Shown one piece after another: positions 1-64,000 of a stretch of DNA of 64,000 bases (the stretch's first letter is position 1; every line of letters begins with the position of its first letter). The notes below the pieces were generated by a model, which saw nothing but the letters and a program-made list of their open reading frames with translations, searched no databases and was not told where the DNA came from. This DNA is from Vibrio agarivorans (GTDB taxonomy: Bacteria > Pseudomonadota > Gammaproteobacteria > Enterobacterales > Vibrionaceae): contig NZ_JAUFQF010000004.1 in NCBI RefSeq assembly GCF_030409635.1, positions 2,514,241 through 2,578,240 of the forward strand, in the 5' to 3' direction. A program made the position numbers and the translations under genes.

Positions 1-235
1 CACAAAAGTACTCTAAGGTAGACCAATTAGCCGTAGTTTGTGATGTGAACACTGCAACAGTGCAGCCAAGGAGCTGTGTCGCTTTAGCTTCTATTTCCCC
101 AATTTCTGGGTACTTGGTAGTCATCTTCAAGCTTTTACCATCAGAGTTTGTAATCACTAGATTGTTATAGCGATCACGTTGAACCTTTGAAAGTACTCCA
201 AAACCTTCATTTCTAACACGTTGTTTTGTTCTCAT
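1..235 (-). CDS. Unknown protein, N-terminal part (runs off window)
   Basis: An open frame starts at ATG 233-235 and runs to the window edge without a stop, giving 78 residues that begin MRTKQRVRNEGFG. A good ribosome-binding site (GATAGGAGATAATT) lies just upstream on the minus strand, which supports a real start. I see no recognisable domain. The visible part is hydrophilic at its N-terminus and has no signal peptide. It lies downstream of a decayed gene on the same strand and may be part of an accessory region. Confidence 0.5.
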   Translation of the reverse strand, partial: MRTKQRVRNEGFGVLSKVQRDRYNNLVITNSDGKSLKMTTKYPEIGEIEAKATQLLGCTVAVFTSQTTANWSTLEYFC

Positions 236-292
236 AATTATCTCCTATCATTTGTTAGCGCATAAACGCTAATGAAAATTCAAGCCACCTGA

Positions 293-889
293 TCAATGTT
301 GATATGCACTTAGCATCACAAACGGAGTATTAGTTGGAATAGCATGCAGCTCTGGCATAACTGACATAGGGTTAAAGTTGGCGTCATGAGCCTCTTTAAG
401 CTCGCTAATTTGCTCTTGCGACAACCAGTTTTCTAACAACCCAATGGCGACAATGTCTCTTGAGTCCAACTAGATGCGTTGGTGCCTGATAGACACTTCT
501 TCAAATTTTTCTACTAATACATTAACGGCTGTATAAGCATTACTATTAGACTTAACACCCGATTCACCGGTGTAGATAAAACCCATGTCTATTGAAATGG
601 CCAGCGCCCCATTGAGTGGATATCCTCCTTGTGCCCCACGTGTTGACGCATCCAACTGACGCAAATCAGATTCATTAAAACCCAGCGTATCTTTATAATT
701 TTTTTCAGTTTTGGCTCACAGAATTTGTGACCATGCTCGCTAGACGCAATAAAATCGATCTCTTTATACTTTATCCGTGAGTGGTCAGCTCTATAACGTA
801 ATACCCTTTCCTTGTGATGCGTCGTCAAGTGTTCAAACCATGACAATATACAATGTTCAAAGATAGTAAGCTGCCGAGAATAATAGAAG
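293..889 (-). pseudogene. Decayed gene of unknown function, cut by IS3 element
   Basis: Three coding pieces on the minus strand join into one broken gene. The piece from about 889 to 700 ends in a 7-base A tract (T tract near 699-705 on the plus strand), after which coding continues in another frame (NYKDTLGFNESDLRQLDAST). That frame meets an in-frame amber TAG at 470-472 and then reads on as LDSRDIVAIGLLENWLSQEQ to a stop at 293-295. The 5' end is cut off by the IS3-family end near 885-890. The family is not recognised. One frameshift, one nonsense codon and a 5' truncation show decay, although the homopolymer shift could be a sequencing error. Confidence 0.55.
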
Positions 890-941
890 TGGACCCCAAT
901 GGTTGGACACATAAGCTAACTTCTTAAGTGGTTGATCCAGC

Positions 942-1746
942 TCATGCAGCGTATCTCTGCCTACCAAAGTAGGCTTCATCAGGGGTGAGGTCATTGAGTC
1001 CCTGATGGTTACGCTCCTCATTATAAAACACCATGTAGTGGCCGATTTCAAGCTCTGCTTCTCGGGGTGTGGTGTAAGCTTTTAAGTAAACCTCCTCATA
1101 TTTCAGGCTTCTCCATAATCGCTCGATGAAAACATTGTCGACCCAGCGTCCTTTCCCATCCATGCTTATCCTGACTCCATGCTCGATTAGCTTCTGTGTG
1201 AATTCGGTGCTGGTAAACTGACTGCCTTGATCTGAGTTGAAGATATCTGGCGGTCCATAATGTTTAAGCGCCTCTTCAAGGGCTTCGATACAAAAGCTCG
1301 TGTCCATCGTGTTGGATAGCCGCCAAGAGAGCACCTTTCGGCTATACCAGTCGATAATGGCGACTAAATACAGGAACCCCTTAGCCATAGGGATATACGT
1401 GATGTCAATCGACCAAGCTTGGTTCGGGTAAGTGACTTCGATATCACGCAAAAGGTAGGGATAAACCTTGTGTGCTTTGTTCGCCAGGGTCGGTCGTTCG
1501 AGGCTTGGGGTAAATAGCCCCGATACCCATGTCTCGTATGAGACGAACGACACGTTTACGATTAACGTTATGGCCTTTTTTAGCCAACTCATTTCGAATG
1601 CGTCTGCTCCCCATGAACGGATACTGAAGGTGAATTTCATCAATCATGCGGCGCAGTTCAATCTCTTCAGCAGAGAGTCCTATGGTTTGATAGTAAGCAG
1701 TAGAGCGAGCAATACTGAGAAGCTCACACTGGCGCTTTATTGGCAA
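942..1746 (-). pseudogene. IS3-family transposase orfB (frameshifted)
   Basis: This encodes the DDE transposase of the element in two frames. The N-terminal part (1746 to about 1490) has the HTH_21-type segment with YPFMGSRRIRNELAKKG and ends at IYPKPRTT. The C-terminal part (about 1490 to 942) starts at LANKAHKVYPYLLRD and contains the rve integrase core with SIDITYIP, FNSDQGSQFTS and VFIERLWRSLKYEEVY. The shift falls at a tandem 4-bp duplication (GACCGACC on the minus strand, 1488-1495). Removing one copy restores a continuous frame reading PRTTLANKAHK. In the normal family, orfB is made as a fusion with orfA by programmed -1 frameshifting; this internal shift is separate and should inactivate the transposase. 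Confidence 0.85.
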
Positions 1747-1787
1747 TTGGGTGGATTTAACCAGCGAGCTCTTTCGCTGGGCTCGGT

Positions 1788-2066
1788 CTAACGACCGAGC
1801 ACTTTGGCCAAAAAATCATTTTCCATCGTCAATTGACCAATCTTAGCGTGCAGTTTGTCCACTTCTTCAGAGCTGTCCTTGCCTGACTGGCTTTCAGAGG
1901 CAAAAATCATGGCTGCATTTTCGAGCAGTTCTTTTTTCCATGTAGAGATTTGGTTAGCGTGAAGGTTGTATTTCTGAGCTAACTCAGCGACAGTTTTATC
2001 ACCTCTAGCAGCATCAAGCGCTACCTTAGCTTTATCGGGTGAGTGGTTTCTACGTTTTCTAGTCAT
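1788..2066 (-). CDS. IS3-family transposase orfA
   Basis: This 92-aa protein begins MTRKRRNHSPDKAKVALDAA and has the HTH_8/transposase_8 layout of IS3 orfA. A helix-turn-helix in its first half (VAELAQKYNLHANQISTWKK) is followed by a leucine-zipper-like C-terminus (VDKLHAKIGQLTMENDFL). It binds the element's ends and forms the N-terminal part of the OrfAB transposase. The C-terminal end (FLAKVLGR) lies 41 bp before orfB, the usual place for the programmed frameshift. The frame is intact, but the partner orfB is broken, so the element is probably immobile unless helped by another copy. Confidence 0.85.
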   Translation of the reverse strand: MTRKRRNHSPDKAKVALDAARGDKTVAELAQKYNLHANQISTWKKELLENAAMIFASESQSGKDSSEEVDKLHAKIGQLTMENDFLAKVLGR

Positions 2067-2145
2067 AATCTATTCCAGTATTTTTAGGTACTATACAAAC
2101 AGATCAATCACTTAAAGTCATGTCCGAAAATTGGGGGCCACTTCT

Positions 2146-2274
2146 TCGTTCAAGTCTGCTAGTTCATTTACCTATCAAGTTTTCGGTGGACAAATGAATC
2201 CGGCACAACTTTCATCAATCAAATCTATCGAGACTTTATGCGTAGAAAGCATGGCCGAACTTGGCTTTGCTTGA
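2146..2274 (+). pseudogene. 3' remnant of a plus-strand gene (sulfotransferase-like end?)
   Basis: Directly after the IS3 end, an open plus-strand frame without a start codon reads about 42 residues to a TGA at 2272-2274. It includes QVFGGQMNPAQLSSIKSIET and ends ESMAELGFA. The pattern of an IE-x-C-x3-M-x-LG ending resembles the C-terminus of sulfotransferases, but the piece is too short to be sure. It is the tail of a gene whose 5' part was lost at the IS3 junction. Confidence 0.35.
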
Positions 2275-2277
2275 GCA

Positions 2278-2325
2278 GACAATAGGCACCTAGCCTGTAT
2301 TTCTCAATACTAGGTGCCTATTGTC
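2278..2325. terminator. Perfect 16-bp inverted repeat between converging genes
   Basis: GACAATAGGCACCTAG (2278-2293) and its exact complement (2310-2325) are separated by 16 bases. The repeat starts 3 bp after the stop of the plus-strand remnant and lies about 30 bp past the stop of the large minus-strand helicase gene. The position suits a bidirectional terminator. Neither side has a T tract, so a factor-dependent terminator, an mRNA-end stabiliser or a recombination or border repeat are all possible. Confidence 0.5.
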
Positions 2326-2353
2326 AGAGTTAATGGCTAGCAAGTGTCCTTCT

Positions 2354-5300
2354 TCAATCACCCGAGAAAAATATCGCTGTCGGCCACTTACCACTTCGCA
2401 GTTTCCAATCAGCATATAGCAAGTCACGAGCCGAATGCTCTATTGGCTCATGCGGGTCTAGCCCATTCTCGTTAGAATATTTATCAACCCACCAATACCC
2501 AAACCCTTGATCCAGCCAAATCTGCACTGTCACGCCATCATCAAAAACTAGCGACATAGTTCTGGCATGAGGTAACGAATACTTGTCTCTTGTCTTAAAC
2601 GCGATATCTAAACCAGACTGATAAATGGCCTCATCCAAAACTAATTGACGCTCTTCCTCACTTCGCCAGTTATCTTGAATAGTTTTATTTTCGCTTTGAT
2701 TCTTCCTGTACGGTTCTTTTTCTAGTTCAGCTTCTGTTTTCAGTGCTCCCGTTACTATACTAGCTCGGCATCCTTCGTAATGACCAAGTATGGCACCAAC
2801 TGCTCGAAGGCATAGGCTCATAGGAAGAGGTGCCACCAGGTATCTATCTTGATATATGATTTCTGTTATCTTGTGCTTCTGCATTCTCTTCATTAGAAGA
2901 TCAGATGACCTAAGCACGCTTGTCCAGAATAGGGATCCGAACCGATCTGCTGGTCCATCAAGTTCTTGGTGAATGGAAACACTCCCCACTTTTTCAGGAT
3001 CCTTTAAGATGTCTAGGACGCACTCCGCTAGTGTCGGTGTCTTTCTAAAGCCCTTTATCAACTGTGACTCATGCTCATCGATAATACCCCAACACTGAGC
3101 TAGATCGTCTTCTACAACTTCAGCGAATATAGTCTGGCCGTCTGGTATTACATTTTTCGTTTGCTTCAAAGCAATGTTTGGGTGACTTGAAAGCCAAGAT
3201 AAACTAATTTGCTCTGAAATGTCTAAATGAGACAACTCGCTCTCTGACAGCACTAAGTTCAGCCTTCGCTCTCTCGCCCAATCATAAATTGAGTTAATTA
3301 ATGGCCAAGCTTCAAGATTTGCCAGTGCTTTCTTCGATATATATACATTGAGGACAGGCCCCCTAACATGTGCAATAGCCTGTTCAATGGCAACACCCAG
3401 TGGTTTTAATTCTCTCTGGTTGTCACGTTCGAAAAGCTCAAACTCGCTGGGTAGTAGTATTCGATTAAAAAAGTCATTATCTAAAAAGCCAATCACAGCC
3501 CTTCTATCTAATAGCTCTAGCGCGTGTTGAGTAGAATAATCAACTAAGCAACGGTGACATGCCCTATCACACGAACAACTGACCGCTTTACGCTTAGATT
3601 TCTGCAATAACTCAACGATATACTCAGAAGCCTTGATTGAAAAACCCGCGCCTCCAGCTGCTGAGTCGTAAAGCACAATAGCTTGAGCTTCTTGTTCAGC
3701 ATAATTAACCGGCTTTGTCGTACAGCCAATTTCATCACTGTTAATACCAAGCTTCTCTGCCAACTCATTTCTAAGCAGAACAGAAATGGATCGAGCGATG
3801 GTTCTATTGCTCAAGACAGAACCGTCCGCATTTAATAGCAGCAGTTCAAACACATCAGTATGTGTACTGTGACCCAGCTCGATTGGTCCTTTTATCGCAA
3901 AATCTCGCTCATTGCCCCCACAGAAGACTTCACTTTCACGCTCTAACTCACCTTTACCGCCACGAAGACGCGTATGTCCTTCAAGAACCTTGTGAGCCGT
4001 TACGGAGTCATCATCAGGCATAGGCTCCATCCGACCACACTCTAGGCAGAGAGCGTATCCACGATTAGATAAACCTGTACTGTGGTAGTAGACATGGCCG
4101 TCATGGCTAGATTTAAACAAAACGCTTGGGTTTACACTCATTTCTACCCAATCTTTTTTCTCAACAGTCACCCACGGATCTTGAAAAGGGATATGGGTCA
4201 ATTTTGAGATATCGTTATGTGGTTTGTTACGAATATCAATCGCAAAACTACCCGGCTCGATAAAACGATGGTAAGTATTCGGTTCCAACTCAGAATCACA
4301 GCTTTTACAACTGGTTGGCAGTGCTCTGTCAACCCCGCTAGAGCCACAATGGTTACAACGCCATGCCCACAATAAAGATTGGATTTCACTGACTTGATCT
4401 GCCGATGCAGGGCTGTGCCAGTTGAGAATGACACCACCAGATTGATAAACGCGGCCGTCCAGAACAACTTCTGCTCCCGGTGCGTAATCCCTGATAGCAA
4501 CAGACAGATCACGCGATGGATAGTCTCTGGCGCTATATAAGTTATCGATACGATGCTCTAGCTGATTATCCTTCGCAGACTTCGCTTGCTTTGCTGCTTG
4601 TATTGCGTTTTTGCGGCGATTGATCGATTCAATATTGTCATTGTTAAGCGACACAACATCCGTAGGAAAGCCATATCCAGGTAAAAAGCCTTTTCGAGCC
4701 AGCTCAGACAGCAAATACTCCCCTTCCAAGCGTTGAATTTGAGTTTCAACAGCAGCTTGAGCAGTAGATAGTCTATTGCTGTCACTCTTTATCTCCTCGC
4801 TTTGTTCAATCAACAACTCGTGTTCTTTTTTCCAGCGCCCTAGAATGTCTTCAATTTGACTAGCGGCATCTCTCACTAGTTGGTGCTTCGCTGTTTCCTG
4901 CAATATTGTGCGCTTAAGAAGTGTTTCTAAGCCTGCTTCAATCTCATTCAAAGCATCCGTTCGACACCAACTTGCAAACAGCTCTGCATGGGCTGGACAG
5001 CTATCATGGAGAGGAATAAAGAAATTACCGCAGCTCAAACGCAGCGCATTGTCACTAAGGGGACGCGTCCTCAAAAATACGGAAAGCAATAGTGCATTGA
5101 TATGACGCTTAACGATATACTCACTCGACAGTGAAACATTGGGAACATGGATAGGGGTATCAAAAGCCCAACGAGTTTGCTCGAATATATGCTCACCATG
5201 TGGAGTATTCTTACAGAGCGTTAGTGCTACGGAGCGGCTCTCTCCACGGCGGCCAGCTCGACCCGCTCGCTGCAGATAGTTAGCAGGGTTTGGCGGCGCA

Positions 5301-8300
5301 TTATTCATGGCAACGACCGAGATACCACCGATGTCTACACCCATCTCCATCGTAGTGGAACAGCTAAGAACATTAATAGCTCCTACTTTAAACTTGTCCT
5401 CGTAGTCTCTTAGTAAACTCGCAGGTAACTGTGCAGAGTGCTCAGCAACCCTGAAGTATGGTGTTCGTTCTACAATTCTGTCTGAAATATCAGACCAAGC
5501 ATTCTCGCGACGTAGGAACGTTACCTCTTCGTTTTCTTGCCAACCTCTTACTTGTTCCAGAGTTACCTGAGAGCCATCTTCAACGTCTCGTCCATAAGGG
5601 TACGGGTATGAAGGCGTAGGTAGAAGGCGACAAAGCTGGCCTTGACGAGCTCCCTTAACATTGAGGTAAGGTGACACCTCTTGTAAGGGTGTATCAATGA
5701 TCTTTTGTGTATGAGGACACTGCCACTTGTCTTTTGTAAGGCTAAAACTGACCTGTTTCTCGAGTTCGAGTCGATAGCCATCTCCACTGGCAGAGAGAAC
5801 GTGACGTTGTAATACCTTCCACGCTTCCTGCAGAATGATATTTATACTTACCCTGTCCTCTTTCTCGTCAAGGTTAAGATTAAATGCAGTGACCAACAAC
5901 CTTACAAGTCGTGGTTGTACACTACCACCTCTAACTTGAGGCCAACTTTGAATGTTACGATATTGACTGTCATCATCCGGCGCTATAATTAATCCGGGAG
6001 AGAACTTAGCGCCAATCCAACGTTGCTGTTCTTCACTGAGAGAAATCGCTTTATTAGCTCGCACATGGAAGTTAAGGCATAGTGTCAGAAAGTCGACCCA
6101 CGATTTTTGAGCTTCATCTACTGAGAAGTTTAATTGCCTCCACTCTGGTGGTGCTGTGTTGCCTTTGTCTTTTATGGCAGCAAACTCCAATCGAATGAGC
6201 CCCAATGTCTCCAAGGTGTTTTGTCGCTTTGGTCGGCTATTAAACTCTCTCAATAACAGCAATCTCGCAAGCAATAGCGGGTTCTTGACCATACTCATTT
6301 GCTCATCAAAGCGCTGATAAGAGTCCTTAATCCAATACTGAAGCTCCTTCTCTTTGGCCAACTCATGCTCAACATCAGACCAAGGAATAGAAACATCACC
6401 AGCATTTGCTAGCGACGCAATTTTTTCCTCAATGATTTCAACCATGTCGTCATCACCTAACTCTTTGAACGTATCCAATCGAGCTTTATATTTTTCAAGG
6501 TCTGCACGTTGCTCAGGGGTCAAAGTACCACTTTTCAGTGTTCTATCCGCGACTAAATGGAATAGAGCTGCTCGCAGAAACTGTCTTTCCGCATCTTGTT
6601 GTGATTTAGCAGCAAAACGAGCTGTGCCTTGCCGACTATCTGTAAAAGTAATCATCCGACGGCCGTTCCACGGACCTTTTAGTTGCTCTTTTTTGCCATC
6701 TTGGCAGAACTCTAGCAAGGTAGGGATCACCGTCGATAACATGAATGGCGCACCGTTGCGGAAATGGCGGTAGAATTCAAAGTTCTGGATCTTAGTATGT
6801 TGGCAGCATGGGCATCGCAACCCCAAACCATTGCCGTTGGACTTCTCATAGCCTTCGACTTTGTTGACCAAATATGCCTGTTTAAAGCTCGCGCTTTTCA
6901 AAACTCGATCATTATTCAGCCAGTAAGAGCCCGTCTCATCCGATGGTTGCTCCGCTAAAATACACAACCTAGAGTGTACGTCACCATCATCAGCGTCAGC
7001 ATCTTCATACGAATCGATGTCGTCGGACTCAATATCCAAAGAGAAATCGTCCACACTGGATTCTGGTTTGGTCAAACTTAGAACGGTATCACCAGACTCT
7101 TTCGCAATACTTTCATCTGCTAATAGAAGACTTGTGCCACAGCCGTTACAACTGGTCATTTCAAACACAGGAGAACCGCACGAACACTTTTCTCTACGTG
7201 ACATGTACACCTTGCCAAAGCGCCACTCTATGCTATCGAGAGGCGTGTTCGTTTTTGCAGAGCAACTCGGATTTGAGCACGCCCAAAGGCCCCCCGAGAC
7301 TCTATGGAAAAGGTGCATACGAAATGGAATAAAGGCCATCCCGCTGGAATCTGTGGTTGAAGCACAAATGTCTAACCATTTAAGTGTGATTTCTTCACTC
7401 AGCAGTTCATCTGTTGCTGATAGGAGTTTTCTTATTTGAAGGAGTGACAAGCGGTTGTCATCAGCACTTAAGGTTTGACGAAGAATGCGAAGCGGCACTA
7501 TCGACTCTAGCGCCCTATATCGTTCACTCATGCTGGCAATGGCATTTATTGCTTCCAAATCCATTGCATATGGCGACTCAAGCTCTGAAAGAGACGAGAC
7601 TTCACGATGGCCTTTCACAAGATAAACTTGAGATATATCCACACCAGCCACATCCGCCAAAAATGCTTTCAGTTCGGTGTCTGAATCCTTACCGCCTATC
7701 GTCGCAGAGGTCGCTACAAATCGAACTTGATCTGGAGTGACATCAAAACCATGCATAACTCTTCGTAGCAACAGAGATAGTTCTGCAGCCTGAGAACCTA
7801 TGTATGTGTGAGCTTCATCTAAGACAATCCAACGCAACTTGCCCTTGGATTTAGCTAAAATGGGCTCATCTTTTTGACGAACCAACATGTATTCCAACAT
7901 CGTCGCGTTGGTAACTAAGATTTGTCCTGGGTCGGAACGTAATGCCTTTCTAGAAAGCTGTTGATTCGGCTGGATGCGTTGCTTGGCAGCGGGCACGTTC
8001 TCTTTAGTCTCGCCATTGTACAAACAAAACTTTACATCAGCGCCAAGCTCATGTGTCCAAGCTGCAAGTCTATCGCGCTGACTGTTAATTAAAGCGTTTA
8101 GAGGATACAAGAACAGCGCCTCAACACCGTTTGATTTGCTTTGGCGTCTTACAATGTCGTTAAGAATTGGAACAAGGAAACATTCTGTTTTACCTGAGCC
8201 AGTACCGCTACTAACAATCACTGACCGAGGTTCTGATTTAGAGAGATGTTCCCAAGCCTCATATTGATGGGCATAGGGATACCAACTACTCTCGAACTTA

Positions 8301-8581
8301 TAGTCATCACGAAGCTCTTTGGGAGGATTTTCCATCGCACTGACCAGACGGCTCTCCAATAGTCTGCCTGATAAGGCGGTCATGGGTTCAGTGTGTGGTT
8401 TCCAACCAAAGGTTGCTTCGAACACAGGGTCCCCTAGAAATGCCCCATCGTTACCCGGCGATTGACTAAAGGCATTCCATAGAAACTCCCTGAGAGGTTT
8501 AGAGCGAAGTCCAAATTGCCCAAGTGTTGCTCTCGCAGCACGCTTCGTTAGCTGATCAATAATTGATTCAAAATATTCCAT
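2354..8581 (-). CDS. druE: Druantia DruE: giant DEAD/DEAH helicase with DUF1998
   Basis: This 2075-aa superfamily 2 helicase carries Walker A SSGTGSGKTECF (about residues 124-135), LDEAHTY (about 254-260), a TSAT motif (about 291-294) and QRAGRAGRRG (about 1110). A Cys-rich zinc module lies near 430-480 (CSCGSPVFEMTSCNGCG). A DUF1998 region near 1620-1680 has YDSAAGGAGFS and the CSCDRACHRCLVDYS cysteine cluster. Size and layout match DruE, the common subunit of Druantia defence systems, which is a predicted nucleic-acid translocase. A ribosome-binding site (TGGAGACAGCGAA) lies upstream, and the gene follows the DruH gene by 15 bp, so the two form the Druantia type III pair. It is intact. The helicase family assignment is certain; the DruE name rests on length, domains and partner. 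Confidence 0.88.
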   Translation of the reverse strand: MEYFESIIDQLTKRAARATLGQFGLRSKPLREFLWNAFSQSPGNDGAFLGDPVFEATFGWKPHTEPMTALSGRLLESRLVSAMENPPKELRDDYKFESSWYPYAHQYEAWEHLSKSEPRSVIVSSGTGSGKTECFLVPILNDIVRRQSKSNGVEALFLYPLNALINSQRDRLAAWTHELGADVKFCLYNGETKENVPAAKQRIQPNQQLSRKALRSDPGQILVTNATMLEYMLVRQKDEPILAKSKGKLRWIVLDEAHTYIGSQAAELSLLLRRVMHGFDVTPDQVRFVATSATIGGKDSDTELKAFLADVAGVDISQVYLVKGHREVSSLSELESPYAMDLEAINAIASMSERYRALESIVPLRILRQTLSADDNRLSLLQIRKLLSATDELLSEEITLKWLDICASTTDSSGMAFIPFRMHLFHRVSGGLWACSNPSCSAKTNTPLDSIEWRFGKVYMSRREKCSCGSPVFEMTSCNGCGTSLLLADESIAKESGDTVLSLTKPESSVDDFSLDIESDDIDSYEDADADDGDVHSRLCILAEQPSDETGSYWLNNDRVLKSASFKQAYLVNKVEGYEKSNGNGLGLRCPCCQHTKIQNFEFYRHFRNGAPFMLSTVIPTLLEFCQDGKKEQLKGPWNGRRMITFTDSRQGTARFAAKSQQDAERQFLRAALFHLVADRTLKSGTLTPEQRADLEKYKARLDTFKELGDDDMVEIIEEKIASLANAGDVSIPWSDVEHELAKEKELQYWIKDSYQRFDEQMSMVKNPLLLARLLLLREFNSRPKRQNTLETLGLIRLEFAAIKDKGNTAPPEWRQLNFSVDEAQKSWVDFLTLCLNFHVRANKAISLSEEQQRWIGAKFSPGLIIAPDDDSQYRNIQSWPQVRGGSVQPRLVRLLVTAFNLNLDEKEDRVSINIILQEAWKVLQRHVLSASGDGYRLELEKQVSFSLTKDKWQCPHTQKIIDTPLQEVSPYLNVKGARQGQLCRLLPTPSYPYPYGRDVEDGSQVTLEQVRGWQENEEVTFLRRENAWSDISDRIVERTPYFRVAEHSAQLPASLLRDYEDKFKVGAINVLSCSTTMEMGVDIGGISVVAMNNAPPNPANYLQRAGRAGRRGESRSVALTLCKNTPHGEHIFEQTRWAFDTPIHVPNVSLSSEYIVKRHINALLLSVFLRTRPLSDNALRLSCGNFFIPLHDSCPAHAELFASWCRTDALNEIEAGLETLLKRTILQETAKHQLVRDAASQIEDILGRWKKEHELLIEQSEEIKSDSNRLSTAQAAVETQIQRLEGEYLLSELARKGFLPGYGFPTDVVSLNNDNIESINRRKNAIQAAKQAKSAKDNQLEHRIDNLYSARDYPSRDLSVAIRDYAPGAEVVLDGRVYQSGGVILNWHSPASADQVSEIQSLLWAWRCNHCGSSGVDRALPTSCKSCDSELEPNTYHRFIEPGSFAIDIRNKPHNDISKLTHIPFQDPWVTVEKKDWVEMSVNPSVLFKSSHDGHVYYHSTGLSNRGYALCLECGRMEPMPDDDSVTAHKVLEGHTRLRGGKGELERESEVFCGGNERDFAIKGPIELGHSTHTDVFELLLLNADGSVLSNRTIARSISVLLRNELAEKLGINSDEIGCTTKPVNYAEQEAQAIVLYDSAAGGAGFSIKASEYIVELLQKSKRKAVSCSCDRACHRCLVDYSTQHALELLDRRAVIGFLDNDFFNRILLPSEFELFERDNQRELKPLGVAIEQAIAHVRGPVLNVYISKKALANLEAWPLINSIYDWARERRLNLVLSESELSHLDISEQISLSWLSSHPNIALKQTKNVIPDGQTIFAEVVEDDLAQCWGIIDEHESQLIKGFRKTPTLAECVLDILKDPEKVGSVSIHQELDGPADRFGSLFWTSVLRSSDLLMKRMQKHKITEIIYQDRYLVAPLPMSLCLRAVGAILGHYEGCRASIVTGALKTEAELEKEPYRKNQSENKTIQDNWRSEEERQLVLDEAIYQSGLDIAFKTRDKYSLPHARTMSLVFDDGVTVQIWLDQGFGYWWVDKYSNENGLDPHEPIEHSARDLLYADWKLRSGKWPTAIFFSGD

Positions 8582-8596
8582 TTCGCTGTCTCCAAA

Positions 8597-11500
8597 CTAA
8601 ACGTTGAGCAAACCAATAATTAATTTCTGTGTCAGATTAAACGCTTCATCGAAGTAGGTTTCATCAAACCTACGATATTCTCGCATCGCATGAACCACCT
8701 CAGCGGTCATTCGTAAATCAGCATGTCCAGCCGTCGCCAGTGCAAGCAGGACGGGAGCGTTCATTACATTGTTTTTAAATGAGTAATCACCAGTGAGACA
8801 CAGCTCTACGATCTGTCTGTGCACTCTTTGCATCACCCGCCCAAACACATCGTTCGCGTTATGGCATGGCCATTCATTTTCACACTTCCGCTGTGCCAAT
8901 TGACCACGTATGGCTCGCAGTTGAGCGGTATAATCACCGACCTCTATAAAGGACTTCTCTAAATTGAAAGCAATCTTGACGCCTAATAACTGTATTAGCG
9001 AAGAAAGGCTAGGAAAGAAAGATTCTAACTCCGATAGCTTTTTCATAATCCTGTCTTGGACCAGCTCTTCCATACCCTCTCCACCTAGTTTGTCCAGCAA
9101 GTAGTCATAGTAGGCTCGAACTACTTTAATAGACTGCTGAATATCGAGTGAAGTCCACAACATAGGAAACTGTGTATCCATCTGCCATACCGCTTCGATT
9201 TCTGACTTGTTAGCCTGCAGTAACAACGCAAGCATGAATTCAGGTTGCTGAGAGGCTCCGCGCCATAAATCGAAGGTCGTCAAAGGTACTTGATTGAAAG
9301 CTAATAATGTTCGAACGTACTTCCACTCAACCGATGAGTAGTCAGCGGCTAACTCTTTTGCTGCATGACTGAAGGCTTTGATGCGATCAATGTTTCGACT
9401 AATGCCGGCAGCAGCTTCAAAAGCGCCTTTAGGGGTCGGAAGAAGTTGTAGTTCTTTCGTCCACATAACAGGTCGAATGCCAAATTTAGGTTCGTTGCAA
9501 TAAACTAACCAAGCGCCCGGCTCGAGCTCTTCGTCAGGCATATGCCAACAATAGCGTTCAGAATCATCTACAGACTCTAGTTTCAGTGGAATAGGCGTCT
9601 GGTCTGGTTGTCCTAGGGGAATGGTAAACAAGTCTATAGCTGAGATATTATCTAGGTGTGAGTTCGCCGCTGAGCTCAAAACTACATGGCTATTAGAACG
9701 GTCTGGTAAGAGTGAACATTGATACAGTGCGAGATCAACGGAAAAAACTTCGTGGCCATGATGCATAACCTCCATTTTTACTTTTGCGTCCAGGCTTGTC
9801 GAAAGTGCAAATAGAGATTGAATGCTAGAACGAAATGCGGAGAGTGATAAACCAGCAGACATATCTTCGACCGAAGAGAGCACCGTTTTATAAAAAGCAG
9901 AACGAGCAAAGGCACCTCTGACGTCCTTAGCTTTCAGCGAGAACTGAACCTCAATCTCACCGTCTAATCCACAACCGTATAACTCATAGCTACTCAAGCT
10001 ATCAACCAAGATCTCACTGTGGTTGTCGACTCTCTGTTGCTTAGCGTCAAGTAAACACACTCCCTTACTAGGGAAAGGCAATCTCATTTCTATAGATTTA
10101 GGCTTATCTTGCCACCAAATTTCGAGATCTATGTATGCTGGCGGGTAAGCGCCATTGGCACTAAGTTCGAGAACTACTGCTTGCTCCGTTGAAGACAACT
10201 CCATTTTGACATGATCATGGTTGTCTTTTGCCAATGCTACCAAAGGGGGACAACTGGTTGATATGATTACTCTGCCTTGGCTAAGATCCTTAGCAGGAAT
10301 TAAATCAACTCGAAAATCACTCGGAACACTAGCAATTCGAAAGTGCTTGTTGGTACCTGACTGATTTGTGTATCGAACCTCACTTTTACCCGATGGTAGT
10401 GTGCTCAAAGAGGACCATTGTTGCTTGTTCAGATCGTGCCAATGAACCGAGCTATCCTGTATCGGAGTTCGAACACCTTGCTCATTCAGTTCTATAAGTT
10501 TTGGGGTGCCTATGAAGCTTTTTTGTGGCGTTGTTTGAAATGGTAAAACGTCACCTTGCCACACATACTCTTTGGGTTGAACCCTCTCACCTCCAAGTAC
10601 GATTTGATACTGACCGACCTTGTATCGACCAGCCTCTCGAAGCAATGTAAGCTGACGAACATCTTGCAAAGCAGAACTGGCTATGACCTCGCATTGCTCT
10701 GAAGCCGATTCGACAACATATCCTTGTTGAGTCGCAATGATTGCCTTGCTGGCCTCACAGATAACGTCCCCTGCGCCCGAGAACACCCATTGCTCTTCTT
10801 TCTCGATGAATACCCAAGGTTCTTTATCAGATGCCGAGCTACCTCCAATTACAGGAGCAAACCACGTCTCACCTTGATCATCTCTGGCCATCAACTCTAT
10901 TTCACAGCTAAACCAATCTGCAGGCAGCTGGCTTTCAAGGACATCTACTAAGTATCTATCCGGGGTATTTTTGGGGCGAAAGGCCTTCGCCACAAGAAGC
11001 GGTTTTTTGCCTACAGAGAAAAGACTGAAACGTTCAGGTAAGCTCGCCATGTTAAATAGCTGCTGAATGTAAAGTGTGTTGACGCGAGAACGCAACGTTA
11101 GTTCTAACGAGCAAACGTAGTTTACTTCAACCTCACTTATATCATCGACCGTAAAAGCATGCCTGTTGTGCTGTGGCTTTAACGAGCGAAGTAAACGAAT
11201 CGTTTCCGGCATTTTACGCTGAACAACAATCGCTTTACCTAACGCCCTGTCTAACAAGCTCTTAGCGACCGTATGCTCTATGTTGAGTGGCAGCCTATCT
11301 ACCCAGTTGGGCTCAACGACGTCAAGATACATTAAGGGATCTTCCTGCTTACCTAGGTCATGCTGATCGGCCAAAGAAAAAATCGCTTCAGCGATCTTAC
11401 CGACCACTGAGTAAACCGCATCGTTTCTAAATGAAGACGCAATATGATGATCATGTGCTTTTGCTATCGCCAATGAATCAGGCTTTGATAATGTGTATTT

Positions 11501-11989
11501 ACCAAAGTCTTGAATCACCTGTTCAAAGTAATAGGCGAGTTTACTGTTTGAATCGGTCACCAACTGCAGCGGCAGTCCCCCTTCAACAGCAACTGTTCCC
11601 AGAAACATATGACCTTGCGCATTCATTAGAATTGGCCTTCGCCAGTAGCGGCAGCCAGCGGCTACCATACGACTTCTCTGCGCTGGAGAAAGCTCTGACT
11701 CATGAATACCTAAAGCACCAAAAACAGGCTCCCAACTCCAATGTCCACCTGAAAACTCTCTGCGCCACCACTCCGAGGCAAACAATACAAAGGCCCCAGA
11801 CCATTCAGAACTGATAGCCGTCGGAACGTAACTGGATATGCTATTGCTTCGTAAACTGTCTGACAGTGATTGTTTCAATAATTCAAACTCGTTATCGCTG
11901 AGCTTATAGCTATAAAGTGGTTGTCCCGTCACTTTGTCTAAATCTCTAAAAGACAAAATTGACCGAATACAGTGTCTGAATGTGTTCAT
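8597..11989 (-). CDS. druH: Druantia type III DruH-like protein
   Basis: This 1130-aa protein has no motif I can name, no signal peptide and no membrane segment. It is predicted cytoplasmic, with a mostly beta-rich middle (about 400-800) and a helical C-terminus (about 870-1130). It sits directly before the DruE helicase gene with a 15-bp gap and is preceded by a ribosome-binding site (TAGGGACAAT). Druantia type III is known as a two-gene system of a large uncharacterised DruH plus DruE. The identification therefore rests on partner, order and size, not on a recognised domain. It may serve as the sensor or platform for DruE; that role is inference. Confidence 0.75.
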   Translation of the reverse strand: MNTFRHCIRSILSFRDLDKVTGQPLYSYKLSDNEFELLKQSLSDSLRSNSISSYVPTAISSEWSGAFVLFASEWWRREFSGGHWSWEPVFGALGIHESELSPAQRSRMVAAGCRYWRRPILMNAQGHMFLGTVAVEGGLPLQLVTDSNSKLAYYFEQVIQDFGKYTLSKPDSLAIAKAHDHHIASSFRNDAVYSVVGKIAEAIFSLADQHDLGKQEDPLMYLDVVEPNWVDRLPLNIEHTVAKSLLDRALGKAIVVQRKMPETIRLLRSLKPQHNRHAFTVDDISEVEVNYVCSLELTLRSRVNTLYIQQLFNMASLPERFSLFSVGKKPLLVAKAFRPKNTPDRYLVDVLESQLPADWFSCEIELMARDDQGETWFAPVIGGSSASDKEPWVFIEKEEQWVFSGAGDVICEASKAIIATQQGYVVESASEQCEVIASSALQDVRQLTLLREAGRYKVGQYQIVLGGERVQPKEYVWQGDVLPFQTTPQKSFIGTPKLIELNEQGVRTPIQDSSVHWHDLNKQQWSSLSTLPSGKSEVRYTNQSGTNKHFRIASVPSDFRVDLIPAKDLSQGRVIISTSCPPLVALAKDNHDHVKMELSSTEQAVVLELSANGAYPPAYIDLEIWWQDKPKSIEMRLPFPSKGVCLLDAKQQRVDNHSEILVDSLSSYELYGCGLDGEIEVQFSLKAKDVRGAFARSAFYKTVLSSVEDMSAGLSLSAFRSSIQSLFALSTSLDAKVKMEVMHHGHEVFSVDLALYQCSLLPDRSNSHVVLSSAANSHLDNISAIDLFTIPLGQPDQTPIPLKLESVDDSERYCWHMPDEELEPGAWLVYCNEPKFGIRPVMWTKELQLLPTPKGAFEAAAGISRNIDRIKAFSHAAKELAADYSSVEWKYVRTLLAFNQVPLTTFDLWRGASQQPEFMLALLLQANKSEIEAVWQMDTQFPMLWTSLDIQQSIKVVRAYYDYLLDKLGGEGMEELVQDRIMKKLSELESFFPSLSSLIQLLGVKIAFNLEKSFIEVGDYTAQLRAIRGQLAQRKCENEWPCHNANDVFGRVMQRVHRQIVELCLTGDYSFKNNVMNAPVLLALATAGHADLRMTAEVVHAMREYRRFDETYFDEAFNLTQKLIIGLLNV

Positions 11990-12046
11990 ATTGTCCCTAC
12001 CTAACTGACGTTATTATTACTTTTCTAATTGACTAAAACAGAGCCG

Positions 12047-12385
12047 TTACTGCGGCAACAAATACCCCAAAAACATTTCAATATGCTCTAAGGTCTGTAC
12101 CTTGATTTTAAGCGCCGACTCCCCTCGCGTTAGACCAGGCGTGCTGTACGTGTTGCTGTGGCGCCCTTTGTCTTCGGAATAATGCGTTGTTGGGATCTCT
12201 GGTAATGTCACTTCACCAAATGGTTCGGGTAACCAGACATTGGCATACGACCCATCTTTTGGCGTGTCGACCTCAATCACGATGCCGAACTGACTTGTGA
12301 TATGCCATGCATTTACCTTTTTAGTGACGCGTGCTGGTTCACCAAATTCGAGTAAAAGCCTGTCTAATAGTTTGTCTCTAATCAT
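12047..12385 (-). CDS. Unknown 112-aa protein before druH
   Basis: This small soluble protein begins MIRDKLLDRLLLEFGEPARV and has a charged N-terminal helix. A beta-rich middle follows (WHITSQFGIVIEVDTPKDG, YANVWLPEPFGEV), then a C-terminal helix ending FLGYLLPQ. I do not recognise the family. It lies 57 bp upstream of druH on the same strand and 53 bp after restriction-gene remnants. No strong ribosome-binding site precedes the ATG. It could be a small accessory subunit of the Druantia unit or a leftover cargo gene. Confidence 0.55.
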   Translation of the reverse strand: MIRDKLLDRLLLEFGEPARVTKKVNAWHITSQFGIVIEVDTPKDGSYANVWLPEPFGEVTLPEIPTTHYSEDKGRHSNTYSTPGLTRGESALKIKVQTLEHIEMFLGYLLPQ

Positions 12386-12438
12386 TAGCGGTTCATTCTT
12401 ATTACAATTCTGAGCATTACAATAGCTCAGAGCTTAAC

Positions 12439-12633
12439 TCACAAATGCGGGGGCTCACTCTTCATAAGCTTGTGAAATGGGTGATAGTCTCTGGTAATCA
12501 ATCGACTAAGTCCGCCCTGCTCTATTTCAAACGGGACAACCCACAACCGCAGGTCTTTAGTAAACTCAAATGAGAACTCTATCGGCTCTTGAAATCCATC
12601 ATGTCGTGGGTAAATCAGCACAAGATCACCGGC
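12439..12633 (-). pseudogene. McrC-like C-terminal remnant
   Basis: The minus-strand frame reads GAGDLVLIYPRHDGFQEP and then FEFTKDLRLWVVPFEIEQGG before stopping at 12439. The LIYP block followed about 25 residues later by LRLWVVPF matches what I know of the C-terminal end of McrC, the nuclease partner of the McrBC GTPase. Only about 60 residues remain, and a stop lies just upstream in this frame. The 5' end overlaps the end of the neighbouring DUF4145-like reading frame, so a deletion probably joined two restriction genes here. An ATG-less internal start at CTG/ATT makes independent translation doubtful. Confidence 0.45.
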
Positions 12634-12875
12634 TCCATCTTGATGCTGTCATCTACAAAAGGGATCTTGCCTAATTCGCGTAGTAGATCGTTTTGATTTT
12701 CGAGAATCTCAATATCGAGCAGTTTTGCTAGGTGCTTTGCCGTCGACTCTCCGAAAATTCTGAGTTTGACCAGAGTTGTATTCGGGTCATCAGGATAATT
12801 TTTTTCTGCGGCACGAGCGATAGCAAATAGAAAATCGTTAACGCCTTTCAGGAACTCAAAGTTAGATTTAGCCAT
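12615..12875 (-). CDS. DUF4145/HsdR-N-like 86-aa protein (probably truncated)
   Basis: The 86 residues begin MAKSNFEFLKGVNDFLFAIA and continue with DDPNTTLVKLRIFGESTAKH. This pattern matches the N-terminal DUF4145-type helical region of some type I restriction R subunits and related helicases, where it precedes the nuclease and helicase domains. Here the frame ends soon after ELGKIPFVDDSI, where a McrC-like segment begins in another frame. A strong ribosome-binding site (AAAGGAAAGATACT) and a 12-bp gap after the ring-nuclease-like gene suggest it is still translated as part of the unit. It is either a leftover of a larger gene or a small protein reused by the system. Confidence 0.5.
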   Translation of the reverse strand: MAKSNFEFLKGVNDFLFAIARAAEKNYPDDPNTTLVKLRIFGESTAKHLAKLLDIEILENQNDLLRELGKIPFVDDSIKMEPVILC

Positions 12876-12887
12876 AGTATCTTTCCT

Positions 12888-14036
12888 TTAACTCTCAGAT
12901 TCACAATGCTTGTTGATGACAGTCACTTCGATATCTGGACGACAAAGTGCAACTGAATAACGCTGGTTTACGCCTTCAGAAATCGACGTTACCTCCAACA
13001 TACCTGCTGTTTGAGTTGGTAAGGCTTTCTTAAGCTTGCGATTTATGGTCGAACAAATGGGCTGTAGGAAGTCTTTGCTCATACCAGATAATGATGAGTA
13101 ATCGCTCTCTGCAAAATCTTCAGGTGTGGTGCCAAAGGTGCCAAATACCCTTGGGTCACGTGCGAACTGGCGGTAAGTGTTTAGAAAATCGATGCTGTGC
13201 GTCTGTTGATCTTCAAAGTATCGATCAACAAGTAAACCCTCAGTACCTTTGTCTAAAAGCCAAAGATAGAACGCCAGCTCTTTGGCTGTCAGTGAAACAT
13301 CTATGCCTAATGTGGAAATCAATTTGGATGAGCCATCGATGGTAACGGACAGCTCTCCCTCTCGAGAGGAGTTCAACATGCCCACCGTTTGACTAAAAGA
13401 AAGATTAGCCATAGTGGATAGCACTGTTGGGTCAACGGCATTTCTCATCCTAACAAATGGAATTTCTGCCAATGTTACCGTCGCCTGACTTACATCGACT
13501 TCACCTTGGCCATTTTTACCCGTAACCCACTTTTGATTCTTGGTCGGATACCAAAAATCTCTAACAAACTCGTAAGCATCATCGACAAACACGTGGCTCA
13601 ATGTGTCCTGCGAGCGCCCGAACATGGACATCGCATAACCAAAATAGAATGCCATAGTTTTTCGTCCACCAGCTAGCGACGCATGAATTGCCGTGTGGTC
13701 ATATTGAGTTAACTCAAACACTTTTTTGGTAATGAAATCAGCCATAAAGGTTTGGTCTTCGATGGATTTGGCGTCGTCGATATACTCGCCTTTATCATCC
13801 TCTATCAACCAAACATGGCTTTCATCAAAGGTGAACTCTGGCAGTTGACATTCGTTTTTCAGCGCTTCTAGATGACCGTCTCGAATTAGACCATTGAGCA
13901 AAACATCTTTACTGCTTTGTGTGGTGATGACATACACTTCATCTGGAAATGGCCGCCCGCTCTTTGCTATGGCATAGAGTGTTTCTGTTAATACCTGAGG
14001 ACTTGCGCCTGTAGTTGAAAGCAAAATGTTTTTCAT
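12888..14036 (-). CDS. Cas_NE0113 (TIGR02584) family ring nuclease/Csm6-like protein
   Basis: The protein begins MKNILLSTTGASPQVLTETLYA, the typical opening of the Cas_NE0113 family, in which a CARF-like Rossmann fold binds cyclic oligoadenylate. ASLAGGRKTMAFYFGYAMS (about residues 120-138) matches the family's second conserved block. The C-terminal 150 residues hold a helical part (LTAKELAFYLWLLDKG) and an INRKLKKAL segment seen in longer members. I prefer the ATG at 14036 over a GTG three codons earlier. No CRISPR array or cas gene is in the window. It stands between the Zorya and Druantia modules, so it may link a nucleotide signal to one of them; that is inference. Confidence 0.75.
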   Translation of the reverse strand: MKNILLSTTGASPQVLTETLYAIAKSGRPFPDEVYVITTQSSKDVLLNGLIRDGHLEALKNECQLPEFTFDESHVWLIEDDKGEYIDDAKSIEDQTFMADFITKKVFELTQYDHTAIHASLAGGRKTMAFYFGYAMSMFGRSQDTLSHVFVDDAYEFVRDFWYPTKNQKWVTGKNGQGEVDVSQATVTLAEIPFVRMRNAVDPTVLSTMANLSFSQTVGMLNSSREGELSVTIDGSSKLISTLGIDVSLTAKELAFYLWLLDKGTEGLLVDRYFEDQQTHSIDFLNTYRQFARDPRVFGTFGTTPEDFAESDYSSLSGMSKDFLQPICSTINRKLKKALPTQTAGMLEVTSISEGVNQRYSVALCRPDIEVTVINKHCESES

Positions 14037-14118
14037 GTTATTCACTCAAATGAGAAATTACTCTGGCCTTGAAATCTGAACTTTCAGAGCCTCATTAACG
14101 AAACTATGTATGATTCAG

Positions 14119-16140
14119 CTAATTCTCGTTCACTTTGAACTTTTCTCGCAGTCGCTTGGCTCTGGCTCGATTAATAGAACTCCATTCCTCTTTATCTCTA
14201 TTATTCCACGAAGGCTTATAGACCTCTTCGAGAACATCCACAGTTTCCTGATAATTTTTTTCTTCCTTTTGATGTTTACTTTTCAAATAGCGACTTCGTT
14301 CACGGTTCATTTCATCCCACTCAGCTTTGTCTCGAGCACCGTTAATGAACGCACTACTATCTCTTGAAGAGCCTTTCATACTGTCCTGAAAAGAAATCCT
14401 GAAACGATTAGCAGTCTCCATTGCCTCTTGATGCCCGCACGAAGCAGCTTTGGACACCCAATCCTCTCCATACTTTCGAGTTCTCGCGTCACTATTTGTG
14501 CCTAACAGCATATTTTTTCCTAGCTGCCACATAGCTTCTGGGTTTCCTTGATTGGCAGCTTTTTTTATGAATAACTCGTAATCTGCTTGGTTCCCAAGTT
14601 GCTTAGCCATGATCGCTTTTGACAAATACAAAGTGCTTTTTTGAGCCAGCCCACGCAACTCACCAAACTTGCCGGTTTTAACCTCTGCTTCCCAAAATCT
14701 TTCAATCCACGTTTCTAAACTCGCCTTACGTTTCTGAACCATCCCTTCGTCTGGTTTTGGAAGACCTCTGCTCTCGGAGTACTGGCCTAGTGCTTTCGAT
14801 AAACCTTTGAAGGATTTAGTGCCATTATTTGGAAGGACTTTAAACTTGGTTCTAAGAAGCTTTTCACAATAGTGTTGCCAAAAATCAAGGTGGTCATGTA
14901 CTTCAAGCTGAGTCATAGTGCGAATGTCTTCACTTGTCAGAGCTTCGCTATCAAACAACTTTTGTGTATTCCAGTCACTCTTTTTATAAAATCGCGTTTC
15001 TGCAATGGTTCCTCGAAGAAACTCAACAACAAGCAAATTATCTAGTTCAAAGATATAGATCTCACTGTCTGTATTTGTGGAGTTTGGCAACACATGTACG
15101 AATTCGGGCAGGCCCCCATTTTGAGACTCAACCCAGTTATAGCTCTCGCTCGGAAGTAAAACCCTGACTCGTTCAAATCGACTACTGTAATTTGACCAGA
15201 ACTTGGAACGACTTCTAATCTGGCGGGTTTGGTAATCGTTAAAATCAAGCTGAATAGCCGCCTCTTCAGAGTAGAGGGCAGCAGAAATTGCATGCAAATC
15301 AAAGTAACTTGTTAAACCAAATTTCTTTTTTAACACTGCTTTTGATGCGCCACCAAGTTGAGGCCAGTAGCTGTTTTTCTTTAGAGGAAAACAGTGATTT
15401 TCTATGATTTCAGCACACTGGTCTCCGTAATCGAATTGTTCAAGCTTGCCTATAAAGCGCTCACAAAAATCAACTCTTTGTTGAGTGGTGTCTAATGCGT
15501 AAAAGTTGTTGGCAAGCCAAACATCATCAAAATCTGATAGATTCCCATCCGATATTGGACTTAGCAGGCAATTAGCCAACTCTGCCTTGTAACTGTTAGC
15601 TTGAGGCAACCTCAAAAACTTAATATAGCCACTTAAAGTCTGTTTACCTTGGTAGCAAAGCGATGCCATTTCATCAAAATCTTTTGTTTTTAGCGCCAAC
15701 AGCCAATCCAATTTGGCTTGATCTATCGCACTCCAGATAGGCACGGTTCTCGCTATATCTATCGATTCAACAAGTTCAGAAACTACACTCGTTGCTTTTC
15801 CATCTAACGCTAGCCCCATCTTGAACAGCGCAATATCTCCAAGCACCAGCTGACTACCAACACCGGTCCAGACCGCAACACAAGCACGCTCACGTTCTTG
15901 CTCGTTTAAGTTTTTCCACTGGACTTCGCTTTCAATCGCTTCTAACCATTCGAAAACATGAACTTCGTCTGACCTTTGAGCAGAGACGAGCGCCACTATT
16001 TGCATGAGTGTTTTTGGTGGAAAGCTCGGTGTCCTGTCGTCAGTAATTCCTAGTTCCAGAAACTCATCGAATGAATGGCTGGTTAACTTATTTGAGCTAG
16101 GTAATCTCGGCTGTGAGAACGAAAAACCTGAACTACTCAA
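14119..16140 (-). CDS. zorC: ZorC-like EH-signature protein with Sel1-type repeats
   Basis: This 673-aa cytoplasmic protein has a helical N-terminus. Its middle (about residues 280-430) contains RSRSKFWSNYSSRFERVRVL, LLVVEFLRG and VHDHLDFWQHY, the arrangement I associate with the EH_signature domain of Zorya type I ZorC. Residues about 540-620 hold two Sel1/TPR-like repeats (KAANQGNPEAMWQLGKNMLL, AASCGHQEAMETANRF), and the last 80 residues are very basic. Translation most likely starts at TTG 16140. That codon overlaps the end of the preceding zorB-like gene by 8 bp and has an AGAGGTG site 7 bases upstream. Type I systems follow ZorC with the SNF2 helicase ZorD; here no ZorD follows. ZorC binds DNA in type I Zorya according to published work; the same role here is assumed. 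Confidence 0.6.
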   Translation of the reverse strand: MSSSGFSFSQPRLPSSNKLTSHSFDEFLELGITDDRTPSFPPKTLMQIVALVSAQRSDEVHVFEWLEAIESEVQWKNLNEQERERACVAVWTGVGSQLVLGDIALFKMGLALDGKATSVVSELVESIDIARTVPIWSAIDQAKLDWLLALKTKDFDEMASLCYQGKQTLSGYIKFLRLPQANSYKAELANCLLSPISDGNLSDFDDVWLANNFYALDTTQQRVDFCERFIGKLEQFDYGDQCAEIIENHCFPLKKNSYWPQLGGASKAVLKKKFGLTSYFDLHAISAALYSEEAAIQLDFNDYQTRQIRSRSKFWSNYSSRFERVRVLLPSESYNWVESQNGGLPEFVHVLPNSTNTDSEIYIFELDNLLVVEFLRGTIAETRFYKKSDWNTQKLFDSEALTSEDIRTMTQLEVHDHLDFWQHYCEKLLRTKFKVLPNNGTKSFKGLSKALGQYSESRGLPKPDEGMVQKRKASLETWIERFWEAEVKTGKFGELRGLAQKSTLYLSKAIMAKQLGNQADYELFIKKAANQGNPEAMWQLGKNMLLGTNSDARTRKYGEDWVSKAASCGHQEAMETANRFRISFQDSMKGSSRDSSAFINGARDKAEWDEMNRERSRYLKSKHQKEEKNYQETVDVLEEVYKPSWNNRDKEEWSSINRARAKRLREKFKVNEN

Positions 16141-16789
16141 CTTTTTTCACCTCTGAGAAATTGCCAAGAAACTCTTCATCTTTGAACTGAAAGCGGAACT
16201 TCACCTTACGGTCAGCCGCATCGGCTGCGTCTTGTCGAGCTTCAATGGGGCCTCGTCCAGAAATTACCGCCTTATCGAAGAAGCGCTGTTTATTACTAAA
16301 TTCCATTGAGTTAACGAAAGCGATAACACTGTTTGCGCGTAAAACACTCAGTTCCATATTCCTGTCAAACGCGCCTTCGGAACTCGAATGTCCCTCAATC
16401 ACAACTCGGCTAACTTCGTCAGCGGTAGCTTGAGACTGAAAAATCGCATCAGAGTATATTGGAATGAACTTTTCCAAAAACTCTTGCCCTGACGCTTTCA
16501 ATTTATAGTCGTTGAGGTCAAATAAGATTGAATCCGTAATTGAGATATCACCTGTTTCGGGATCAGCTTGGACACCAATTCCCTCGGCATTCAACTTATC
16601 GTTGATATCTTTGATAATCACGATTCGAGTATTTTGACTCTCTTCATATACCTCAGAAATTTGAACCAAGGCGCTGATGAGCAGCAAGGCGAAGATCATC
16701 AGCAAGACTGACATTAAATCCCCGACCGAGAGCCATACACCAGACTCTTCTGCATCTGCAGTTCTTGGTGAGTGGGATAAACTCCTCAT
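16133..16789 (-). CDS. zorB: ZorB-like stator subunit, second (type I-like) pair
   Basis: This 218-aa protein has one N-terminal membrane helix (VWLSVGDLMSVLLMIFALLL) with the conserved Asp (about residue 24) that carries protons in MotB/ZorB proteins. It ends in an OmpA-like peptidoglycan-binding domain (about 120-200) with VVIEGHSSS and NMELSVLRANSVIAFV. It should form an inner-membrane motor with the ZorA-like protein encoded just upstream. The ATG at 16789 overlaps the upstream stop (TGATG), behind GGAGGCTTG, which indicates translational coupling. It is distinct from the second ZorB in the window (20289-20999). Confidence 0.85.
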   Translation of the reverse strand: MRSLSHSPRTADAEESGVWLSVGDLMSVLLMIFALLLISALVQISEVYEESQNTRIVIIKDINDKLNAEGIGVQADPETGDISITDSILFDLNDYKLKASGQEFLEKFIPIYSDAIFQSQATADEVSRVVIEGHSSSEGAFDRNMELSVLRANSVIAFVNSMEFSNKQRFFDKAVISGRGPIEARQDAADAADRKVKFRFQFKDEEFLGNFSEVKKVE

Positions 16790-18855
16790 CAAGCCTCCGC
16801 TCTATCTGCTTCAAATTCTCGATTTTGAACTTGAGCGTTAATCAAGTAGCCAGCTGCTTGTGACAGTTTATTATGGATCGTGCTTGCCGATTGGTCGAAA
16901 TCATTGAAGAAAGTTTCAAAGCTCTCATTTGCTCGCGAGAAGTATTCGTCCATGGCTTTCGGCAGGTTCTCTGTCACATCGGTAAACGACGCAGAAGCCG
17001 TTGCATACTCTTTCTTCAATAGTGCGATTTGTCTTCCCATTGTTTGCGCAGCATCTTGAAGCTCTGCCATTCTCGACGCTTCATTTAACCCAATAGCCTT
17101 CGCTACACGCTCAACTGTTTGAGCTGATGCTTCTAGCTTTTGATACTGTGCTGTGAGTTCTTGAAGCAGATTGTGGCGGGCTTGGTATTCGCTCTCAAAG
17201 ACTTTGCGGAAATTCTCTACAACTTCATTGAGACCATTACGTTGCTTGCTCAAGCTGCCTTCTAGAAGCGAATTCTGCTGCTCGAAGTACGATGTTAGAT
17301 TCTGTTGATACTGCAGTCGGAAAGCTTCTAGTTCTTTTTGAACAGTTGTCGACATCGACTTAACTTTTTCATCAATGTCGCCCAAGCCTGACTCCAACTC
17401 TTGCTTCGCTGAAGTCATTAAACTACTTGCTTGGTCACCTACAGCTTCCAACACATCTGTTTGTTGTTTGAATGCAGCACTTGAACCTTCGATGAGTGCA
17501 TTGATTCGAGTCTCCACACCGTCGAACAATGCATGTTCTTTTTGTTGCCTTTCGTCTAGCGCTCCATCCATTGACGTTTTGATTCCTTCGAAAGCTGCAG
17601 AAGCTCTTCCCGCACTGAGTTCAAAGGCATCCCTCTGCTCTTCCAGACCTTTCGAAGCGCCATCAAGCAATGTTTGGACTTCTTTCGCGATTGTAGACAT
17701 CGCTCCTTGAGTGTCGTCTTTAAAGCTCGCGAGAATTTGCTTTAGTGATTCAGCAAACTGTTGCAACTTGTCCATTGTATCTTTCTGGAACTCGTTGATT
17801 GTCTCTACAGTTTGCGCAGTGCTGGTCACCACTTTCTCAACATTAGCATTAAGCTGAGCGGAAACTTCATTACTCTGAGAGACTGCTTCACTTGTTTTCT
17901 TAAGCTCTTCTGATACAGGGTCAATCAACTCTGATTTCATCTTATCCACGAGCAACTCAACTAGCTCTTTTTGTGATTGCTCTTTGATGTCTCTAAGAGC
18001 AGAGAGTTCTCCTCTTATCGCTTGCATTGCAGGCGTAAGCTGGTCTTCGATTGATCCCCTGACTGCCTCAGATACTTTCTCCGCTATTGCATTGCCATCG
18101 AATGAGTCACCTAGGTTATTAAGGGAAGCGGCAGTATCCCTAAACTGTTGGCTCATGCTTTCGATAGCTGAAGCAGAACGCAACTGCGCGGCAACCACTT
18201 CCTGCTGCCCTTCATTCGACATGTTCTTCAGATAATGGACTGGGCTCGCCTCGAAGTATTGACTTGAAATAGCTTTTAAGAATGCTCCTTGAGCTTTAGA
18301 AAGACGGCTTGAAGACATTTTCATTAAAGCCATAAACACGGCTGAGCTACTTAAACCAGCTAGAGAAGTGTAAAAAGCTGTTTTCATACCTTCCAAGAGC
18401 TCAGCAGCAGAGCTCAGCAACGCTTTGGAATCTCCAGCCATACTGAACTGACTTAAGCCAAGCGTGATCCCTAGAAACGTACCAGTGATGCCTATGCTGG
18501 TTAAGAGAGCAGGAACCAACTTGTAGCGGGTCGAATCACAAGATGGAAGCATATGAGACAGAGGTGACTTCGTTAACCAAAGCCCCGCTTTGCTCTCTAT
18601 TTTCAGACCATTTTCGGTAGGCGTATAAACTAGGTGTTCAGCCAACCATTTAAGTTGAGGCTCCGATAAGCTTTCAGGCTCTACTAGGTCTGAAGAATGA
18701 TTGTTTTTAAGGCCGGCGATAGCTTTAAGCTGCGAGATTGCCCCCCAAGTAGCCTTTATTTCACGCACTGCGAAAAAGAAGAACAAAGCTAACGTTGTGA
18801 TGATGATAATATCTGTTACCCCATCACCCGATATGATTGCGACGCTGTCTAGCAT
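16789..18855 (-). CDS. zorA: ZorA-like motor subunit with long coiled-coil tail (second pair)
   Basis: This 688-aa MotA/TolQ/ExbB-type protein has a first membrane helix at about residues 13-30 (DIIIITTLALFFFFAV). A cytoplasmic insert of about 80 residues follows, then two more helices (LVPALLTSIGITGTFLGITL and AFYTSLAGLSSSAVFMALM). The remaining roughly 480 residues are a predicted alpha-helical coiled-coil tail rich in Glu, Gln, Ser and Ala. Published Zorya structures show ZorA pentamers with a long intracellular tail around ZorB dimers, turning proton flow into a signal for nuclease recruitment. The start has AAGGAATAG upstream. The insert after helix 1 makes it look like the type I form, unlike the 694-aa paralogue downstream on the map. 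Confidence 0.85.
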   Translation of the reverse strand: MLDSVAIISGDGVTDIIIITTLALFFFFAVREIKATWGAISQLKAIAGLKNNHSSDLVEPESLSEPQLKWLAEHLVYTPTENGLKIESKAGLWLTKSPLSHMLPSCDSTRYKLVPALLTSIGITGTFLGITLGLSQFSMAGDSKALLSSAAELLEGMKTAFYTSLAGLSSSAVFMALMKMSSSRLSKAQGAFLKAISSQYFEASPVHYLKNMSNEGQQEVVAAQLRSASAIESMSQQFRDTAASLNNLGDSFDGNAIAEKVSEAVRGSIEDQLTPAMQAIRGELSALRDIKEQSQKELVELLVDKMKSELIDPVSEELKKTSEAVSQSNEVSAQLNANVEKVVTSTAQTVETINEFQKDTMDKLQQFAESLKQILASFKDDTQGAMSTIAKEVQTLLDGASKGLEEQRDAFELSAGRASAAFEGIKTSMDGALDERQQKEHALFDGVETRINALIEGSSAAFKQQTDVLEAVGDQASSLMTSAKQELESGLGDIDEKVKSMSTTVQKELEAFRLQYQQNLTSYFEQQNSLLEGSLSKQRNGLNEVVENFRKVFESEYQARHNLLQELTAQYQKLEASAQTVERVAKAIGLNEASRMAELQDAAQTMGRQIALLKKEYATASASFTDVTENLPKAMDEYFSRANESFETFFNDFDQSASTIHNKLSQAAGYLINAQVQNREFEADRAEA

Positions 18856-18857
18856 AT

Positions 18858-19202
18858 TTAACTATTCCTTAAAAACTTACTTATTTCACTTGAAGTAAAA
18901 ATCTGTTCTGCAATGCGTGCTGGTAGGTGCTCAGCATCTTCTCGAACTACACCATTTACTAGTACTTTGTCTCTGAGCCGTACGCTGTACAAAGCTTCTT
19001 CGTGATCATCACTATCAGAGGCTACTCGCAGATAGACCTCTTCTGGAAACTCCCTGAGAAGCGTTGCCTGAAGTGATGACTTTGTATCTCTCAAGGAATT
19101 TGTAGCAATGAAGTCGGCTCCAAACTCCTCTTTGGATAGCTTCCAAGCGTGGTTGACTGAAATAATTCGCTCCAATACTTGATCCAATCTCATCTTCATC
19201 AT
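18858..19202 (-). CDS. Unknown 114-aa protein linking two Zorya modules
   Basis: The protein starts at ATG 19202, overlapping the stop of the HNH gene (TGATG) with GAGG five bases upstream, and ends 2 bp before the second zorA. It reads MMKMRLDQVLERIISVNHAW, then FGADFIATNSLRDTKSSLQA, and ends FTSSEISKFLRNS. It is soluble and acidic in its middle (DSDDHEEALYSVRL), with no motif I can name. Tight overlap on both sides says it belongs to the operon. It could be a small adaptor or inhibitor shared by both motor sets; that is only inferred from position. Confidence 0.7.
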   Translation of the reverse strand: MMKMRLDQVLERIISVNHAWKLSKEEFGADFIATNSLRDTKSSLQATLLREFPEEVYLRVASDSDDHEEALYSVRLRDKVLVNGVVREDAEHLPARIAEQIFTSSEISKFLRNS

Positions 19203-20287
19203 CAATGCCTCAACGTGTGAGCCAGGCTTCTGTAATCACTCAGAAACTCATTTACTGTTATTACTTGCCAACCTTGTTTCAGTGCATCATTGATATCATT
19301 TGGTGAAATCGCTACGCCAAATCGACGTTTAGGCCAAGCTAGCTCAATACGAGAAGCTATATCACCCAGAGTATCCTTCACATAGTAGTTAACTTCTGGT
19401 AGCGAAACGTGTACTTCGCGACAGGCATGTAAAACACCATGCACGCCTGGGTCTGATAACTCAAAAAGCTCTTGCCATCCACCAAGATCATCCAATAGAC
19501 CTTGATCCTTGCGAAGATCGTTAATCAATTGTCTTTCGCGATGGCTCAAGACCATATGCTGGTGTTTTGGTTGTTTGCTATGACAATCGATACACAGAGC
19601 CCGTAGGTTCTTGTCGCGATTATCCGATTTCACCCCATTTATATGATGTACATGCAATAGAGCTCGGTTCGAACGTAAATTGACCTTGCAGTCCTCACAT
19701 TCAAAGTTTCTATCTACACGATAATGCGACGATATCTTTGCCCAATCTTCGGTGTATCCTGTCTGCGCTGTCTCAGCATCTCTTGCTGGCATGTGAGGAA
19801 AAAAAGAGCTATATGTTGCAAAAAACTCCGCCATATCAAAGTCAGCAACTATTGAGCGCATGTTGTTAGACGAATTACATCCTTTATAGTTGAGTTTTCT
19901 CAAGCAATTCTGGCAGACCTTAAGCCGTGCCTTGGTTTCTCCGTAACCCGAATCAACGATAAACTCTCCTGACGTGTTATTAGTTACAACATATCTTTCA
20001 AAGCGTCCATTGGCTCTCATAGACTGCAGGGTCTTACAATCTGACACGTGAAATCGAGCACTTGATCCGTTCGCTTTGATATAAAGCGTTACGTGTCTGC
20101 CCTTGTAGCTCAGAAGACCAGATTCGATTTCTACATCTTTGAGTTCTACATCTTTACCCTGCTCGAGTTCCTTATCGACTTTTGCGATGTTCGTTTCTTC
20201 ATAAACAAGGTTAAATGAACCCTTTTTTTCGGGTTGCATGACGTTTATTGCAGTCAATAGTGACCCTAGATTGAGAGTCAGCTTCAT
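19202..20287 (-). CDS. zorE: ZorE: HNH endonuclease of Zorya type II
   Basis: This 361-aa protein carries an HNH nuclease module at about residues 195-245. Zinc cysteines (FECEDC and ALCIDCH) frame LLHVHHINGVKSDNRDKNLR, which supplies the catalytic His and the Asn. A further Cys set (CQNCLRKLNYKGC) is at about 125-137. The N-terminal 110 residues are beta-rich and may be a recognition domain. In type II Zorya a single HNH protein, ZorE, replaces ZorC and ZorD and nicks or cuts invading DNA at the motor. The gene starts 1 bp after the zorB stop, with GGAGCAGAATAGA upstream. Confidence 0.85.
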   Translation of the reverse strand: MKLTLNLGSLLTAINVMQPEKKGSFNLVYEETNIAKVDKELEQGKDVELKDVEIESGLLSYKGRHVTLYIKANGSSARFHVSDCKTLQSMRANGRFERYVVTNNTSGEFIVDSGYGETKARLKVCQNCLRKLNYKGCNSSNNMRSIVADFDMAEFFATYSSFFPHMPARDAETAQTGYTEDWAKISSHYRVDRNFECEDCKVNLRSNRALLHVHHINGVKSDNRDKNLRALCIDCHSKQPKHQHMVLSHRERQLINDLRKDQGLLDDLGGWQELFELSDPGVHGVLHACREVHVSLPEVNYYVKDTLGDIASRIELAWPKRRFGVAISPNDINDALKQGWQVITVNEFLSDYRSLAHTLRH

Positions 20288-20288
20288 T

Positions 20289-20999
20289 CTATTCTGCTCC
20301 CAAAATCTTGAGTATTTGTTGTTCTGCGTTTGTTATTACACGGAAAGAAACTCGACGAGAACGCTGCTCATCTTCAATACCTTGCTTATCATAGGTCAAC
20401 TTTGAAGATGAATACCCTACCGCTGCAACGTTGCCCTTCACCCAGTCGTAGTGTTTGTTTTTAACTGGCTCTAAAGCCATCACATAACCAAGCACAGCTC
20501 TTGTTCGGGACTGAGATAGTCTCATGTTGTTGAAGTACGCCTCGTAGTCAGAAGACCCAGTATTCCAACGACTTGAGGTATGTCCTTCAATCTTAATTTC
20601 CTGAATTATCGGCTGATATTTTTCGAGTACAGCAAGGTAACGAGGAAAAAAATCAATCAGTATAGTTTGAAACTGGTCCGTTAAGATGGCCTTACCGTTA
20701 GCAAATAAAACCTCAGGAGCTGTGAAGTTCACACTTAACGTGTCGCGGTCAATTTCCGCTCCCCATGTATCCAAATCTTTAGAGAACTCCTCTAGAAGAG
20801 CCAAGTAAATAGCTTGCTGCGTTTGTTGATAGGTTTCAGCGACTTCCTTAATCTTATCCCGTTCAATCATTGCATCTCTCATTAGTGCAACAGAGATGAA
20901 CAGGAACACCATCATTAGGCCAGCCATTAGATCAGAGACGGACATCCAGTGTTCGCCTCCACTCTCTTTGACGCTTGTCTTACCAAATAGCTTTTCCAT
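20289..20999 (-). CDS. zorB: ZorB of Zorya type II
   Basis: This 236-aa protein has a single N-terminal membrane helix with the proton-carrying Asp23 (SVSDLMAGLMMVFLFISVAL). The C-terminal OmpA/MotB-like domain (about residues 130-225) has IKIEGHTSSRWN and NMRLSQSRTRAVLGYV, which should anchor it to peptidoglycan. It begins 2 bp after the zorA stop and is followed by the HNH gene after 1 bp, the canonical zorA-zorB-zorE order. Length is normal for the family. Sequence similarity to the second ZorB in this window is limited to the helix and the OmpA core, so the two are not a recent duplication. Confidence 0.9.
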   Translation of the reverse strand: MEKLFGKTSVKESGGEHWMSVSDLMAGLMMVFLFISVALMRDAMIERDKIKEVAETYQQTQQAIYLALLEEFSKDLDTWGAEIDRDTLSVNFTAPEVLFANGKAILTDQFQTILIDFFPRYLAVLEKYQPIIQEIKIEGHTSSRWNTGSSDYEAYFNNMRLSQSRTRAVLGYVMALEPVKNKHYDWVKGNVAAVGYSSSKLTYDKQGIEDEQRSRRVSFRVITNAEQQILKILGAE

Positions 21000-21001
21000 G
21001 G

Positions 21002-23038
21002 TTACGCAGCCGCTCCCGCATTGACTACATTGGACATTTCTCTAACCAACTTTTGGTAGTCTCTTGTAAACTGCTGGGTAATCGTCGCTAAGGCTTCGCC
21101 CATCTCATTCATAGTGCGATTGATTTCCTGCTGCATTTGAATATCAAGTACTTCTACTTGCTTCTCGACTGCGCTTCCGGTCTTGCCTACGGAGTCTGTG
21201 ATCTGGTCTTCCAAACTATCAAAAGTACGTCGCACGGCCTGTGCTTGAACTTGGAATACCTCTTCTAAAGTGGTCTCCAGTCGGTCCTGCAGTTTTGTTA
21301 TGGCCGCCGTGGTTTCGTTTTGGATCTCTTTTGTGCTCGCTAGCAAGTCTTGGTTCGCTTCTTTCAACACGCGGCCTGTTTCTTTCGAGTCATCTTTAAT
21401 ATCTGCAACTAAGACTCGTAATTGACCATTAAGTTCTGTAATTGAATCTTCAAGATGTTGACGAATCTGTTCTGTCGTATCTGTTAGGTGATTAGTAACA
21501 TTGCTCAGACCACCTGTAGCAGTGCCAACTTGTTCTTGGATATCAGACGAGGCTTCTGCAAGCTTGCCCCCAATATCTTGGGCACTGTCTCGTAGTTGCG
21601 TTGAAATATCCTGTGCGCCTGACTCTAGATTACTTCTCATCAGGTTCATGCTTTCTTCTGTGGTGGATGCGAGTTCACTTGAGGAGTTTGTTAATGTCGT
21701 TGAGATCTCTTTTGTCGTAGCATCAAGATCTTCAGCGATTCTCTTAACGCCTGCCTCGAAGCTATCTTTAATACCTTCAACACCACTTTCGGTTACTTGC
21801 GAAAACTCTTTACTTGCATCTGTTAACTGATGACTAATTTGCTCAGCACTAGACGTTAACTCTTGAGCTAGCTTGTTCGCGCCTTCTTCCAAATTAGTGC
21901 GCATAACATCAACACTCTCACTAGCTGATGAGCTGAAGTTGTCAATGATAGTTTGTGACTCATTTAGCATTGATTCGTAATGTGTTGAAGCTGCTTTAAC
22001 TGAATCTCCGATAACACTCATAGTGCTATCCATCTGTTCTCGAATCTGTGGCATAGCCTCCACAGCTTTGTCACGTAGGTCTTTGAAGGCTTCTAGACGC
22101 TGCTCTAGTTCAGTTACCTGACCATGCCCAAGCTCCATCACTTGATGCAATTTCTCCATCGTTACTGGAATTGACTCAGCACGCTCATTAATGTTGGCAA
22201 CTGACTTCTCTGTTGATGAAATAGCATCTACACCCAACTGGTATTTTGTTGCCATATCTTCCAACTGAATTCGATAGTTCTCTTGCCAAACTACAAGTTT
22301 CTTAACTGATTCATCAAGGCGCTTGAAGTTTTCACCAAATTGCTCGGTTAACTTTTCGTTGAAGTCAACAATCACTTCTTTAAGTGCGTTGATTACTTGC
22401 TCAGTCGCAGATTTTGAAAGCAACTCGCCAAATTCATCCATTTTCTGCCATAAAGTATGCTGGAACTTTTCATGTCGCTCAGTTGTTTGGTCAAACTGAT
22501 CCTTTAAAACACGTTGTCCATCACTAATGTCTATTCGCAACTTCTTAATTTGCGATGTCAAAGATGAATCTTCATCCCCCTTGATTGCAGAAAGGAGTTC
22601 ATTTGACGCATTAAGTTGATCGTTCGATGCTTTTAGTTGTTCAGACATTACCGAGAAGATTTCTTCCGGGCCAACAGACTGACTAGCCTCTTGTTCTCTT
22701 TGTGGAATTAGTCCAAGTGCAGCTTTGTAAAAAATGGAGCCTGCCATCCCAGCTAGACTAGTAAGAAACGCTGTTTTCAGACCACCTAGCAACAACTCAA
22801 TACTTCCATCAATGTTTTTAGGGTCAAAGTCCATTAACCCAACCACGATTCCTGCAAAAGTTCCCAATATTCCTAAAGACGTGAGGATATTAGTTGTGCT
22901 AGCGGTGAATCTGGGTGCTTTACCAGCCAAAGCTAAAGTAATTGAACCTAATAAAAGTCCAATAATCAAATAGATAAAAGCATTTGAAATAGATTCAGCA
23001 GTAAAGGAGGCGATGAATGAAGCTAGTTGTTCGGTCAT
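21002..23038 (-). CDS. zorA: ZorA of Zorya type II
   Basis: This MotA/TolQ/ExbB-type inner-membrane protein is 678 residues long from the preferred ATG at 23038 (MTEQLASFIASFTAES); an in-frame ATG 16 codons upstream gives 694. Three membrane segments lie in the first 120 residues (AFIYLIIGLLLGSITLAL, ILTSLGILGTFAGIVVGLM, LKTAFLTSLAGMAGSIFYKA). The last 500 residues form a long coiled-coil tail. Its middle shows degenerate repeats of the form S-x3-E-S/G-x3-M-R-x-N-L-E-x-G-A with varying filling (MRTNLEEGANKLAQEL, MRSNLESGAQDISTQL). This is the first gene of the defence operon. With ZorB it would form the phage-sensing proton-driven motor. Confidence 0.9.
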   Translation of the reverse strand: MTEQLASFIASFTAESISNAFIYLIIGLLLGSITLALAGKAPRFTASTTNILTSLGILGTFAGIVVGLMDFDPKNIDGSIELLLGGLKTAFLTSLAGMAGSIFYKAALGLIPQREQEASQSVGPEEIFSVMSEQLKASNDQLNASNELLSAIKGDEDSSLTSQIKKLRIDISDGQRVLKDQFDQTTERHEKFQHTLWQKMDEFGELLSKSATEQVINALKEVIVDFNEKLTEQFGENFKRLDESVKKLVVWQENYRIQLEDMATKYQLGVDAISSTEKSVANINERAESIPVTMEKLHQVMELGHGQVTELEQRLEAFKDLRDKAVEAMPQIREQMDSTMSVIGDSVKAASTHYESMLNESQTIIDNFSSSASESVDVMRTNLEEGANKLAQELTSSAEQISHQLTDASKEFSQVTESGVEGIKDSFEAGVKRIAEDLDATTKEISTTLTNSSSELASTTEESMNLMRSNLESGAQDISTQLRDSAQDIGGKLAEASSDIQEQVGTATGGLSNVTNHLTDTTEQIRQHLEDSITELNGQLRVLVADIKDDSKETGRVLKEANQDLLASTKEIQNETTAAITKLQDRLETTLEEVFQVQAQAVRRTFDSLEDQITDSVGKTGSAVEKQVEVLDIQMQQEINRTMNEMGEALATITQQFTRDYQKLVREMSNVVNAGAAA

Positions 23039-23350
23039 GATTTTTTGTTTGTAAACCTTTTCCTGTACGAAGTTTACGCACACCATACATTAATGCGTAC
23101 TTGGTACAATAAAATTATCTGTAGTATTTTAGTCGTCTTTGAGCTTTAGTTACTTGTCATTTCGCGACAAGTTCACAACTTCCATGTGATTTTTCAATTA
23201 ATGCCATAATTTCAATGATATAGCCCCCAACAAACAAAGAGTGCCCAAAAACGTTGTAATGTCAGAGAAGTTACTAGTTTATTCATTGTGCAGCCTTCAA
23301 TAAACTCGTTATTGTCAAACTCATAATGATAATATTGTAAGTTAGGCGAC

Positions 23351-23377
23351 TATTCCATATGGAATAATCGATATTCC
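23351..23377. promoter_or_regulatory. 16-bp perfect palindrome plus extra TATTCC half-site
   Basis: TATTCCATATGGAATA (23351-23366) is a perfect palindrome, followed after five bases by a third TATTCC (23372-23377). This layout (two inverted and one direct half-site) is typical of a dimeric repressor operator. It lies about 310 bp upstream of the zorA start on an otherwise featureless stretch. The regulator is not known. Confidence 0.3.
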
Positions 23378-23899
23378 TAGCAATAGCCAGACTATTTCAC
23401 CTAGTGATGTTACGCTCCCTGAATGTCTACAAGAATAATCACCATTCATGCTTACTCTAAATGAGAAATACATCATATGCTTATAGAGTAAATAGCAATT
23501 CAAATTAAATCACCATATGGAAACCAACGCAACAAAAACCAGCCAACAAAGTATCTAATTTAATTAATAAACGCCATTAGAAAACAAATTACTTATGTTC
23601 TCTTTGTTGCTTTCAGATTAAAGTTAGTCGCTTCTTTAGCATCTGCTTTAATGGATTTAGAGTAATTAATTAACCACAAAAATAGTTTTAATGATTGAAA
23701 TGACATAAGTTAGTTAGTTTTCATTAGCACAGAATATCAACGTTTGACGTAGCAGCCCACTCAGTTTTCACCTATATACAAACGTATTTGAAGCTTGTTG
23801 ATAATCAGTAACACTAGGATGTGATAAATTGCAACAAGGTTTCATCGTTGTTGTTTGGGCAGCACCTTCATGCTCTTGACTGTCCCCATTTTTCACTCC

Positions 23900-23938
23900 T
23901 GCCGACCCAAGCGACTGTATTATGCCATTGGGCCGGCA
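23900..23938 (-). terminator. Stem-loop just after the 316-aa gene
   Basis: TGCCGACCCA (23900-23909) pairs with TGGGCCGGCA (23929-23938) with one G-T pair and an 18-base loop. It begins 10 bp past the stop of the minus-strand 316-aa gene. No T tract follows on the minus strand, so termination by this stem alone is uncertain. Confidence 0.35.
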
Positions 23939-23948
23939 AACAATAACA

Positions 23949-24899
23949 TTATGCAGCTTCCAGCCGTGAAATAATCGCCTCAAGCGGTAACTCTTTGTCA
24001 CGAATCAGGCCAACTACCGCTTCAATGTCTTCTTCACGATTTAGCGCCAATGCTTGGTTGATGTCGTCAATCAATGTTAGAGCCTGTGCTTTTGACAAGT
24101 TACGGAGCAGCGCCACTCGATTGCTTGATGACATCGCCATTAGTTCACTGGCTGAGTCAGACGAAACGGCATTTGAGTTACTAATGCTGTCTAGTTTAGG
24201 CTTATGATCATTGACAAGAGTTTTATCATCATTGAGCTTAACAATGTTTGTTGCTCGAAACTCTTCAATATCTTCGCCAGTCATCACTGTTTCAACTGGC
24301 AGAGGAGTCACTGTTTTTTGTTGGTACTTGGCTTTGCTTTCTAGTAACTCGGCATAATAAGCGGCTGTCGGGAGCATAAAGATGAGATGTCTCATTACAT
24401 TATCCTCGATCTCTTTTAGCTCTTTGCGTTTTAAGTAAGCGCCCTGCTTTCTCGATTGTAGTGCTAAAGCCACGGAGTGCTGCACTGTATCAATTCGAGC
24501 GGGGTTAATACTATCCACGCTTTGTGTTTCTAGAACTAGACTCTCTTCCTGTGACTTTAGAATCTCAACGCGAGTACGCAAAGACTTCACGCAGCCTTGG
24601 ATGAGTTTATCATTTGATAGCTGAAATGGGAGTCGAGGCTTAGGTTTCTGAACGGATTCTGGCATTTCTACTTTGCTTGCTCTTATTTCACGCTTCACTT
24701 CAGCCATAAAGTTGTTGATTGTCTTACTATCTGAGGGTGTTGAGCCTGTAAATATTGGTTTAGGTACACCTTCAATCAATACTTTGAGGTGGTTTGTCTG
24801 TGTTCTCTCATAACTGAATGGCGTCTCTGTGCCCAAATGGTCGTTTAAGAATTTGATGACACGTTTTTGGTATTTGCTGTAGCTGGATAACTTGCACAT
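23949..24899 (-). CDS. Unknown 316-aa protein, HicA-like N-terminal pattern
   Basis: The N-terminal 70 residues (YQKRVIKFLNDHLGTET, then NHLKVLIEGVPKPIFTGSTP and SDSKTINNFMAEVKRE) follow the strand-strand-TPSD-helix pattern of HicA-like, double-stranded-RNA-binding-type folds. The rest is helical and polar, with no membrane segment. Residues 90-210 include LIQGCVKSLRTRVEILKSQE, and a Ser/Asn-rich linker near 230-255 leads to a C-terminal helical part that ends ELPLEAIISRLEAA. I do not recognise the full-length family. It is transcribed toward the Zorya operon but separated from it by 910 bp. A nucleic-acid-binding or regulatory role is possible, but that is inference. Confidence 0.6.
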   Translation of the reverse strand: MCKLSSYSKYQKRVIKFLNDHLGTETPFSYERTQTNHLKVLIEGVPKPIFTGSTPSDSKTINNFMAEVKREIRASKVEMPESVQKPKPRLPFQLSNDKLIQGCVKSLRTRVEILKSQEESLVLETQSVDSINPARIDTVQHSVALALQSRKQGAYLKRKELKEIEDNVMRHLIFMLPTAAYYAELLESKAKYQQKTVTPLPVETVMTGEDIEEFRATNIVKLNDDKTLVNDHKPKLDSISNSNAVSSDSASELMAMSSSNRVALLRNLSKAQALTLIDDINQALALNREEDIEAVVGLIRDKELPLEAIISRLEAA

Positions 24900-25249
24900 G
24901 ATGGGGATGCTTCACCTTCGGATAGTTGATGAGACGCATTGTAGGTTAGAGCTTTTGACGTTAGTTGTTCATAAGCTTGTTAACTTTTGCGGCAGAATTA
25001 CCAATGCCATTCACCATTTCTGGCTCACATTGTCCTTAGGTCAATTTCTGACCCGTAATTGTCTCTACTATCCGATGAGCGATACAGAGCTAGCCCCCAG
25101 AGTTCCCAAGCTTACAAAGTGACACAGTAACACCAAACCTACCTGTTTGTAGAGGCAGATTGCGCCCATGCTTGCAGTGACAACGAATAGATAGACATTA
25201 CGCGTTAGATCAATCAAAATTTGCTTTTTTATACGTCACGGCTGCTTCT
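24900..25249. other. 350-bp intergenic region between divergent unknown genes
   Basis: The two flanking genes diverge from here. I see no RNA gene or clear promoter. On the minus strand a stretch reads EPEMVNGIGNSAAKVNKLM before a stop, which could be the tail of a lost gene, but it has no start or ribosome-binding site worth naming. Confidence 0.4.
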
Positions 25250-26098
25250 ATGTTTCCTTCAGTACTTAACGTTCTCGTTAAACATAAAGAACACTGCAAT
25301 TTAGACTCGTTTCCCCTGCGTTTCGGTTTTTCCTTTGCTACTGACCAGATATTAACGTTAAAGCGCGAAAGTGCTGCCGACAACTCAAGGCAGCAAAACA
25401 ACCGGTGGAAGTTTAAAGGAACTATGACCCTCCCTGATACGGATAGGGTTGAACAAGCAACCTTCGTTGTGCTCAAAGACAATGAAGAATTTCGACTGGT
25501 AACCGCATGGAGAAACGACGGAAATACCGAGTTCTATTTGTCAGAAGTGATGAAGTCACTGAGAAAAGCAGGCGAACTGTCTGTCGAAGACTTGTTGGCT
25601 TTTCACCCTAGATACAAAGAAGGAAAGCTCTGCTCGCATGCTGAATTAGTTTTGGCTTTATCAGCTAATAAATCGAGCGAACAGATTGCTAAAATTCAAT
25701 CGCAATCAGAACTAGCAGTTCAGCGAGCACAGGAAGAAATAGATCTGCTTAGAAAAGAGAATAGAGAACTAAAAAAGGAAAACATGATTTTGAAACAGCA
25801 AATTGAATCAGAGCGATTGAAAGCAGGTGCAAATAACACCGTAAACGTTACCTCACCCAACACACTGCTCTCAGTCAGAACGGACGTTATACATTACGGC
25901 TCTTCGTGTACTGAACTGAGATTGGCTGACGGTATGAAGTGGTATATGAAAACATCGACTTTTGACAAGAATGGTGATGTGACTAAGCAAGCTCAATCAC
26001 TTATCGGTAAGCCGGTTGTTGTGACTTCGTGGGATCCCGTAACTGAGCCTGGAAAATGGTCTTCGAGAGGGTATTTTAGGAATGTTTACCCAGCTTAA
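25250..26098 (+). CDS. Unknown protein with central coiled coil
   Basis: This is up to 282 aa from ATG 25250. A later in-frame ATG at 25424 (MTLPDTDRVEQATFVVL) has a better site (TTTAAAGGAACT) and gives 224 aa, so the start is uncertain. Residues about 150-205 form a coiled coil (AQEEIDLLRKENRELKKENM). The C-terminal 75 residues form a compact beta-rich domain with LRLADGMKWYMKTSTFD, VVVTSWDP and SSRGYFRNVYPA, possibly an OB-like fold. No signal peptide is convincing. It is the only plus-strand gene in the defence region and is divergent to the 316-aa gene. Function unknown. Confidence 0.6.
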   Translation: MFPSVLNVLVKHKEHCNLDSFPLRFGFSFATDQILTLKRESAADNSRQQNNRWKFKGTMTLPDTDRVEQATFVVLKDNEEFRLVTAWRNDGNTEFYLSEVMKSLRKAGELSVEDLLAFHPRYKEGKLCSHAELVLALSANKSSEQIAKIQSQSELAVQRAQEEIDLLRKENRELKKENMILKQQIESERLKAGANNTVNVTSPNTLLSVRTDVIHYGSSCTELRLADGMKWYMKTSTFDKNGDVTKQAQSLIGKPVVVTSWDPVTEPGKWSSRGYFRNVYPA

Positions 26099-26145
26099 AC
26101 GTAAGCGCTCATTACTCAGCATAACTAATCGCTAACCACAACGAT

Positions 26146-26560
26146 CTAGTATTTAGCCAAGTTCCAAGGTAGTAGTGCTTCTATTTGTTCAAGATTTTCA
26201 ACGTAGGGTAGCTGAGTAAGAAGGGTATGTAGGTAGCTGTATGGCTCTAGTCCGTTCAACTTAGCAGTTTCAACCAAGCTGTAGCAGACAGCACTCGCTT
26301 TGGCACCTTGTGAGGTATCGGCGAACAGCCAAGCCTTACGACCGACCACGAACGGACGGACGGATAGCATTTTCAGCCATGATATTACTGATACGCAGTT
26401 CATGATGAACTGAGTAAACCACCAGTTTCGACCATTGGTTAAGCGTATAGTTGATGGCCTTGTAGGTTAAGCTATCTTTGGGGCACTTGCTGATGTTCTT
26501 CTCCAAGTTTCTGAGACTTGACAGTTTCAGCACCAAACACCACTTCCTAATGATGTTCGT
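26146..26560 (-). pseudogene. IS66-family transposase C-terminal remnant, frameshifted
   Basis: Two overlapping minus-strand frames join to give the C-terminal end of an IS66 TnpC transposase. One reads NQWSKLVVYSVHHELRISNI and NIMAENAIRPS. The other reads RPFVVGRKAWLFADTSQGAK, LVETAKLNGLEPYSYLHTLL and LPWNLAKY. The frame change falls at three tandem ACGG units (26352-26363, plus strand); removing one 4-bp unit gives the family's ENAIRPFVVGRKAWLF. The rest of the transposase and the left end are missing. It marks the right side of the accessory region. Confidence 0.8.
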
Positions 26561-26632
26561 GGCCAGACCATTATGAAACCACCACTCTACGAGGTACTTA
26601 CAATCCTTAGATTATCCAAACGCTCTACTGAG

Positions 26633-26953
26633 CTAGTATTTTACATACATCATTTTTCGTAACGAATCACAGCGCTTGCCGTTCAGCTTATCCCCCAAAT
26701 ATTCACCATCTTCCGCAGCTTTGCGAGCGACTAGTGCTTTTGTACGTTCTTTACTATTCAGATAACCGTACGCTTTGGTTGTTTTGACCTTCAGTAAACG
26801 CCACTTAGACTTATTATCTCCAGCATGACGATCAAGACAATATTCCGCTGCACCGGCATTCGCACCTGTTTTTACTGCATCACTGAACACGTCAGCTTGG
26901 GCAGGGCCTATTGAGCCAATGACGATAGCTGCAGTCAGTAGTAATTTTTTCAT
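26633..26953 (-). CDS. Small exported protein of unknown function
   Basis: This 106-aa protein has a clear signal peptide (MKKLLLTAAIVIGSIGPAQA, predicted cut after AQA). The mature part is basic (about 85 residues) with two cysteines (AAEYCLDRHAGDN, NGKRCDSLRKM) that could form a disulfide in the periplasm. A ribosome-binding site (ATAGGAAACACC) precedes the start. I do not recognise the family. It probably belongs to the resident genome, next to the oxidoreductase gene. Confidence 0.7.
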   Translation of the reverse strand: MKKLLLTAAIVIGSIGPAQADVFSDAVKTGANAGAAEYCLDRHAGDNKSKWRLLKVKTTKAYGYLNSKERTKALVARKAAEDGEYLGDKLNGKRCDSLRKMMYVKY

Positions 26954-27213
26954 AATGGTGTTTCCTATATTTCGTTGGTTGGTATGAGTGCATTATGGAC
27001 GTTTGAGATATGAAAAATGGCCATTTAACGACGGTTAATAATAAGAACTCACACAACGAAATGGTGCATTGACTCCGAGAGAATGGAGCTACCTCTTACT
27101 AATATTCACCTTCAATTATTATCGGCAACAAAACCCTGCCCGGTCATATTGCTCGTAATCAGGTCTATACTTCAGAAAAACCACCAGCAGTCCCAGAGAG
27201 ATAAGGATATAGA

Positions 27214-28197
27214 ATGAAAGCGATGATACTTAATGAGTATGGTGAACAGGCAAATTTCGAGCTTGAGGACGTTGCCAAACCGTCACTTAAATCAGGCGAG
27301 GTCTTAGTAAAAGTTGCCGCTTCCAGTGTCAACACCGTGGATACCATGATCAAGCAACTAGGCACCGCACTCCCCTTCTCACCGGCCCTGCCTGCTATTC
27401 TGGGGATGGATTTTGCAGGTACTATAGAAAGTATTGCCGATGATGTTACTGAGTTTAAAGTGGGTGATGAAGTCTATGGTTGTGCTGGCGGATTGGGCGA
27501 ACTGCAAGGGTCGCTTGCGGAGTATATGCCAGCTGACACTCGTCTCATCGCTCACAAACCATCTAATTTATCTATGAAAGAGGCAGCTGCCTTACCTCTT
27601 GTCGCGATTACAGCCTATGAAGGGCTGAGTCGAGCGCAAGTGTCTGCAGGACAAAAGGTATTAGTCCATGGTGGCGGTGGTGGTGTGGGCAGCATTGCGG
27701 TACAAATAGCTAAAGCTTGGGGCGCTGATGTTTATGCCACCGTCGGTCGCCATGAGCATATGGCGCTCATGCAACTTCTCGGTGCTACCGCCATAAATTA
27801 TCGCGAAGAAGCGGTTGCAGACTATGTGTCCAAGTATGCGGAAGGCGGCTTTGATGTTATTTTTGACTCAGTGGGCGGAGAAAACATGCTCAAGTCATTC
27901 GAAGCAGCGAAACTCAATGGTCATGTGGCATCAACCGTATCCATGCTTGAGATAGACCTATCCTTGGTGCATTTTAAAGGCTTGTCATTACACGTTGTTT
28001 TTATGCTGATTCAAATGATTAACGGCGTACGCAAAGAAGAACATCATAATATTCTCACTGAAGTAGCCAAACTTGCTGAAAACGGACAACTCTCTCCTGT
28101 GATGGATGAAGTTGACTACAAGTTAACGGATATTGGAGAAGCCTATCACCGCTTATCCTCTGGTAAAGCGACCGGCAAAGTTGTTGTTGAAAACTAA
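27214..28197 (+). CDS. NADPH:quinone oxidoreductase-like MDR enzyme
   Basis: This 327-aa medium-chain dehydrogenase/reductase lacks zinc ligands. The GroES-like N-terminal part (about 25-110) has KSGEVLVKVAASSVNTVDTM and ILGMDFAGTIESIAD. The Rossmann part has the nucleotide motif VLVHGGGGGVGSIAVQIAKA (about residues 149-168) and VIFDSVGGENML. It would reduce quinones or other alpha,beta-unsaturated carbonyls with NADPH in the cytoplasm. The start has GATAAGGATATAGA upstream. It stands alone, and an imperfect stem (AACGGCGACA / TTGTCGTT) about 35 bp after the stop may end its transcript. Confidence 0.85.
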   Translation: MKAMILNEYGEQANFELEDVAKPSLKSGEVLVKVAASSVNTVDTMIKQLGTALPFSPALPAILGMDFAGTIESIADDVTEFKVGDEVYGCAGGLGELQGSLAEYMPADTRLIAHKPSNLSMKEAAALPLVAITAYEGLSRAQVSAGQKVLVHGGGGGVGSIAVQIAKAWGADVYATVGRHEHMALMQLLGATAINYREEAVADYVSKYAEGGFDVIFDSVGGENMLKSFEAAKLNGHVASTVSMLEIDLSLVHFKGLSLHVVFMLIQMINGVRKEEHHNILTEVAKLAENGQLSPVMDEVDYKLTDIGEAYHRLSSGKATGKVVVEN

Positions 28198-28692
28198 ATT
28201 CTTGGGTAAAGATAATCATCCAATGACTGAACGGCGACATTTTGTTGTCGTTCTTCGTCTACTCATCAAACTACACCTCCAACACTGAGTCAAAATATCT
28301 ACCTGCAACTGACAGAAATACACCACCAGATACAGTCACTTCATCTGACTAACTCTTAATTATCAATATTAAATTCAGCTTAGTAGATGATTACTAGCAA
28401 AATCACTACCAAATTTGAGACTTAGTTTCACAGAATTAATCCATCAGTTGAATATGCTCACAAAACACTCACACAGTCACTAGGGAGATGTGCTCTAAAG
28501 CACATATGTATTCTTGTAGCATTGTATTACAAATATACACGTCGAATAATCAATCCGAGATGACAATACGTTGGCTAAAACACATTTGCATACCTCATGT
28601 TTATTCATGAACTAATCACGACAATATCGGTATTTGCAAATCTGCCCCCGCTTACATGTTCATCTATGGATTATTAATTTATGGAGAATGAC
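28198..28692. promoter_or_regulatory. 495-bp leader of the TRAP operon with a palindrome at 28488-28505
   Basis: ATGTGCT-CTAA-AGCACAT (28488-28505) is a perfect interrupted palindrome about 190 bp upstream of dctP, fitting a LacI/GntR-type operator. No regulator gene adjoins it. The rest is AT-rich. I see no clear -35/-10 pair and no other gene. Confidence 0.35.
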
Positions 28693-29652
28693 ATGAAACA
28701 CAAGTTCCTTACCCTTGCCGCTGCTTCTGTATTAATGGCTTTTGGTGCTCAGGCAAAGACACTGACTCTCGGCCACGCAATGAACCTGGAAAGTGCTGCA
28801 CATGCCGGCATGGAGATTTTCGCTGAAAAAGTCAGTGAAAAATCAAACGGTGAAATGAACGTAAGAATCTTCCCTAATGGCATGCTAGGATCTGAGCGTG
28901 ACCAAGCAGAGCAAGTTGTCACTGGTGCGATTGATATGGCAAAAATCAACGGTTCGCTAGCAGAATCATTTGAGCCGACTTATAAAGCGATCTCAATTCC
29001 GTTCCTGTTTAGAGATGCTGACCACATGCACACCTTTATGCGCAGTGAAGCCGCTGAAAAGCTGCTTCAATCAAGTGAAGGTAAAGGCTTTGTGGGTTTG
29101 ACACTTTATGATTCAGGTTCTCGCAGCTTCTACAGCTCAAAACCTATTGAAACGCCTGAAGATTTAGCAGGGTTAAAAATCCGTGTACCCGAGTCTCCAA
29201 CCATGATGGAAATGGTTCGACTATTAGGAGCGCGAGCAACGCCTGTGCCATTTACAGAGGTTTATACCGCCCTACAACAAGGTGTTATCGATGCGGCTGA
29301 GAACAATATCTCCAGTCTAGTCGAAATGAAGCACTCTGAAGTGGCTAAATACTACTCGATGAACGAGCACATGATGACGCCAGATTTAATCATGATCTCT
29401 GAGAACACATGGAATGGTCTAACTGACGAACAGCGCCAAATCGTGAAAGAAGCGGCCGCTGAATCAATGGAAGAAGAGATCAAAATCTGGGCTGAAATTG
29501 ATGGCAAGAATAAGGAAATAGCTAAGACGCTTGACGTGAAATTCGTTGAAGTCGACAAGAGCAAGTTCCGCGCGAAAGTTCAGCCTATGATCGACAGTGC
29601 CGAGCAGGACCCAACTCTGGGTTACTACATCGACGCTATCCAAAAAATGTAA
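28693..29652 (+). CDS. dctP: TRAP transporter substrate-binding protein DctP
   Basis: This 319-aa periplasmic protein has a Sec signal peptide (MKHKFLTLAAASVLMAFGAQ). DctP-family landmarks are LTLGHAMNLES at the mature N-terminus, YDSGSRSFYSSKPIETPEDL, the Arg-containing GLKIRVPESPTMM that binds the substrate carboxylate, and EVYTALQQGVIDAAENNISS. I chose ATG 28693 because GGAGAATGAC precedes it; an ATG four codons earlier lacks a site. It binds an organic acid and hands it to DctQM. The exact substrate cannot be told from sequence. Confidence 0.9.
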   Translation: MKHKFLTLAAASVLMAFGAQAKTLTLGHAMNLESAAHAGMEIFAEKVSEKSNGEMNVRIFPNGMLGSERDQAEQVVTGAIDMAKINGSLAESFEPTYKAISIPFLFRDADHMHTFMRSEAAEKLLQSSEGKGFVGLTLYDSGSRSFYSSKPIETPEDLAGLKIRVPESPTMMEMVRLLGARATPVPFTEVYTALQQGVIDAAENNISSLVEMKHSEVAKYYSMNEHMMTPDLIMISENTWNGLTDEQRQIVKEAAAESMEEEIKIWAEIDGKNKEIAKTLDVKFVEVDKSKFRAKVQPMIDSAEQDPTLGYYIDAIQKM

Positions 29653-29674
29653 CCCACCTTTTAACGCTGACTTT

Positions 29675-29700
29675 GCCCCACTCTTTTGGGTGGGGCTTAT
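29675..29700 (+). terminator. Stem-loop between dctP and dctQ
   Basis: GCCCCAC (29675-29681) and GTGGGGC (29690-29696) form a GC-rich stem with an 8-base loop, followed by TTAT. It sits about 22 bp after dctP and would cut or protect the transcript there, giving more binding protein than membrane subunits. Confidence 0.6.
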
Positions 29701-29728
29701 CTATTGGGTCGCAGTTTAAGGAGTCTCA

Positions 29729-30226
29729 ATGCATTCATTTTTCAAATTTCTAAGAACACTACTGGATAAAGCCATTTTAACGTTTTGCGGTTTCGCCATT
29801 ATCACACTGGTTGTCACCGTGACATGGCAGGTATTCAGTCGTTATGTCCTTAATGATCCCAGTTCATTCACCGATGAGCTTGCTCGATACACCATGATTT
29901 GGTTTGGTCTATTTGGTGCAAGCTATCTATTCGGTAAAAACGGACACCTTGCGATTACTCTTTTCATTGGGTCGATTAAGGCTAAATATCGCAAATACTG
30001 TCACCTACTGATCCACTTAGTGTCTTTTACCTTTATCTATTTAGCGATGATCAAAGGCGGCATGCAACTGATTGGCCGTACGATGCTGCAATCGTCTCCT
30101 GCACTCCAGATACCGATGGCTTATGTTTACTTCATTTTGCCTCTATCGGGCACGCTAATGCTGATTTATCTGGTACTGAACACCATTGATATGTTTGCAG
30201 ATGAACATTCAGCCAAACAAGGATAA
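29729..30226 (+). CDS. dctQ: TRAP transporter small membrane subunit DctQ
   Basis: This 165-aa protein has four predicted membrane helices (FCGFAIITLVVTVTWQVFSR, MIWFGLFGASYLFG, LIHLVSFTFIYLAMI, YVYFILPLSGTLMLIYLVL). It contains the family pattern F-S-R-Y-V-L-N-D-P-S-S-F-T-D-E-L-A-R around residues 35-52. It couples with DctM in the inner membrane for sodium-driven uptake. The start has TAAGGAGTCTCA. The next gene, dctM, begins 5 bp after its stop. Confidence 0.9.
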   Translation: MHSFFKFLRTLLDKAILTFCGFAIITLVVTVTWQVFSRYVLNDPSSFTDELARYTMIWFGLFGASYLFGKNGHLAITLFIGSIKAKYRKYCHLLIHLVSFTFIYLAMIKGGMQLIGRTMLQSSPALQIPMAYVYFILPLSGTLMLIYLVLNTIDMFADEHSAKQG

Positions 30227-30231
30227 TTGAC

Positions 30232-31536
30232 ATGGATATATCAATCGGCTTTTGGCTTTTATGCCTTTTCATGCTCATGATCAGCCTGAGCATTCCTATT
30301 GCTATCGCGATTGCGATGTCTTCACTTGTGATTATGTGTACAATTCTGCCTAATGATGTCGCCTTTATGACAGCAGGACAAAAGATCGTAACTGGCATCG
30401 ACAGTTTCAGTTTGCTCGCTATTCCGTTCTTTATTTTGGCTGGCAATATTATGAACCGCGGGGGTATTGCAACTCGTTTGGTTGACTTCGCCAAACTGTT
30501 GGTTGGACGCATGCCTGGTTCGCTTTCTCACGTAAACGTGATTGCCAACATGCTGTTCGGTTCGGTATCGGGCTCTGCTGTTGCTGCAGCTGCAGCGGTG
30601 GGTAAAACCCTTGAACCAGAGCTTGAGAAAGAAGGTTATGACAAAGCATTCTCAACATCGGTTAACGTAGCTTCCTGCCCTGCAGGTTTGTTAATCCCGC
30701 CGAGTAATTCATTGATTGTTTTCTCTGTGGTCAGTGGCGGTACATCGATTGCAGCACTCTTCATCGCTGGCTATGTGCCGGGGATTTTGATGGGCCTTAG
30801 CTGTATGGTTGTGGCTTACATGATTGCTAAGAAAAAAGGCTACCGCACTATTTCTGAGCCAAAAACACCTCATGAAATTTTGAACATCACATGGAGAGCA
30901 ACGCCAAGTCTAGGTCTCGTTATTGTGGTGATTGGCGGTATTATCGGGGGGATATTTACCGCAACAGAAGGCGCGTGTATTGCTGTGCTTTACGCGTTCT
31001 TTCTGTCTCTTTGTTATCGCACGTTAGGTTTCAAAGAGATGCGCACAATCTGTGTAGAAACCGCTGAAATTACAGGTATTATGCTGTTCCTGATTGGTGC
31101 TTCAACCATCATGTCATGGGCAATGGCATTTACTGGCTTACCAAATTTAATCAGTGAATGGATGCTGTCTATTTCGGATAACCCTATCATCATCTTTATC
31201 TTGATGAATATTATCCTGTTGATTGTCGGCATGTTCATGGACTTAACACCTGCGGTACTGATTTTCACCCCGATCTTCATGCCTATCGCAACACAGCTCG
31301 GTATGCACCCAATTCACTTCGCAATGATGATCATCTTTAACCTGTGTATCGGTATTGCAACCCCACCGGTAGGTACTGCACTTTTCGTTGGGTGTAGTGT
31401 TAGCGGGGCGAAGATAGAGAGCGTGATTAAATCCATACTGCCTTTCTGCGCAGTATTGATTGTCACTCTTCTATTGATCACATTCGTTCCAGAAATCAGC
31501 CTAGCATTGCCACGCGCTTTTGGCTTGATTAACTAA
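30232..31536 (+). CDS. dctM: TRAP transporter large permease subunit DctM
   Basis: This 434-aa integral membrane protein has 11-12 predicted helices and DctM landmarks: PFFILAGNIMNRGGIATRLV, MLFGSVSGSAVAAAAAVGK, LLIPPSNSLIVFSVVSGGTS, FMDLTPAVLIFTPIFMPIA and IGIATPPVGTALFVG. The elevator-type permease takes up the dctP-bound organic acid with Na+. It is the last gene of the operon and ends 24 bp before a strong terminator. Confidence 0.92.
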   Translation: MDISIGFWLLCLFMLMISLSIPIAIAIAMSSLVIMCTILPNDVAFMTAGQKIVTGIDSFSLLAIPFFILAGNIMNRGGIATRLVDFAKLLVGRMPGSLSHVNVIANMLFGSVSGSAVAAAAAVGKTLEPELEKEGYDKAFSTSVNVASCPAGLLIPPSNSLIVFSVVSGGTSIAALFIAGYVPGILMGLSCMVVAYMIAKKKGYRTISEPKTPHEILNITWRATPSLGLVIVVIGGIIGGIFTATEGACIAVLYAFFLSLCYRTLGFKEMRTICVETAEITGIMLFLIGASTIMSWAMAFTGLPNLISEWMLSISDNPIIIFILMNIILLIVGMFMDLTPAVLIFTPIFMPIATQLGMHPIHFAMMIIFNLCIGIATPPVGTALFVGCSVSGAKIESVIKSILPFCAVLIVTLLLITFVPEISLALPRAFGLIN

Positions 31537-31560
31537 GTAGTCACCCGCTCCTTATATGCT

Positions 31561-31592
31561 AAAACGCCCTTCAATTTGAAGGGCGTTTTTTA
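31561..31592. terminator. Bidirectional rho-independent terminator
   Basis: AAAACGCCCTTCAA (31561-31574) and TTGAAGGGCGTTTT (31576-31589) pair perfectly. T runs follow on both strands (TTTTTT on plus, TTTT on minus). It ends the plus-strand TRAP operon and the minus-strand lipoprotein gene, which converge here. Confidence 0.9.
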
Positions 31593-31618
31593 CGTTATTA
31601 CGGTCTTATTGATAGTGA

Positions 31619-32143
31619 CTAACGAATAACCACTTCACCGTCTTTAATGGGAAAGCTAGTACCCTCTGGCTTATTCACCATGCGTACTGTTGTAGGGGTT
31701 CCCGCAATTTCATAAGTGACATCGTAACCGACAACTTTCGCTGACGTTGTATATTCAGTTGCGCATTGACGTTCAGTCGTAGTGATCACATCATTCTTCT
31801 GCGCATTCTCTTGGATTTTACGCCCTGTCATTGCACCTGCAATAGTGCCAGCAGCAGTCGCAACCACTTTACCGGAACCACCGCCCACTTGATTGCCCAA
31901 TGCTGCGCCAGCGGCTGCCCCACCCACTGTACCGAGAAGTTTGTTTTCATCTTTCACTTCTGCCTGTGTTGTCACAACAACATCGTGACACACTTCATGA
32001 GGTGTTTTCACCGCTTCGGTAACAGCCTCCACTAGCGTGATTTTGGCCTCTGTCGCTACATCCGGCGTTACCGGAGTATCGTCTTTACATGCAGAAAGTG
32101 TTAATGCGGTAGTCACTGCTAAAGCAATCGCTTTGATATTCAT
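31619..32143 (-). CDS. Glycine-zipper 2TM outer-membrane lipoprotein
   Basis: This 174-aa lipoprotein has signal peptide MNIKAIALAVTTALTLSAC with the lipobox LSAC. The centre carries a glycine-zipper pair (LLGTVGGAAAGAALGNQVGG, TAAGTIAGAMTGRKIQE), as in SlyB/PcP/YmgG-type surface lipoproteins. Two further cysteines (HEVCHDVVV, ERQCATEY) may pair in the periplasm. An upstream in-frame ATG four codons earlier is possible. It has its own promoter and converges on the TRAP operon. Its role is probably envelope integrity; the family is only broadly defined. Confidence 0.8.
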   Translation of the reverse strand: MNIKAIALAVTTALTLSACKDDTPVTPDVATEAKITLVEAVTEAVKTPHEVCHDVVVTTQAEVKDENKLLGTVGGAAAGAALGNQVGGGSGKVVATAAGTIAGAMTGRKIQENAQKNDVITTTERQCATEYTTSAKVVGYDVTYEIAGTPTTVRMVNKPEGTSFPIKDGEVVIR

Positions 32144-32328
32144 TTTTATGCCCATAATCAGGTTCTATTTTGTGAGCGCAATAATAGAGACCTGAATATT
32201 TCATTCATCAGATGAATATCAATATTGTGTCAGCCTTGGGTAAATCGGACAAACTTGCTACTTCAACATTGAACTTTTCCCACTTTGGACGTATCTATGA
32301 ACATAGAGATAAATTATTGGGTAACCCT

Positions 32329-32778
32329 ATGTTCAACGCTATCACTTCGCTCTTCAAACACCTGCTGGATGGAAATGACTTATCTGGCAGTACCATACAA
32401 AACCCCAATCTAGCCATCGCCTGCTTACTCACAGAAGTAGCGGGTGCAGACCACCAAATTGATGATGCTGAACGGGAAGCTAAGCAACATCTCATCACTA
32501 CCTTATTGGGTTTAGATGAAGTGCAGACAACACAACTTCTTGCTGAAGCGGAGGCAAAAGTAAAAGACGCCTCATCACTTTACGAGTTTACGACTCAACT
32601 GCGTGAATTGAGCCAAGAGACACGTTTTACTTTGATTAAATCAATGTGGGAGGTGGCCAACGCAGACGGAGAGATAGACCCTCTCGAAGATGCTGTGATT
32701 CGAAAAACAGCAGAGCTGCTTTATGTTGACCACTCTGAATTTATACGAGCTAAATTGTCGGTGCTTGGTGACAAATAA
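32329..32778 (+). CDS. TerB-family (tellurite-resistance-like) protein
   Basis: This all-helical cytoplasmic protein is 149 residues from MFNAITSLFKHLLDGNDLSG, the usual opening of the stand-alone COG4103/TerB group. The frame is open upstream to ATG 32212 (188 aa), but that extension looks unlike the family. Two acidic metal-binding-like motifs appear, AGADHQIDDAEREA and ANADGEIDPLEDAVI, spaced about 75 residues apart as in TerB folds. It is a single gene, divergent from the lipoprotein. The biological role of this group is poorly known. Confidence 0.75.
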   Translation: MFNAITSLFKHLLDGNDLSGSTIQNPNLAIACLLTEVAGADHQIDDAEREAKQHLITTLLGLDEVQTTQLLAEAEAKVKDASSLYEFTTQLRELSQETRFTLIKSMWEVANADGEIDPLEDAVIRKTAELLYVDHSEFIRAKLSVLGDK

Positions 32779-32947
32779 TGCTATTGGCAGTGATTCCAAT
32801 GTAACGATTTTTCATGCAATCATGAACTCCTTGATTTAGACACACTTACCGAACTGGTACAGTTTGCACTGAGAAATGGTCTAGGTATCGATTTAAACGG
32901 ATAAAATCCGTTCATTTGCGCTCGATGTTTAATATGAACGTAGAATT

Positions 32948-33925
32948 CTAAATACGATTTTTGGCATATCGCTCTGCTAACACTGCACAATAGAATATCT
33001 GAATTGGATGATAAAGCATGATCGGTAGAAGGATCATACCGAGAGATGGGTCGCTTGCAAAAATCACTTTTGCCATTGGGACGCCTGCTGCCAAGGTCTT
33101 TTTAGTGCCGCAAAAAACGGCTGCAATTTCGTCCTTTCTCGCAAAGTTCACCTTCTTCGCGGTGAACTGAACAAGATGTACCATGAGGAGCAAAATCACG
33201 CTACATAACAATACTGAGGTGAGTAACAAGGACAGCGAAAATTGTGACCAGATATTACTCTCAACCGAGTCACAAAAGACATTATAAACAATGGCAATAA
33301 TAACAAGTTTATCAATCTTATTAATGATCTGTTTATTCTGTTCAAGCCATGATTTAAGCACCGGCCTCAACAACTGCCCTATCACCATTGGCAAAACGAG
33401 TAACTTCGCCACTGATAGAATTGTCGCGATTGCATCACCGCTTTCCCCCTCAACGCCGACAAACAGAAACACCAACAGCGGGGTAATAAACACCCCTAAA
33501 ATACTCGACAATGAAGCGTTAAAGATCGCGCCAGGCACATTGCCTTTGGCAATACTCGTCATCGCAACTGAAGACGAGATGGTGCTCGGCAGTACAAACA
33601 AGTAACAAAAACCAATCGCCAATGCGGCGGGCATATAGGCGAGCATCACATTGCCAAACAATAGCCATAGCAAAGGATAGACAACAAAAGTCGTCGCTTG
33701 AATAAATCCGTGTAACTTCCAGTTCGTCATCCCCGCGGCTATATCTTTGCGCGATAAATTCAAACCATGCAGTAAAAACACCAGAGCGATACCTAGTGAG
33801 GTAATGATATCGAGATGCAACCATCCCCCGCTCGCTCCTACGGGTGAAGAAAACAACGACAGCAATATCGCTGCTATCATTCCAAGAATAAACCACTGTT
33901 GTTTTAATTTGTTAATTATGTCCAA
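32948..33925 (-). CDS. Bile acid:sodium symporter family (SLC10A7/YfeH-like) transporter
   Basis: This 325-aa membrane protein has about ten helices. Landmarks are LDIITSLGIALVFLLHGLNL, YLFVLPSTISSSVAMTSIAK and, near the end, EIAAVFCGTKKTLAAGVPMA, which match the DUF4137/SBF_like group including E. coli YfeH. It probably moves a small organic anion with Na+. The first codon is TTG; no ATG is nearby and the ribosome-binding site is weak, so the true start is uncertain by a few residues. Confidence 0.85.
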   Translation of the reverse strand: MDIINKLKQQWFILGMIAAILLSLFSSPVGASGGWLHLDIITSLGIALVFLLHGLNLSRKDIAAGMTNWKLHGFIQATTFVVYPLLWLLFGNVMLAYMPAALAIGFCYLFVLPSTISSSVAMTSIAKGNVPGAIFNASLSSILGVFITPLLVFLFVGVEGESGDAIATILSVAKLLVLPMVIGQLLRPVLKSWLEQNKQIINKIDKLVIIAIVYNVFCDSVESNIWSQFSLSLLLTSVLLCSVILLLMVHLVQFTAKKVNFARKDEIAAVFCGTKKTLAAGVPMAKVIFASDPSLGMILLPIMLYHPIQIFYCAVLAERYAKNRI

Positions 33926-33981
33926 AATGCATCTCGCGTTAGAAACTAGATAATATAGTGTGTCTAATCTACTGTTTTTAC

Positions 33982-34004
33982 GAGGTTATCGGCGAGATAA
34001 CCTC
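33982..34004. terminator. Perfect 9-bp stem between gabD-like gene and symporter gene
   Basis: GAGGTTATC (33982-33990) and GATAACCTC (33996-34004) form a perfect hairpin with a five-base loop, 105 bp past the stop of the dehydrogenase gene and 57 bp before the symporter start. It lacks a T tract in the minus-strand sense, so it may be an operator or a weak terminator. Confidence 0.35.
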
Positions 34005-34109
34005 TTAGATTAACGTTCAATTAAATAGTGCCCGACAAAAGCGCTTTGGTAAACCGTCATTCAACGGCAAACCAAACCTGGCCTAAAATGACCATTTTGA
34101 ACAAACGTG

Positions 34110-35585
34110 CTATTTATCAAGCCCACCCATGAATAGGTATTTGAGTTCCATAAACTCATCCAGACCAAACTTAGACCCTTCCCGACCTAGGCCCGACTCT
34201 TTAACACCACCAAAAGGAGCCGCTGCTGTTGATATCAAGCCTTCATTAATACCGACCATCCCGGTTTCCAATGCTTCCCCCATACGCCATGCTCTGCCTA
34301 AAGATGCGGTATAAACGTAAGCCGCAAGGCCAGAGTCACTATTGTTGGCTCGTTGGATAACCTCATCTTCATCACTAAATCGAAATATCGGTGCCATTGG
34401 GCCGAAGGTCTCTTCGTTCGCCACTAACATTTCATCACTCATTTCGGACAATACGATAGGCTGAACAAACAAGCACTCTTCTGTGATTTCACCACAATGC
34501 TGAACTGCCCCTTTATTTAATGCATCATTAAGATGTGAAGCGACTTTTCTCACCGCTTGTTGGTTGATCAAAGGTCCTATGTCAACACCACTCTCAAACC
34601 CATCCCCAACAACCAACTGTTTCACTCGGTCGGTGAGCTTTTGGGTAAATTCATCATAAACTGAATCATGAATATAGAGACGGTTTGCACAGACACAGGT
34701 TTGGCCGGCATTTCTAAATTTCGCGATCATCGCGCCTTCAACTGCGGCATCGATATCAGCGTCATCAAACACGATGAATGGCGCGTTACCACCGAGCTCC
34801 AAGGCCATTTTTTTTATGGAAGATGCGGACTGGTTCATCAAAATCTTGCCTACGTGAGTAGATCCGGTAAATGACACTTTTCTCACGAGTTTATTAGACG
34901 TCAGCTCACCACCAATCGCTAAGGCATCACCTGTAATCACATTAAACAGACCGGCGGGGATCCCTGCTCGATGTGCAAGTTCAGCTAAAGCCAGTGCGGT
35001 CAATGGTGTTTCTGGCGCGGGTTTTAATACCACAGCACAACCAGCGGCAAAGGCCGGTGCACACTTTCTCGTGATCATCGCGGCTGGAAAATTCCAAGGC
35101 GTAATCGCAGCCACAACTCCGATAGGCTGCTTAGTGACTAAGATTCTACCATCCGGTTTATGACTGGGGATAGTCTCGCCATACGCTCGTTTCGCTTCTT
35201 CGCTATACCAGAGAACAAAGCTTGCTGCGTAAGCGATCTCCCCCCTTGCTTCGTTAAACGGCTTACCTTGCTCACTGGTTAATATGGTCGCAAGGTCATC
35301 GGTGTGCTCAATAATTTGCTCATACCAGGCTTTGAGTACCTGTGATTTTTTCTCTGCTGTCGTTTCTTTCCATTCGACAAAGGCTGCATGAGCGCACGTG
35401 ACCGCTTCACTAGCTTCATTCGCACCTAGGTTTGGAACCGTCCCCACAAGCTGTTGTGTAGAAGGGTTTATCACAGAGGTGTGACGCGGACTATCACCTG
35501 ATTGGTCGTTCTGTCTATTCGACGAAACCCACTTTCCCCCGATATAACACCTATCTTTGAGCAACTGACTATCACGAAGTTTCAT
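34110..35585 (-). CDS. gabD: NAD(P)-dependent succinate-semialdehyde dehydrogenase
   Basis: This 491-aa aldehyde dehydrogenase superfamily enzyme has the cofactor loop FTGSTHVGKI, the catalytic-Glu motif MALELGGNAPFIVFDDADID, the catalytic-Cys motif FRNAGQTCVCANRLYIHDSV, and ITPWNFPAAMITRK. The CVCANR cysteine pair is typical of GabD, which oxidises succinate semialdehyde to succinate in GABA breakdown. It stands alone here without gabT, so another semialdehyde substrate is possible. It is separated from nifF by a terminator. Confidence 0.85.
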   Translation of the reverse strand: MKLRDSQLLKDRCYIGGKWVSSNRQNDQSGDSPRHTSVINPSTQQLVGTVPNLGANEASEAVTCAHAAFVEWKETTAEKKSQVLKAWYEQIIEHTDDLATILTSEQGKPFNEARGEIAYAASFVLWYSEEAKRAYGETIPSHKPDGRILVTKQPIGVVAAITPWNFPAAMITRKCAPAFAAGCAVVLKPAPETPLTALALAELAHRAGIPAGLFNVITGDALAIGGELTSNKLVRKVSFTGSTHVGKILMNQSASSIKKMALELGGNAPFIVFDDADIDAAVEGAMIAKFRNAGQTCVCANRLYIHDSVYDEFTQKLTDRVKQLVVGDGFESGVDIGPLINQQAVRKVASHLNDALNKGAVQHCGEITEECLFVQPIVLSEMSDEMLVANEETFGPMAPIFRFSDEDEVIQRANNSDSGLAAYVYTASLGRAWRMGEALETGMVGINEGLISTAAAPFGGVKESGLGREGSKFGLDEFMELKYLFMGGLDK

Positions 35586-35682
35586 CTCAACAACCTTTTC
35601 GTCCTAACATGATGATAAAGAACAATATACTTAGGTTTTTCTGAGATTAAGTTGACAGTTATAGAAGTTTTGCATGAAAGAC

Positions 35683-35723
35683 AAAAGGCCAATCACATCA
35701 GTATTCGTTCTATGTGATTGGCC
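35683..35723 (-). terminator. Rho-independent terminator after nifF
   Basis: GGCCAATCACAT (35687-35698) pairs exactly with ATGTGATTGGCC (35712-35723). On the minus strand the stem is followed by TTTTGTC. It lies about 95 bp past the nifF stop and separates nifF from the gabD-like gene. Confidence 0.8.
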
Positions 35724-35815
35724 TCAAAACTGTCTTTCCTTATGAAAAGGTATCGTCTTATAAAGCAGTATGACCTAGCTTTTAAAGCACGATTGATATG
35801 CCTTGCACTATCAAC

Positions 35816-36349
35816 TTACAGAGCAAATTCTGCGTAAATTTGTTCAACCCAGTGAGCAACACGTTCCTCACTCATTGAAGCTTGGTTGTCTTTGTCTATG
35901 ACTAAACCAACAAACTCATCACCATCTACCGCTTCTGAAGAGTTAAAGCTATATCCCTCTATTGGCCACCGGCCGACAAAATCTGCTCCACAATCGGCGA
36001 TGTAATCATAGAGCTCACCCAACCCATCAACAAACTCATCGGGATAACCTACTTGATCACCAAGGCCAAACAGAGCCACTTTTTTTCCTGATAGGTCCAA
36101 AGACTCATTTGCATCAAGAAACTCTGCCCAGCTTTCTGCTTCACACTCTGTATCCAAACCCGGTAACTCCCCTTCGCCTAATGTCGGAGTCCCTAATACC
36201 AATAAGTCATACCCCTTGATGGTCGCCGCATCAACACGGTTGATATTTAGAGGCTTGTCCGCCGCATCCCCAAGCTTTTGATAGATCATTTTGGCAATTT
36301 TACGTGTACTGCCTGTATCCGTTCCAAAAAATATTCCTACTTTAGCCAT
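35816..36349 (-). CDS. nifF: Nif flavodoxin
   Basis: This 177-aa long-chain flavodoxin has the FMN phosphate loop FFGTDTGSTRKIAKMI at residues about 7-22, the first FMN-ring loop VLGTPTLGEGELPGLD and the second loop LFGLGDQVGYPDEF. Its own sigma-54 promoter and NifA site lie upstream, and it lies next to an rnf cluster, which marks it as NifF, the electron donor to the Fe protein (NifH), not the housekeeping FldA. The start has CAGGGAGTAGACT upstream. Confidence 0.9.
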   Translation of the reverse strand: MAKVGIFFGTDTGSTRKIAKMIYQKLGDAADKPLNINRVDAATIKGYDLLVLGTPTLGEGELPGLDTECEAESWAEFLDANESLDLSGKKVALFGLGDQVGYPDEFVDGLGELYDYIADCGADFVGRWPIEGYSFNSSEAVDGDEFVGLVIDKDNQASMSEERVAHWVEQIYAEFAL

Positions 36350-36417
36350 AGTCTACTCCCTGTATGATCATGTTTAGCTATTCTTTCCGTCACCAAAAAG
36401 TCGTGACTTAACCTTCC

Positions 36418-36433
36418 TGCAATTGTTATTCCT
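36418..36433 (-). promoter_or_regulatory. Sigma-54 promoter of nifF
   Basis: On the minus strand AAGGAATAACAATTGCA gives GG-N10-GC (GC at 36419-36420, CC at 36431-36432 on the plus strand), matching the -24/-12 consensus. It lies about 70 bp upstream of the nifF start. Confidence 0.75.
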
Positions 36434-36484
36434 TACTACTTTTCAATAAGATAAGTTACTTATCTGCACTACTAGGCGACACTT

Positions 36485-36500
36485 TGTACGCTTTCAGACA
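36485..36500. promoter_or_regulatory. NifA upstream activator site for nifF
   Basis: TGTACGCTTTCAGACA is a perfect TGT-N10-ACA site about 65 bp upstream of the -24/-12 element. It lies between nifF and the end of rnfH. Confidence 0.75.
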
Positions 36501-36538
36501 ATTCTCTGTCGATGGTCGTCATTCTTTGTTGATAGCAG

Positions 36539-36781
36539 TTATTCCTCGTCAATAATAGTTACAGCCCGGTAGATCTCAACACGATCTCCCTCATCGACAT
36601 GACTATCAAGCGAGCGTATTTTTCCAAACACCCCAACTTTCTGTTGGTGCAAGTCAATTTCAGGGAACAGGCGTAATATCCCACACGTTGAAATTGCGTT
36701 GAGTAGTGTAGCTTCAGGTTCGACTTCAGTGTCTAACCATACTTGCTGATGAATATCTGCATAGATAACACTAACTTTCAT
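36539..36781 (-). CDS. rnfH: RnfH-family protein
   Basis: This 80-aa protein of the RnfH (UPF0125) beta-grasp family begins MKVSVIYADIHQQVWLDTEV and contains KVGVFGKIRSLDSHVDEGDR and a VEIYRAV end, the family's conserved blocks. It overlaps rnfE by 11 bp and is the last gene of the rnf operon. The family often accompanies rnf clusters of diazotrophs; its exact function is not settled. Confidence 0.88.
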   Translation of the reverse strand: MKVSVIYADIHQQVWLDTEVEPEATLLNAISTCGILRLFPEIDLHQQKVGVFGKIRSLDSHVDEGDRVEIYRAVTIIDEE

Positions 36782-37457
36782 AGGACGCTCCCTCTGATAA
36801 ATTTGTTTTACGCGGTGAGATCATTAATGCAAATTTCTGCTTGATACACAGCATGCCGCCCAGAACAAAAAAACCACCTGGTGGCAGTATTGAGATGAGC
36901 AAGCCATCAAAATTGTTAACGACGGTGGTTTCTAAAAACGCAAAGTGAGGACCAAGTAATAGTGCAGCATTATCGAACACTTTACCTGTACCAAGAATTT
37001 CACGAATGCCGCCCAAAACGACTAAGACCCAGGTAAAACCAATACCCATGGATGCACCATCAACCACCGATTTCATCGAGGTCTGCTTGGTAGCGAAGGC
37101 TTCTACCCGTCCGAGAATGGCGCAGTTAGTTACAATCAAAGGAATAAACAGGCCTAACACTTGATGCAGTGCGGCTAGGTACGCGTGCAATATTAGGTCT
37201 GTCATCGTAACGAGCGTGGCTATGATCAAAATATTCATAGGGATACGTATCGCACGGCTGATGTAGTGGCGGGATAATGACGTCAAAAAGTTAGCCGCCA
37301 CCATGACAAATGTGGTGGCTAAGCCCAAACCGAGCCCATTAGTTGCCCCATTGGTGACAGCAAGTAATGGGCAAAGGGCTAAAAGTTGCGCTAGTACAAT
37401 ATTGTTAGTCCACAGACCATTCTTTACTAGCTCTTTTGTTTTTATCGGGTCACTCAT
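36771..37457 (-). CDS. rnfE: Rnf electron-transport complex subunit E
   Basis: This 228-aa membrane protein of the RnfA/RnfE/NqrD/NqrE group has six predicted helices. Diagnostic blocks are NGLWTNNIVLAQLLALCPLL, NGATNGLGLGLATTFVM, IPLIVTNCAILGRVEAFA and ILPPGGFFVLGGMLC. The Cys residues in the two inverted half-helices (LCPLL, TNCAIL) hold the intramembrane iron-sulfur centre shared with RnfA. It overlaps rnfG by 8 bp and is part of the complex that drives reduction of ferredoxin or flavodoxin. Confidence 0.93.
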   Translation of the reverse strand: MSDPIKTKELVKNGLWTNNIVLAQLLALCPLLAVTNGATNGLGLGLATTFVMVAANFLTSLSRHYISRAIRIPMNILIIATLVTMTDLILHAYLAALHQVLGLFIPLIVTNCAILGRVEAFATKQTSMKSVVDGASMGIGFTWVLVVLGGIREILGTGKVFDNAALLLGPHFAFLETTVVNNFDGLLISILPPGGFFVLGGMLCIKQKFALMISPRKTNLSEGASYES

Positions 37458-38091
37458 CTTTGCCCCCTTGGTTTATCTCTTGCTGAGCTTGAAGTGCTAA
37501 GTGCACTCCTTTAACCACCGCTCTTGGCGTTATCGTGGCTCCAGAAAATTGTTCAAAATCCCCTCCATCCTTTTGCACTTGCCAAATTGCAGTATTTTCA
37601 AGAGAACGACGGTTAAAACCCAACACCCAATCGGACTTGTCCAATTCAATTTTATCGCCAAGCCCCGGTGTCTCTGTGTGGCTGAGTACTCTGACGTTAG
37701 TAATTTCACCGGACAACGACACACCAACGATAAATTGAATGTCACCACTATAGCCAGCAGTCTTGGCAGTGATCACCTGATACTCTGGTTTGCCTGTTGC
37801 TCCGTTTACAGTAACAAACTGGTAACTGACCCCTTCCACTTCGTATGTTGTCGCTTGCTGCAATACATCGGGGGATATTTTTCCTTTTGGGACAACTTCA
37901 GCCATTAGAGCAAGACTCTTTTGTGTTTCATTGAACTGAATGATGGGACTTGTATATTGATTTATCGCCAATAGAAGGAAGGCAGAAACCGCACATGCAC
38001 AGCCCAGCATTAGACCTTGAGCACCGAGCAAGTCTTTATGAATTTCCTGTTTAATTTCGGAAGAAAGGTAGGACTGAATCTTCGCCAACAT
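37450..38091 (-). CDS. rnfG: Rnf complex subunit G (covalent FMN)
   Basis: The 213-aa protein starts at ATG 38091 (MLAKIQSYLSSEIKQE), behind TTGAGGAGAAATAGT. It has one N-terminal membrane helix (GLMLGCACAVSAFLLLAI) and a periplasmic FMN-binding domain. The FMN is attached to the Thr of the FSGATITPRAVVKGV motif. The domain also has HTETPGLGDKIEL, which is typical of RnfG/NqrC. The start is 1 bp after the rnfD stop, and it overlaps rnfE at the other end. Confidence 0.92.
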   Translation of the reverse strand: MLAKIQSYLSSEIKQEIHKDLLGAQGLMLGCACAVSAFLLLAINQYTSPIIQFNETQKSLALMAEVVPKGKISPDVLQQATTYEVEGVSYQFVTVNGATGKPEYQVITAKTAGYSGDIQFIVGVSLSGEITNVRVLSHTETPGLGDKIELDKSDWVLGFNRRSLENTAIWQVQKDGGDFEQFSGATITPRAVVKGVHLALQAQQEINQGGKDE

Positions 38092-38092
38092 A

Positions 38093-39076
38093 CTATTTCT
38101 CCTCAACAAATTGCTTTGATGAGCCAAAACGCTTAGGTTGAATATAGTGATCGATAAGCGGGCTGACTGCATTAACAATGAGCACTGCGAAAGCTACACC
38201 CTCTGGGTAGCTTCCTACTTCTCTAATCAACCAAACTAGCCCGCCACACAACAAGCCATAAATCATTTGACCTTTCGTACTTGAAGGAGACGTCACCATA
38301 TCCGTTGCGATAAAAAACGCACACAATACTGCAGCGCCACTAAACATATGAATGTGTGGAGCAAGAAACTGTTCGGGTTGAAATAGGTTAGCGACTAACG
38401 CTGGAAACAGTAGGCCTATGAAAAAGCATAAAGGGATCGCAGGTGTGACAATTCTACGGTATAGCAGATAAATCCCGCCCAATAACAACCAAATGCTGTG
38501 AACTTCACCTATGCTGCCTGACATTTTTCCCGTCAATAGCTCATTAATTGTGGGCGTCGAAATAGAACGACTTAATACTGTCGCCGCGCTTACGCCATCA
38601 TAAGACAACCATTCTGCTGCCGATTGTACCTCTCCTGCATATGGCGCACTCCAATCGGTCATCTGGACAGGAAAGCAGATAAGTAAAAACACCCTTCCCA
38701 GCATAGCGGGGTTAAATATATTTTGCCCAAGGCCGCCGTACGCCTGTTTTCCCACTACGATACAAAACAGAGCACCGAGCACACACAGTTCCGTTTGGAA
38801 ATGCGCTGGTAAGCTTAATGCCAAGATAAGACCTGTCAGAATCGCTGAGCCATCTAGTGCATTCCTGAGCGGTTTGCGCTGTAAACTAAGACACACTACT
38901 TCAGCGAGCACAGCCGCAACAACACAAGCGATAACGACACGAATCGCTGAGGGCCCAAACCTAAGGCCTGCCACACATACTGCTGGCATTAAAGCGAGTA
39001 CGACATGGTACATAATAGTTGTAGTCGAATTATTGGAATGCGCATACGGGCCTATCTGCGGTTTAAAATTGATCAT
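38093..39076 (-). CDS. rnfD: Rnf complex subunit D
   Basis: This 327-aa membrane protein has about nine helices and belongs to the RnfD/NqrB family. Landmarks are YGGLGQNIFNPAMLGRVFLL and the FMN-attachment region FFIATDMVTSPSSTKGQMI (Thr in DMVTSP), followed by YGLLCGGLVWLIREVGSYPE. It starts within the end of rnfC (4-bp overlap). It couples electron flow to ion movement across the inner membrane. Confidence 0.93.
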   Translation of the reverse strand: MINFKPQIGPYAHSNNSTTTIMYHVVLALMPAVCVAGLRFGPSAIRVVIACVVAAVLAEVVCLSLQRKPLRNALDGSAILTGLILALSLPAHFQTELCVLGALFCIVVGKQAYGGLGQNIFNPAMLGRVFLLICFPVQMTDWSAPYAGEVQSAAEWLSYDGVSAATVLSRSISTPTINELLTGKMSGSIGEVHSIWLLLGGIYLLYRRIVTPAIPLCFFIGLLFPALVANLFQPEQFLAPHIHMFSGAAVLCAFFIATDMVTSPSSTKGQMIYGLLCGGLVWLIREVGSYPEGVAFAVLIVNAVSPLIDHYIQPKRFGSSKQFVEEK

Positions 39077-40575
39077 CCATCCACCTCAACCATTGGCTCA
39101 CTGTTTGTTCTGCGCGAGCGTTTACGTTTTTTCGCAGCTTTGGCTGCTTTTTTCGCTTCAGCCTCTTTCGCTAAGCGAATTGTTTTCATTTCTGCCAGCT
39201 TTTTAGCTTTTTCTTGACGCATCGAGCTCATACGACGCTGTGTGAGTATGCCTTTCGCATGCTGGAAAAACTGAACCAGTGCGACTCGAGAGGGACATAT
39301 ATAGCTACAAGCACCACATGAAAGACACTGGTTTATTCCCAACCGCTCAACTAAGTCATAATCAGAAGACTCACTTGCCGCGCGCATTTTGAATGGCATC
39401 AGCCCCATAGGACACGCTCTGACACACTGGCCACAACGAATACAGTCTTGTTGCTCATCACTCCCAATCTCTTCACTCGTTAATGCAAGTAACGCATTGA
39501 CGGTTTTGGTAATTGGAATATCAAGATCAGAGATGACCTGCCCCATCATTGGGCCACCAAATATCAGGCGTTCACAATCCATTTTGAGACCGCCGCAATA
39601 ACCAATTAGGTCTTTGACTCGTGTACCTAGCGGGATTTCGACGTTTCTCGGGCTTTCAATGCCTAAACCCGATACCGTGATTACCCTTGTGACTAATGGT
39701 CTTGAGTATCTGACCGCATGATACACTGCTCTTGCCGTCGCAATGTTATTGACCACAATCCCAATATCTGTCGATAGCTTACCTGTTGGTACTGTCTTTC
39801 TGGTTAGCGTCTTGATCAGATGACGCTCAGAGCCCATAGGGTAAAGTGTTGGCACTAATTCTATGGCAATATTGTCATCGTCACTTGCCGCTGAACGCAT
39901 CAGTTCATAGCTTTCTAACTTATTGTTCTCGATACCGACTATCGCTCTCTTTGCCCCTGTCGCCACCATTAATAAGCGAATTCCTGCGATCACTTCATTG
40001 CAATACAAGCGCATGACCAAGTCGTCACAAGTAATATAAGGCTCACATTCACCGCCATTAATGACCAAGGTATCCACGTTCGCCTGCTTAGCAAAATGGG
40101 CCTTCATAGAGGTAGGAAAGCCCGCACCGCCCAAACCAACAATACCCGCTTCTTGAATATATTGAATCACCTCAGATGAAGACAAACCCACAACAGAACG
40201 CGACTTAAATTTGCTTGACCAAGTTTGATCTTTAAAGCACTTGATGTGAATAGTATCAAGACGCGCTTTCGACGGATGATGAGCAATGTAAGGGGCAATT
40301 TTTTCAACAATACCGTTTACCGGAGAGTGGAGCGGCGGCTGACTGTTTGAAATGCCTATCGCGAGAAGTTGCCCCTTTTTGACCTCCTGTCCCACATTGA
40401 CCAATGGCTTGAGTAGAATTCCGTTTGACAATAACAGTGGTAGGTACACTTTATCTGGCTGAAAATACGGTATTTTCGCAACCTGTTTGTTGGTTAGTGA
40501 CTTAAAGTCCTCTGGATGAACACCGCCAGAAAAGGGGCGACCAATCCACGTTTTTACTGTGCTTGCACTCGCCAT
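39073..40575 (-). CDS. rnfC: Rnf complex subunit C (NADH-binding, 2x[4Fe-4S])
   Basis: This 500-aa peripheral subunit has an N-terminal sandwich hybrid domain with GGVHPEDFKSL. It has an NADH/FMN-binding Complex1_51K-type domain (VGLGGAGFPTSMKAHFAKQ, VINGGECEPYITCDD) and two ferredoxin motifs, CIRCGQCVRACPMGLMP and CLSCGACSYICPSRVALV (about residues 375-430). The C-terminus is Lys/Ala-rich (about 455-495), as in other gammaproteobacterial RnfC. It is the entry point of electrons from NADH. The start is 3 bp after rnfB. Confidence 0.94.
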   Translation of the reverse strand: MASASTVKTWIGRPFSGGVHPEDFKSLTNKQVAKIPYFQPDKVYLPLLLSNGILLKPLVNVGQEVKKGQLLAIGISNSQPPLHSPVNGIVEKIAPYIAHHPSKARLDTIHIKCFKDQTWSSKFKSRSVVGLSSSEVIQYIQEAGIVGLGGAGFPTSMKAHFAKQANVDTLVINGGECEPYITCDDLVMRLYCNEVIAGIRLLMVATGAKRAIVGIENNKLESYELMRSAASDDDNIAIELVPTLYPMGSERHLIKTLTRKTVPTGKLSTDIGIVVNNIATARAVYHAVRYSRPLVTRVITVSGLGIESPRNVEIPLGTRVKDLIGYCGGLKMDCERLIFGGPMMGQVISDLDIPITKTVNALLALTSEEIGSDEQQDCIRCGQCVRACPMGLMPFKMRAASESSDYDLVERLGINQCLSCGACSYICPSRVALVQFFQHAKGILTQRRMSSMRQEKAKKLAEMKTIRLAKEAEAKKAAKAAKKRKRSRRTNSEPMVEVDG

Positions 40576-40578
40576 TGA

Positions 40579-41100
40579 TTAACTCCTTTCTAAAATAGGC
40601 TTCGGCCAAACCCAATTCGCCGGAGATTGAGCCTGAGTATTGAGTTCGATACATTGCTCTGGGCAAGCATTGACACAAAGAGCGCAGCCTGTACACGTAT
40701 CTTTGATCACCACATGTATCTGCTTGGTTGCCCCAACAATTGCATCAAAAGGACACGCTTTATTGCAGCGAGTACACCCTGTACATTGCGTTTCATTAAT
40801 CGCAGCCAAGCTAGGCACAGACTCTTCAGAGCCAGATAACGACACACCCAAAATCTTTGCAATGTCTGCTGACAAGGCGCTTCCGCCGGGAGGACATTCA
40901 TTGGGAGCAAGCTCCCCTTTGACCATGGCTTCTGCCGCTTGACGACACCCTGCTTTGCCACACTGGCCACACTGCCCTCCCGGCATCAATGACTCGATAC
41001 GATCAACCAACGGATCACCCGGTACTAAAAACACTCGTGAAGCGACACCCAGCAACAGACCCAATCCAATACCCATTGCCGCAAATATGATTACAGCCAT
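40579..41100 (-). CDS. rnfB: Rnf complex subunit B (iron-sulfur)
   Basis: The 173-aa protein has an N-terminal membrane anchor (VIIFAAMGIGLGLLLGVASR). A Fes domain carries a four-Cys cluster (GGQCGQCGKAGCRQAAEAM ... NECPPGG), and two [4Fe-4S] motifs follow (CTGCTRCNKACPFDAIVG, CTGCALCVNACPEQCIEL). It passes electrons from the membrane part to soluble acceptors, here probably flavodoxin NifF or a nif ferredoxin. It lies 24 bp after rnfA. Confidence 0.94.
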   Translation of the reverse strand: MAVIIFAAMGIGLGLLLGVASRVFLVPGDPLVDRIESLMPGGQCGQCGKAGCRQAAEAMVKGELAPNECPPGGSALSADIAKILGVSLSGSEESVPSLAAINETQCTGCTRCNKACPFDAIVGATKQIHVVIKDTCTGCALCVNACPEQCIELNTQAQSPANWVWPKPILERS

Positions 41101-41124
41101 ATGCCTACCCTATTGTTGAAACAA

Positions 41125-41697
41125 TTACGCCATACCTGAAAAGCCCATAAAGGCCATGGAAAGTACACCTGCTGTGATGAATGCGATGGGGTTTCCTTGA
41201 ATCGACTCTGGTACTTTACTGAGAGATAATTGCGAACGAATACCAGCGAAAAGCACGATAACTAAAGTGAACCCCAACGAAGAACCTAAGCTAAATAAAA
41301 TCGAGGTCAGCAAGGACATCTTTTGCTGAACCACCAGCAGCGAAACGCCAAGCACAGCACAATTAGTGGTTATCAAAGGAAGGAAAACACCGAGAGCTTG
41401 ATACATGCTAGGGCTATTTTTTTGAACGTAGAGTTCTGTAAACTGCACAACCGACGCAATAACAACGATAAACGCGATCGTACGCAGCACTTCAATACCT
41501 AGTGGCACCAATACGTATCGCTCAATAACCCACGAAGCGATGGCTGCGACAGTAATTACAAATGTCGTCGCCAATCCCATACCGAGCGCACTCGCAATGT
41601 TCTTCGACACCCCCATAAATGGGCAAAGCCCTAAAAATTTGGCAAGAACCACGTTATTCACAAACGCAGCGCCTAAAAATACTAGCCAACTGTCCAT
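41125..41697 (-). CDS. rnfA: Rnf complex subunit A
   Basis: The 190-aa, six-helix membrane protein starts at ATG 41697 (MDSWLVFLGAAFVNNVVLAK), which matches the family's N-terminus; 14 upstream codons are open but look non-coding. Conserved blocks are KFLGLCPFMGVSKNIASALG and FLPLITTNCAVLGVSLL, whose cysteines bind the intramembrane cluster. It is the first gene of rnfABCDGEH, transcribed away from nifLA. Confidence 0.93.
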   Translation of the reverse strand: MDSWLVFLGAAFVNNVVLAKFLGLCPFMGVSKNIASALGMGLATTFVITVAAIASWVIERYVLVPLGIEVLRTIAFIVVIASVVQFTELYVQKNSPSMYQALGVFLPLITTNCAVLGVSLLVVQQKMSLLTSILFSLGSSLGFTLVIVLFAGIRSQLSLSKVPESIQGNPIAFITAGVLSMAFMGFSGMA

Positions 41698-41731
41698 AAC
41701 ATTCCTCAAAGTGTCATTCCCACACAGGAAA

Positions 41732-41749
41732 TTGCACAATGAATGCCAA
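41732..41749 (-). promoter_or_regulatory. Sigma-54 promoter of the rnf operon
   Basis: The minus strand reads TTGGCATTCATTGTGCAAT, with GG-N10-GC (41746-41747 and 41734-41735) and the TGGCA/TGCA pattern of -24/-12 elements. It lies 35 bp before the rnfA start. I did not find a perfect TGT-N10-ACA site in the intergenic region. Confidence 0.75.
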
Positions 41750-41778
41750 GCAGGTTAATCTGCCGCAAAATAAGGCAT

Positions 41779-41787
41779 GTGCACCAT
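41779..41787. promoter_or_regulatory. Possible NtrC half-site between rnfA and nifL
   Basis: TGTGCACCATT contains TGCACC-A-T, one arm of the NtrC consensus (GCACCA-N3-TGGTGC). The second arm is not clear. It lies about 140 bp upstream of the nifL -24 element, a usual distance for an enhancer-type site. Confidence 0.3.
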
Positions 41788-41923
41788 TCAAGCTCATTTT
41801 CTAACGGTTTTGAACGTTCAAATGAACAGACAATTTGGCATAAAACGTACAATCATTGTATGCAAATTGATTTGTATCAATAGACAATGCAATATATTTG
41901 CTCGCCATTCTCATACTGAAATA

Positions 41924-41940
41924 TAGGAACAGTTCATGCA
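41924..41940 (+). promoter_or_regulatory. Candidate sigma-54 promoter of nifLA
   Basis: TAGGAACAGTTCATGCA has GG (41926-41927)-N10-GC (41938-41939) and lies 35 bp before the nifL start. The -24 part (TAGGAA) is weaker than at nifE or nifU. In Klebsiella, nifLA is driven by sigma-54 with NtrC; the same is likely here, but it rests on this motif only. Confidence 0.55.
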
Positions 41941-41974
41941 GTAACCCTTTTTTAAACCAGAAAAGTGGCTGTTT

Positions 41975-43453
41975 ATGAATATACTCAATCGCTATTTTGA
42001 GCAAAACCAATCAAACCCCACTCAACAGTTTGAGCGAAATGAAAACGCCATCGTCATAACCGATGAAAAGGGGCAAATCGTCACCTGTAATGCTGCTGCA
42101 GAGGACCTAACAGGCTATGACGAGAATGAGCTCATAGGCAAAAACTGCTCCATATTCTCAAATCGTCACACGCCAAGGGAGGTGTACCAGCAGTTATGGC
42201 GCACGATATCTTCGGGCCGAGAATGGCGAGGCAATTTACTTAATCGTAAAAAATCCGGCGAACCCTATATTGCCGATCTCACGATTACCCCAATAAAAGA
42301 AGGCGATATCATCGGCTATTACTCAAAGATTAACGATATTAGCCAGACCATTAGTTCTCATAAGAATGAAGAGAACAATCAATTTATATTCGAGCGTATA
42401 TTAAATATTACCTCTTTAGCGATTGTTGTTATTGATACCGATTTCAATATCGTATTTAGTAATAAAGGGTTCACGCGCAAAGTTGGCAACGCGTATTTTG
42501 ATGACTTTATCCTGCCTACAATAAAACAAAATGTTTCTATCAGTGAGCTTTGCTGCGAAAAACTTCAGATTGATGTTAACCATGATCAGCGCAGTTTTGA
42601 TTGTGTTATCGATCCTGTTCAACTTGCCAACACATCAACAAATCACTACTTTGTCGACACGAAATTTGCTCATGCGGTAATCAATATCACCGAGCGAACG
42701 AATGAGCGGCGCTTGCTCGAAAACCAACGCCTGAATCACTTAAAACTCAATATTAACGACAGTAAGCACGTCCATAGTATTCAAGAAGTCTTGATGGGAA
42801 CGATTCATAAATTTCAGGCACCCGTCAATATGTTGGATTCAGCAGTAAAAATCCTCTCCAGCCGAAACCATAATTGTAGCGGCCTAGAAATGATGAAAGG
42901 CGCAATAGAGGAAGCTTATACGGCTTTGAAGTTTATACAAACGCACATTCCTGAACGTCATGCCGAGCCTCTACAAAACACCAATATCAACGAGATCATT
43001 AAAGATGCGTGCTCTATCTCGTCGCAAGCGCTGATTGAGCACTATATTCACATTGATCTCGACTTACACCCTAACCTGACGTCATGCAATGCTCACCCTT
43101 CTCGGCTCACACTTGCCCTAATACAGCTGATAGACAATGCGATCGAGGAGATTAACCGAGTCAAAGCACAACATCGTCAAATTATTATCCGCAGCTACAC
43201 CATAGAAGGCTCAATTTGCATTAGTATTGAGGACTCGGGAAATGGCATAGCAAGCTCTGATTACAATCGCGTTTTTCAGCCGTTTTACACCAATAACCCT
43301 TTGAATACTGATCGATGTCGTGGCATGGGTTTATCCATTGTTCAGCAAGTCATTAACGACCACGAGGGTATGCTTGTTATTGAGCCTAGTATGGCTCTCA
43401 GTGGCGCAAAATTCGTTATCTCACTGCCTTCCAACTGTAAGGAGGCCAAGTAA
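41975..43453 (+). CDS. nifL: NifL, redox- and nitrogen-sensing anti-activator
   Basis: This 492-aa flavoprotein has an N-terminal PAS domain (about residues 25-125) with [20 protein letters not shown], the FAD-binding redox sensor. A second PAS-like region (about 135-215) and a helical linker follow. The C-terminal GHKL ATPase-like domain (about 360-490) has [23 protein letters not shown] and [12 protein letters not shown]. NifL inhibits NifA when oxygen or fixed nitrogen is present. The stop overlaps the nifA start (TAATG), with AAGGAGG in the end of nifL, so the two are translationally coupled, as in other gammaproteobacterial nifLA pairs. Confidence 0.94.
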
Positions 43454-45057
43454 TGCATAAGATTCCAATCATTACGACAGATCTACTCTTGTCTGCCCTC
43501 TATCGTGTATCAACTTTACTTAACCAAAGCCTTGACTACCGACAAACGCTTGCCTCGGTGATGAAAGTTCTGCACGAAGAGTGTCACCTTTCTGGTGGGT
43601 TGGTGACCATCTTGGACAAAGAAAAGAACATTATGATCATTGAGTCGGTTCACGCACCTGACTACACATCAAACACCAGCCTAAAAACCATCACCTACAA
43701 ACAAGGTGAAGGCCTGGTTGGATCAGTAATGGAAAATGGTGGCTCTATCGTGTTACCCAACCTCGGCAACGATCCTCGTTTCGCTGATAAGTTAGCGATT
43801 TACGACTACGCCAAGCCGTTTATCTGTGTCCCTTTAAAAAGCGTCAATAGAGATGTGATCGGCGTGTTATGTGCCCAACCAAACACTGATAATGAGCTCG
43901 ACCTAAGTGCTCTACACAAGTTACTTGAAATGATTGCTAACCTACTGACGGTCAACATTCAATTGGCGCACAATGTAGCGGTAAAACAACAACGTTTGGA
44001 AAAAGAGCGCGATGGACTGAAGAGAAAAGTTCGTAAAGATTACGGCATGTCTTCGCTTGTTGGTCGAACAAAAGTGATGAGAGAGATCTTTGACCAAGTT
44101 CGGCTTGTCTCCCGTTGGGATTCCACCATTCTTATCCGTGGTGAGTCAGGTACAGGTAAAGAGGTGATCGCCAATGCGATTCATTACAACTCACCGAGAG
44201 CTAATCAACCATTTGTGAAGCTTAACTGCGCCGCACTGCCGGATAACCTTTTAGAGTCTGAACTATTTGGCCATGAAAAAGGCGCATTCACTGGCGCTGT
44301 TAAGCAGCGAAAAGGACGCTTTGAACTGGCAGATGGTGGCACCATCTTTCTCGATGAAATAGGTGAAACAAGCCCCTCTTTTCAAGCCAAACTCCTGCGC
44401 GTCTTGCAAGAAAAAACCTTTGACCGAGTCGGTGGTACAGAACCCATTTCTGTCGATGTGCGAGTCATCGCAGCAACCAATAGACACCTAGAGCAAGAGG
44501 TGATTGACGGTAATTTCCGCGAAGATATCTACTATCGATTAAACGTTATGCCTATTTTCCTGCCCCCTTTGCGTGATCGAATTGATGATATCCCTGCTCT
44601 CACCGAGTTTATCTTGGATAAGCTCTCTGGCATTCAAAAACGAGAGTTAGCCGTGAACGAACAAGCCATGTCAATGTTAATGAGCTATCACTGGCCGGGC
44701 AATGTCCGCGAGCTAGAGAATACGATTGAACGCGCTGCAGTGTTGAGTGCGACTGGAGATATAGATGGTTCTCTAATTCGATTGAACAACTCCCAATCAC
44801 TATTAACCGCCGCCTTTATGCCGAGCCAATCAAGTTCAGTGAACAACCCGGCACCATTTTCACCCTGTCACACCGACCGCAATAACGGTTATGGCGGTAT
44901 CAATCTAGAAATGGATGAAAATGAACGAAAACGGGTCATCAATGCACTCGAACAATCTGGATGGGTCAAAGCGAAAGCAGCGAGATTGCTCAATATGACC
45001 CCGAGACAGATTGCTTATCGCATACAAACGATGAACATTGAAATGAAGCAGATATAA
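43453..45057 (+). CDS. nifA: NifA, sigma-54-dependent activator of nif genes
   Basis: This 534-aa protein has three parts. A GAF domain (about 20-170) includes [20 protein letters not shown]. The AAA+ domain (about 205-440) has Walker [10 protein letters not shown], the sigma-54 contact loop GAFTGA (about residue 277) and Walker [13 protein letters not shown]. The C-terminal Fis-type helix-turn-helix has [20 protein letters not shown] and reads TGT-N10-ACA sites. The linker before the HTH lacks the paired cysteines of oxygen-sensitive NifA, which fits control through NifL. Targets seen in this window are nifF, nifU and nifE. Confidence 0.95.
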
Positions 45058-45158
45058 CAACTACGTCGACTTTGCGACAATTGCTGTGGCGCCTGTAATC
45101 TTTCGACCATTTAATTAATATAAAACAATAGCTTAAATTAAATGAGCATAAATAAGTC

Positions 45159-45175
45159 AAGGCATAGTGTTTGCA
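45159..45175 (+). promoter_or_regulatory. Sigma-54 promoter of nifB-fdx-nifQ
   Basis: AAGGCATAGTGTTTGCA shows GG (45161-45162)-N10-GC (45173-45174). It is 36 bp before the nifB start. A near-match to a NifA site, TGTAATCTTTCGACCA (45094-45109; CCA in place of ACA), lies 65 bp upstream. Confidence 0.75.
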
Positions 45176-45211
45176 AATGTGTTCTTATAAAGGAATGAAC
45201 AAGGATACAAA

Positions 45212-46477
45212 ATGGAGTCATTAACTCACTCGGTGCCGTCTAATGTGACGCACTTTATTGGGCAATCAACTCAAGAGCGTATTGCGCAGCATCCATGCTA
45301 TTCAAAAAATGCGAGCCAATACGCTCGTATCCACCTGCCGGTTGCCCCAGCTTGCAACATTCAATGTAATTACTGCAATCGCAAATTCGATTGCAGTAAT
45401 GAATCTCGACCGGGTGTAGTCAGCCACCTTTTGCAGCCGATGGACGCACTTACTCGTTTTCACATTATCAAGCAACGAATGGACAATCTCACTGTCGTTG
45501 GTATTGCAGGGCCCGGCGATGCTCTAGCCAATCCAAAGCAGACCTTCCAGACACTTAAATTGATTAAAGAAGCTGACCCTAAAGTACAACTCTGTATTTC
45601 AACTAACGGCTTAGCACTGCCAAGCTACGTGGAAGAACTCGCTGCAGTCGGTGTCAATCATCTCACCATCACGATTAATACTGTTGACCCCAAAATTGCA
45701 GCAAAAATTTACCCTTGGATCTTCTGGGAGCATAAACGAATTAAAGGATTAGAAGCTGGAAAGATTTTGATTGAACAGCAACTCAAAGGGTTAAAACTGG
45801 CAAGTGCAGCCAATATGCTAGTGAAGGTCAATACTGTGCTGATACCCGGCGTCAATGATCATCACATCCAAACGCTATCGCAGACATTGAAGGAGTACGG
45901 TGGGTTTATTCATAACATCATGCCGCTTATTGCCCAGCCAGAGCATGGCACCTTTTATGGCCTGAACCACTATCGAGAGCCAAGTGAGGATGAGTTGGCT
46001 CTAGCAAGAGAATCTTCAGTCCTGCATATGCCGCAGATGACTCATTGCCAGCAGTGCAGAGCAGACGCAGTTGGCACTATCGACTCGCCTTGCTCATCGA
46101 AAACTGAGCGAGCAAATTATCGTGTCGCTGTTGCCAATACCGGCAGTGAAGTGATTGATACGCACTTTGGCCATGCGACGCAACTTTCGATTTATGACTT
46201 AACGCCGAATGAAATTCGTTTTGTTGAGACACGCAGCATAGACAAATACTGCCAAGGTGCAAGCCATTGTGACCAGATCTCCCCGATCGAAGCGATCCAC
46301 GATTGCAAAGAGTTACTGTGTACCAGGATCGGCCACACACCATGGCAGCAACTCGAGCAAGCAGGCATTCGTCCTAACGTTGATTTTGCTTTTATGTCTA
46401 GTGAGCAAGCGCTCAAAGTACTTGCACAGAATATTGAGTATACAGAGCAACATGCAGTCAAAGTCGAAAAAGGATAA
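45212..46477 (+). CDS. nifB: NifB, FeMo-cofactor core synthase (radical SAM)
   Basis: This 421-aa enzyme has a radical-SAM [4Fe-4S] motif CNIQCNYCNRKFDC near residue 50, followed by the SAM-binding stretch VGIAGPGDALANP. Further cysteines near the end of the SAM domain (MTHCQQCRADAVG) bind the K-cluster iron-sulfur precursors. The C-terminal NifX-like domain (about 295-410) starts VAVANTGSEVIDTHFGHATQ. NifB makes NifB-co (L-cluster), the base of all nitrogenase cofactors. It is the first gene of an operon with a ferredoxin and nifQ. Start ATG at 45212 with AAGGATACAAA. Confidence 0.95.
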   Translation: MESLTHSVPSNVTHFIGQSTQERIAQHPCYSKNASQYARIHLPVAPACNIQCNYCNRKFDCSNESRPGVVSHLLQPMDALTRFHIIKQRMDNLTVVGIAGPGDALANPKQTFQTLKLIKEADPKVQLCISTNGLALPSYVEELAAVGVNHLTITINTVDPKIAAKIYPWIFWEHKRIKGLEAGKILIEQQLKGLKLASAANMLVKVNTVLIPGVNDHHIQTLSQTLKEYGGFIHNIMPLIAQPEHGTFYGLNHYREPSEDELALARESSVLHMPQMTHCQQCRADAVGTIDSPCSSKTERANYRVAVANTGSEVIDTHFGHATQLSIYDLTPNEIRFVETRSIDKYCQGASHCDQISPIEAIHDCKELLCTRIGHTPWQQLEQAGIRPNVDFAFMSSEQALKVLAQNIEYTEQHAVKVEKG

Positions 46478-46483
46478 GCCAGT

Positions 46484-46756
46484 ATGTCAGTAGAGATTAA
46501 TCAAAAATGTGTCGGTTGCTTTGCCTGTTATAACGTCTGCCCAAATCGCGCCATTGCATATGATCAAGAGCAGCATCCTAATTTTCGAGTTCACACGACA
46601 CGCTGCAATCAATGTAATGGGCAATTCGATAAGCCTCAGTGTGGGGAGATCTGTCCCGTCGAACAAGCCATCAGCCTCAACGGCTCTCCAATAAACGCAA
46701 CAGGCAGTTTGACGCCTCACATTGATATCAAAGAGGCTCATCATGCACATTGCTAG
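46484..46756 (+). CDS. Nif-associated 2[4Fe-4S] ferredoxin
   Basis: The 90-aa protein has two [4Fe-4S] motifs. The first is CVGCFACYNVCPNRAIAY. The second (CNQCNGQFDKPQCGEICPVE) has the long spacing typical of FdxN-like ferredoxins encoded beside nifB. It probably supplies electrons for the radical SAM reaction of NifB. It follows nifB by 6 bp and overlaps nifQ by 14 bp. Confidence 0.9.
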   Translation: MSVEINQKCVGCFACYNVCPNRAIAYDQEQHPNFRVHTTRCNQCNGQFDKPQCGEICPVEQAISLNGSPINATGSLTPHIDIKEAHHAHC

Positions 46757-47255
46757 AGAAAAAGCGATATGGCAGACACTGTTCAACGGTCATGAACAAG
46801 GTCATTCATCACTTCCGTATTTGGGCCTTGATTTTAGCCAGTTCGAAAAGCTGGCTTTAGATATCGGTTATCCTGCTGCCCCCTCGACAAATCATGAAAT
46901 CGAGTTGCTATTTAACGATATTGTTAGCGCTAGACGTTCTGAGCAAAATGATCTCATTGACTTGCTGATCAAGCATAGTGATGGTGAACTTGTTTATAGC
47001 ACTGAAATGGCATTGGTCATCTCTGCAGGGTGTCTGATGCCCTCTCACCTGTGGAAAACGTTAGGGCTGCCTTCACGACAAGTATTGAGTCAATTAATCG
47101 AGACCTACTTTCCGACGCTCTTTCAGCAAAACAATCTCAACATGCGTTGGAAACGATTCTTCTACAAAAAGCTTTGTGATCAACACGGGGACTATGTATG
47201 CAAAGCGCCAAACTGTCTCGAGTGCAGCAGCTTTAATGAATGCTTTGCCGCTTAA
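46743..47255 (+). CDS. nifQ: NifQ, molybdenum donor for cofactor synthesis
   Basis: The protein is 170 residues from ATG 46743 (MHIAREKAIWQTLFNG), preferred because AAGAGG precedes it; an upstream TTG at 46722 would add 7 residues. The C-terminus has the NifQ iron-sulfur signature C-x4-C-x2-C-x5-C (CKAPNCLECSSFNECF) after the RWKRFFYKKLC block. NifQ carries an Mo-Fe-S cluster and delivers Mo to the NifEN scaffold. Its location opposite modABC fits that job. Confidence 0.9.
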   Translation: MHIAREKAIWQTLFNGHEQGHSSLPYLGLDFSQFEKLALDIGYPAAPSTNHEIELLFNDIVSARRSEQNDLIDLLIKHSDGELVYSTEMALVISAGCLMPSHLWKTLGLPSRQVLSQLIETYFPTLFQQNNLNMRWKRFFYKKLCDQHGDYVCKAPNCLECSSFNECFAA

Positions 47256-47303
47256 GCGATTGATAAACCATCACGTCAAACCCACTTAGGGCAGGTCTAA
47301 TCG

Positions 47304-47333
47304 CTGGGTTGCTCTGATATAAGCGCAACCCAT
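47304..47333. terminator. Stem-loop between converging nifQ and modC
   Basis: GGGTTGC (47307-47313) and GCAACCC (47325-47331) form a stem, in the 125-bp gap between the nifQ stop and the modC stop. No T tract adjoins either arm, but a T-rich run (TTTTTTCTTTTTCTC) follows about 25 bp later on the plus strand. Confidence 0.4.
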
Positions 47334-47380
47334 GCGAACCACTGTCAGTTATTAGACTTTTTTCTTTTTCTCTGTCGTAC

Positions 47381-48451
47381 TTAGCCTATCGCTACTGCTT
47401 TGATATAGGCCCATACACTCTTGCCCGGAGTAAGATTGAGCCGGTTAACTGAACGCTGTGTGATCATCGAATAAAGCGTTTGTTTTGATTCTGTCGTCAT
47501 CTTTATCAATACCTCCGCTGGGTTTCCTGTTGATTCGACAGCCAAAATTCGGGCGGGCAAGGCATTAATAATGGATGACTCTAGCATTGGTGAAGTGCCA
47601 ATACTGACATCGCTCGCTAGGATTTCGCAACGCGTTAAACTCCCTAAAGGCGCTTTTATCTGGCTAACCCAAAGCTGAGTAGTGCCATCCGAGAGCAAAG
47701 TCATACCATCATAGGAATGCTCGACAATATTGAGCTCGATAACAGAACGTACCGCATGCGCATCATAGTGGTAACTCATTGGTGCAAGACACGACTGTAA
47801 CTCACCTTGACTGGCGATTTTACCGTCTTCTAACACAACAACTTCATCTGCCAATCGACTGACTTCGCTCAAGCTGTGTGTGACATAGACAATCGGGATT
47901 GAAAGGTTTTGGGTCATGCTCTCTAAATACGGCATTATCTCCTGCTTCCTCGCCTCATCGAGTGCTGATAAGGGTTCGTCCATTAATAGTAGCCTTGGCT
48001 GAACGACAAGAGCTCGAGCGATAGCGACCCGTTGCTGCTCGCCTCCAGACAAGCGATGAACTGCACGTGAGAGCAGTGGCTTCAAGCCTAGCAACTCAAC
48101 CAAACGACCTATGACCTCGACTGATGCGGATTGACTTTCGTTACCCCGTAACCCAAATTTAATATTTTGCTCTACGTTTAAATGTTGAAACAGAGAGGGA
48201 TGTTGAAACACGTAACCAAGGTTGCGTTTATGGGGAGGTAAAAAGCTTGCGCCGTCTTTAGATTGCCATAGCTCGTCATGGAACTTAACCTGACAGTTTG
48301 GCAGCTTAGTCAGACCAGCAAGGGTTCGCAGTGTGGTTGTCTTACCGCAACCAGACGGACCAAATAATACCGTTACTCCTTGCGATGCGATCTTAAAATT
48401 CAAATCAAAAACTAGGCTTCCTAGTGTCGTTTGGCAATCGATATGTATCAC
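47381..48451 (-). CDS. modC: Molybdate ABC transporter ATPase ModC
   Basis: This 356-aa ATPase has Walker A FGPSGCGKTTTLRTLAG, signature RLSGGEQQRVAIARAL, Walker B LLLMDEPLSALDE and H-loop VYVTHSLSEVSRLADEVVVL. The C-terminal MOP (TOBE) domain (about 285-350) starts ARILAVESTGNPAEVLIKM and would bind molybdate. Translation starts at GTG 48451, whose G is the last base of the modB stop (TAGTG), with GGAAGGG upstream. It energises Mo uptake for nitrogenase. Confidence 0.93.
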   Translation of the reverse strand: MIHIDCQTTLGSLVFDLNFKIASQGVTVLFGPSGCGKTTTLRTLAGLTKLPNCQVKFHDELWQSKDGASFLPPHKRNLGYVFQHPSLFQHLNVEQNIKFGLRGNESQSASVEVIGRLVELLGLKPLLSRAVHRLSGGEQQRVAIARALVVQPRLLLMDEPLSALDEARKQEIMPYLESMTQNLSIPIVYVTHSLSEVSRLADEVVVLEDGKIASQGELQSCLAPMSYHYDAHAVRSVIELNIVEHSYDGMTLLSDGTTQLWVSQIKAPLGSLTRCEILASDVSIGTSPMLESSIINALPARILAVESTGNPAEVLIKMTTESKQTLYSMITQRSVNRLNLTPGKSVWAYIKAVAIG

Positions 48452-49125
48452 TACACCCTTCCTTTGTGCATAGCAAAGTGATTCAACCCAAAGGCAAGTA
48501 GCAGTGCGACAAATGAGAAACCCAACAGCATGGCAGACAACTGATGCGCCTGCTCAAACTGCATTGATTCTACCAAGTTGTATATTTCCACTGACATCAC
48601 ACGTGTCGAACCTGGAATGTTGCCGCCAATCATCAACACTATGCCAAACTCCCCCAAGGTATGACAAAAACCTAATATGGCGGATGAAAAAATACTTGGC
48701 CACGCGAGGGGTAACGCAACTCGATAGAACACCTGAACCGGAGAGCAACCAAGGGTTGCCGCTACCTCAAAAGGCGCTTTACCCAAAGACTCAAATCCAT
48801 TGACTAATGGTTGGACAACAAAAGGCAGAGAGTGGATCAAGCACGCAAGAGCAATACCAGAGAAACTGAATGGTAACGGTCCAATACCGACCGATTGTAA
48901 GCCACTTCCTACCAGAGTATTTGGACTAAAGCACACCAACAAATAGAAACCCAATACCGTGGGAGGCAGCACCATTGGCAATGTAGTTAAACTCGCGACC
49001 ACATTTTTTAAACGAGACTGGGTTTGTGACAGCCACCACGCCAATGGCACGGCAGTAATGAGTAGCCCGATAGTCACAACTGTCGCTAACTTTAGAGTGA
49101 GGCTAACTACTTGCCAATCAAACAT
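48451..49125 (-). CDS. modB: Molybdate ABC transporter permease ModB
   Basis: The 224-aa permease starts at ATG 49125 (MFDWQVVSLTLKLATVV), behind GTAGGAGGAGAGTT. It has five or six helices, with VTIGLLITAVPLAWWLSQTQ, LTTLPMVLPPTVLGFYLLVC and the EAA-type loop ESLGKAPFEVAATLGCSPVQ that contacts ModC. LGEFGIVLMIGGNIPGSTR is typical for ModB. The start lies 10 bp downstream of the modA stop. Confidence 0.92.
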   Translation of the reverse strand: MFDWQVVSLTLKLATVVTIGLLITAVPLAWWLSQTQSRLKNVVASLTTLPMVLPPTVLGFYLLVCFSPNTLVGSGLQSVGIGPLPFSFSGIALACLIHSLPFVVQPLVNGFESLGKAPFEVAATLGCSPVQVFYRVALPLAWPSIFSSAILGFCHTLGEFGIVLMIGGNIPGSTRVMSVEIYNLVESMQFEQAHQLSAMLLGFSFVALLLAFGLNHFAMHKGRV

Positions 49126-49135
49126 AACTCTCCTC

Positions 49136-49900
49136 CTACTCCATCGTGACGTTGTAGCCATAACGCTCAATTAAGCTGCGAGACTGCTCGTGGTGCAAAT
49201 ACAGAATAAACTGCTCTGCCAGTGCTAGATTTGGACTCGCCGAGACATAAACCACATCCTGTTTGATTTCAGAGTAACTCTCTTGCGGTACAAGCCAGAC
49301 TGATCCATCTAATTGGTTGCCCTCACCTTTGAGTTGTGAAGAAGCGAGGAAAGCGTATTGGGCATTGCCAGTCGCGGCATATTGGTAGGTTGCATTGAGA
49401 CCTTTACCATATAGCGCTTTTGAATGAACATCCTGATAGCTGTTGTAGAAATTTAGAGACTCCACCGCAGCCTCTCCGTATGGTGCCAGCTTTGGGTCAG
49501 CAATCGCTACTTTACCATTTAAAGTTAGAGGAGTTGCTTGCGTCGGTGGCGCTTCCCACTTTGCACCACTGTGTATCCAAAGCACTAACACGCCTTGGGC
49601 ATACGTCACTTGTCCATGCGCTTTTCCCTCTTGAACCAGTAGAGAGGGTCTCTTTTGGTCCGCCGAGAAAAACAGGTCAAAGGGTGCGCCATGAAGAATC
49701 TGTGTGGCCAGTTGGCCGCTGCTTCCAGTAGAAATATTGACTGTGATACCACTTTGTTGCTCAAACCGCTCGGCAAGTTCAATCATTGGACGGTAAAAGT
49801 TGTTGGCAACGGCAATGGTGATGGTGTCCTGTGCAAAGACACTGGGTGAGACGGCACTCTGCAAAGCCAGTAACAAAATGATATGTATTCTTAACTTCAT
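49136..49900 (-). CDS. modA: Molybdate-binding periplasmic protein ModA
   Basis: This 254-aa protein has signal peptide MKLRIHIILLLALQSAVSPS ending at VFAQ. The mature part has VANNFYRPMIELAERFEQQ, STGSSGQLATQILHGAPFDL and LAPYGEAAVESL, matching the ModA ligand-binding folds. It captures molybdate in the periplasm. It begins 39 bp downstream of nifM on the same strand with AAGGAATAAG before the start, so it looks like part of the nifU-to-nifM transcription unit. Confidence 0.92.
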   Translation of the reverse strand: MKLRIHIILLLALQSAVSPSVFAQDTITIAVANNFYRPMIELAERFEQQSGITVNISTGSSGQLATQILHGAPFDLFFSADQKRPSLLVQEGKAHGQVTYAQGVLVLWIHSGAKWEAPPTQATPLTLNGKVAIADPKLAPYGEAAVESLNFYNSYQDVHSKALYGKGLNATYQYAATGNAQYAFLASSQLKGEGNQLDGSVWLVPQESYSEIKQDVVYVSASPNLALAEQFILYLHHEQSRSLIERYGYNVTME

Positions 49901-49939
49901 ACGACTTATTCCTTGTCTATCAAATCATCCATTTGCCCA

Positions 49940-50797
49940 TCAAGTTCGCGGGGTAAGACTCTGTAGCCACTGTTTCTGGACGTATTGACGCGCTCGCTTG
50001 GTGTGAAGCTCTTCTATCGACTCATATGCCTCTTTGAATGTGGCGGTTCTCTGCGGTTTTTCGTCATGACAAACAATGATATGGAAACCAATCTCTGACT
50101 GAATGGGCGCACTGACACACTGCTTAGGCAGCCATTGTAATACCGATTCGATTTCTTGAAAGAGCTTGCCTTGCTCACACCAACCCAAGTTACCTCCTTC
50201 CATCGCACTTGGACATTCTGAGTGACGCAACGCAGATTGAGAAAAATTATCTACCGAAAGTGTTTGATATAAATCGTTAGCTCGACGCTTGGCCTCAACG
50301 AAACCATTTTCTGCAAAATCATCGTTTATGGTGATAAGGATTTGGCTTACTTTCCAGGTTCGTGCGCGAGAGAATTTTTCGATATTCCTGCGATAGTAGT
50401 CTTTTGCGTCTTGCTCTAATAGCGGAGGAAGATCTTGGCTTACTGCATCCAAAACTGCTTCGCAAAGCAGCTCGGTTTTTAGCACCTCACGCATCTCTTT
50501 TTCAGACAACTGATGTTTTTGCAGCGTCAGTTGAAACTGGTAAATGTCCCCACACTGCTCCACCAGCATCGCCATCGCTTCATTGATGGCCTGCTCATCG
50601 ATGTGAATTGGAACGGCCTCATCAGAGGCACAGATCCGTTGCTGTATCGTGACTGTTTTGGCTGCGAGATCATCGACATATCGTTGTTCATTTTTCGTTA
50701 GCTCTTGAGGGTTTACATTAAAACGCTCATTCGACAACTTCATGCGCTGATACTTCAGCGTTAATGCACTTGTATCCATTTGCTGATAGTTCTCCAT
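49940..50797 (-). CDS. nifM: NifM, peptidyl-prolyl isomerase for NifH maturation
   Basis: This 285-aa protein has a helical SurA-like N-terminal half and a parvulin-type PPIase domain (about residues 145-245) with VSQILITINDDFAENGF, GGNLGWCEQGKLFQEI and SEIGFHIIVCHDEKPQ. NifM is required for folding of the Fe protein NifH. The start has GGAGGGTAAAGT. It is the last nif gene of this operon and lies directly before modA. Confidence 0.9.
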   Translation of the reverse strand: MENYQQMDTSALTLKYQRMKLSNERFNVNPQELTKNEQRYVDDLAAKTVTIQQRICASDEAVPIHIDEQAINEAMAMLVEQCGDIYQFQLTLQKHQLSEKEMREVLKTELLCEAVLDAVSQDLPPLLEQDAKDYYRRNIEKFSRARTWKVSQILITINDDFAENGFVEAKRRANDLYQTLSVDNFSQSALRHSECPSAMEGGNLGWCEQGKLFQEIESVLQWLPKQCVSAPIQSEIGFHIIVCHDEKPQRTATFKEAYESIEELHTKRARQYVQKQWLQSLTPRT

Positions 50798-50815
50798 ACT
50801 TTACCCTCCAAAGGC

Positions 50816-51295
50816 TCACTCAACGACAGTTGCTTGCTTCACAGGGGACGTAATCTCTTCTAAAGCGGCATTACGCAGCCAAACCCAATGGGCATTGACG
50901 AGCACCATAAAATTCACATGCCCCTTTGCTAAGTCCCGCTCCATTTTGACAATCTCTACCACATCGCCTTTCTTGGCCAACAATTGACCGTTATGACCTA
51001 AACTGGTGGTCAAGCGCACCTTCTGCTTGAGGTGATAAGGATTGGGCTCCCACTCCAAGCTCGCCGAGAGTAACTCGTTGCTTCTCACCCCGACCTCTCG
51101 ATCTACGTCTGGAAAGTAGACGCGATAGATAATTTGATTCTGTAAAAAATACCCCAAGCTTCTAACAAAGCCTGTTGAACCCGAAGAGACAAGTACCTCC
51201 CCTTTAGGCATGGCATGAGAAAACGTTCCGTCGTTTCGAATAGTTCGTGAAACCCTCACTTCATCACCAATTTCAAATCGTGCTTCTCTATACAT
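50816..51295 (-). CDS. nifZ: NifZ, P-cluster maturation factor
   Basis: The protein is 159 residues from ATG 51295 (MYREARFEIGDEVRVSRTIR), chosen for AAGGAGAGTTTG upstream; the frame is open 13 codons further. Two repeats of an SH3-like fold appear (VSSGSTGFVRSLGYFLQNQI and QLLAKKGDVVEIV). The family's RVYFPDVDREVGVRSNEL block is present. NifZ helps form the second P-cluster pair in the MoFe protein. It overlaps nifW by 8 bp. Confidence 0.9.
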   Translation of the reverse strand: MYREARFEIGDEVRVSRTIRNDGTFSHAMPKGEVLVSSGSTGFVRSLGYFLQNQIIYRVYFPDVDREVGVRSNELLSASLEWEPNPYHLKQKVRLTTSLGHNGQLLAKKGDVVEIVKMERDLAKGHVNFMVLVNAHWVWLRNAALEEITSPVKQATVVE

Positions 51296-51575
51296 CAAAC
51301 TCTCCTTGTTCACTATCACAGGCTGAACACTCATGGCACTTTGAAAGTTTTTGCGGCATAGCTACTCCCTTTAACACTTTGCTGTGAGCCTTAATAAACG
51401 CTCTTTGGAAGTGGCAGTAATCACGTGTTGTCAGCTTCTCAAGCTCATTGTGAAAATGACGCAACAAAACCAGTCGTTTCGCGCCTAGCTTCAGGGCGGC
51501 CTTCAAGCCGAAAAAATCATAGTATTCCTCGATATCAGTGAAACTGCTGATTTTGGATTCTAGCTCTACAGACAT
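51288..51575 (-). CDS. nifW: NifW, nitrogenase-protective protein
   Basis: The protein is 95 residues from ATG 51575 (MSVELESKISSFTDIEEYYD). The typical EYYDFFGLKA block is followed by helical repeats (LVLLRHFHNELEK, YCHFQRAFIKAHSKVLKG) and an unusual Cys-containing C-terminus (KCHECSACDSEQGEFDV) that could bind a metal. NifW is known to protect or help assemble the MoFe protein. It overlaps nifV by 10 bp and nifZ by 8 bp. Confidence 0.9.
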   Translation of the reverse strand: MSVELESKISSFTDIEEYYDFFGLKAALKLGAKRLVLLRHFHNELEKLTTRDYCHFQRAFIKAHSKVLKGVAMPQKLSKCHECSACDSEQGEFDV

Positions 51576-52720
51576 GAAAGCCCCTCGCAAACAACCTGAG
51601 AATACAGCCCTCGAATGTCTTTCTCTGTCGGGATTCGCTTATGCGTTTCACTCCAATGAGTAAGGGCGGCCAACATCGGTTGATGATGATGACGATCAAT
51701 GGATATGCCCATATGATGAAGCTGAGTAGAAAGTGAATGCCATCCAGAATGCTTACCCAGTACAAGTTGGTGGTGCCGACCAATAAGGCTAGGTGCAAAC
51801 GATTGATAATTATCTTGATGTTTAAGCAATCCATCGACATGAATACCTGACTCATGAGTAAAGACTTTGTCGCCGACAATCGACTTTTGTGCGGGGGTTT
51901 CAATACCTGAGCATCGATTAATCAACGAACACAATCCCGGCAAAGCCGTTAAATTGATGCCGGTGTTACCTTTATTCAACACTGAAAGAGCGACGGACAC
52001 CTCTTCTAAAGGCGCATTGCCCGCTCGCTCACCTAACCCCATAACTGTGGTATTAATCGACTTTGCCCCGGCAGCAATCGCCGCTATCGCATTTGCCGTC
52101 GCAAGCCCAAGGTCATTATGCGGGTGAGCCTCTACCTGCATATCGGTGTGTGCAACAAGACGAGAGATATTCTCGAATGTCGTAAACGGGTCAAGGATCC
52201 CAAGCGTATCTGCGTAGCGCAAGCGCAGCGCGCCGACTTTACTGGCATGCTCTGCAATTTTCACCAGTTCCCAATGCTCTGCCCGCGACGCATCTTCAAG
52301 GCCGATACTCACTTTGAAGCCTTTCTTGCAGGCGGTACGAATCAGTACCGTCATCTTATCCAGCATTTCAGACAGTGTGATGCTCAATTTGTGTAACCGG
52401 TGTTGACGAGAGGCTGGAACAGAGATATTTATCCAATCGACATCAAGAGAAACACAAGCGTCTAGATCAGAGTGCTTCATTCGACACCAGACCATCAAGC
52501 TCGCCTCTGGTAATGCCTGCCTTACCTGTTGAATCGATGCTTGCTCAGCCATACCCATAGCAGGGATACCAACCTCAATGATATCAACCCCAGCCTTATA
52601 CAGCGCCTGAGCTATCTGTACTTTTTCTTCACCTTTAAAAGCGACACCTGGGCTCTGCTCACCATCACGCAATGTGGTATCGTTGACGATCACTTCTGGG
52701 GGTAACACTGTGTTTTCCAT
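51566..52720 (-). CDS. nifV: NifV, homocitrate synthase
   Basis: This 384-aa enzyme of the isopropylmalate/homocitrate synthase group has the acetyl-CoA site VNDTTLRDGEQSPGVAF, the metal-binding HPHNDLGLATANAIAAIAAG (about residues 195-215) and GLGERAGNAPLEEV. It makes homocitrate, the organic part of FeMo-cofactor, from acetyl-CoA and 2-oxoglutarate. The start has CGGAGGTATAA. It lies 12 bp after nifS. Confidence 0.94.
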   Translation of the reverse strand: MENTVLPPEVIVNDTTLRDGEQSPGVAFKGEEKVQIAQALYKAGVDIIEVGIPAMGMAEQASIQQVRQALPEASLMVWCRMKHSDLDACVSLDVDWINISVPASRQHRLHKLSITLSEMLDKMTVLIRTACKKGFKVSIGLEDASRAEHWELVKIAEHASKVGALRLRYADTLGILDPFTTFENISRLVAHTDMQVEAHPHNDLGLATANAIAAIAAGAKSINTTVMGLGERAGNAPLEEVSVALSVLNKGNTGINLTALPGLCSLINRCSGIETPAQKSIVGDKVFTHESGIHVDGLLKHQDNYQSFAPSLIGRHHQLVLGKHSGWHSLSTQLHHMGISIDRHHHQPMLAALTHWSETHKRIPTEKDIRGLYSQVVCEGLSCL

Positions 52721-52732
52721 TTATACCTCCGA

Positions 52733-53953
52733 CTATGCATATACCGGTTCGAAATCAACTTGAGCCTGCTGCCCTGTTGCGTTATCCCAATATGGTGAGA
52801 GAAGACGCAGACGCTCAACGATGGCCGGAAGCTTATCGATAACATGCTGAATTTCTTCTTCAGATGTGTACTTAGACAAAGAGAAGCGCAGTGTCCCGTG
52901 AGCAGCAGTGAGAGGGATGTTCATCGCCTTCATCACATGTGAGGGCTCTAAAGCCCCGGACGTACATGCAGACCCCGAAGACGTGGCGATACCAACTTGG
53001 TTAAGTAGCAACAACAAAGCCTCTCCCTCGACAAATTCAAACGCGATATTTGTAGTGTTCGGTACTCGGTTAGCGACATCCCCTGTCACAAAACAATTCG
53101 GAATTTTGTTGAGTAATGCACTTTCTAAGCGATCTCTTAAGATCTCTATTCGGGATGAGCTATCTTCAATCGCTTTTTGGGCAATCTCAGCGGCCTTACC
53201 CATGCCGATGACGGATGCCGTATTCTCGGTACCCGCCCTTCGCCCGCGCTCTTGATGACCACCTCTTAGAAGCGGGCGAAAACGTGTTCCACGCTTGATG
53301 TACAAAGTTCCAACGCCTTTTGGCCCATGAAACTTATGCGCAGATAATGAGAGCATATCGATATGCGTCTTGCTGACGTTATACGCCATTTTCCCGGTCA
53401 CTTGCACCGCATCGACGTGGACCTGTGCCCCGAAAGATTTAGCCATTTTAGCGACTCGTTCTATTGGGAATAATGTGCCGGTTTCATTGTTGGCCCACAT
53501 GAGAGAGACAACTGCAACACGCTCACTTAATGCGTAGCTAAGTTGCCTCATGTCTAATCGACCTTGTGCGTTAACACCTATCCAATGAACTTGATAACCT
53601 TTACGCTCTAGATGCTGACAAAGCGCCAGTGTCGCTGGATGTTCAACAACCGATGTCACGACCTCTTTTCTCTCTGGGTTCGCTTCTAATGCTGATAGAA
53701 TCGCAGTCGCAGTGGCTTCAGTTGCCGATCCTGTGAACACGATTTCAGAATCAAACTCTGCACCAATTAACGCGGCTACCTGAGAACGTGCGTGATTAAT
53801 AGCTCGCCCCACCTTGTCACCGAACTGATGAATCGACGACGGATTACCATAAATTTCACTCAAATAGGGCAACATGGTCTCAAGAACGCAAGGGTCAACT
53901 TTCGTGGTTGCATTATTATCTAAATAACAAAAGATCTCTGACGAATTATCCAT
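52733..53953 (-). CDS. nifS: NifS, cysteine desulfurase
   Basis: This 406-aa PLP enzyme has the N-terminal [20 protein letters not shown], the PLP-Lys motif [18 protein letters not shown], and the active-site Cys in [16 protein letters not shown]. NifS takes sulfur from cysteine and hands it to NifU for Fe-S cluster assembly. The start overlaps the nifU end by 8 bp with TTGGAGGTGCAAC upstream. The NNATT and SSGSACTSG pattern marks the NifS/IscS class. Confidence 0.94.
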
Positions 53954-54800
53954 GTTGCACCTCCAAGCTTTCAGATTCCACTTGCACCGGATAGACGGTT
54001 ATCGATCTATTCAATTTCGCACTGACTTTGGACTCAATCGCTTGCAAGGTCATACCCGACATACCGCAACCAGTGCACGCTCCCGTTAACGAAATAAACA
54101 GTAGATCATCCTCTAGCTCAACAAACTGAACATCGCCGCCATCGGCTTGAATTGAAGGGCGCATCTTTGATAAAACTTGTTCAATAACAGCTTTTTCGTC
54201 CGCAACCTTCTCTTTATTTGAAGGGGTTTTACTTGCAACTAAGCACTCTTCAAGCACATACTCGATTTTTTCATGGCAGGTGGTACACGCCCCGCCCGCT
54301 TTGGTGTAATTGATCACCTCTTCAAGCGTGGTGAGGCTGTTTTCACTCACCACTTTTTTGATCAATACATCATCAATAGCAAAGCACTTACAAATCAGCT
54401 CACCTTCTTCATGATGATCCGTCAGGCTCTCACCACGGAAATTCGCTACCGCCGCCTCAAACGCTTCCATCCCCATTACCGAGCAGTGCATTTTTTCCGG
54501 TGGTAATCCGTCTAGATAATCCGCAATATCTTGGTTAGTTAATTCAGAGGCCTGCTCCAACGTTTTGCCGATGATCAAAGTGGTTAAAGCGGAAGAGGAA
54601 GCAATCGCACTGCCACACCCAAATGTTTGAAATCCGGCATCCTCAATCACTTCTGTTTTTTCATTGACCTTTAGCGTTAAACTCAGTGCGTCACCGCAAC
54701 TCAATGACCCAACTTCGCCAATGGCATTTGCATCCTCGACAACTTTTGCATTATGTGGTGAAAAAAAATGTTCCTTTACCTTTTCTGAATAGCCCCACAT
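53946..54800 (-). CDS. nifU: NifU, Fe-S cluster scaffold
   Basis: The 284-aa protein starts at ATG 54800 ([20 protein letters not shown]), behind AAGGGGGATTCT; an ATG nine codons upstream has no site. It has three domains. The IscU-like N-terminus has [10 protein letters not shown] and [16 protein letters not shown] central [2Fe-2S] part has CKCFAIDD and [11 protein letters not shown]. The C-terminal Nfu part has [18 protein letters not shown]. It collects sulfur from NifS and donates [4Fe-4S] clusters to nitrogenase proteins. It is the first gene of nifUSVWZM-modABC. Confidence 0.94.
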
Positions 54801-54841
54801 AGAATCCCCCTTGGCAGCTGCATTCAATACTGTAGAAGGAA

Positions 54842-54858
54842 ATGCAAAGTGCGAACCA
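54842..54858 (-). promoter_or_regulatory. Sigma-54 promoter of nifUSVWZM
   Basis: The minus strand reads TGGTTCGCACTTTGCAT with GG-N10-GC, a good -24/-12 element. It lies about 45 bp upstream of the chosen nifU start. Confidence 0.85.
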
Positions 54859-54940
54859 AATCACACAACAAAAAATTACCCAATTAATACAACAACTTAA
54901 AATCCAAATCATTTTGTATTCAAGTGGAAGTTACACACAT

Positions 54941-54956
54941 TGTTCTAAAAGCGACA
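54941..54956. promoter_or_regulatory. NifA activator site 1 upstream of nifU
   Basis: TGTTCTAAAAGCGACA is a perfect TGT-N10-ACA sequence, centred about 105 bp upstream of the -12 element of the nifU promoter. Confidence 0.8.
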
Positions 54957-54968
54957 ATGACAATTGTC

Positions 54969-54984
54969 TGTTTTAAAACGAACA
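54969..54984. promoter_or_regulatory. NifA activator site 2 upstream of nifU
   Basis: TGTTTTAAAACGAACA is a second perfect TGT-N10-ACA site, 28 bp (about 2.7 helical turns) from the first. Its ACA overlaps the edge of a stem-loop that starts at 54981. Confidence 0.8.
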
Positions 54985-55010
54985 ACGCGCCTTTGTCGGC
55001 GCGTTGTTCG
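54981..55010 (-). terminator. Stem-loop insulating the nifU promoter
   Basis: AACAACGCGCC (54981-54991) pairs exactly with GGCGCGTTGTT (54998-55008) around a six-base loop. On the minus strand CGTTTTAAAAC follows, giving a short T run. It would stop minus-strand transcripts coming from the inserted region before they enter the nif promoter. Confidence 0.65.
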
Positions 55011-55200
55011 TTCATGGCTTAATGTGTACTGACTCATACACGATCTGACATCTTTGATAGTGAAGTGTGACCTAGTCGCACAGGGACTGCTCATTGCGCC
55101 GCCAAAATTACTTCTGGACATTTCTGAGTTATAAAATTAGCAAATCAAGGATTATTTAGGGTAGGCCAAACCTCTAGTTTAGTGGCCAATTTCACTTATC
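55011..55200. other. Intergenic stretch between nifU control region and IS remnant
   Basis: With the control region this forms a 400-bp stretch without a gene upstream of nifU. Beyond the sites already listed I see no ORF or RNA gene. The junction with IS sequence falls somewhere near 55180-55205. Confidence 0.4.
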
Positions 55201-55558
55201 CACTACAATCGTCATGCGGCAATCCATCACTCGGATAGAGGGCTTCAATATTGCTCTAGCCTCTATCAAGAGAAGCTTAAAAAGCATGGTATAACTCCAT
55301 CAATGACGGATGGGAATGACTGTTATCAAAACTCATTAGCTGAGCGGGTCAATGGAATCCTTAAGCAAGAGTTTTTGATTACTCAGTGCAAAGATCTTAA
55401 CGAGTTAAAAAGGCTTGTTGAAGAATCGATATATACTTATAACGAAATGAGGCCGCATCTCAGCCTAGGTATGAATACACCAAATAAGATGCATGAAAAA
55501 AGCCAGCAACTTGCGTTACTGGCTCACTAAAAATCGTCAACGTATTTTAGGACGAGAC
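55201..55558 (+). pseudogene. IS3-family orfB 3' remnant
   Basis: A plus-strand frame without a start reads YNRHAAIHHSDRGLQYCSSL, then GITPSMTDGNDCYQNSLAER and VNGILKQEFLI, YNEMRPHLSLGMNTPNK and a stop at 55530. These are the last two thirds of the rve integrase core, including the DDE Asp (HHSDRG) and Glu (LAERVNG-ILKQE). The bases after the stop (CGTATTTTAGGACGAGAC) look like the element's right end. The 5' part is gone. It differs clearly from the IS3 element at 885-2145. Confidence 0.85.
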
Positions 55559-55564
55559 ACTAAG

Positions 55565-57106
55565 TTAAATACCTGATGTCGGGTAAAGCGGAATCGTCCC
55601 ACCAATCTCTTGACGGTCAATTGGATCTTTAGTGATCTCACCAGTCACTTGATCAAAGAATAGCTCAGCTGACTCACCAAAGAAGTTAGAGGCAATAATC
55701 TTCACGCCACTTACATACTGACGAATCTCAAAGGTATCAAAGTTTACGAGCTCTGGCCGCTCTAGAATGTTATCAGGAACATGTTCAAGGCTGTCAATAT
55801 CGTAGTAAGAGAGAGTCATGTTACCCCCAGTACCACCTTCCAAGAATACATAGTTAGTTTCACCGACAATAGACTCGTACACCTTGCTATATTCACTGAA
55901 GGTAAACATTTGCTCCATCGGGATGAAGTTTGTACTTAAGTCTGCTTTTGCGACCTTGAAAAAGCCACCGTATACTGTGCCCTCTGCACCATAATCTACA
56001 TCAAAATCACCTGAAAAATATATATTTTCAGCATCTTGATGTTGAATTTCGTGCCGTTGAAGAACACTTAAACTACCAGCAACGCCATTCAGGCTAAACT
56101 CAGTAAGAGAAAAGGGCATCATGTACTTAGTGTTAAGCACTACCGACCCTATTTCACCTGAATTATCCAAGCCTTTCAGGTTAGTAATTACAAACTCTCC
56201 AGATTGTACAAATTTCTCATGCAGTCGATGAGAGTGGTGGTATGGTGCATAATAATCACGATCAATTCCAAGACCGCCACATGAAGAACCAGAGCAATTA
56301 ATGTGAGCTGGGTTAACCCATGAGTTAGGACCATCAAAATTCTTTGTGAAGTAATGCTCGCTTCCATCATATGACCAAGCTGTATGAATAGGAGATGCTC
56401 CACCTTCAGTCGGTTGCTGATAGAGAGTTTCGACCTTGCCGTTATTATCCCAGTAAGCCAGTGTAGGTAAATAAATTAAAGGATTGTTATCAAGATCAGG
56501 TGTATGGTGGTACATAATCTGCAAGCCCTTACCATCTCCAGTTACATTAACACCATCAATGTACGATCCATAATCAGTTGGGGTATCATAGACAAGACAC
56601 TCACCAAGGCCATTCGCCTCATCTAATGGTAAAGCAACAAGTAAACAGTGATGAATCTCCTTACCTGTAGCATCGGCTAATTGGTAAAAGTTTCCTCTTA
56701 AAATAAGGTGCTCTGACATTGGAACCACCTCATTAATAGAACAGTTATTGCTATCAGACTCAGAAAACACTTTTTCAGTGATGAATTCAGGGTTTTCTGA
56801 GTCTGGTGAATCAGGGTCTTCAATCTCAACTTCAGTAACCTTCACTAAGTCATCACAAGAACCACTGACCGTTGTGAGCGAAGGCTCGCCGTTGCGGGTT
56901 GACATAGCATCGATAGAAACTTCATCAGAGTATGATGCGCTATCTGTAACAAAGGCAAATGCAGTAGCGCCCTTTGTATTTGATTTTATCTGCTTGTAGT
57001 TTGAATCACCGCCGCCATCACCACCACCACCACCACCACCACAACCGACAATAATTGATGTTACTGCAAGTGCAACAATTGAGTGCTTAACATATTGAAT
57101 TTTCAT
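55565..57106 (-). CDS. Putative surface lipoprotein with Gly-rich linker
   Basis: This 513-aa protein starts at ATG 57106 (MKIQYVKHSIVALAVTSIIV) and has a lipobox ending in GC, followed by an 8-residue Gly stretch (GGGGGGGDGGGD). The rest has no membrane helix and is acidic, with many aromatic and Asp/Ser-rich strands (LEHVPDNILERPELVNFDTF), suggesting a beta-propeller or other beta fold. I do not recognise a family. It lies 3' of a similar lipoprotein gene on the same strand (about 285 bp apart). The pair interrupts the nif cluster and is not related to nitrogen fixation in any visible way. Upstream in-frame ATGs (57142, 57115) are possible starts. Confidence 0.65.
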   Translation of the reverse strand: MKIQYVKHSIVALAVTSIIVGCGGGGGGGDGGGDSNYKQIKSNTKGATAFAFVTDSASYSDEVSIDAMSTRNGEPSLTTVSGSCDDLVKVTEVEIEDPDSPDSENPEFITEKVFSESDSNNCSINEVVPMSEHLILRGNFYQLADATGKEIHHCLLVALPLDEANGLGECLVYDTPTDYGSYIDGVNVTGDGKGLQIMYHHTPDLDNNPLIYLPTLAYWDNNGKVETLYQQPTEGGASPIHTAWSYDGSEHYFTKNFDGPNSWVNPAHINCSGSSCGGLGIDRDYYAPYHHSHRLHEKFVQSGEFVITNLKGLDNSGEIGSVVLNTKYMMPFSLTEFSLNGVAGSLSVLQRHEIQHQDAENIYFSGDFDVDYGAEGTVYGGFFKVAKADLSTNFIPMEQMFTFSEYSKVYESIVGETNYVFLEGGTGGNMTLSYYDIDSLEHVPDNILERPELVNFDTFEIRQYVSGVKIIASNFFGESAELFFDQVTGEITKDPIDRQEIGGTIPLYPTSGI

Positions 57107-57359
57107 TATTTTGCTCATTATAGTTATTAAGCCAGCAATCATAAATTAAGCAAGGCGTACATTTTGTGACATTACACTCGTGAGCAAACCGATTGACTAA
57201 TAATTACACATTGAAACTGTTATCATACATTAATCTAACACGCCGAATTTGTGGTACTTAGATATCGATTCGGCAGGCCTTCTAAACGCATAATGATAAA
57301 GTAGGACAAATATCTATCCTTAGAGTGTGACAGATAGGAGCCCTAACTTGATGAAAAGG

Positions 57360-57383
57360 GGCACTTCTGAGTTACGAAGTGCC
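57360..57383 (-). terminator. Rho-independent terminator of the BNR-lipoprotein gene
   Basis: GGCACTTC (57360-57367) and GAAGTGCC (57376-57383) form an 8-bp stem with an 8-base loop, 9 bp past the stop at 57392. On the minus strand CCCTTTTCATC follows. Confidence 0.75.
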
Positions 57384-57391
57384 GAAGCTCT

Positions 57392-58390
57392 CTATTTTGG
57401 GTTAGCAATCCCAACTCTTGTATTGGCAAATGTGACGAAAGTCATCTCTTTCATGAATTCCATAGATTTGGTCACTACCGGTTCACCATTAATTCCGTCA
57501 AAATGGTCAAACGTACTTCCAAGCTGAACTAGATCACTAAGCATGCCATCATCTAAAATGGACGCATATCGAACATTATTTTCACCAAGGAAATATAGTT
57601 TATTACCGTCTGTCCACAGAGACTTTAGCTCAATACCCTCAATATCTATAACTTGCCAAGTTGTGGCAAGATCTTCGCTGTAATAGATAACAGATTCGTC
57701 CTTGTCAAACAGTGCAATAAGGTCGCCTAGAGGATGCATAGTTGGTATGCCTGATACCTCAGTGTGCTCTTCCCAGTTATTACCTTTATCCGTAGTGATC
57801 CAAAAAGAGGTGGAGTCCTGGTTTGTTACAGTTCCTGCATAAACGTCTTCTCCATTGAAAAATCGGTATTCAGCATCCAAAGCCATTGGCATTGTTAGCC
57901 AGGTTCGACCGAAGTCACGACTCTCATAGGTTGTTCCTGCAACGACATATTGCTCATCACCGAATGCGTTCGTGTGAAGTGGGTCTCTAAACCAACTTTG
58001 TCCCCCATCTACACTTGCACTATGGTACGCAATAATTATATCGCCACTCGTGTTTGCTAATTCAAATCGTTGTCTACCATCACAACTACCTTCAGACCAG
58101 TCGCAATCTTGGTTCACTGTATCTGAATCAAAACTAATAGCCCCTTCTGGAGTGTGGTAAGTTTCTTCTCTGTAGAGATGGCTACCAATGTTACTAGGTG
58201 TTCGTGAAATTACATACATGTAATCATTAACTACATCGTAAGTGAACTTGAACTCCGATGCATTATCTAAGCTAACTCCTCGAACTGTGTTCCAGTCCCT
58301 ATATCTATGGTATGCGTTAGCATCATCTTCAGTGCACCCGACTAACATCATTACTACCGCTGTCGTTATTGCTAAATAACTATTTTTCAC
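57392..58390 (-). CDS. BNR/Asp-box lipoprotein (sialidase-like propeller)
   Basis: This 332-aa lipoprotein has signal MKNSYLAITTAVVMMLVGC (lipobox LVGC). The body carries at least three Asp-box-like motifs of the S-x-D-x-G-x-T-W type (YESRDFGRTW, ITTDKGNNW, YYSEDLATTW), which fold as blades of a beta-propeller. The family is shared with sialidases and Ycf48-type proteins, but the catalytic Arg triad of sialidases is not visible. It is probably a periplasmic or outer-membrane protein. It has its own terminator and is not a nif gene. Confidence 0.7.
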   Translation of the reverse strand: MKNSYLAITTAVVMMLVGCTEDDANAYHRYRDWNTVRGVSLDNASEFKFTYDVVNDYMYVISRTPSNIGSHLYREETYHTPEGAISFDSDTVNQDCDWSEGSCDGRQRFELANTSGDIIIAYHSASVDGGQSWFRDPLHTNAFGDEQYVVAGTTYESRDFGRTWLTMPMALDAEYRFFNGEDVYAGTVTNQDSTSFWITTDKGNNWEEHTEVSGIPTMHPLGDLIALFDKDESVIYYSEDLATTWQVIDIEGIELKSLWTDGNKLYFLGENNVRYASILDDGMLSDLVQLGSTFDHFDGINGEPVVTKSMEFMKEMTFVTFANTRVGIANPK

Positions 58391-58802
58391 AAACTACCTC
58401 AAAGGTATGACTACGGAACTATTGCTCCATTCAAAGGCAAAATAATAACGTTTAATCAGATGAGTAGTAGTTTTAATCTGTAAAAAATCATTATTAAACA
58501 GACAAATAACAGCAACGGAAAGATAACACCAGAACTCACTTCAAACTTATTTACCTAACAAACCCTTCGTTAACGACAATTGGACAATTTACTGTCAATT
58601 ATTACAATCCAGTTGTCGCTGTGTGGTAAATATCTGATACAGCAGACACACGAGACATAAGTAAAAGTAAGGAAAAGTAATTGTAGCCTTCGTTACAGAG
58701 GCACTAGCCCAAACGTGGAATGGGGCAGACATGAGCTTGCAATCTGTCAGTTCTGATTAAACCTTGAGTTGAAAAGTGACAGATTGCGTCCCGACTAATC
58801 CA
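58391..58802. other. 412-bp intergenic region with an 11-bp inverted repeat
   Basis: The only ordered element is GCAATCTGTCA (58739-58749) and its complement TGACAGATTGC (58777-58787), separated by 27 bases. This could be a transcription stop or the edge of an older insertion. I see no gene. The promoter of the BNR lipoprotein must lie here. Confidence 0.45.
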
Positions 58803-58810
58803 CTTAATGA
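58803..58810. repeat. Left target-site duplication of IS256-family element
   Basis: CTTAATGA directly flanks the left end and recurs at 60117-60124 after the right end. Confidence 0.9.
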
Positions 58811-60116
58811 GAGACTGTCCTAAATTCTGTGTAACTGTCTAAACTTAAAGCCTTAATGGCTAAGGATAGGCACATGGATAAGAAAGCACTTGAAGCTTTT
58901 GCTAAAGAAGCTGCAAAGGGAATTAAAACTCCCGATGACTTAACTGAGTTCAGCCAGATGCTCAAAAAGATCACTGTTGAGGCGGCGCTCAACGCTGAAA
59001 TGGAAGAGCATCTTGGCTACGAAAAGCACAAACCCTCAAAATCCCAAAATAGCCGTAATGGAAAGAGCACCAAGCGTGTAAAAACAGAAGACGGCGAATT
59101 TGAACTCGATACCCCTCGCGACCGTCTTGGTTCTTTTGACCCCAAGTTAGTCAAAAAGCATCAAACACGATTTACCTCTATGGATGACAAGATCTTGTGG
59201 CTTTATGCGCAGGGCATGAGCACACGCGATATAGTGAATGCTTTTGACGAGTGGTACGGAGCAGAGATATCACCCAGCCTAGTTTCGCGCGTCACAAATG
59301 CAGTGATGGAGGAAATCGTGGAGTGGCAATCTAGACCGCTTGATGCCATCTATCCTATCGTTTACCTCGACTGCATTGTGGTCAAAATCCGCCAAGACAA
59401 ACGCATTATCAATAAATCGATCTTCCTTGCTTTAGGCATTAACACCGATGGTCAGAAAGAACTCATGGGCATGTGGATAGCCGAAAATGAGGGGGCTAAG
59501 TTTTGGCTGAGCGTTCTAACCGAACTCAATCAACGTGGCGTTGAAGATATTCTTATCGCTTGTGTCGATGGCTTGAAGGGTTTTCCCGATGCGATCAACA
59601 CCGTCTTCCCGCAAACACATATTCAGCTTTGCATCGTCCATATGGTGCGGAACTCATTGAAGTATGTGTCTTGGAAGGACTACAAGGCGGTCACATCCGA
59701 CCTGAAGCGAGTGTATCGCTCTGCTACCGAAGATGAGGCTCTACTTGAACTGGAGCGCTTTGGTGAAGTCTGGGATAGCCAGTATCCGCAAATCTCCAAG
59801 TCTTGGCGCAATCACTGGCAAAATCTCAACACCCTTTTTAGCTACCCAGAAGATATTCGTAGAGCTATTTACACGACCAATGCAATTGAGTCCCTCAATA
59901 GCGTGATCCGCAAGGCACTTAAAAAGCGTAAGATCTTCCCGAATGATGAGGCCGCAACCAAAATGGTATATCTAGCAATCAAAGACGCCAGTAAGAAATG
60001 GACAATGCCTATTCAAAACTGGCGCCAAGCTATGAGTCGGTTTATTATCGAGTTCGAGGAACGCCTGGAGAAACACATTAACTAAACGGCAGTTACACAG
60101 AATCTGTTACAGCCTC
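58811..60116 (+). mobile_element. Complete IS256-family insertion sequence (1306 bp)
   Basis: The left end reads GAGACTGTCCTAAATTCTGT and the right end (complement) GAGGCTGTAACAGATTCTGT, both followed by GTAACTG; only a few positions differ. An 8-bp direct repeat CTTAATGA touches both ends, as IS256 elements make. The single gene is intact. The insertion lies 10 bp past the end of the nif ferredoxin gene, so it is recent and probably still active. Confidence 0.93.
58874..60085 (+). CDS. IS256-family transposase (mutator type)
   Basis: This 403-aa DDE transposase starts at ATG 58874 (MDKKALEAFAKEAAKG), with TAAGGATAGG upstream; 6 upstream codons are open. Landmarks are HLGYEKHKPS, the mutator motif VYLDCIVVKIRQD, GMWIAENEGAKFWLSVL, the Asp in IACVDGLKGFPDAI, QLCIVHMVRNSLKYVSWKD and TTNAIESLNSVIRKALKKRK with the catalytic Glu. 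The protein is full length. Confidence 0.95.
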   Translation: MDKKALEAFAKEAAKGIKTPDDLTEFSQMLKKITVEAALNAEMEEHLGYEKHKPSKSQNSRNGKSTKRVKTEDGEFELDTPRDRLGSFDPKLVKKHQTRFTSMDDKILWLYAQGMSTRDIVNAFDEWYGAEISPSLVSRVTNAVMEEIVEWQSRPLDAIYPIVYLDCIVVKIRQDKRIINKSIFLALGINTDGQKELMGMWIAENEGAKFWLSVLTELNQRGVEDILIACVDGLKGFPDAINTVFPQTHIQLCIVHMVRNSLKYVSWKDYKAVTSDLKRVYRSATEDEALLELERFGEVWDSQYPQISKSWRNHWQNLNTLFSYPEDIRRAIYTTNAIESLNSVIRKALKKRKIFPNDEAATKMVYLAIKDASKKWTMPIQNWRQAMSRFIIEFEERLEKHIN

Positions 60117-60124
60117 CTTAATGA
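60117..60124. repeat. Right target-site duplication of IS256-family element
   Basis: CTTAATGA, identical to the left flank. It lies 2 bp past the stop of the ferredoxin gene, on the minus-strand side. Confidence 0.9.
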
Positions 60125-60126
60125 CA

Positions 60127-60393
60127 CTAAGCTGAGAATGTATGGCATTTCTTGCTACACACTTTGGCGCAAGACTGACAACCAATACAGTCACTATCAT
60201 CTTTAATGGTCATCACCATCATCAGTTGATCATCTCCGTAATCATCCTCCATTTCTGACTCTTTTAAATCAAAGACATCTCTTGAACACACGTTGTAGCA
60301 TCGTCCACAGCCAATACAGGTCGATTCATCAAGTTTTTCTATATACCTCGGGTGCCAAGATTGCCCACCTTTCGTTAACCCCATTGTTGTCAT
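60127..60393 (-). CDS. Nif-specific ferredoxin (FdxB/ferredoxin III type)
   Basis: The 88-aa protein starts at ATG 60393 (MTTMGLTKGGQSWHPRYIEK), behind GGAGTGATT. It has two [4Fe-4S] motifs, CIGCGRCYNVCSRDVF and CIGCQSCAKVCSKKCH, the latter with an extra Cys. The opening TKGGQSWHPRYIEKLDES is typical of the ferredoxin III group encoded after nifX. It may deliver electrons for FeMo-cofactor synthesis. The start lies 2 bp past the nifX stop. Confidence 0.9.
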   Translation of the reverse strand: MTTMGLTKGGQSWHPRYIEKLDESTCIGCGRCYNVCSRDVFDLKESEMEDDYGDDQLMMVMTIKDDSDCIGCQSCAKVCSKKCHTFSA

Positions 60394-60395
60394 AA

Positions 60396-60878
60396 TCACT
60401 CCATTGAATTCCACGGTTCATCTAATAGAGAATCTAAATACTCTTGTTGATTCTCTTGGTCACTGTTTCTCATTGAGATTCGTTTATTGAGCCAACCCTC
60501 TCTCTTTTCTTTCATATCTCTCATTAAATCCATTAAACAAGACTGGATAGATTCGCCCTCTTCCACTTTGACCGGAACGGTCTTTAATACGAGGAGCTGC
60601 TTTAATGCTGTCGTACCGCACTGATTGAAATAAACCGCATCACAATCCACCAGCACTGACGTACGTTCTGCCAACTGACTGTGACCTCGACTCTTTTCTG
60701 AGAAATCAATGGCATCAATGAGTTGATACTGAGTTTCATTGAGTGAATAAACTATAAACGATTTGGCTTGACCAAAATGCTGATTGACATGCCGGCGGTC
60801 GTTTGTTGCAAACGCCACTTTGATCATCGAATCGATGTTGGGCTGATTGGTCTCAACATGCAGCTTACGCACAATCAT
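60396..60878 (-). CDS. nifX: NifX, cofactor carrier
   Basis: The 160-aa protein has a short N-terminal extension before the NifX domain (MIKVAFATNDRRHVNQHFGQ, about residues 18-125). A strong site (GAGGAGGTGGTGA) puts the start at 60878, within the end of nifN (14-bp overlap). The same extension occurs in Klebsiella NifX as I remember it. NifX binds NifB-co/VK-cluster and passes it between NifB and NifEN. The C-terminus after residue 125 is polar and helical. Confidence 0.9.
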   Translation of the reverse strand: MIVRKLHVETNQPNIDSMIKVAFATNDRRHVNQHFGQAKSFIVYSLNETQYQLIDAIDFSEKSRGHSQLAERTSVLVDCDAVYFNQCGTTALKQLLVLKTVPVKVEEGESIQSCLMDLMRDMKEKREGWLNKRISMRNSDQENQQEYLDSLLDEPWNSME

Positions 60879-62220
60879 TCACCACCTCCTCGTTTGTGAA
60901 GCTGTAAATGCTGACATGCGGTGTTACCTCAGCCTTATCACTATCCATAAGAGCATTCGCCATCCTAAACAGTTGGGATCTCATCCCTTCATAGCCAACG
61001 AAACACTGTTCGCTGTTCCCATAAACATCATTGCAAGGAAAGCCCACTTTAATAAATGCAGCAGATGAAGGGTTGAGTTTATTTAGATGAGAGTTACCAA
61101 ATAGCAGATCAACAGACAAGGCACTATCGTCAAGCAGAGACATGTCCCCTACTGCAAGTGGATGAGATAGCTTTTTTAGCCCATCATGCTGGGCATGAGT
61201 AGTAACTATCTTTTGAATCCGCATCCCGACTTCATCGAAGATATTAACTAGACCAAAAGCCAAATCTGGTTCTGCGGCTAATGCCACCTCACTATGGGTA
61301 AGAACAAAGTGCGTATCCAACATCGCGTCTTGGAGTCGAGAACGCGCACGCTCAATCCAATTAGGTACAGGTTTTAGGGTGTATTGGGTTAAGTAGTCAA
61401 CCAGGTCATCCGTTCCCTGCATTCCCATCGAGATCGATCTCCATGGAATCGCAAAGCGCTTTTCTAGCCATTGGGCTGTGCCTTGAAGTGACTCACCAAG
61501 CACCAAAGTGAAACCACTACTTGAGGTCTTTATAATTTGTTCAATTGACGTGCCACCGGTTGAAGTAGAGTGATAATCGCTCTCCTCTAGATGACCATCA
61601 AGAGATGTGGCGATATTGGGGATAAATAGGGGTGTTAGATCAAATGCCGTTAAATAACGTTCAATCAGCTCTATATCTGCGGCCGTCGTTGATACTGAGC
61701 ACAGCACATTCACTTGCGATGGATGAGTAACCGGTGGTGACGGGTCGCAACACTGCTTAACAATCACATCAATGGTTTTGGCAAACCCTGTTTCCATCGT
61801 CCCTTTAAAATCTGGCGTCGAGACTGGGACAATCTGAACAGACTCAAACTCAGGGTTTTGATGTTTAAAATCCTTAATCACTCTCCAAATATCACAGCCT
61901 TGCATCTCGACTAAGCCAGAAGTAAGAACGGTGAGCACTTGTGGATTTTGTCGCTGGCAAATGTTCTTTAGCGCCTCTGTTAGGTTCTCATCGGTTCCCA
62001 TTACCGCCGCCACCTGGTCAATAGCACTGTTTTGAATAGGAAAAGGCTCCCTAAAGTGTGAAATCAAAAACACTTTGCTAAATGCACTACAGCCTTGTGA
62101 GCCATGAATCAAAGGAATCGCGCCAGTAAACCCCATCGTCGCCAGGGCTGCCCCGGTTGCAGGGCTGGTTTTTAATGGCTTTGTCACCAAAGCGTCATTT
62201 TGAATGTATGGACTTGTCAT
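60865..62220 (-). CDS. nifN: NifN, FeMo-cofactor scaffold beta subunit
   Basis: This 451-aa nitrogenase-like protein has the opening PATGAALATMGFTGAIPLIH with GSQGCSAFSKVFLISHFREP, the cluster Cys ligand region. VTSPYIQN-type N-terminus and AFIKVGFPCNDVYGNSEQCF near the C-terminus follow the NifN fold. With NifE it forms the platform where FeMo-co is finished. It begins 3 bp after the nifE stop and overlaps nifX. Confidence 0.93.
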   Translation of the reverse strand: MTSPYIQNDALVTKPLKTSPATGAALATMGFTGAIPLIHGSQGCSAFSKVFLISHFREPFPIQNSAIDQVAAVMGTDENLTEALKNICQRQNPQVLTVLTSGLVEMQGCDIWRVIKDFKHQNPEFESVQIVPVSTPDFKGTMETGFAKTIDVIVKQCCDPSPPVTHPSQVNVLCSVSTTAADIELIERYLTAFDLTPLFIPNIATSLDGHLEESDYHSTSTGGTSIEQIIKTSSSGFTLVLGESLQGTAQWLEKRFAIPWRSISMGMQGTDDLVDYLTQYTLKPVPNWIERARSRLQDAMLDTHFVLTHSEVALAAEPDLAFGLVNIFDEVGMRIQKIVTTHAQHDGLKKLSHPLAVGDMSLLDDSALSVDLLFGNSHLNKLNPSSAAFIKVGFPCNDVYGNSEQCFVGYEGMRSQLFRMANALMDSDKAEVTPHVSIYSFTNEEVVNDCA

Positions 62221-62223
62221 CTC

Positions 62224-63669
62224 TTAATCCTCCAACACAGTAAGCACGGGCAGTTCTTTTGTTTCGGGAAAAGCGCACAGCGTATCTGAGGCTTTGGTAT
62301 GCCAAGGAGGCTGACGCTTAGACAGCGCCCATACCGGACTTTCAATGGTTCTGACTAACTCTTTTGCGAGTGTCACCATGCCTTTGTAACCAGCATAAGC
62401 ATGTTCGCGTTCTTGATTGATATCTAAAAAAGGTATCTTGGCTTTTATGGCGGTATACATGTTTCTCCCCCCAGCGATCATCACATCGGCTTTGTATTGA
62501 TACGCCGTGTCTAAAAGCGAGCGTGCTCCTCCTTCATTAAGCATCAAAGCGTCATCGCCCATGATGGCTTTAATTCTCGCTTTATCATCTGAGGTCGATT
62601 TTTTGGTGCCTGTCGCGACAACTTCAATACCCAACTCTTGGAGAGCCGATACGACTGACCAAGACTTCACGCCACCGGTGTATAACAGCGCCTTTTTGCC
62701 CTGCAAGATCTGTTTATAAGGCTGTAATGCCTCTCTTGTGGCTCGCTCTTCTCTGCAAATCACCTGCTCAGCATGAGCAGTAAGTTTTGGGTCACCCAAT
62801 AAACGAGCAAACTCTCTAAGCGCCATCGATGTGTCTTCTATGCCATAGAAGCTGCCTTCAAACCACGGAATATCCCATTTCTGTTCGAGCTTTCTTGCTA
62901 CATTAATTTGGGCACGAGAACACACCACCATCGCAGCATCGGCTCTGTGCATCGTCTGAATTTGATGAAACTGGGTATCACCGGCTAGGCAACAGAGCAC
63001 TCTAATCCCCAACTCTTCAAAAAGCGGCGTAACATGCCAAAACTCCCCAGCGATGTTGTATTCACCAATAAGAACGACGTCATGAACTGCTCTAGATGGG
63101 TCGTGCAACATCCGTGGTTTGGTCGGTGGCTCGGCAGTGCCGACCACTTTCTCTACCATGACTTCACCAGCAATCCTATTACCCAAGTTTTTGTTGCCGT
63201 AAAAGCCTGCAGCATCGACACAGATCACCGGACGTTGCCACTTGCTCTCAGCCAGTGTACAGATCGCATCAACGTCATTACCTTCAAGTGACGGAACACA
63301 GGTGACATAAACAAAGACTGCGGGGGGGGCATACCGTTCAATAAGCGCTTTGATCGCATGCAACAGACGCTTTTCAGCGCGTCCCATAATAACATCTTGT
63401 TCATTGAGGTCGGTGGTAAACCCGAACCGAAACAGGTCAGAACTTGTTGCTTTAGTCCCTCGGTTATTCCAACTGTTACCGGCGCACGCTATCGGCCCGT
63501 GAACTAAGTGGCCCACATCAGCAATGGGAAGCAAACTTATCTGTGCCCCATCAAATGAGCAGCCACCGGCAGTCATCCCTGGTGTTGGACGAGAACAGCC
63601 ACTTTTGTTGCCTGCATTGTGCTCGCAAGCAGGTTCGTTTTGTAGCTCAGCAATGTCACTTCTTTTCAT
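62224..63669 (-). CDS. nifE: NifE, FeMo-cofactor scaffold alpha subunit
   Basis: The protein is 481 residues from ATG 63669 ([20 protein letters not shown]), with TTGGAG six bases upstream; an ATG directly before it and an upstream TTG at 63681 are other choices. Landmarks are [36 protein letters not shown] and [20 protein letters not shown], the cluster and partner regions of Nif[21 protein letters not shown] lies in the third part. With NifN it forms the NifEN scaffold. A sigma-54 promoter lies 37 bp upstream. Confidence 0.94.
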
Positions 63670-63703
63670 CATTTGCTCCAAACTGCTATTTGTAAGAGCA
63701 AGA

Positions 63704-63721
63704 TTGCAATAATTGAACCCA
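63704..63721 (-). promoter_or_regulatory. Sigma-54 promoter of nifENX-fdxB
   Basis: The minus strand reads TTGGGTTCAATTATTGCAAT with GG-N10-GC (plus-strand CC at 63718-63719, GC at 63706-63707). It lies 37 bp before the nifE start. Confidence 0.8.
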
Positions 63722-63781
63722 AATAAATACCCAATAAAAACAGACAGATAAATACAGTTCGTATTTTCTAGCTGAACAGTT

Positions 63782-63797
63782 TGTTCGCTTTACGACA
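63782..63797. promoter_or_regulatory. NifA upstream activator site for nifE
   Basis: TGTTCGCTTTACGACA is a perfect TGT-N10-ACA sequence, about 83 bp upstream of the nifE -12 element. Confidence 0.8.
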
Positions 63798-63810
63798 ATC
63801 TTCACACACA

Positions 63811-63836
63811 AAAATGCCAGCAAATGCTGGCATTTC
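63811..63836 (-). terminator. Terminator-like stem after nifY
   Basis: AAATGCCAGC (63813-63822) and GCTGGCATTT (63827-63836) form a perfect stem with a four-base loop, about 20 bp past the nifY-like stop. It should end the upstream (nifHDKTY-like) operon before the nifE promoter. Confidence 0.7.
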
Positions 63837-63854
63837 TACTGTCGGTACTTTGCG

Positions 63855-64000
63855 TTAAGCTGTTAATCTTTGACTCAACCAAGGCGCAACCCCTTTGTCT
63901 ATCGCGGATTGTATTTCTGCTATTTTGTCGTGAATATCGATTGGCGCTTTCGCTTTGATTGGATGAATCCCTGCCCTAGTGATTTTGGCTGCCGCCGCAC
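63855..64000 (-). CDS. nifY: NifY-like protein, C-terminal part (runs off window)
   Basis: The last 48 codons of a minus-strand gene read AAAAKITRAGIHPIKAKAPI, then DIHDKIAEIQSAIDKGVAPW and LSQRLTA before TAA at 63855-63857. The AAAKITRAGIHPIK and PWL patterns match the end of the NifX/NifY/VnfX domain. Position just before nifE fits nifY as the last gene of a nifHDKTY operon. NifY binds apo-MoFe protein. Only the end is visible, so nifX-like paralogues cannot be excluded. Confidence 0.65.
   Translation of the reverse strand, partial: AAAAKITRAGIHPIKAKAPIDIHDKIAEIQSAIDKGVAPWLSQRLTA

Follow-up and report, generated by a model that had tools for sequence, protein, structure and literature searches.

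We analyzed a 64,000-nucleotide stretch of the Vibrio agarivorans genome, referred to here as the window, in which all seven genes spanning 14119..23038 lie on the minus strand. Neighboring genes of this run are separated by gaps of 1 to 2 bp or overlap by 4 to 8 bp. Their order is ZorA, ZorB, and ZorE of a type II Zorya set, then a 115-aa gene, here called X, then a second ZorA and ZorB followed by ZorC. A preliminary description of two Zorya motors in tandem is thus confirmed: a type II set is followed at close spacing by a distinct second ZorA-ZorB pair. ZorC is followed downstream by genes for a CARF protein, a remnant of hsdR, and a product of 112 aa, and then by DruH and DruE; neither these genes nor X figured in the preliminary description. 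The features, in the order of transcription, are as follows.

21002..23038, minus strand: zorA of the type II set; the open reading frame opens at 23086, with a likely ATG at 23038 (PADLOC ZorA2, 959.8 bits)
20289..20999, minus strand: zorB of the type II set, with the channel Asp and an OmpA-type peptidoglycan motif intact (PADLOC ZorB2, 344.2 bits; PF00691, 37.0 bits)
19202..20287, minus strand: zorE, HNH nickase/nuclease of 361 aa with an intact HNH motif (PADLOC ZorE, 528.6 bits)
18858..19205, minus strand: gene X, 115 aa, conserved, first in the second module (39 homologues)
16789..18855, minus strand: zorA of the second module, X clade (PADLOC ZorA1, 471.0 bits)
16133..16792, minus strand: zorB of the second module, with the channel Asp and peptidoglycan-binding motif intact (PADLOC ZorB1, 236.2 bits; PF00691, 29.3 bits)
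14119..16140, minus strand: zorC of the second module, EH_Signature (PADLOC ZorC1, 211.9 bits over residues 39-480; PF15611, 39.5 bits, over cutoff)
12888..14045, minus strand: CARF protein of a Cas_NE0113/Csm6-like family with a further C-terminal domain (TIGR02584, 211.2 bits, cutoff 80.65)
12615..12875, minus strand: hsdR stub, its first 78 codons followed by foreign sequence until the stop (97% identity with the HsdR of a relative, residues 1-78)
12643..12644, no strand: deletion junction, with 21.8 kb missing compared to the complete array in genome G295, fusing hsdR codon 78 to the 3' part of mcrC
12047..12385, minus strand: 112-aa gene with no function assigned and no Pfam match, recurring in such arrays
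8597..11989, minus strand: druH of Druantia III (PADLOC DruH3, 1503.6 bits)
2354..8581, minus strand: druE of Druantia III, YprA-family helicase-nuclease (PADLOC DruE3, 2322.8 bits; 98% identity to G295 DruE)

The CARF protein also gave a CARF fold match (E 2.5e-7), and a search of the window's genome for cas10 found none. The Druantia type III genes, druH and druE, are both full length.

The first set was assigned to Zorya type II by its PADLOC matches to ZorA2, ZorB2, and ZorE and by its HNH motif. Its scores are below the NCBIfam equivalog cutoffs (353.5 against 700 bits for ZorA2, and 272 against 400 and 303.6 against 600 bits); judged by sequence, it is a divergent type II set, for which type II is still the best match.

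The second ZorA does carry the insert claimed for it: the motor-core position shared by the two proteins falls at residue 116, compared to residue 66 in the first open reading frame, or residue 50 if the first protein is counted from its likely ATG. This layout, with the core at residue 116, is that of type I. The two ZorB proteins, which both contain an OmpA domain, are 33% identical over residues 15-176 (E 1.3e-7), and the ZorA proteins of the two sets belong to separate clades. Because the two pairs are this distant, we rejected a recent duplication as the origin of the second pair, in agreement with the preliminary description. In the ZorA tree, built on a 125-residue core with long branches flagged and with host_L085 left out because the wrong open reading frame had been picked, the second ZorA forms its own Zorya branch apart from the first set, together with the ZorA of a related group 2 and of a Nostoc plasmid (support 99/97). 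The same support separates this clade from three canonical type I ZorA rows, which do not themselves form one clade.

We also considered whether the second pair belongs to an ordinary MotAB/TolQR family (ExbB/TolQ type), as the preliminary description allowed. A ZorA core profile, built from the module's own ZorA, gave 36 to 177 bits for Zorya ZorA and at most 7.4 bits for host PF01618 proteins, and the tree splits Zorya ZorA from host MotA/TolQ/ExbB-type proteins with support of 100/99; we therefore rejected this origin, and the second pair is Zorya. The channel Asp in the ZorB helix and the peptidoglycan-binding residues are present in both ZorB proteins of the window and in 27 of 27 group-1 ZorB rows, and one group-2 row (L034) has Asn in place of His. 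The second set scored far below cutoff with the NCBIfam models ZorA1 (35.6 against 750 bits) and ZorB1 (60.2 against 400 bits). No match to ZorF or ZorG of Zorya type III was found among 10 proteins with a library that may not contain such models.

The second set is thus a module of X, ZorA, ZorB, and ZorC that lacks ZorD and forms a separate branch among Zorya motors. Gene X had no PADLOC, Pfam, or NCBIfam match. Its AlphaFold2 model (mean pLDDT 91.0) predicts a compact alpha/beta fold, for which we sought relatives and found none convincing; an adaptor role for X is therefore a guess. Over 26 loci, distances among X proteins follow those among the ZorA proteins (Mantel r 0.94), and within the module r was 0.95 for ZorA-ZorB and 0.91 for ZorA-ZorC, compared to 0.60 to 0.75 across the two Zorya sets (L010 left out). 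The ZorC of the window has approximately 190 extra C-terminal residues, with a weak NCBIfam match to ExoR at 521-608. ZorD had no match in the window's genome (G000) in a search run without a positive control, and none was labeled behind ZorC in the module loci annotated with the ZorD query; the same query does label ZorD in the type I loci L038-L040. No nuclease was recognized within the module.

The tandem order was found in other genomes, contrary to the possibility that it is unique to this strain. Among 329 Vibrionaceae genomes, 17 carry the group-1 module, in every case directly behind Zorya II, and five further genomes carry the group-2 relative, in which a different second motor (ZorA-ZorB-321 aa-ZorB) sits directly behind ZorC. 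Overall, the four-gene order is conserved in 32 gammaproteobacterial genomes and also on a plasmid of Nostoc. The 32 comprise 30 loci, the window, and Grimontia indica, whose copy spans two contigs; in one of them, a transposon separates zorB from zorC. L077 was merged with L015, as they represent one genome on two contigs, and L022-L024 were left out because they are not of the module. In six genomes (including loci L012, L017, and L018), an unbroken X-ZorABC occurs with DruE, and querying with the type II ZorB revealed no further ZorB at E 1e-3, a threshold at which a distant one could escape. The five group-2-only genomes had no type II ZorB match at E 1e-20.

The usual Vibrio array consists of Zorya II, X-ZorABC, a type I restriction-modification (RM) system, McrBC, and Druantia III. 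Of the arrays found, that of G295 is closest; relative to it, the array in the window has lost 21810 bp from its middle, removing the type I RM system and McrBC and sparing both motors and Druantia III; identity is 95.2% with L029 up to position 12643 and 96.1% with L090 from 12644. The 112-aa gene sits either before HsdR or between McrC and DruH in these arrays. We rejected a partner swap in the window, because the comparison with G295 shows a clean internal deletion with no replacement. The broader idea that HsdR and Druantia are interchangeable partners had arisen from loci of approximately 20 kb, in which the large gene next in line was HsdR in most Vibrionaceae, with DruH taking that place in others. 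When 15 loci were extended, DruH lay behind the RM genes in all 15; the labels had therefore told only which partner came first, and the idea was rejected. Two Fisher tests for swapping, run on counts read by eye (16/16 versus 2/23; 30/32 versus 2/23), and the five to six partner changes on the tree are withdrawn as evidence.

The module is closely linked to Druantia III. Of the 33 module genomes examined (L005 left out), 30 encode DruE, namely 21 of 22 within Vibrionaceae and 9 of 11 outside; the other three are one copy with a split zorA and two on contigs that end inside the module. DruE was found in 11 of 307 other Vibrionaceae genomes, two with partial matches only, and in 3 of 23 genomes with Zorya II but no module, one of them a remnant. 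For the association within Vibrionaceae, Fisher's test gave 3.7e-24, which serves as an index rather than a probability given that the genomes are related. The simplest loci read X-ZorA-ZorB-ZorC-DruH-DruE, and in three loci ZorC and DruH are adjacent, 29, 31, and 140 bp apart. Elsewhere, DruH can be separated from ZorC by 24 kb that include RM genes, or it precedes the module (L066, L105), and one module genome (G200) has an in-frame stop in druE. On the Nostoc plasmid, the module accompanies an ARMADA-like set with a DruE-related YprA helicase.

Our observations are that the module has a gene content and a ZorA clade of its own, that no ZorD was detected, that its linkage to DruE in genomes is near-obligate, and that in several genomes it occurs with no second motor detected. 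Our favored explanation, which we consider about evenly poised between right and wrong, is that the second ZorAB is the motor of a ZorD-less X-ZorA-ZorB-ZorC module that represents a distinct Zorya branch and is linked to Druantia III instead. Zorya I fails on deletion of any component, as reported in a section of PMC11890865, so ZorABC alone should need a partner. The deletion in the window, which spared both ends of the array, and the pairing on the Nostoc plasmid point the same way. Upon phage injection, ZorB would touch or grip peptidoglycan and ion flow would turn the ZorA tail, which, via X and ZorC, could recruit or license DruE (with DruH) at the entry site, DruE thereby taking over the role of ZorD in type I. 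Where Zorya II co-occurs, the two might act in parallel, with ZorE as an early nicking arm beside the Druantia arm. More tentatively, and with somewhat less confidence than even, we propose that X-ZorABC is a portable membrane-sensing front end for YprA-family helicase systems (Druantia III and ARMADA), forming one composite system in which a rotary membrane motor would direct the helicase-nuclease of another defense family onto the incoming genome, with X as adaptor. Counted against a Druantia link are the 11 family genomes with DruE matches but no module, the variable position of DruH, the druE stop in G200, and the function of Druantia III genes in E. coli constructs without X-ZorABC, described in part of PMC13192584; the linkage may also reflect mere co-transfer of an ordered defense array.

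Developed fully, that last point amounts to Zorya II, X-ZorABC, type I RM, McrBC, and Druantia III being independent, self-sufficient systems that were moved and kept as one block. The arrays are long, same-strand, and gene-rich, a phage-type integrase (Pfam) lies beside one of them (L030) with similar open reading frames beside others, and neighborhoods of Zorya II, Druantia III, and RM have been reported (in part of PMC13192584); DruE without the module fits as well. However, while Zorya II and Druantia III are each found without the module, the module without DruE is rare (3 of 33, all split or truncated), and a free rider with its own effector would be expected alone more often; the module encodes no recognized nuclease. 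We regard independence as possible but rather unlikely. We find it improbable that, as the preliminary description suggested, both ZorAB motors belong to a single compound machine that responds to different cues or draws on common effectors, of which ZorE would be an example. Zorya II directly upstream in 17 of 17 genomes, paired motors in a second arrangement in group 2, and four zorA genes in one array of V. inusitatus (G176) are consistent with such a machine, and two distinct Zorya motors in one recurring, operon-like run is the part of the proposal that held. The lower distance correlations across modules than within them, the group-2-only genomes, and the six genomes with DruE but no other detected ZorB argue against it: Zorya II is not the main companion of the second pair, which, with DruE in 30 of 33 genomes, reads better as a Druantia III-linked sensor than as half of a two-motor machine.

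Least probable by far, in our judgment, is that ZorC and X are themselves the executioner, through DNA binding or unrecognized catalysis, with no outside nuclease needed. The extra C-terminal region of ZorC and the lack of a recognized family for X would suit this, but the Nostoc and group-2 ZorC proteins (480 and 473 aa) lack most of that region, Zorya I gives no protection without each of its components (PMC11890865, in the section cited above), and the DruE linkage would be left unexplained.

Zorya II and Druantia III have been reported to act synergistically in E. coli, which recent work explains by shared DNA intermediates. A ZorD-less module almost always linked to Druantia III offers a testable alternative, in which sensing and DNA destruction are split between two families and joined by an adaptor. 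X-ZorABC, which sits here between two established anti-phage systems and has Druantia close by in nearly all genomes examined, suggests that a membrane motor sensing phages can be wired to a DNA-destroying system of another family. If the portable front-end reading is true, the module would be a new Zorya type and would provide a physical basis for Zorya-Druantia coupling. Profile libraries file it as ordinary type I despite its missing effector. At the level of titles and abstract openings, among the matches listed, we found no report of a ZorD-less ZorABC module or of gene X. The methods of PMC11890865 describe a cblaster search for genomes that contain Zorya I together with Zorya II, and co-occurrence of the two types may be noted in its supplement.

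Compared to Zorya type II (ZorA2-ZorB2-ZorE), the first set matches in three of three genes and in motifs; it differs in its sub-cutoff NCBIfam scores and in the second motor module behind it. Compared to Zorya type I (ZorA-ZorB-ZorC-ZorD), the second module shares the ZorA layout, ZorB, and an EH-signature ZorC, but it lacks ZorD, has an extra 115-aa first gene, falls in a separate ZorA clade, and has Druantia III nearby. Neither X nor DruE is present in four ZorABCD-type loci of Vibrionaceae; in one of these (L038) PADLOC confirmed ZorD, and in two others sequence similarity did. Druantia type III is known as a two-gene system (DruH-DruE), whereas here it is linked to a motor module. The Nostoc locus shares with ARMADA type I the order of BrxHII-like, PglX-like, and YprA-like genes reported for many cyanobacteria in the ARMADA section of PMC12458937, but its set is preceded by X-ZorABC, which that section does not mention. 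The word ZorC is absent from the main texts of PMC13192584 and PMC12458937. The E. coli Zorya II-Druantia III pairing and the Zorya-Druantia-ARMADA islands described in parts of those two papers resemble our arrays in combining Zorya II with Druantia III in a single array and in having YprA helicases as effectors; those accounts treat Zorya II only, whereas here X-ZorABC lies between the two systems and also occurs with Druantia where Zorya II is absent.

The array in the window lies on the minus strand, with its genes in the following order:

From 23038 downwards, minus strand: first zorA, zorB, and zorE, a type II Zorya set
Behind zorE, minus strand: gene X (115 aa), then zorA, zorB, and zorC of the second set
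Behind zorC, minus strand: CARF gene, hsdR stub (86 codons), 112-aa gene, druH, and druE, in that order

From the first zorA through zorC, the genes overlap or are spaced 1 to 2 bp apart. PADLOC profiles placed the first set in type II (959.8, 344.2, and 528.6 bits for zorA, zorB, and zorE), the second in type I families (471.0, 236.2, and 211.9 bits for zorA, zorB, and zorC), and DruH and DruE in Druantia III (1503.6 and 2322.8 bits). Gene X matched nothing in PADLOC, Pfam, or NCBIfam; its predicted fold is compact (mean pLDDT 91.0), and comparison with the PDB gave no convincing relative. Transposase genes lie immediately past druE (942 to 2066; rve integrase core and HTH_Tnp_1 by Pfam). A 316-aa gene of unknown family (23949 to 24899) lies upstream of the array here and likewise in a number of relatives (L003, L006, L010, L011, L014, L028, L029, and L036, the last a locus of group 2, a related module with a different second motor behind ZorC). 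Close to the array border is a 282-aa gene (25250 to 26098); Shewanella gaetbuli has a gene that looks similar by eye near the corresponding border (L014, 8001 to 8867), and this region is a possible island edge.

The preliminary description took the second ZorA-ZorB pair for a Zorya motor rather than a MotAB or TolQR protein pair, and this was borne out. A motor-core profile made from the second ZorA's own homologues scored 36 to 177 bits on ZorA of every Zorya kind versus 7.4 bits or less on host MotA, TolQ, and ExbB proteins. In an IQ-TREE tree of 52 core sequences, the split between Zorya and host proteins was supported at 100/99. The second-module ZorA proteins of the window, distant bacteria, group 2, and a Nostoc plasmid formed one clade (99/97). 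Type II (81/73) and canonical type I fell outside it; the order among ZorA clades is unsure because the core is short, at about 125 residues, and long branches drew a warning from the program. Both window ZorB proteins retain the channel Asp and the residues that bind peptidoglycan. Judged from sequence, the second pair belongs to Zorya. Lengths of the second-module ZorA (homologues of window 16789 to 18855) rise in 58-aa steps (688, 746, 804, 862, and 978), as if the cytoplasmic tail gained or lost one fixed unit; 862 aa is the most frequent length, with 49 among the 120 matches listed.

The tandem order recurs outside this strain. A profile search matched 26 of 329 Vibrionaceae genomes: 17 with the window's kind of module (group 1), 5 with group 2 only, and 4 with canonical type I. 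Zorya II lies directly upstream of the group-1 module, on the same strand and with ZorE adjoining X, in 17 of 17 genomes. Type II ZorB was matched in 40 Vibrionaceae genomes, 23 of them without the module, and in 0 of the 5 group-2-only genomes. The X profile matched 9 of 394 genomes in an order-wide sample, and the ZorA profile matched 1 of 369 in a class-wide sample, the window's own. Altogether, X-ZorA-ZorB-ZorC occurs in order in 32 gammaproteobacterial genomes, counting the window and one genome with the module spread over two contigs; in L043 and L021, two further copies, the module is split or truncated. Group-2 loci (L027, L033 to L037) have another double motor, X-ZorA-ZorB-ZorC-ZorA-ZorB-(321 aa)-ZorB, in which a 321-aa gene of unknown family separates the two ZorB genes past the second ZorA. 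In the tree, their second motor groups with two of the three canonical type I rows, a placement that the program marked as a possible case of long-branch attraction. V. inusitatus carries both groups together, giving four zorA genes in a single array.

The nearest array found, in genome G295, is a complete 42.0-kb set. The window matches it at 95.2% identity up to 12643, within hsdR, and at 96.1% from 12644 onward, beginning in the 3' part of mcrC; the window array is a G295-type array minus one 21.8-kb deletion. The deletion took out the bulk of HsdR together with a VWA-PP2C-kinase group (assigned by Pfam) and four further genes, as well as HsdM, HsdS, McrB, and the greater part of McrC; it spared Druantia III, CARF, and both motors. 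A separate full-length HsdR relative (43% identity) lies elsewhere in the genome (G000:C1:968390-971950). Genome G126 has a short hsdR N-terminal ORF ahead of McrBC and Druantia III (L033 927 to 1175, L076), of 82 aa versus 86 aa in the window and broken at a different codon. In G295, to which Pfam was applied, and G157, the VWA, PP2C, and kinase genes and four further genes lie between type I RM HsdR and HsdM (L029 17912 to 20000, L090 1 to 10818, L030, L091).

The CARF protein (12888 to 14045) has a Csm6/ring-nuclease-like CARF domain of the Csm6/NE0113 family. Nine of 10 aligned relatives adjoin HsdR or DruH, one (L003) lies upstream of Zorya II, and additional copies occur behind DruE (L096, L099, L101, L102). 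Because the gene is inconstant in arrays and a search of the window's genome found no cas10, we left it out of the core.

Within about 10 kb of the module, most Vibrionaceae have HsdR as their next large gene, and others have DruH. We extended 15 loci by their next stretch, up to 20 kb each; all 15 had DruH beyond their RM genes, so a reading of HsdR and DruH as interchangeable partners was dropped. The usual Vibrionaceae array, all on a single strand, is ZorA2-ZorB2-ZorE, X-ZorA-ZorB-ZorC, a CARF gene, a 112-aa gene, or neither, then HsdR-HsdM-HsdS, McrB-McrC (missing from L095 and L100 among the 15), and DruH-DruE; representative HsdR, HsdM, HsdS, McrB, and McrC were checked by Pfam and others named by similarity. 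Genome-wide, DruE was matched in 32 of 329 Vibrionaceae genomes. It occurs in 21 of 22 module genomes (the G200 copy has an in-frame stop), and in those 21 DruE or DruH shares contig and region with the module. Matches without the module numbered 11 of 307, two of them partial; among genomes with Zorya II but no module, 3 of 23 had DruE, one a stop-bearing remnant. The Fisher value for module versus remaining family genomes, 3.7e-24, is an index rather than a probability because the genomes are related. Outside Vibrionaceae, DruE was present in 9 of 11 genomes (L008, L012, L016, L017, L018, G488, G509, G1054, G1055), with DruHE upstream of the module in G488 and G509. DruE was not found in 3 of 33 module genomes: G433 (zorA split into two ORFs), and G114 and G1056 (both on contigs that end within the module). 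In the shortest layouts, DruH-DruE begins 29, 31, or 140 bp past X-ZorA-ZorB-ZorC.

Within the second module, distance correlations were high (ZorA-X 0.94, ZorA-ZorB 0.95, ZorA-ZorC 0.91; 26 loci), and X, given its correlation with ZorA, behaves like a subunit. Correlations were 0.87 to 0.92 within the type II set (19 loci), 0.60 to 0.75 between the Zorya sets (19 loci), and 0.46 to 0.55 with HsdR (15 to 17 loci). The two sets behave as separate modules frequently travelling together. In nine non-Vibrionaceae module genomes, some of them drafts or a MAG, a type II ZorB query at E 1e-3 picked up a single protein in seven, the ZorB of the module itself; a distant ZorB could evade this query, and absence is not proof. 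Six of the seven have DruE and an unbroken zorA (including L012, L017, L018), which suggests that a second motor may be dispensable to the module. The proposed compound of two motors, sensing different cues or sharing effectors, thus keeps its recurrent tandem, but these six genomes count against a need for both motors.

PMC11890865 describes ZorAB as an ion-driven motor requiring peptidoglycan binding and its cytoplasmic tail, proposes that it recruits ZorCD or ZorE, and reports that loss of any component abolishes Zorya I defence. DruE is described as a helicase-nuclease and DruH as a likely sensor. Because ZorABC without ZorD is nearly always linked to DruE, DruE may stand in for ZorD, with X as a candidate adaptor; we give this reading about an even chance. 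The chief rival, in which the systems of the array are independent and merely form a block, has to be set against the same linkage, and we consider it rather unlikely.

On Nostoc plasmid AP018320, the one locus where the module stands with an ARMADA-like set, a four-protein search found X (94.2 bits, E 1.3e-30), followed by ZorA, ZorB, ZorC, a BrxHII/DrmD-like helicase, a PglX/DrmMI-like methylase, a 414-aa gene, and a YprA helicase whose top PADLOC match is DruE (308.6 bits). Its Zorya proteins score 900.6, 243.6, and 587.0 bits in PADLOC type I profiles, and the gene order behind ZorC is that described for ARMADA I of many cyanobacteria (PMC12458937). Among the papers listed by literature searches, judged by titles and abstract openings, none dealt with a ZorD-less X-ZorABC module, and the term "ZorC" is absent from the main text of PMC13192584. 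The parts are already known, in that PADLOC profiles file the second-module proteins under type I; the novelty lies in the unit of four genes without ZorD, in gene X, and in the link to Druantia.
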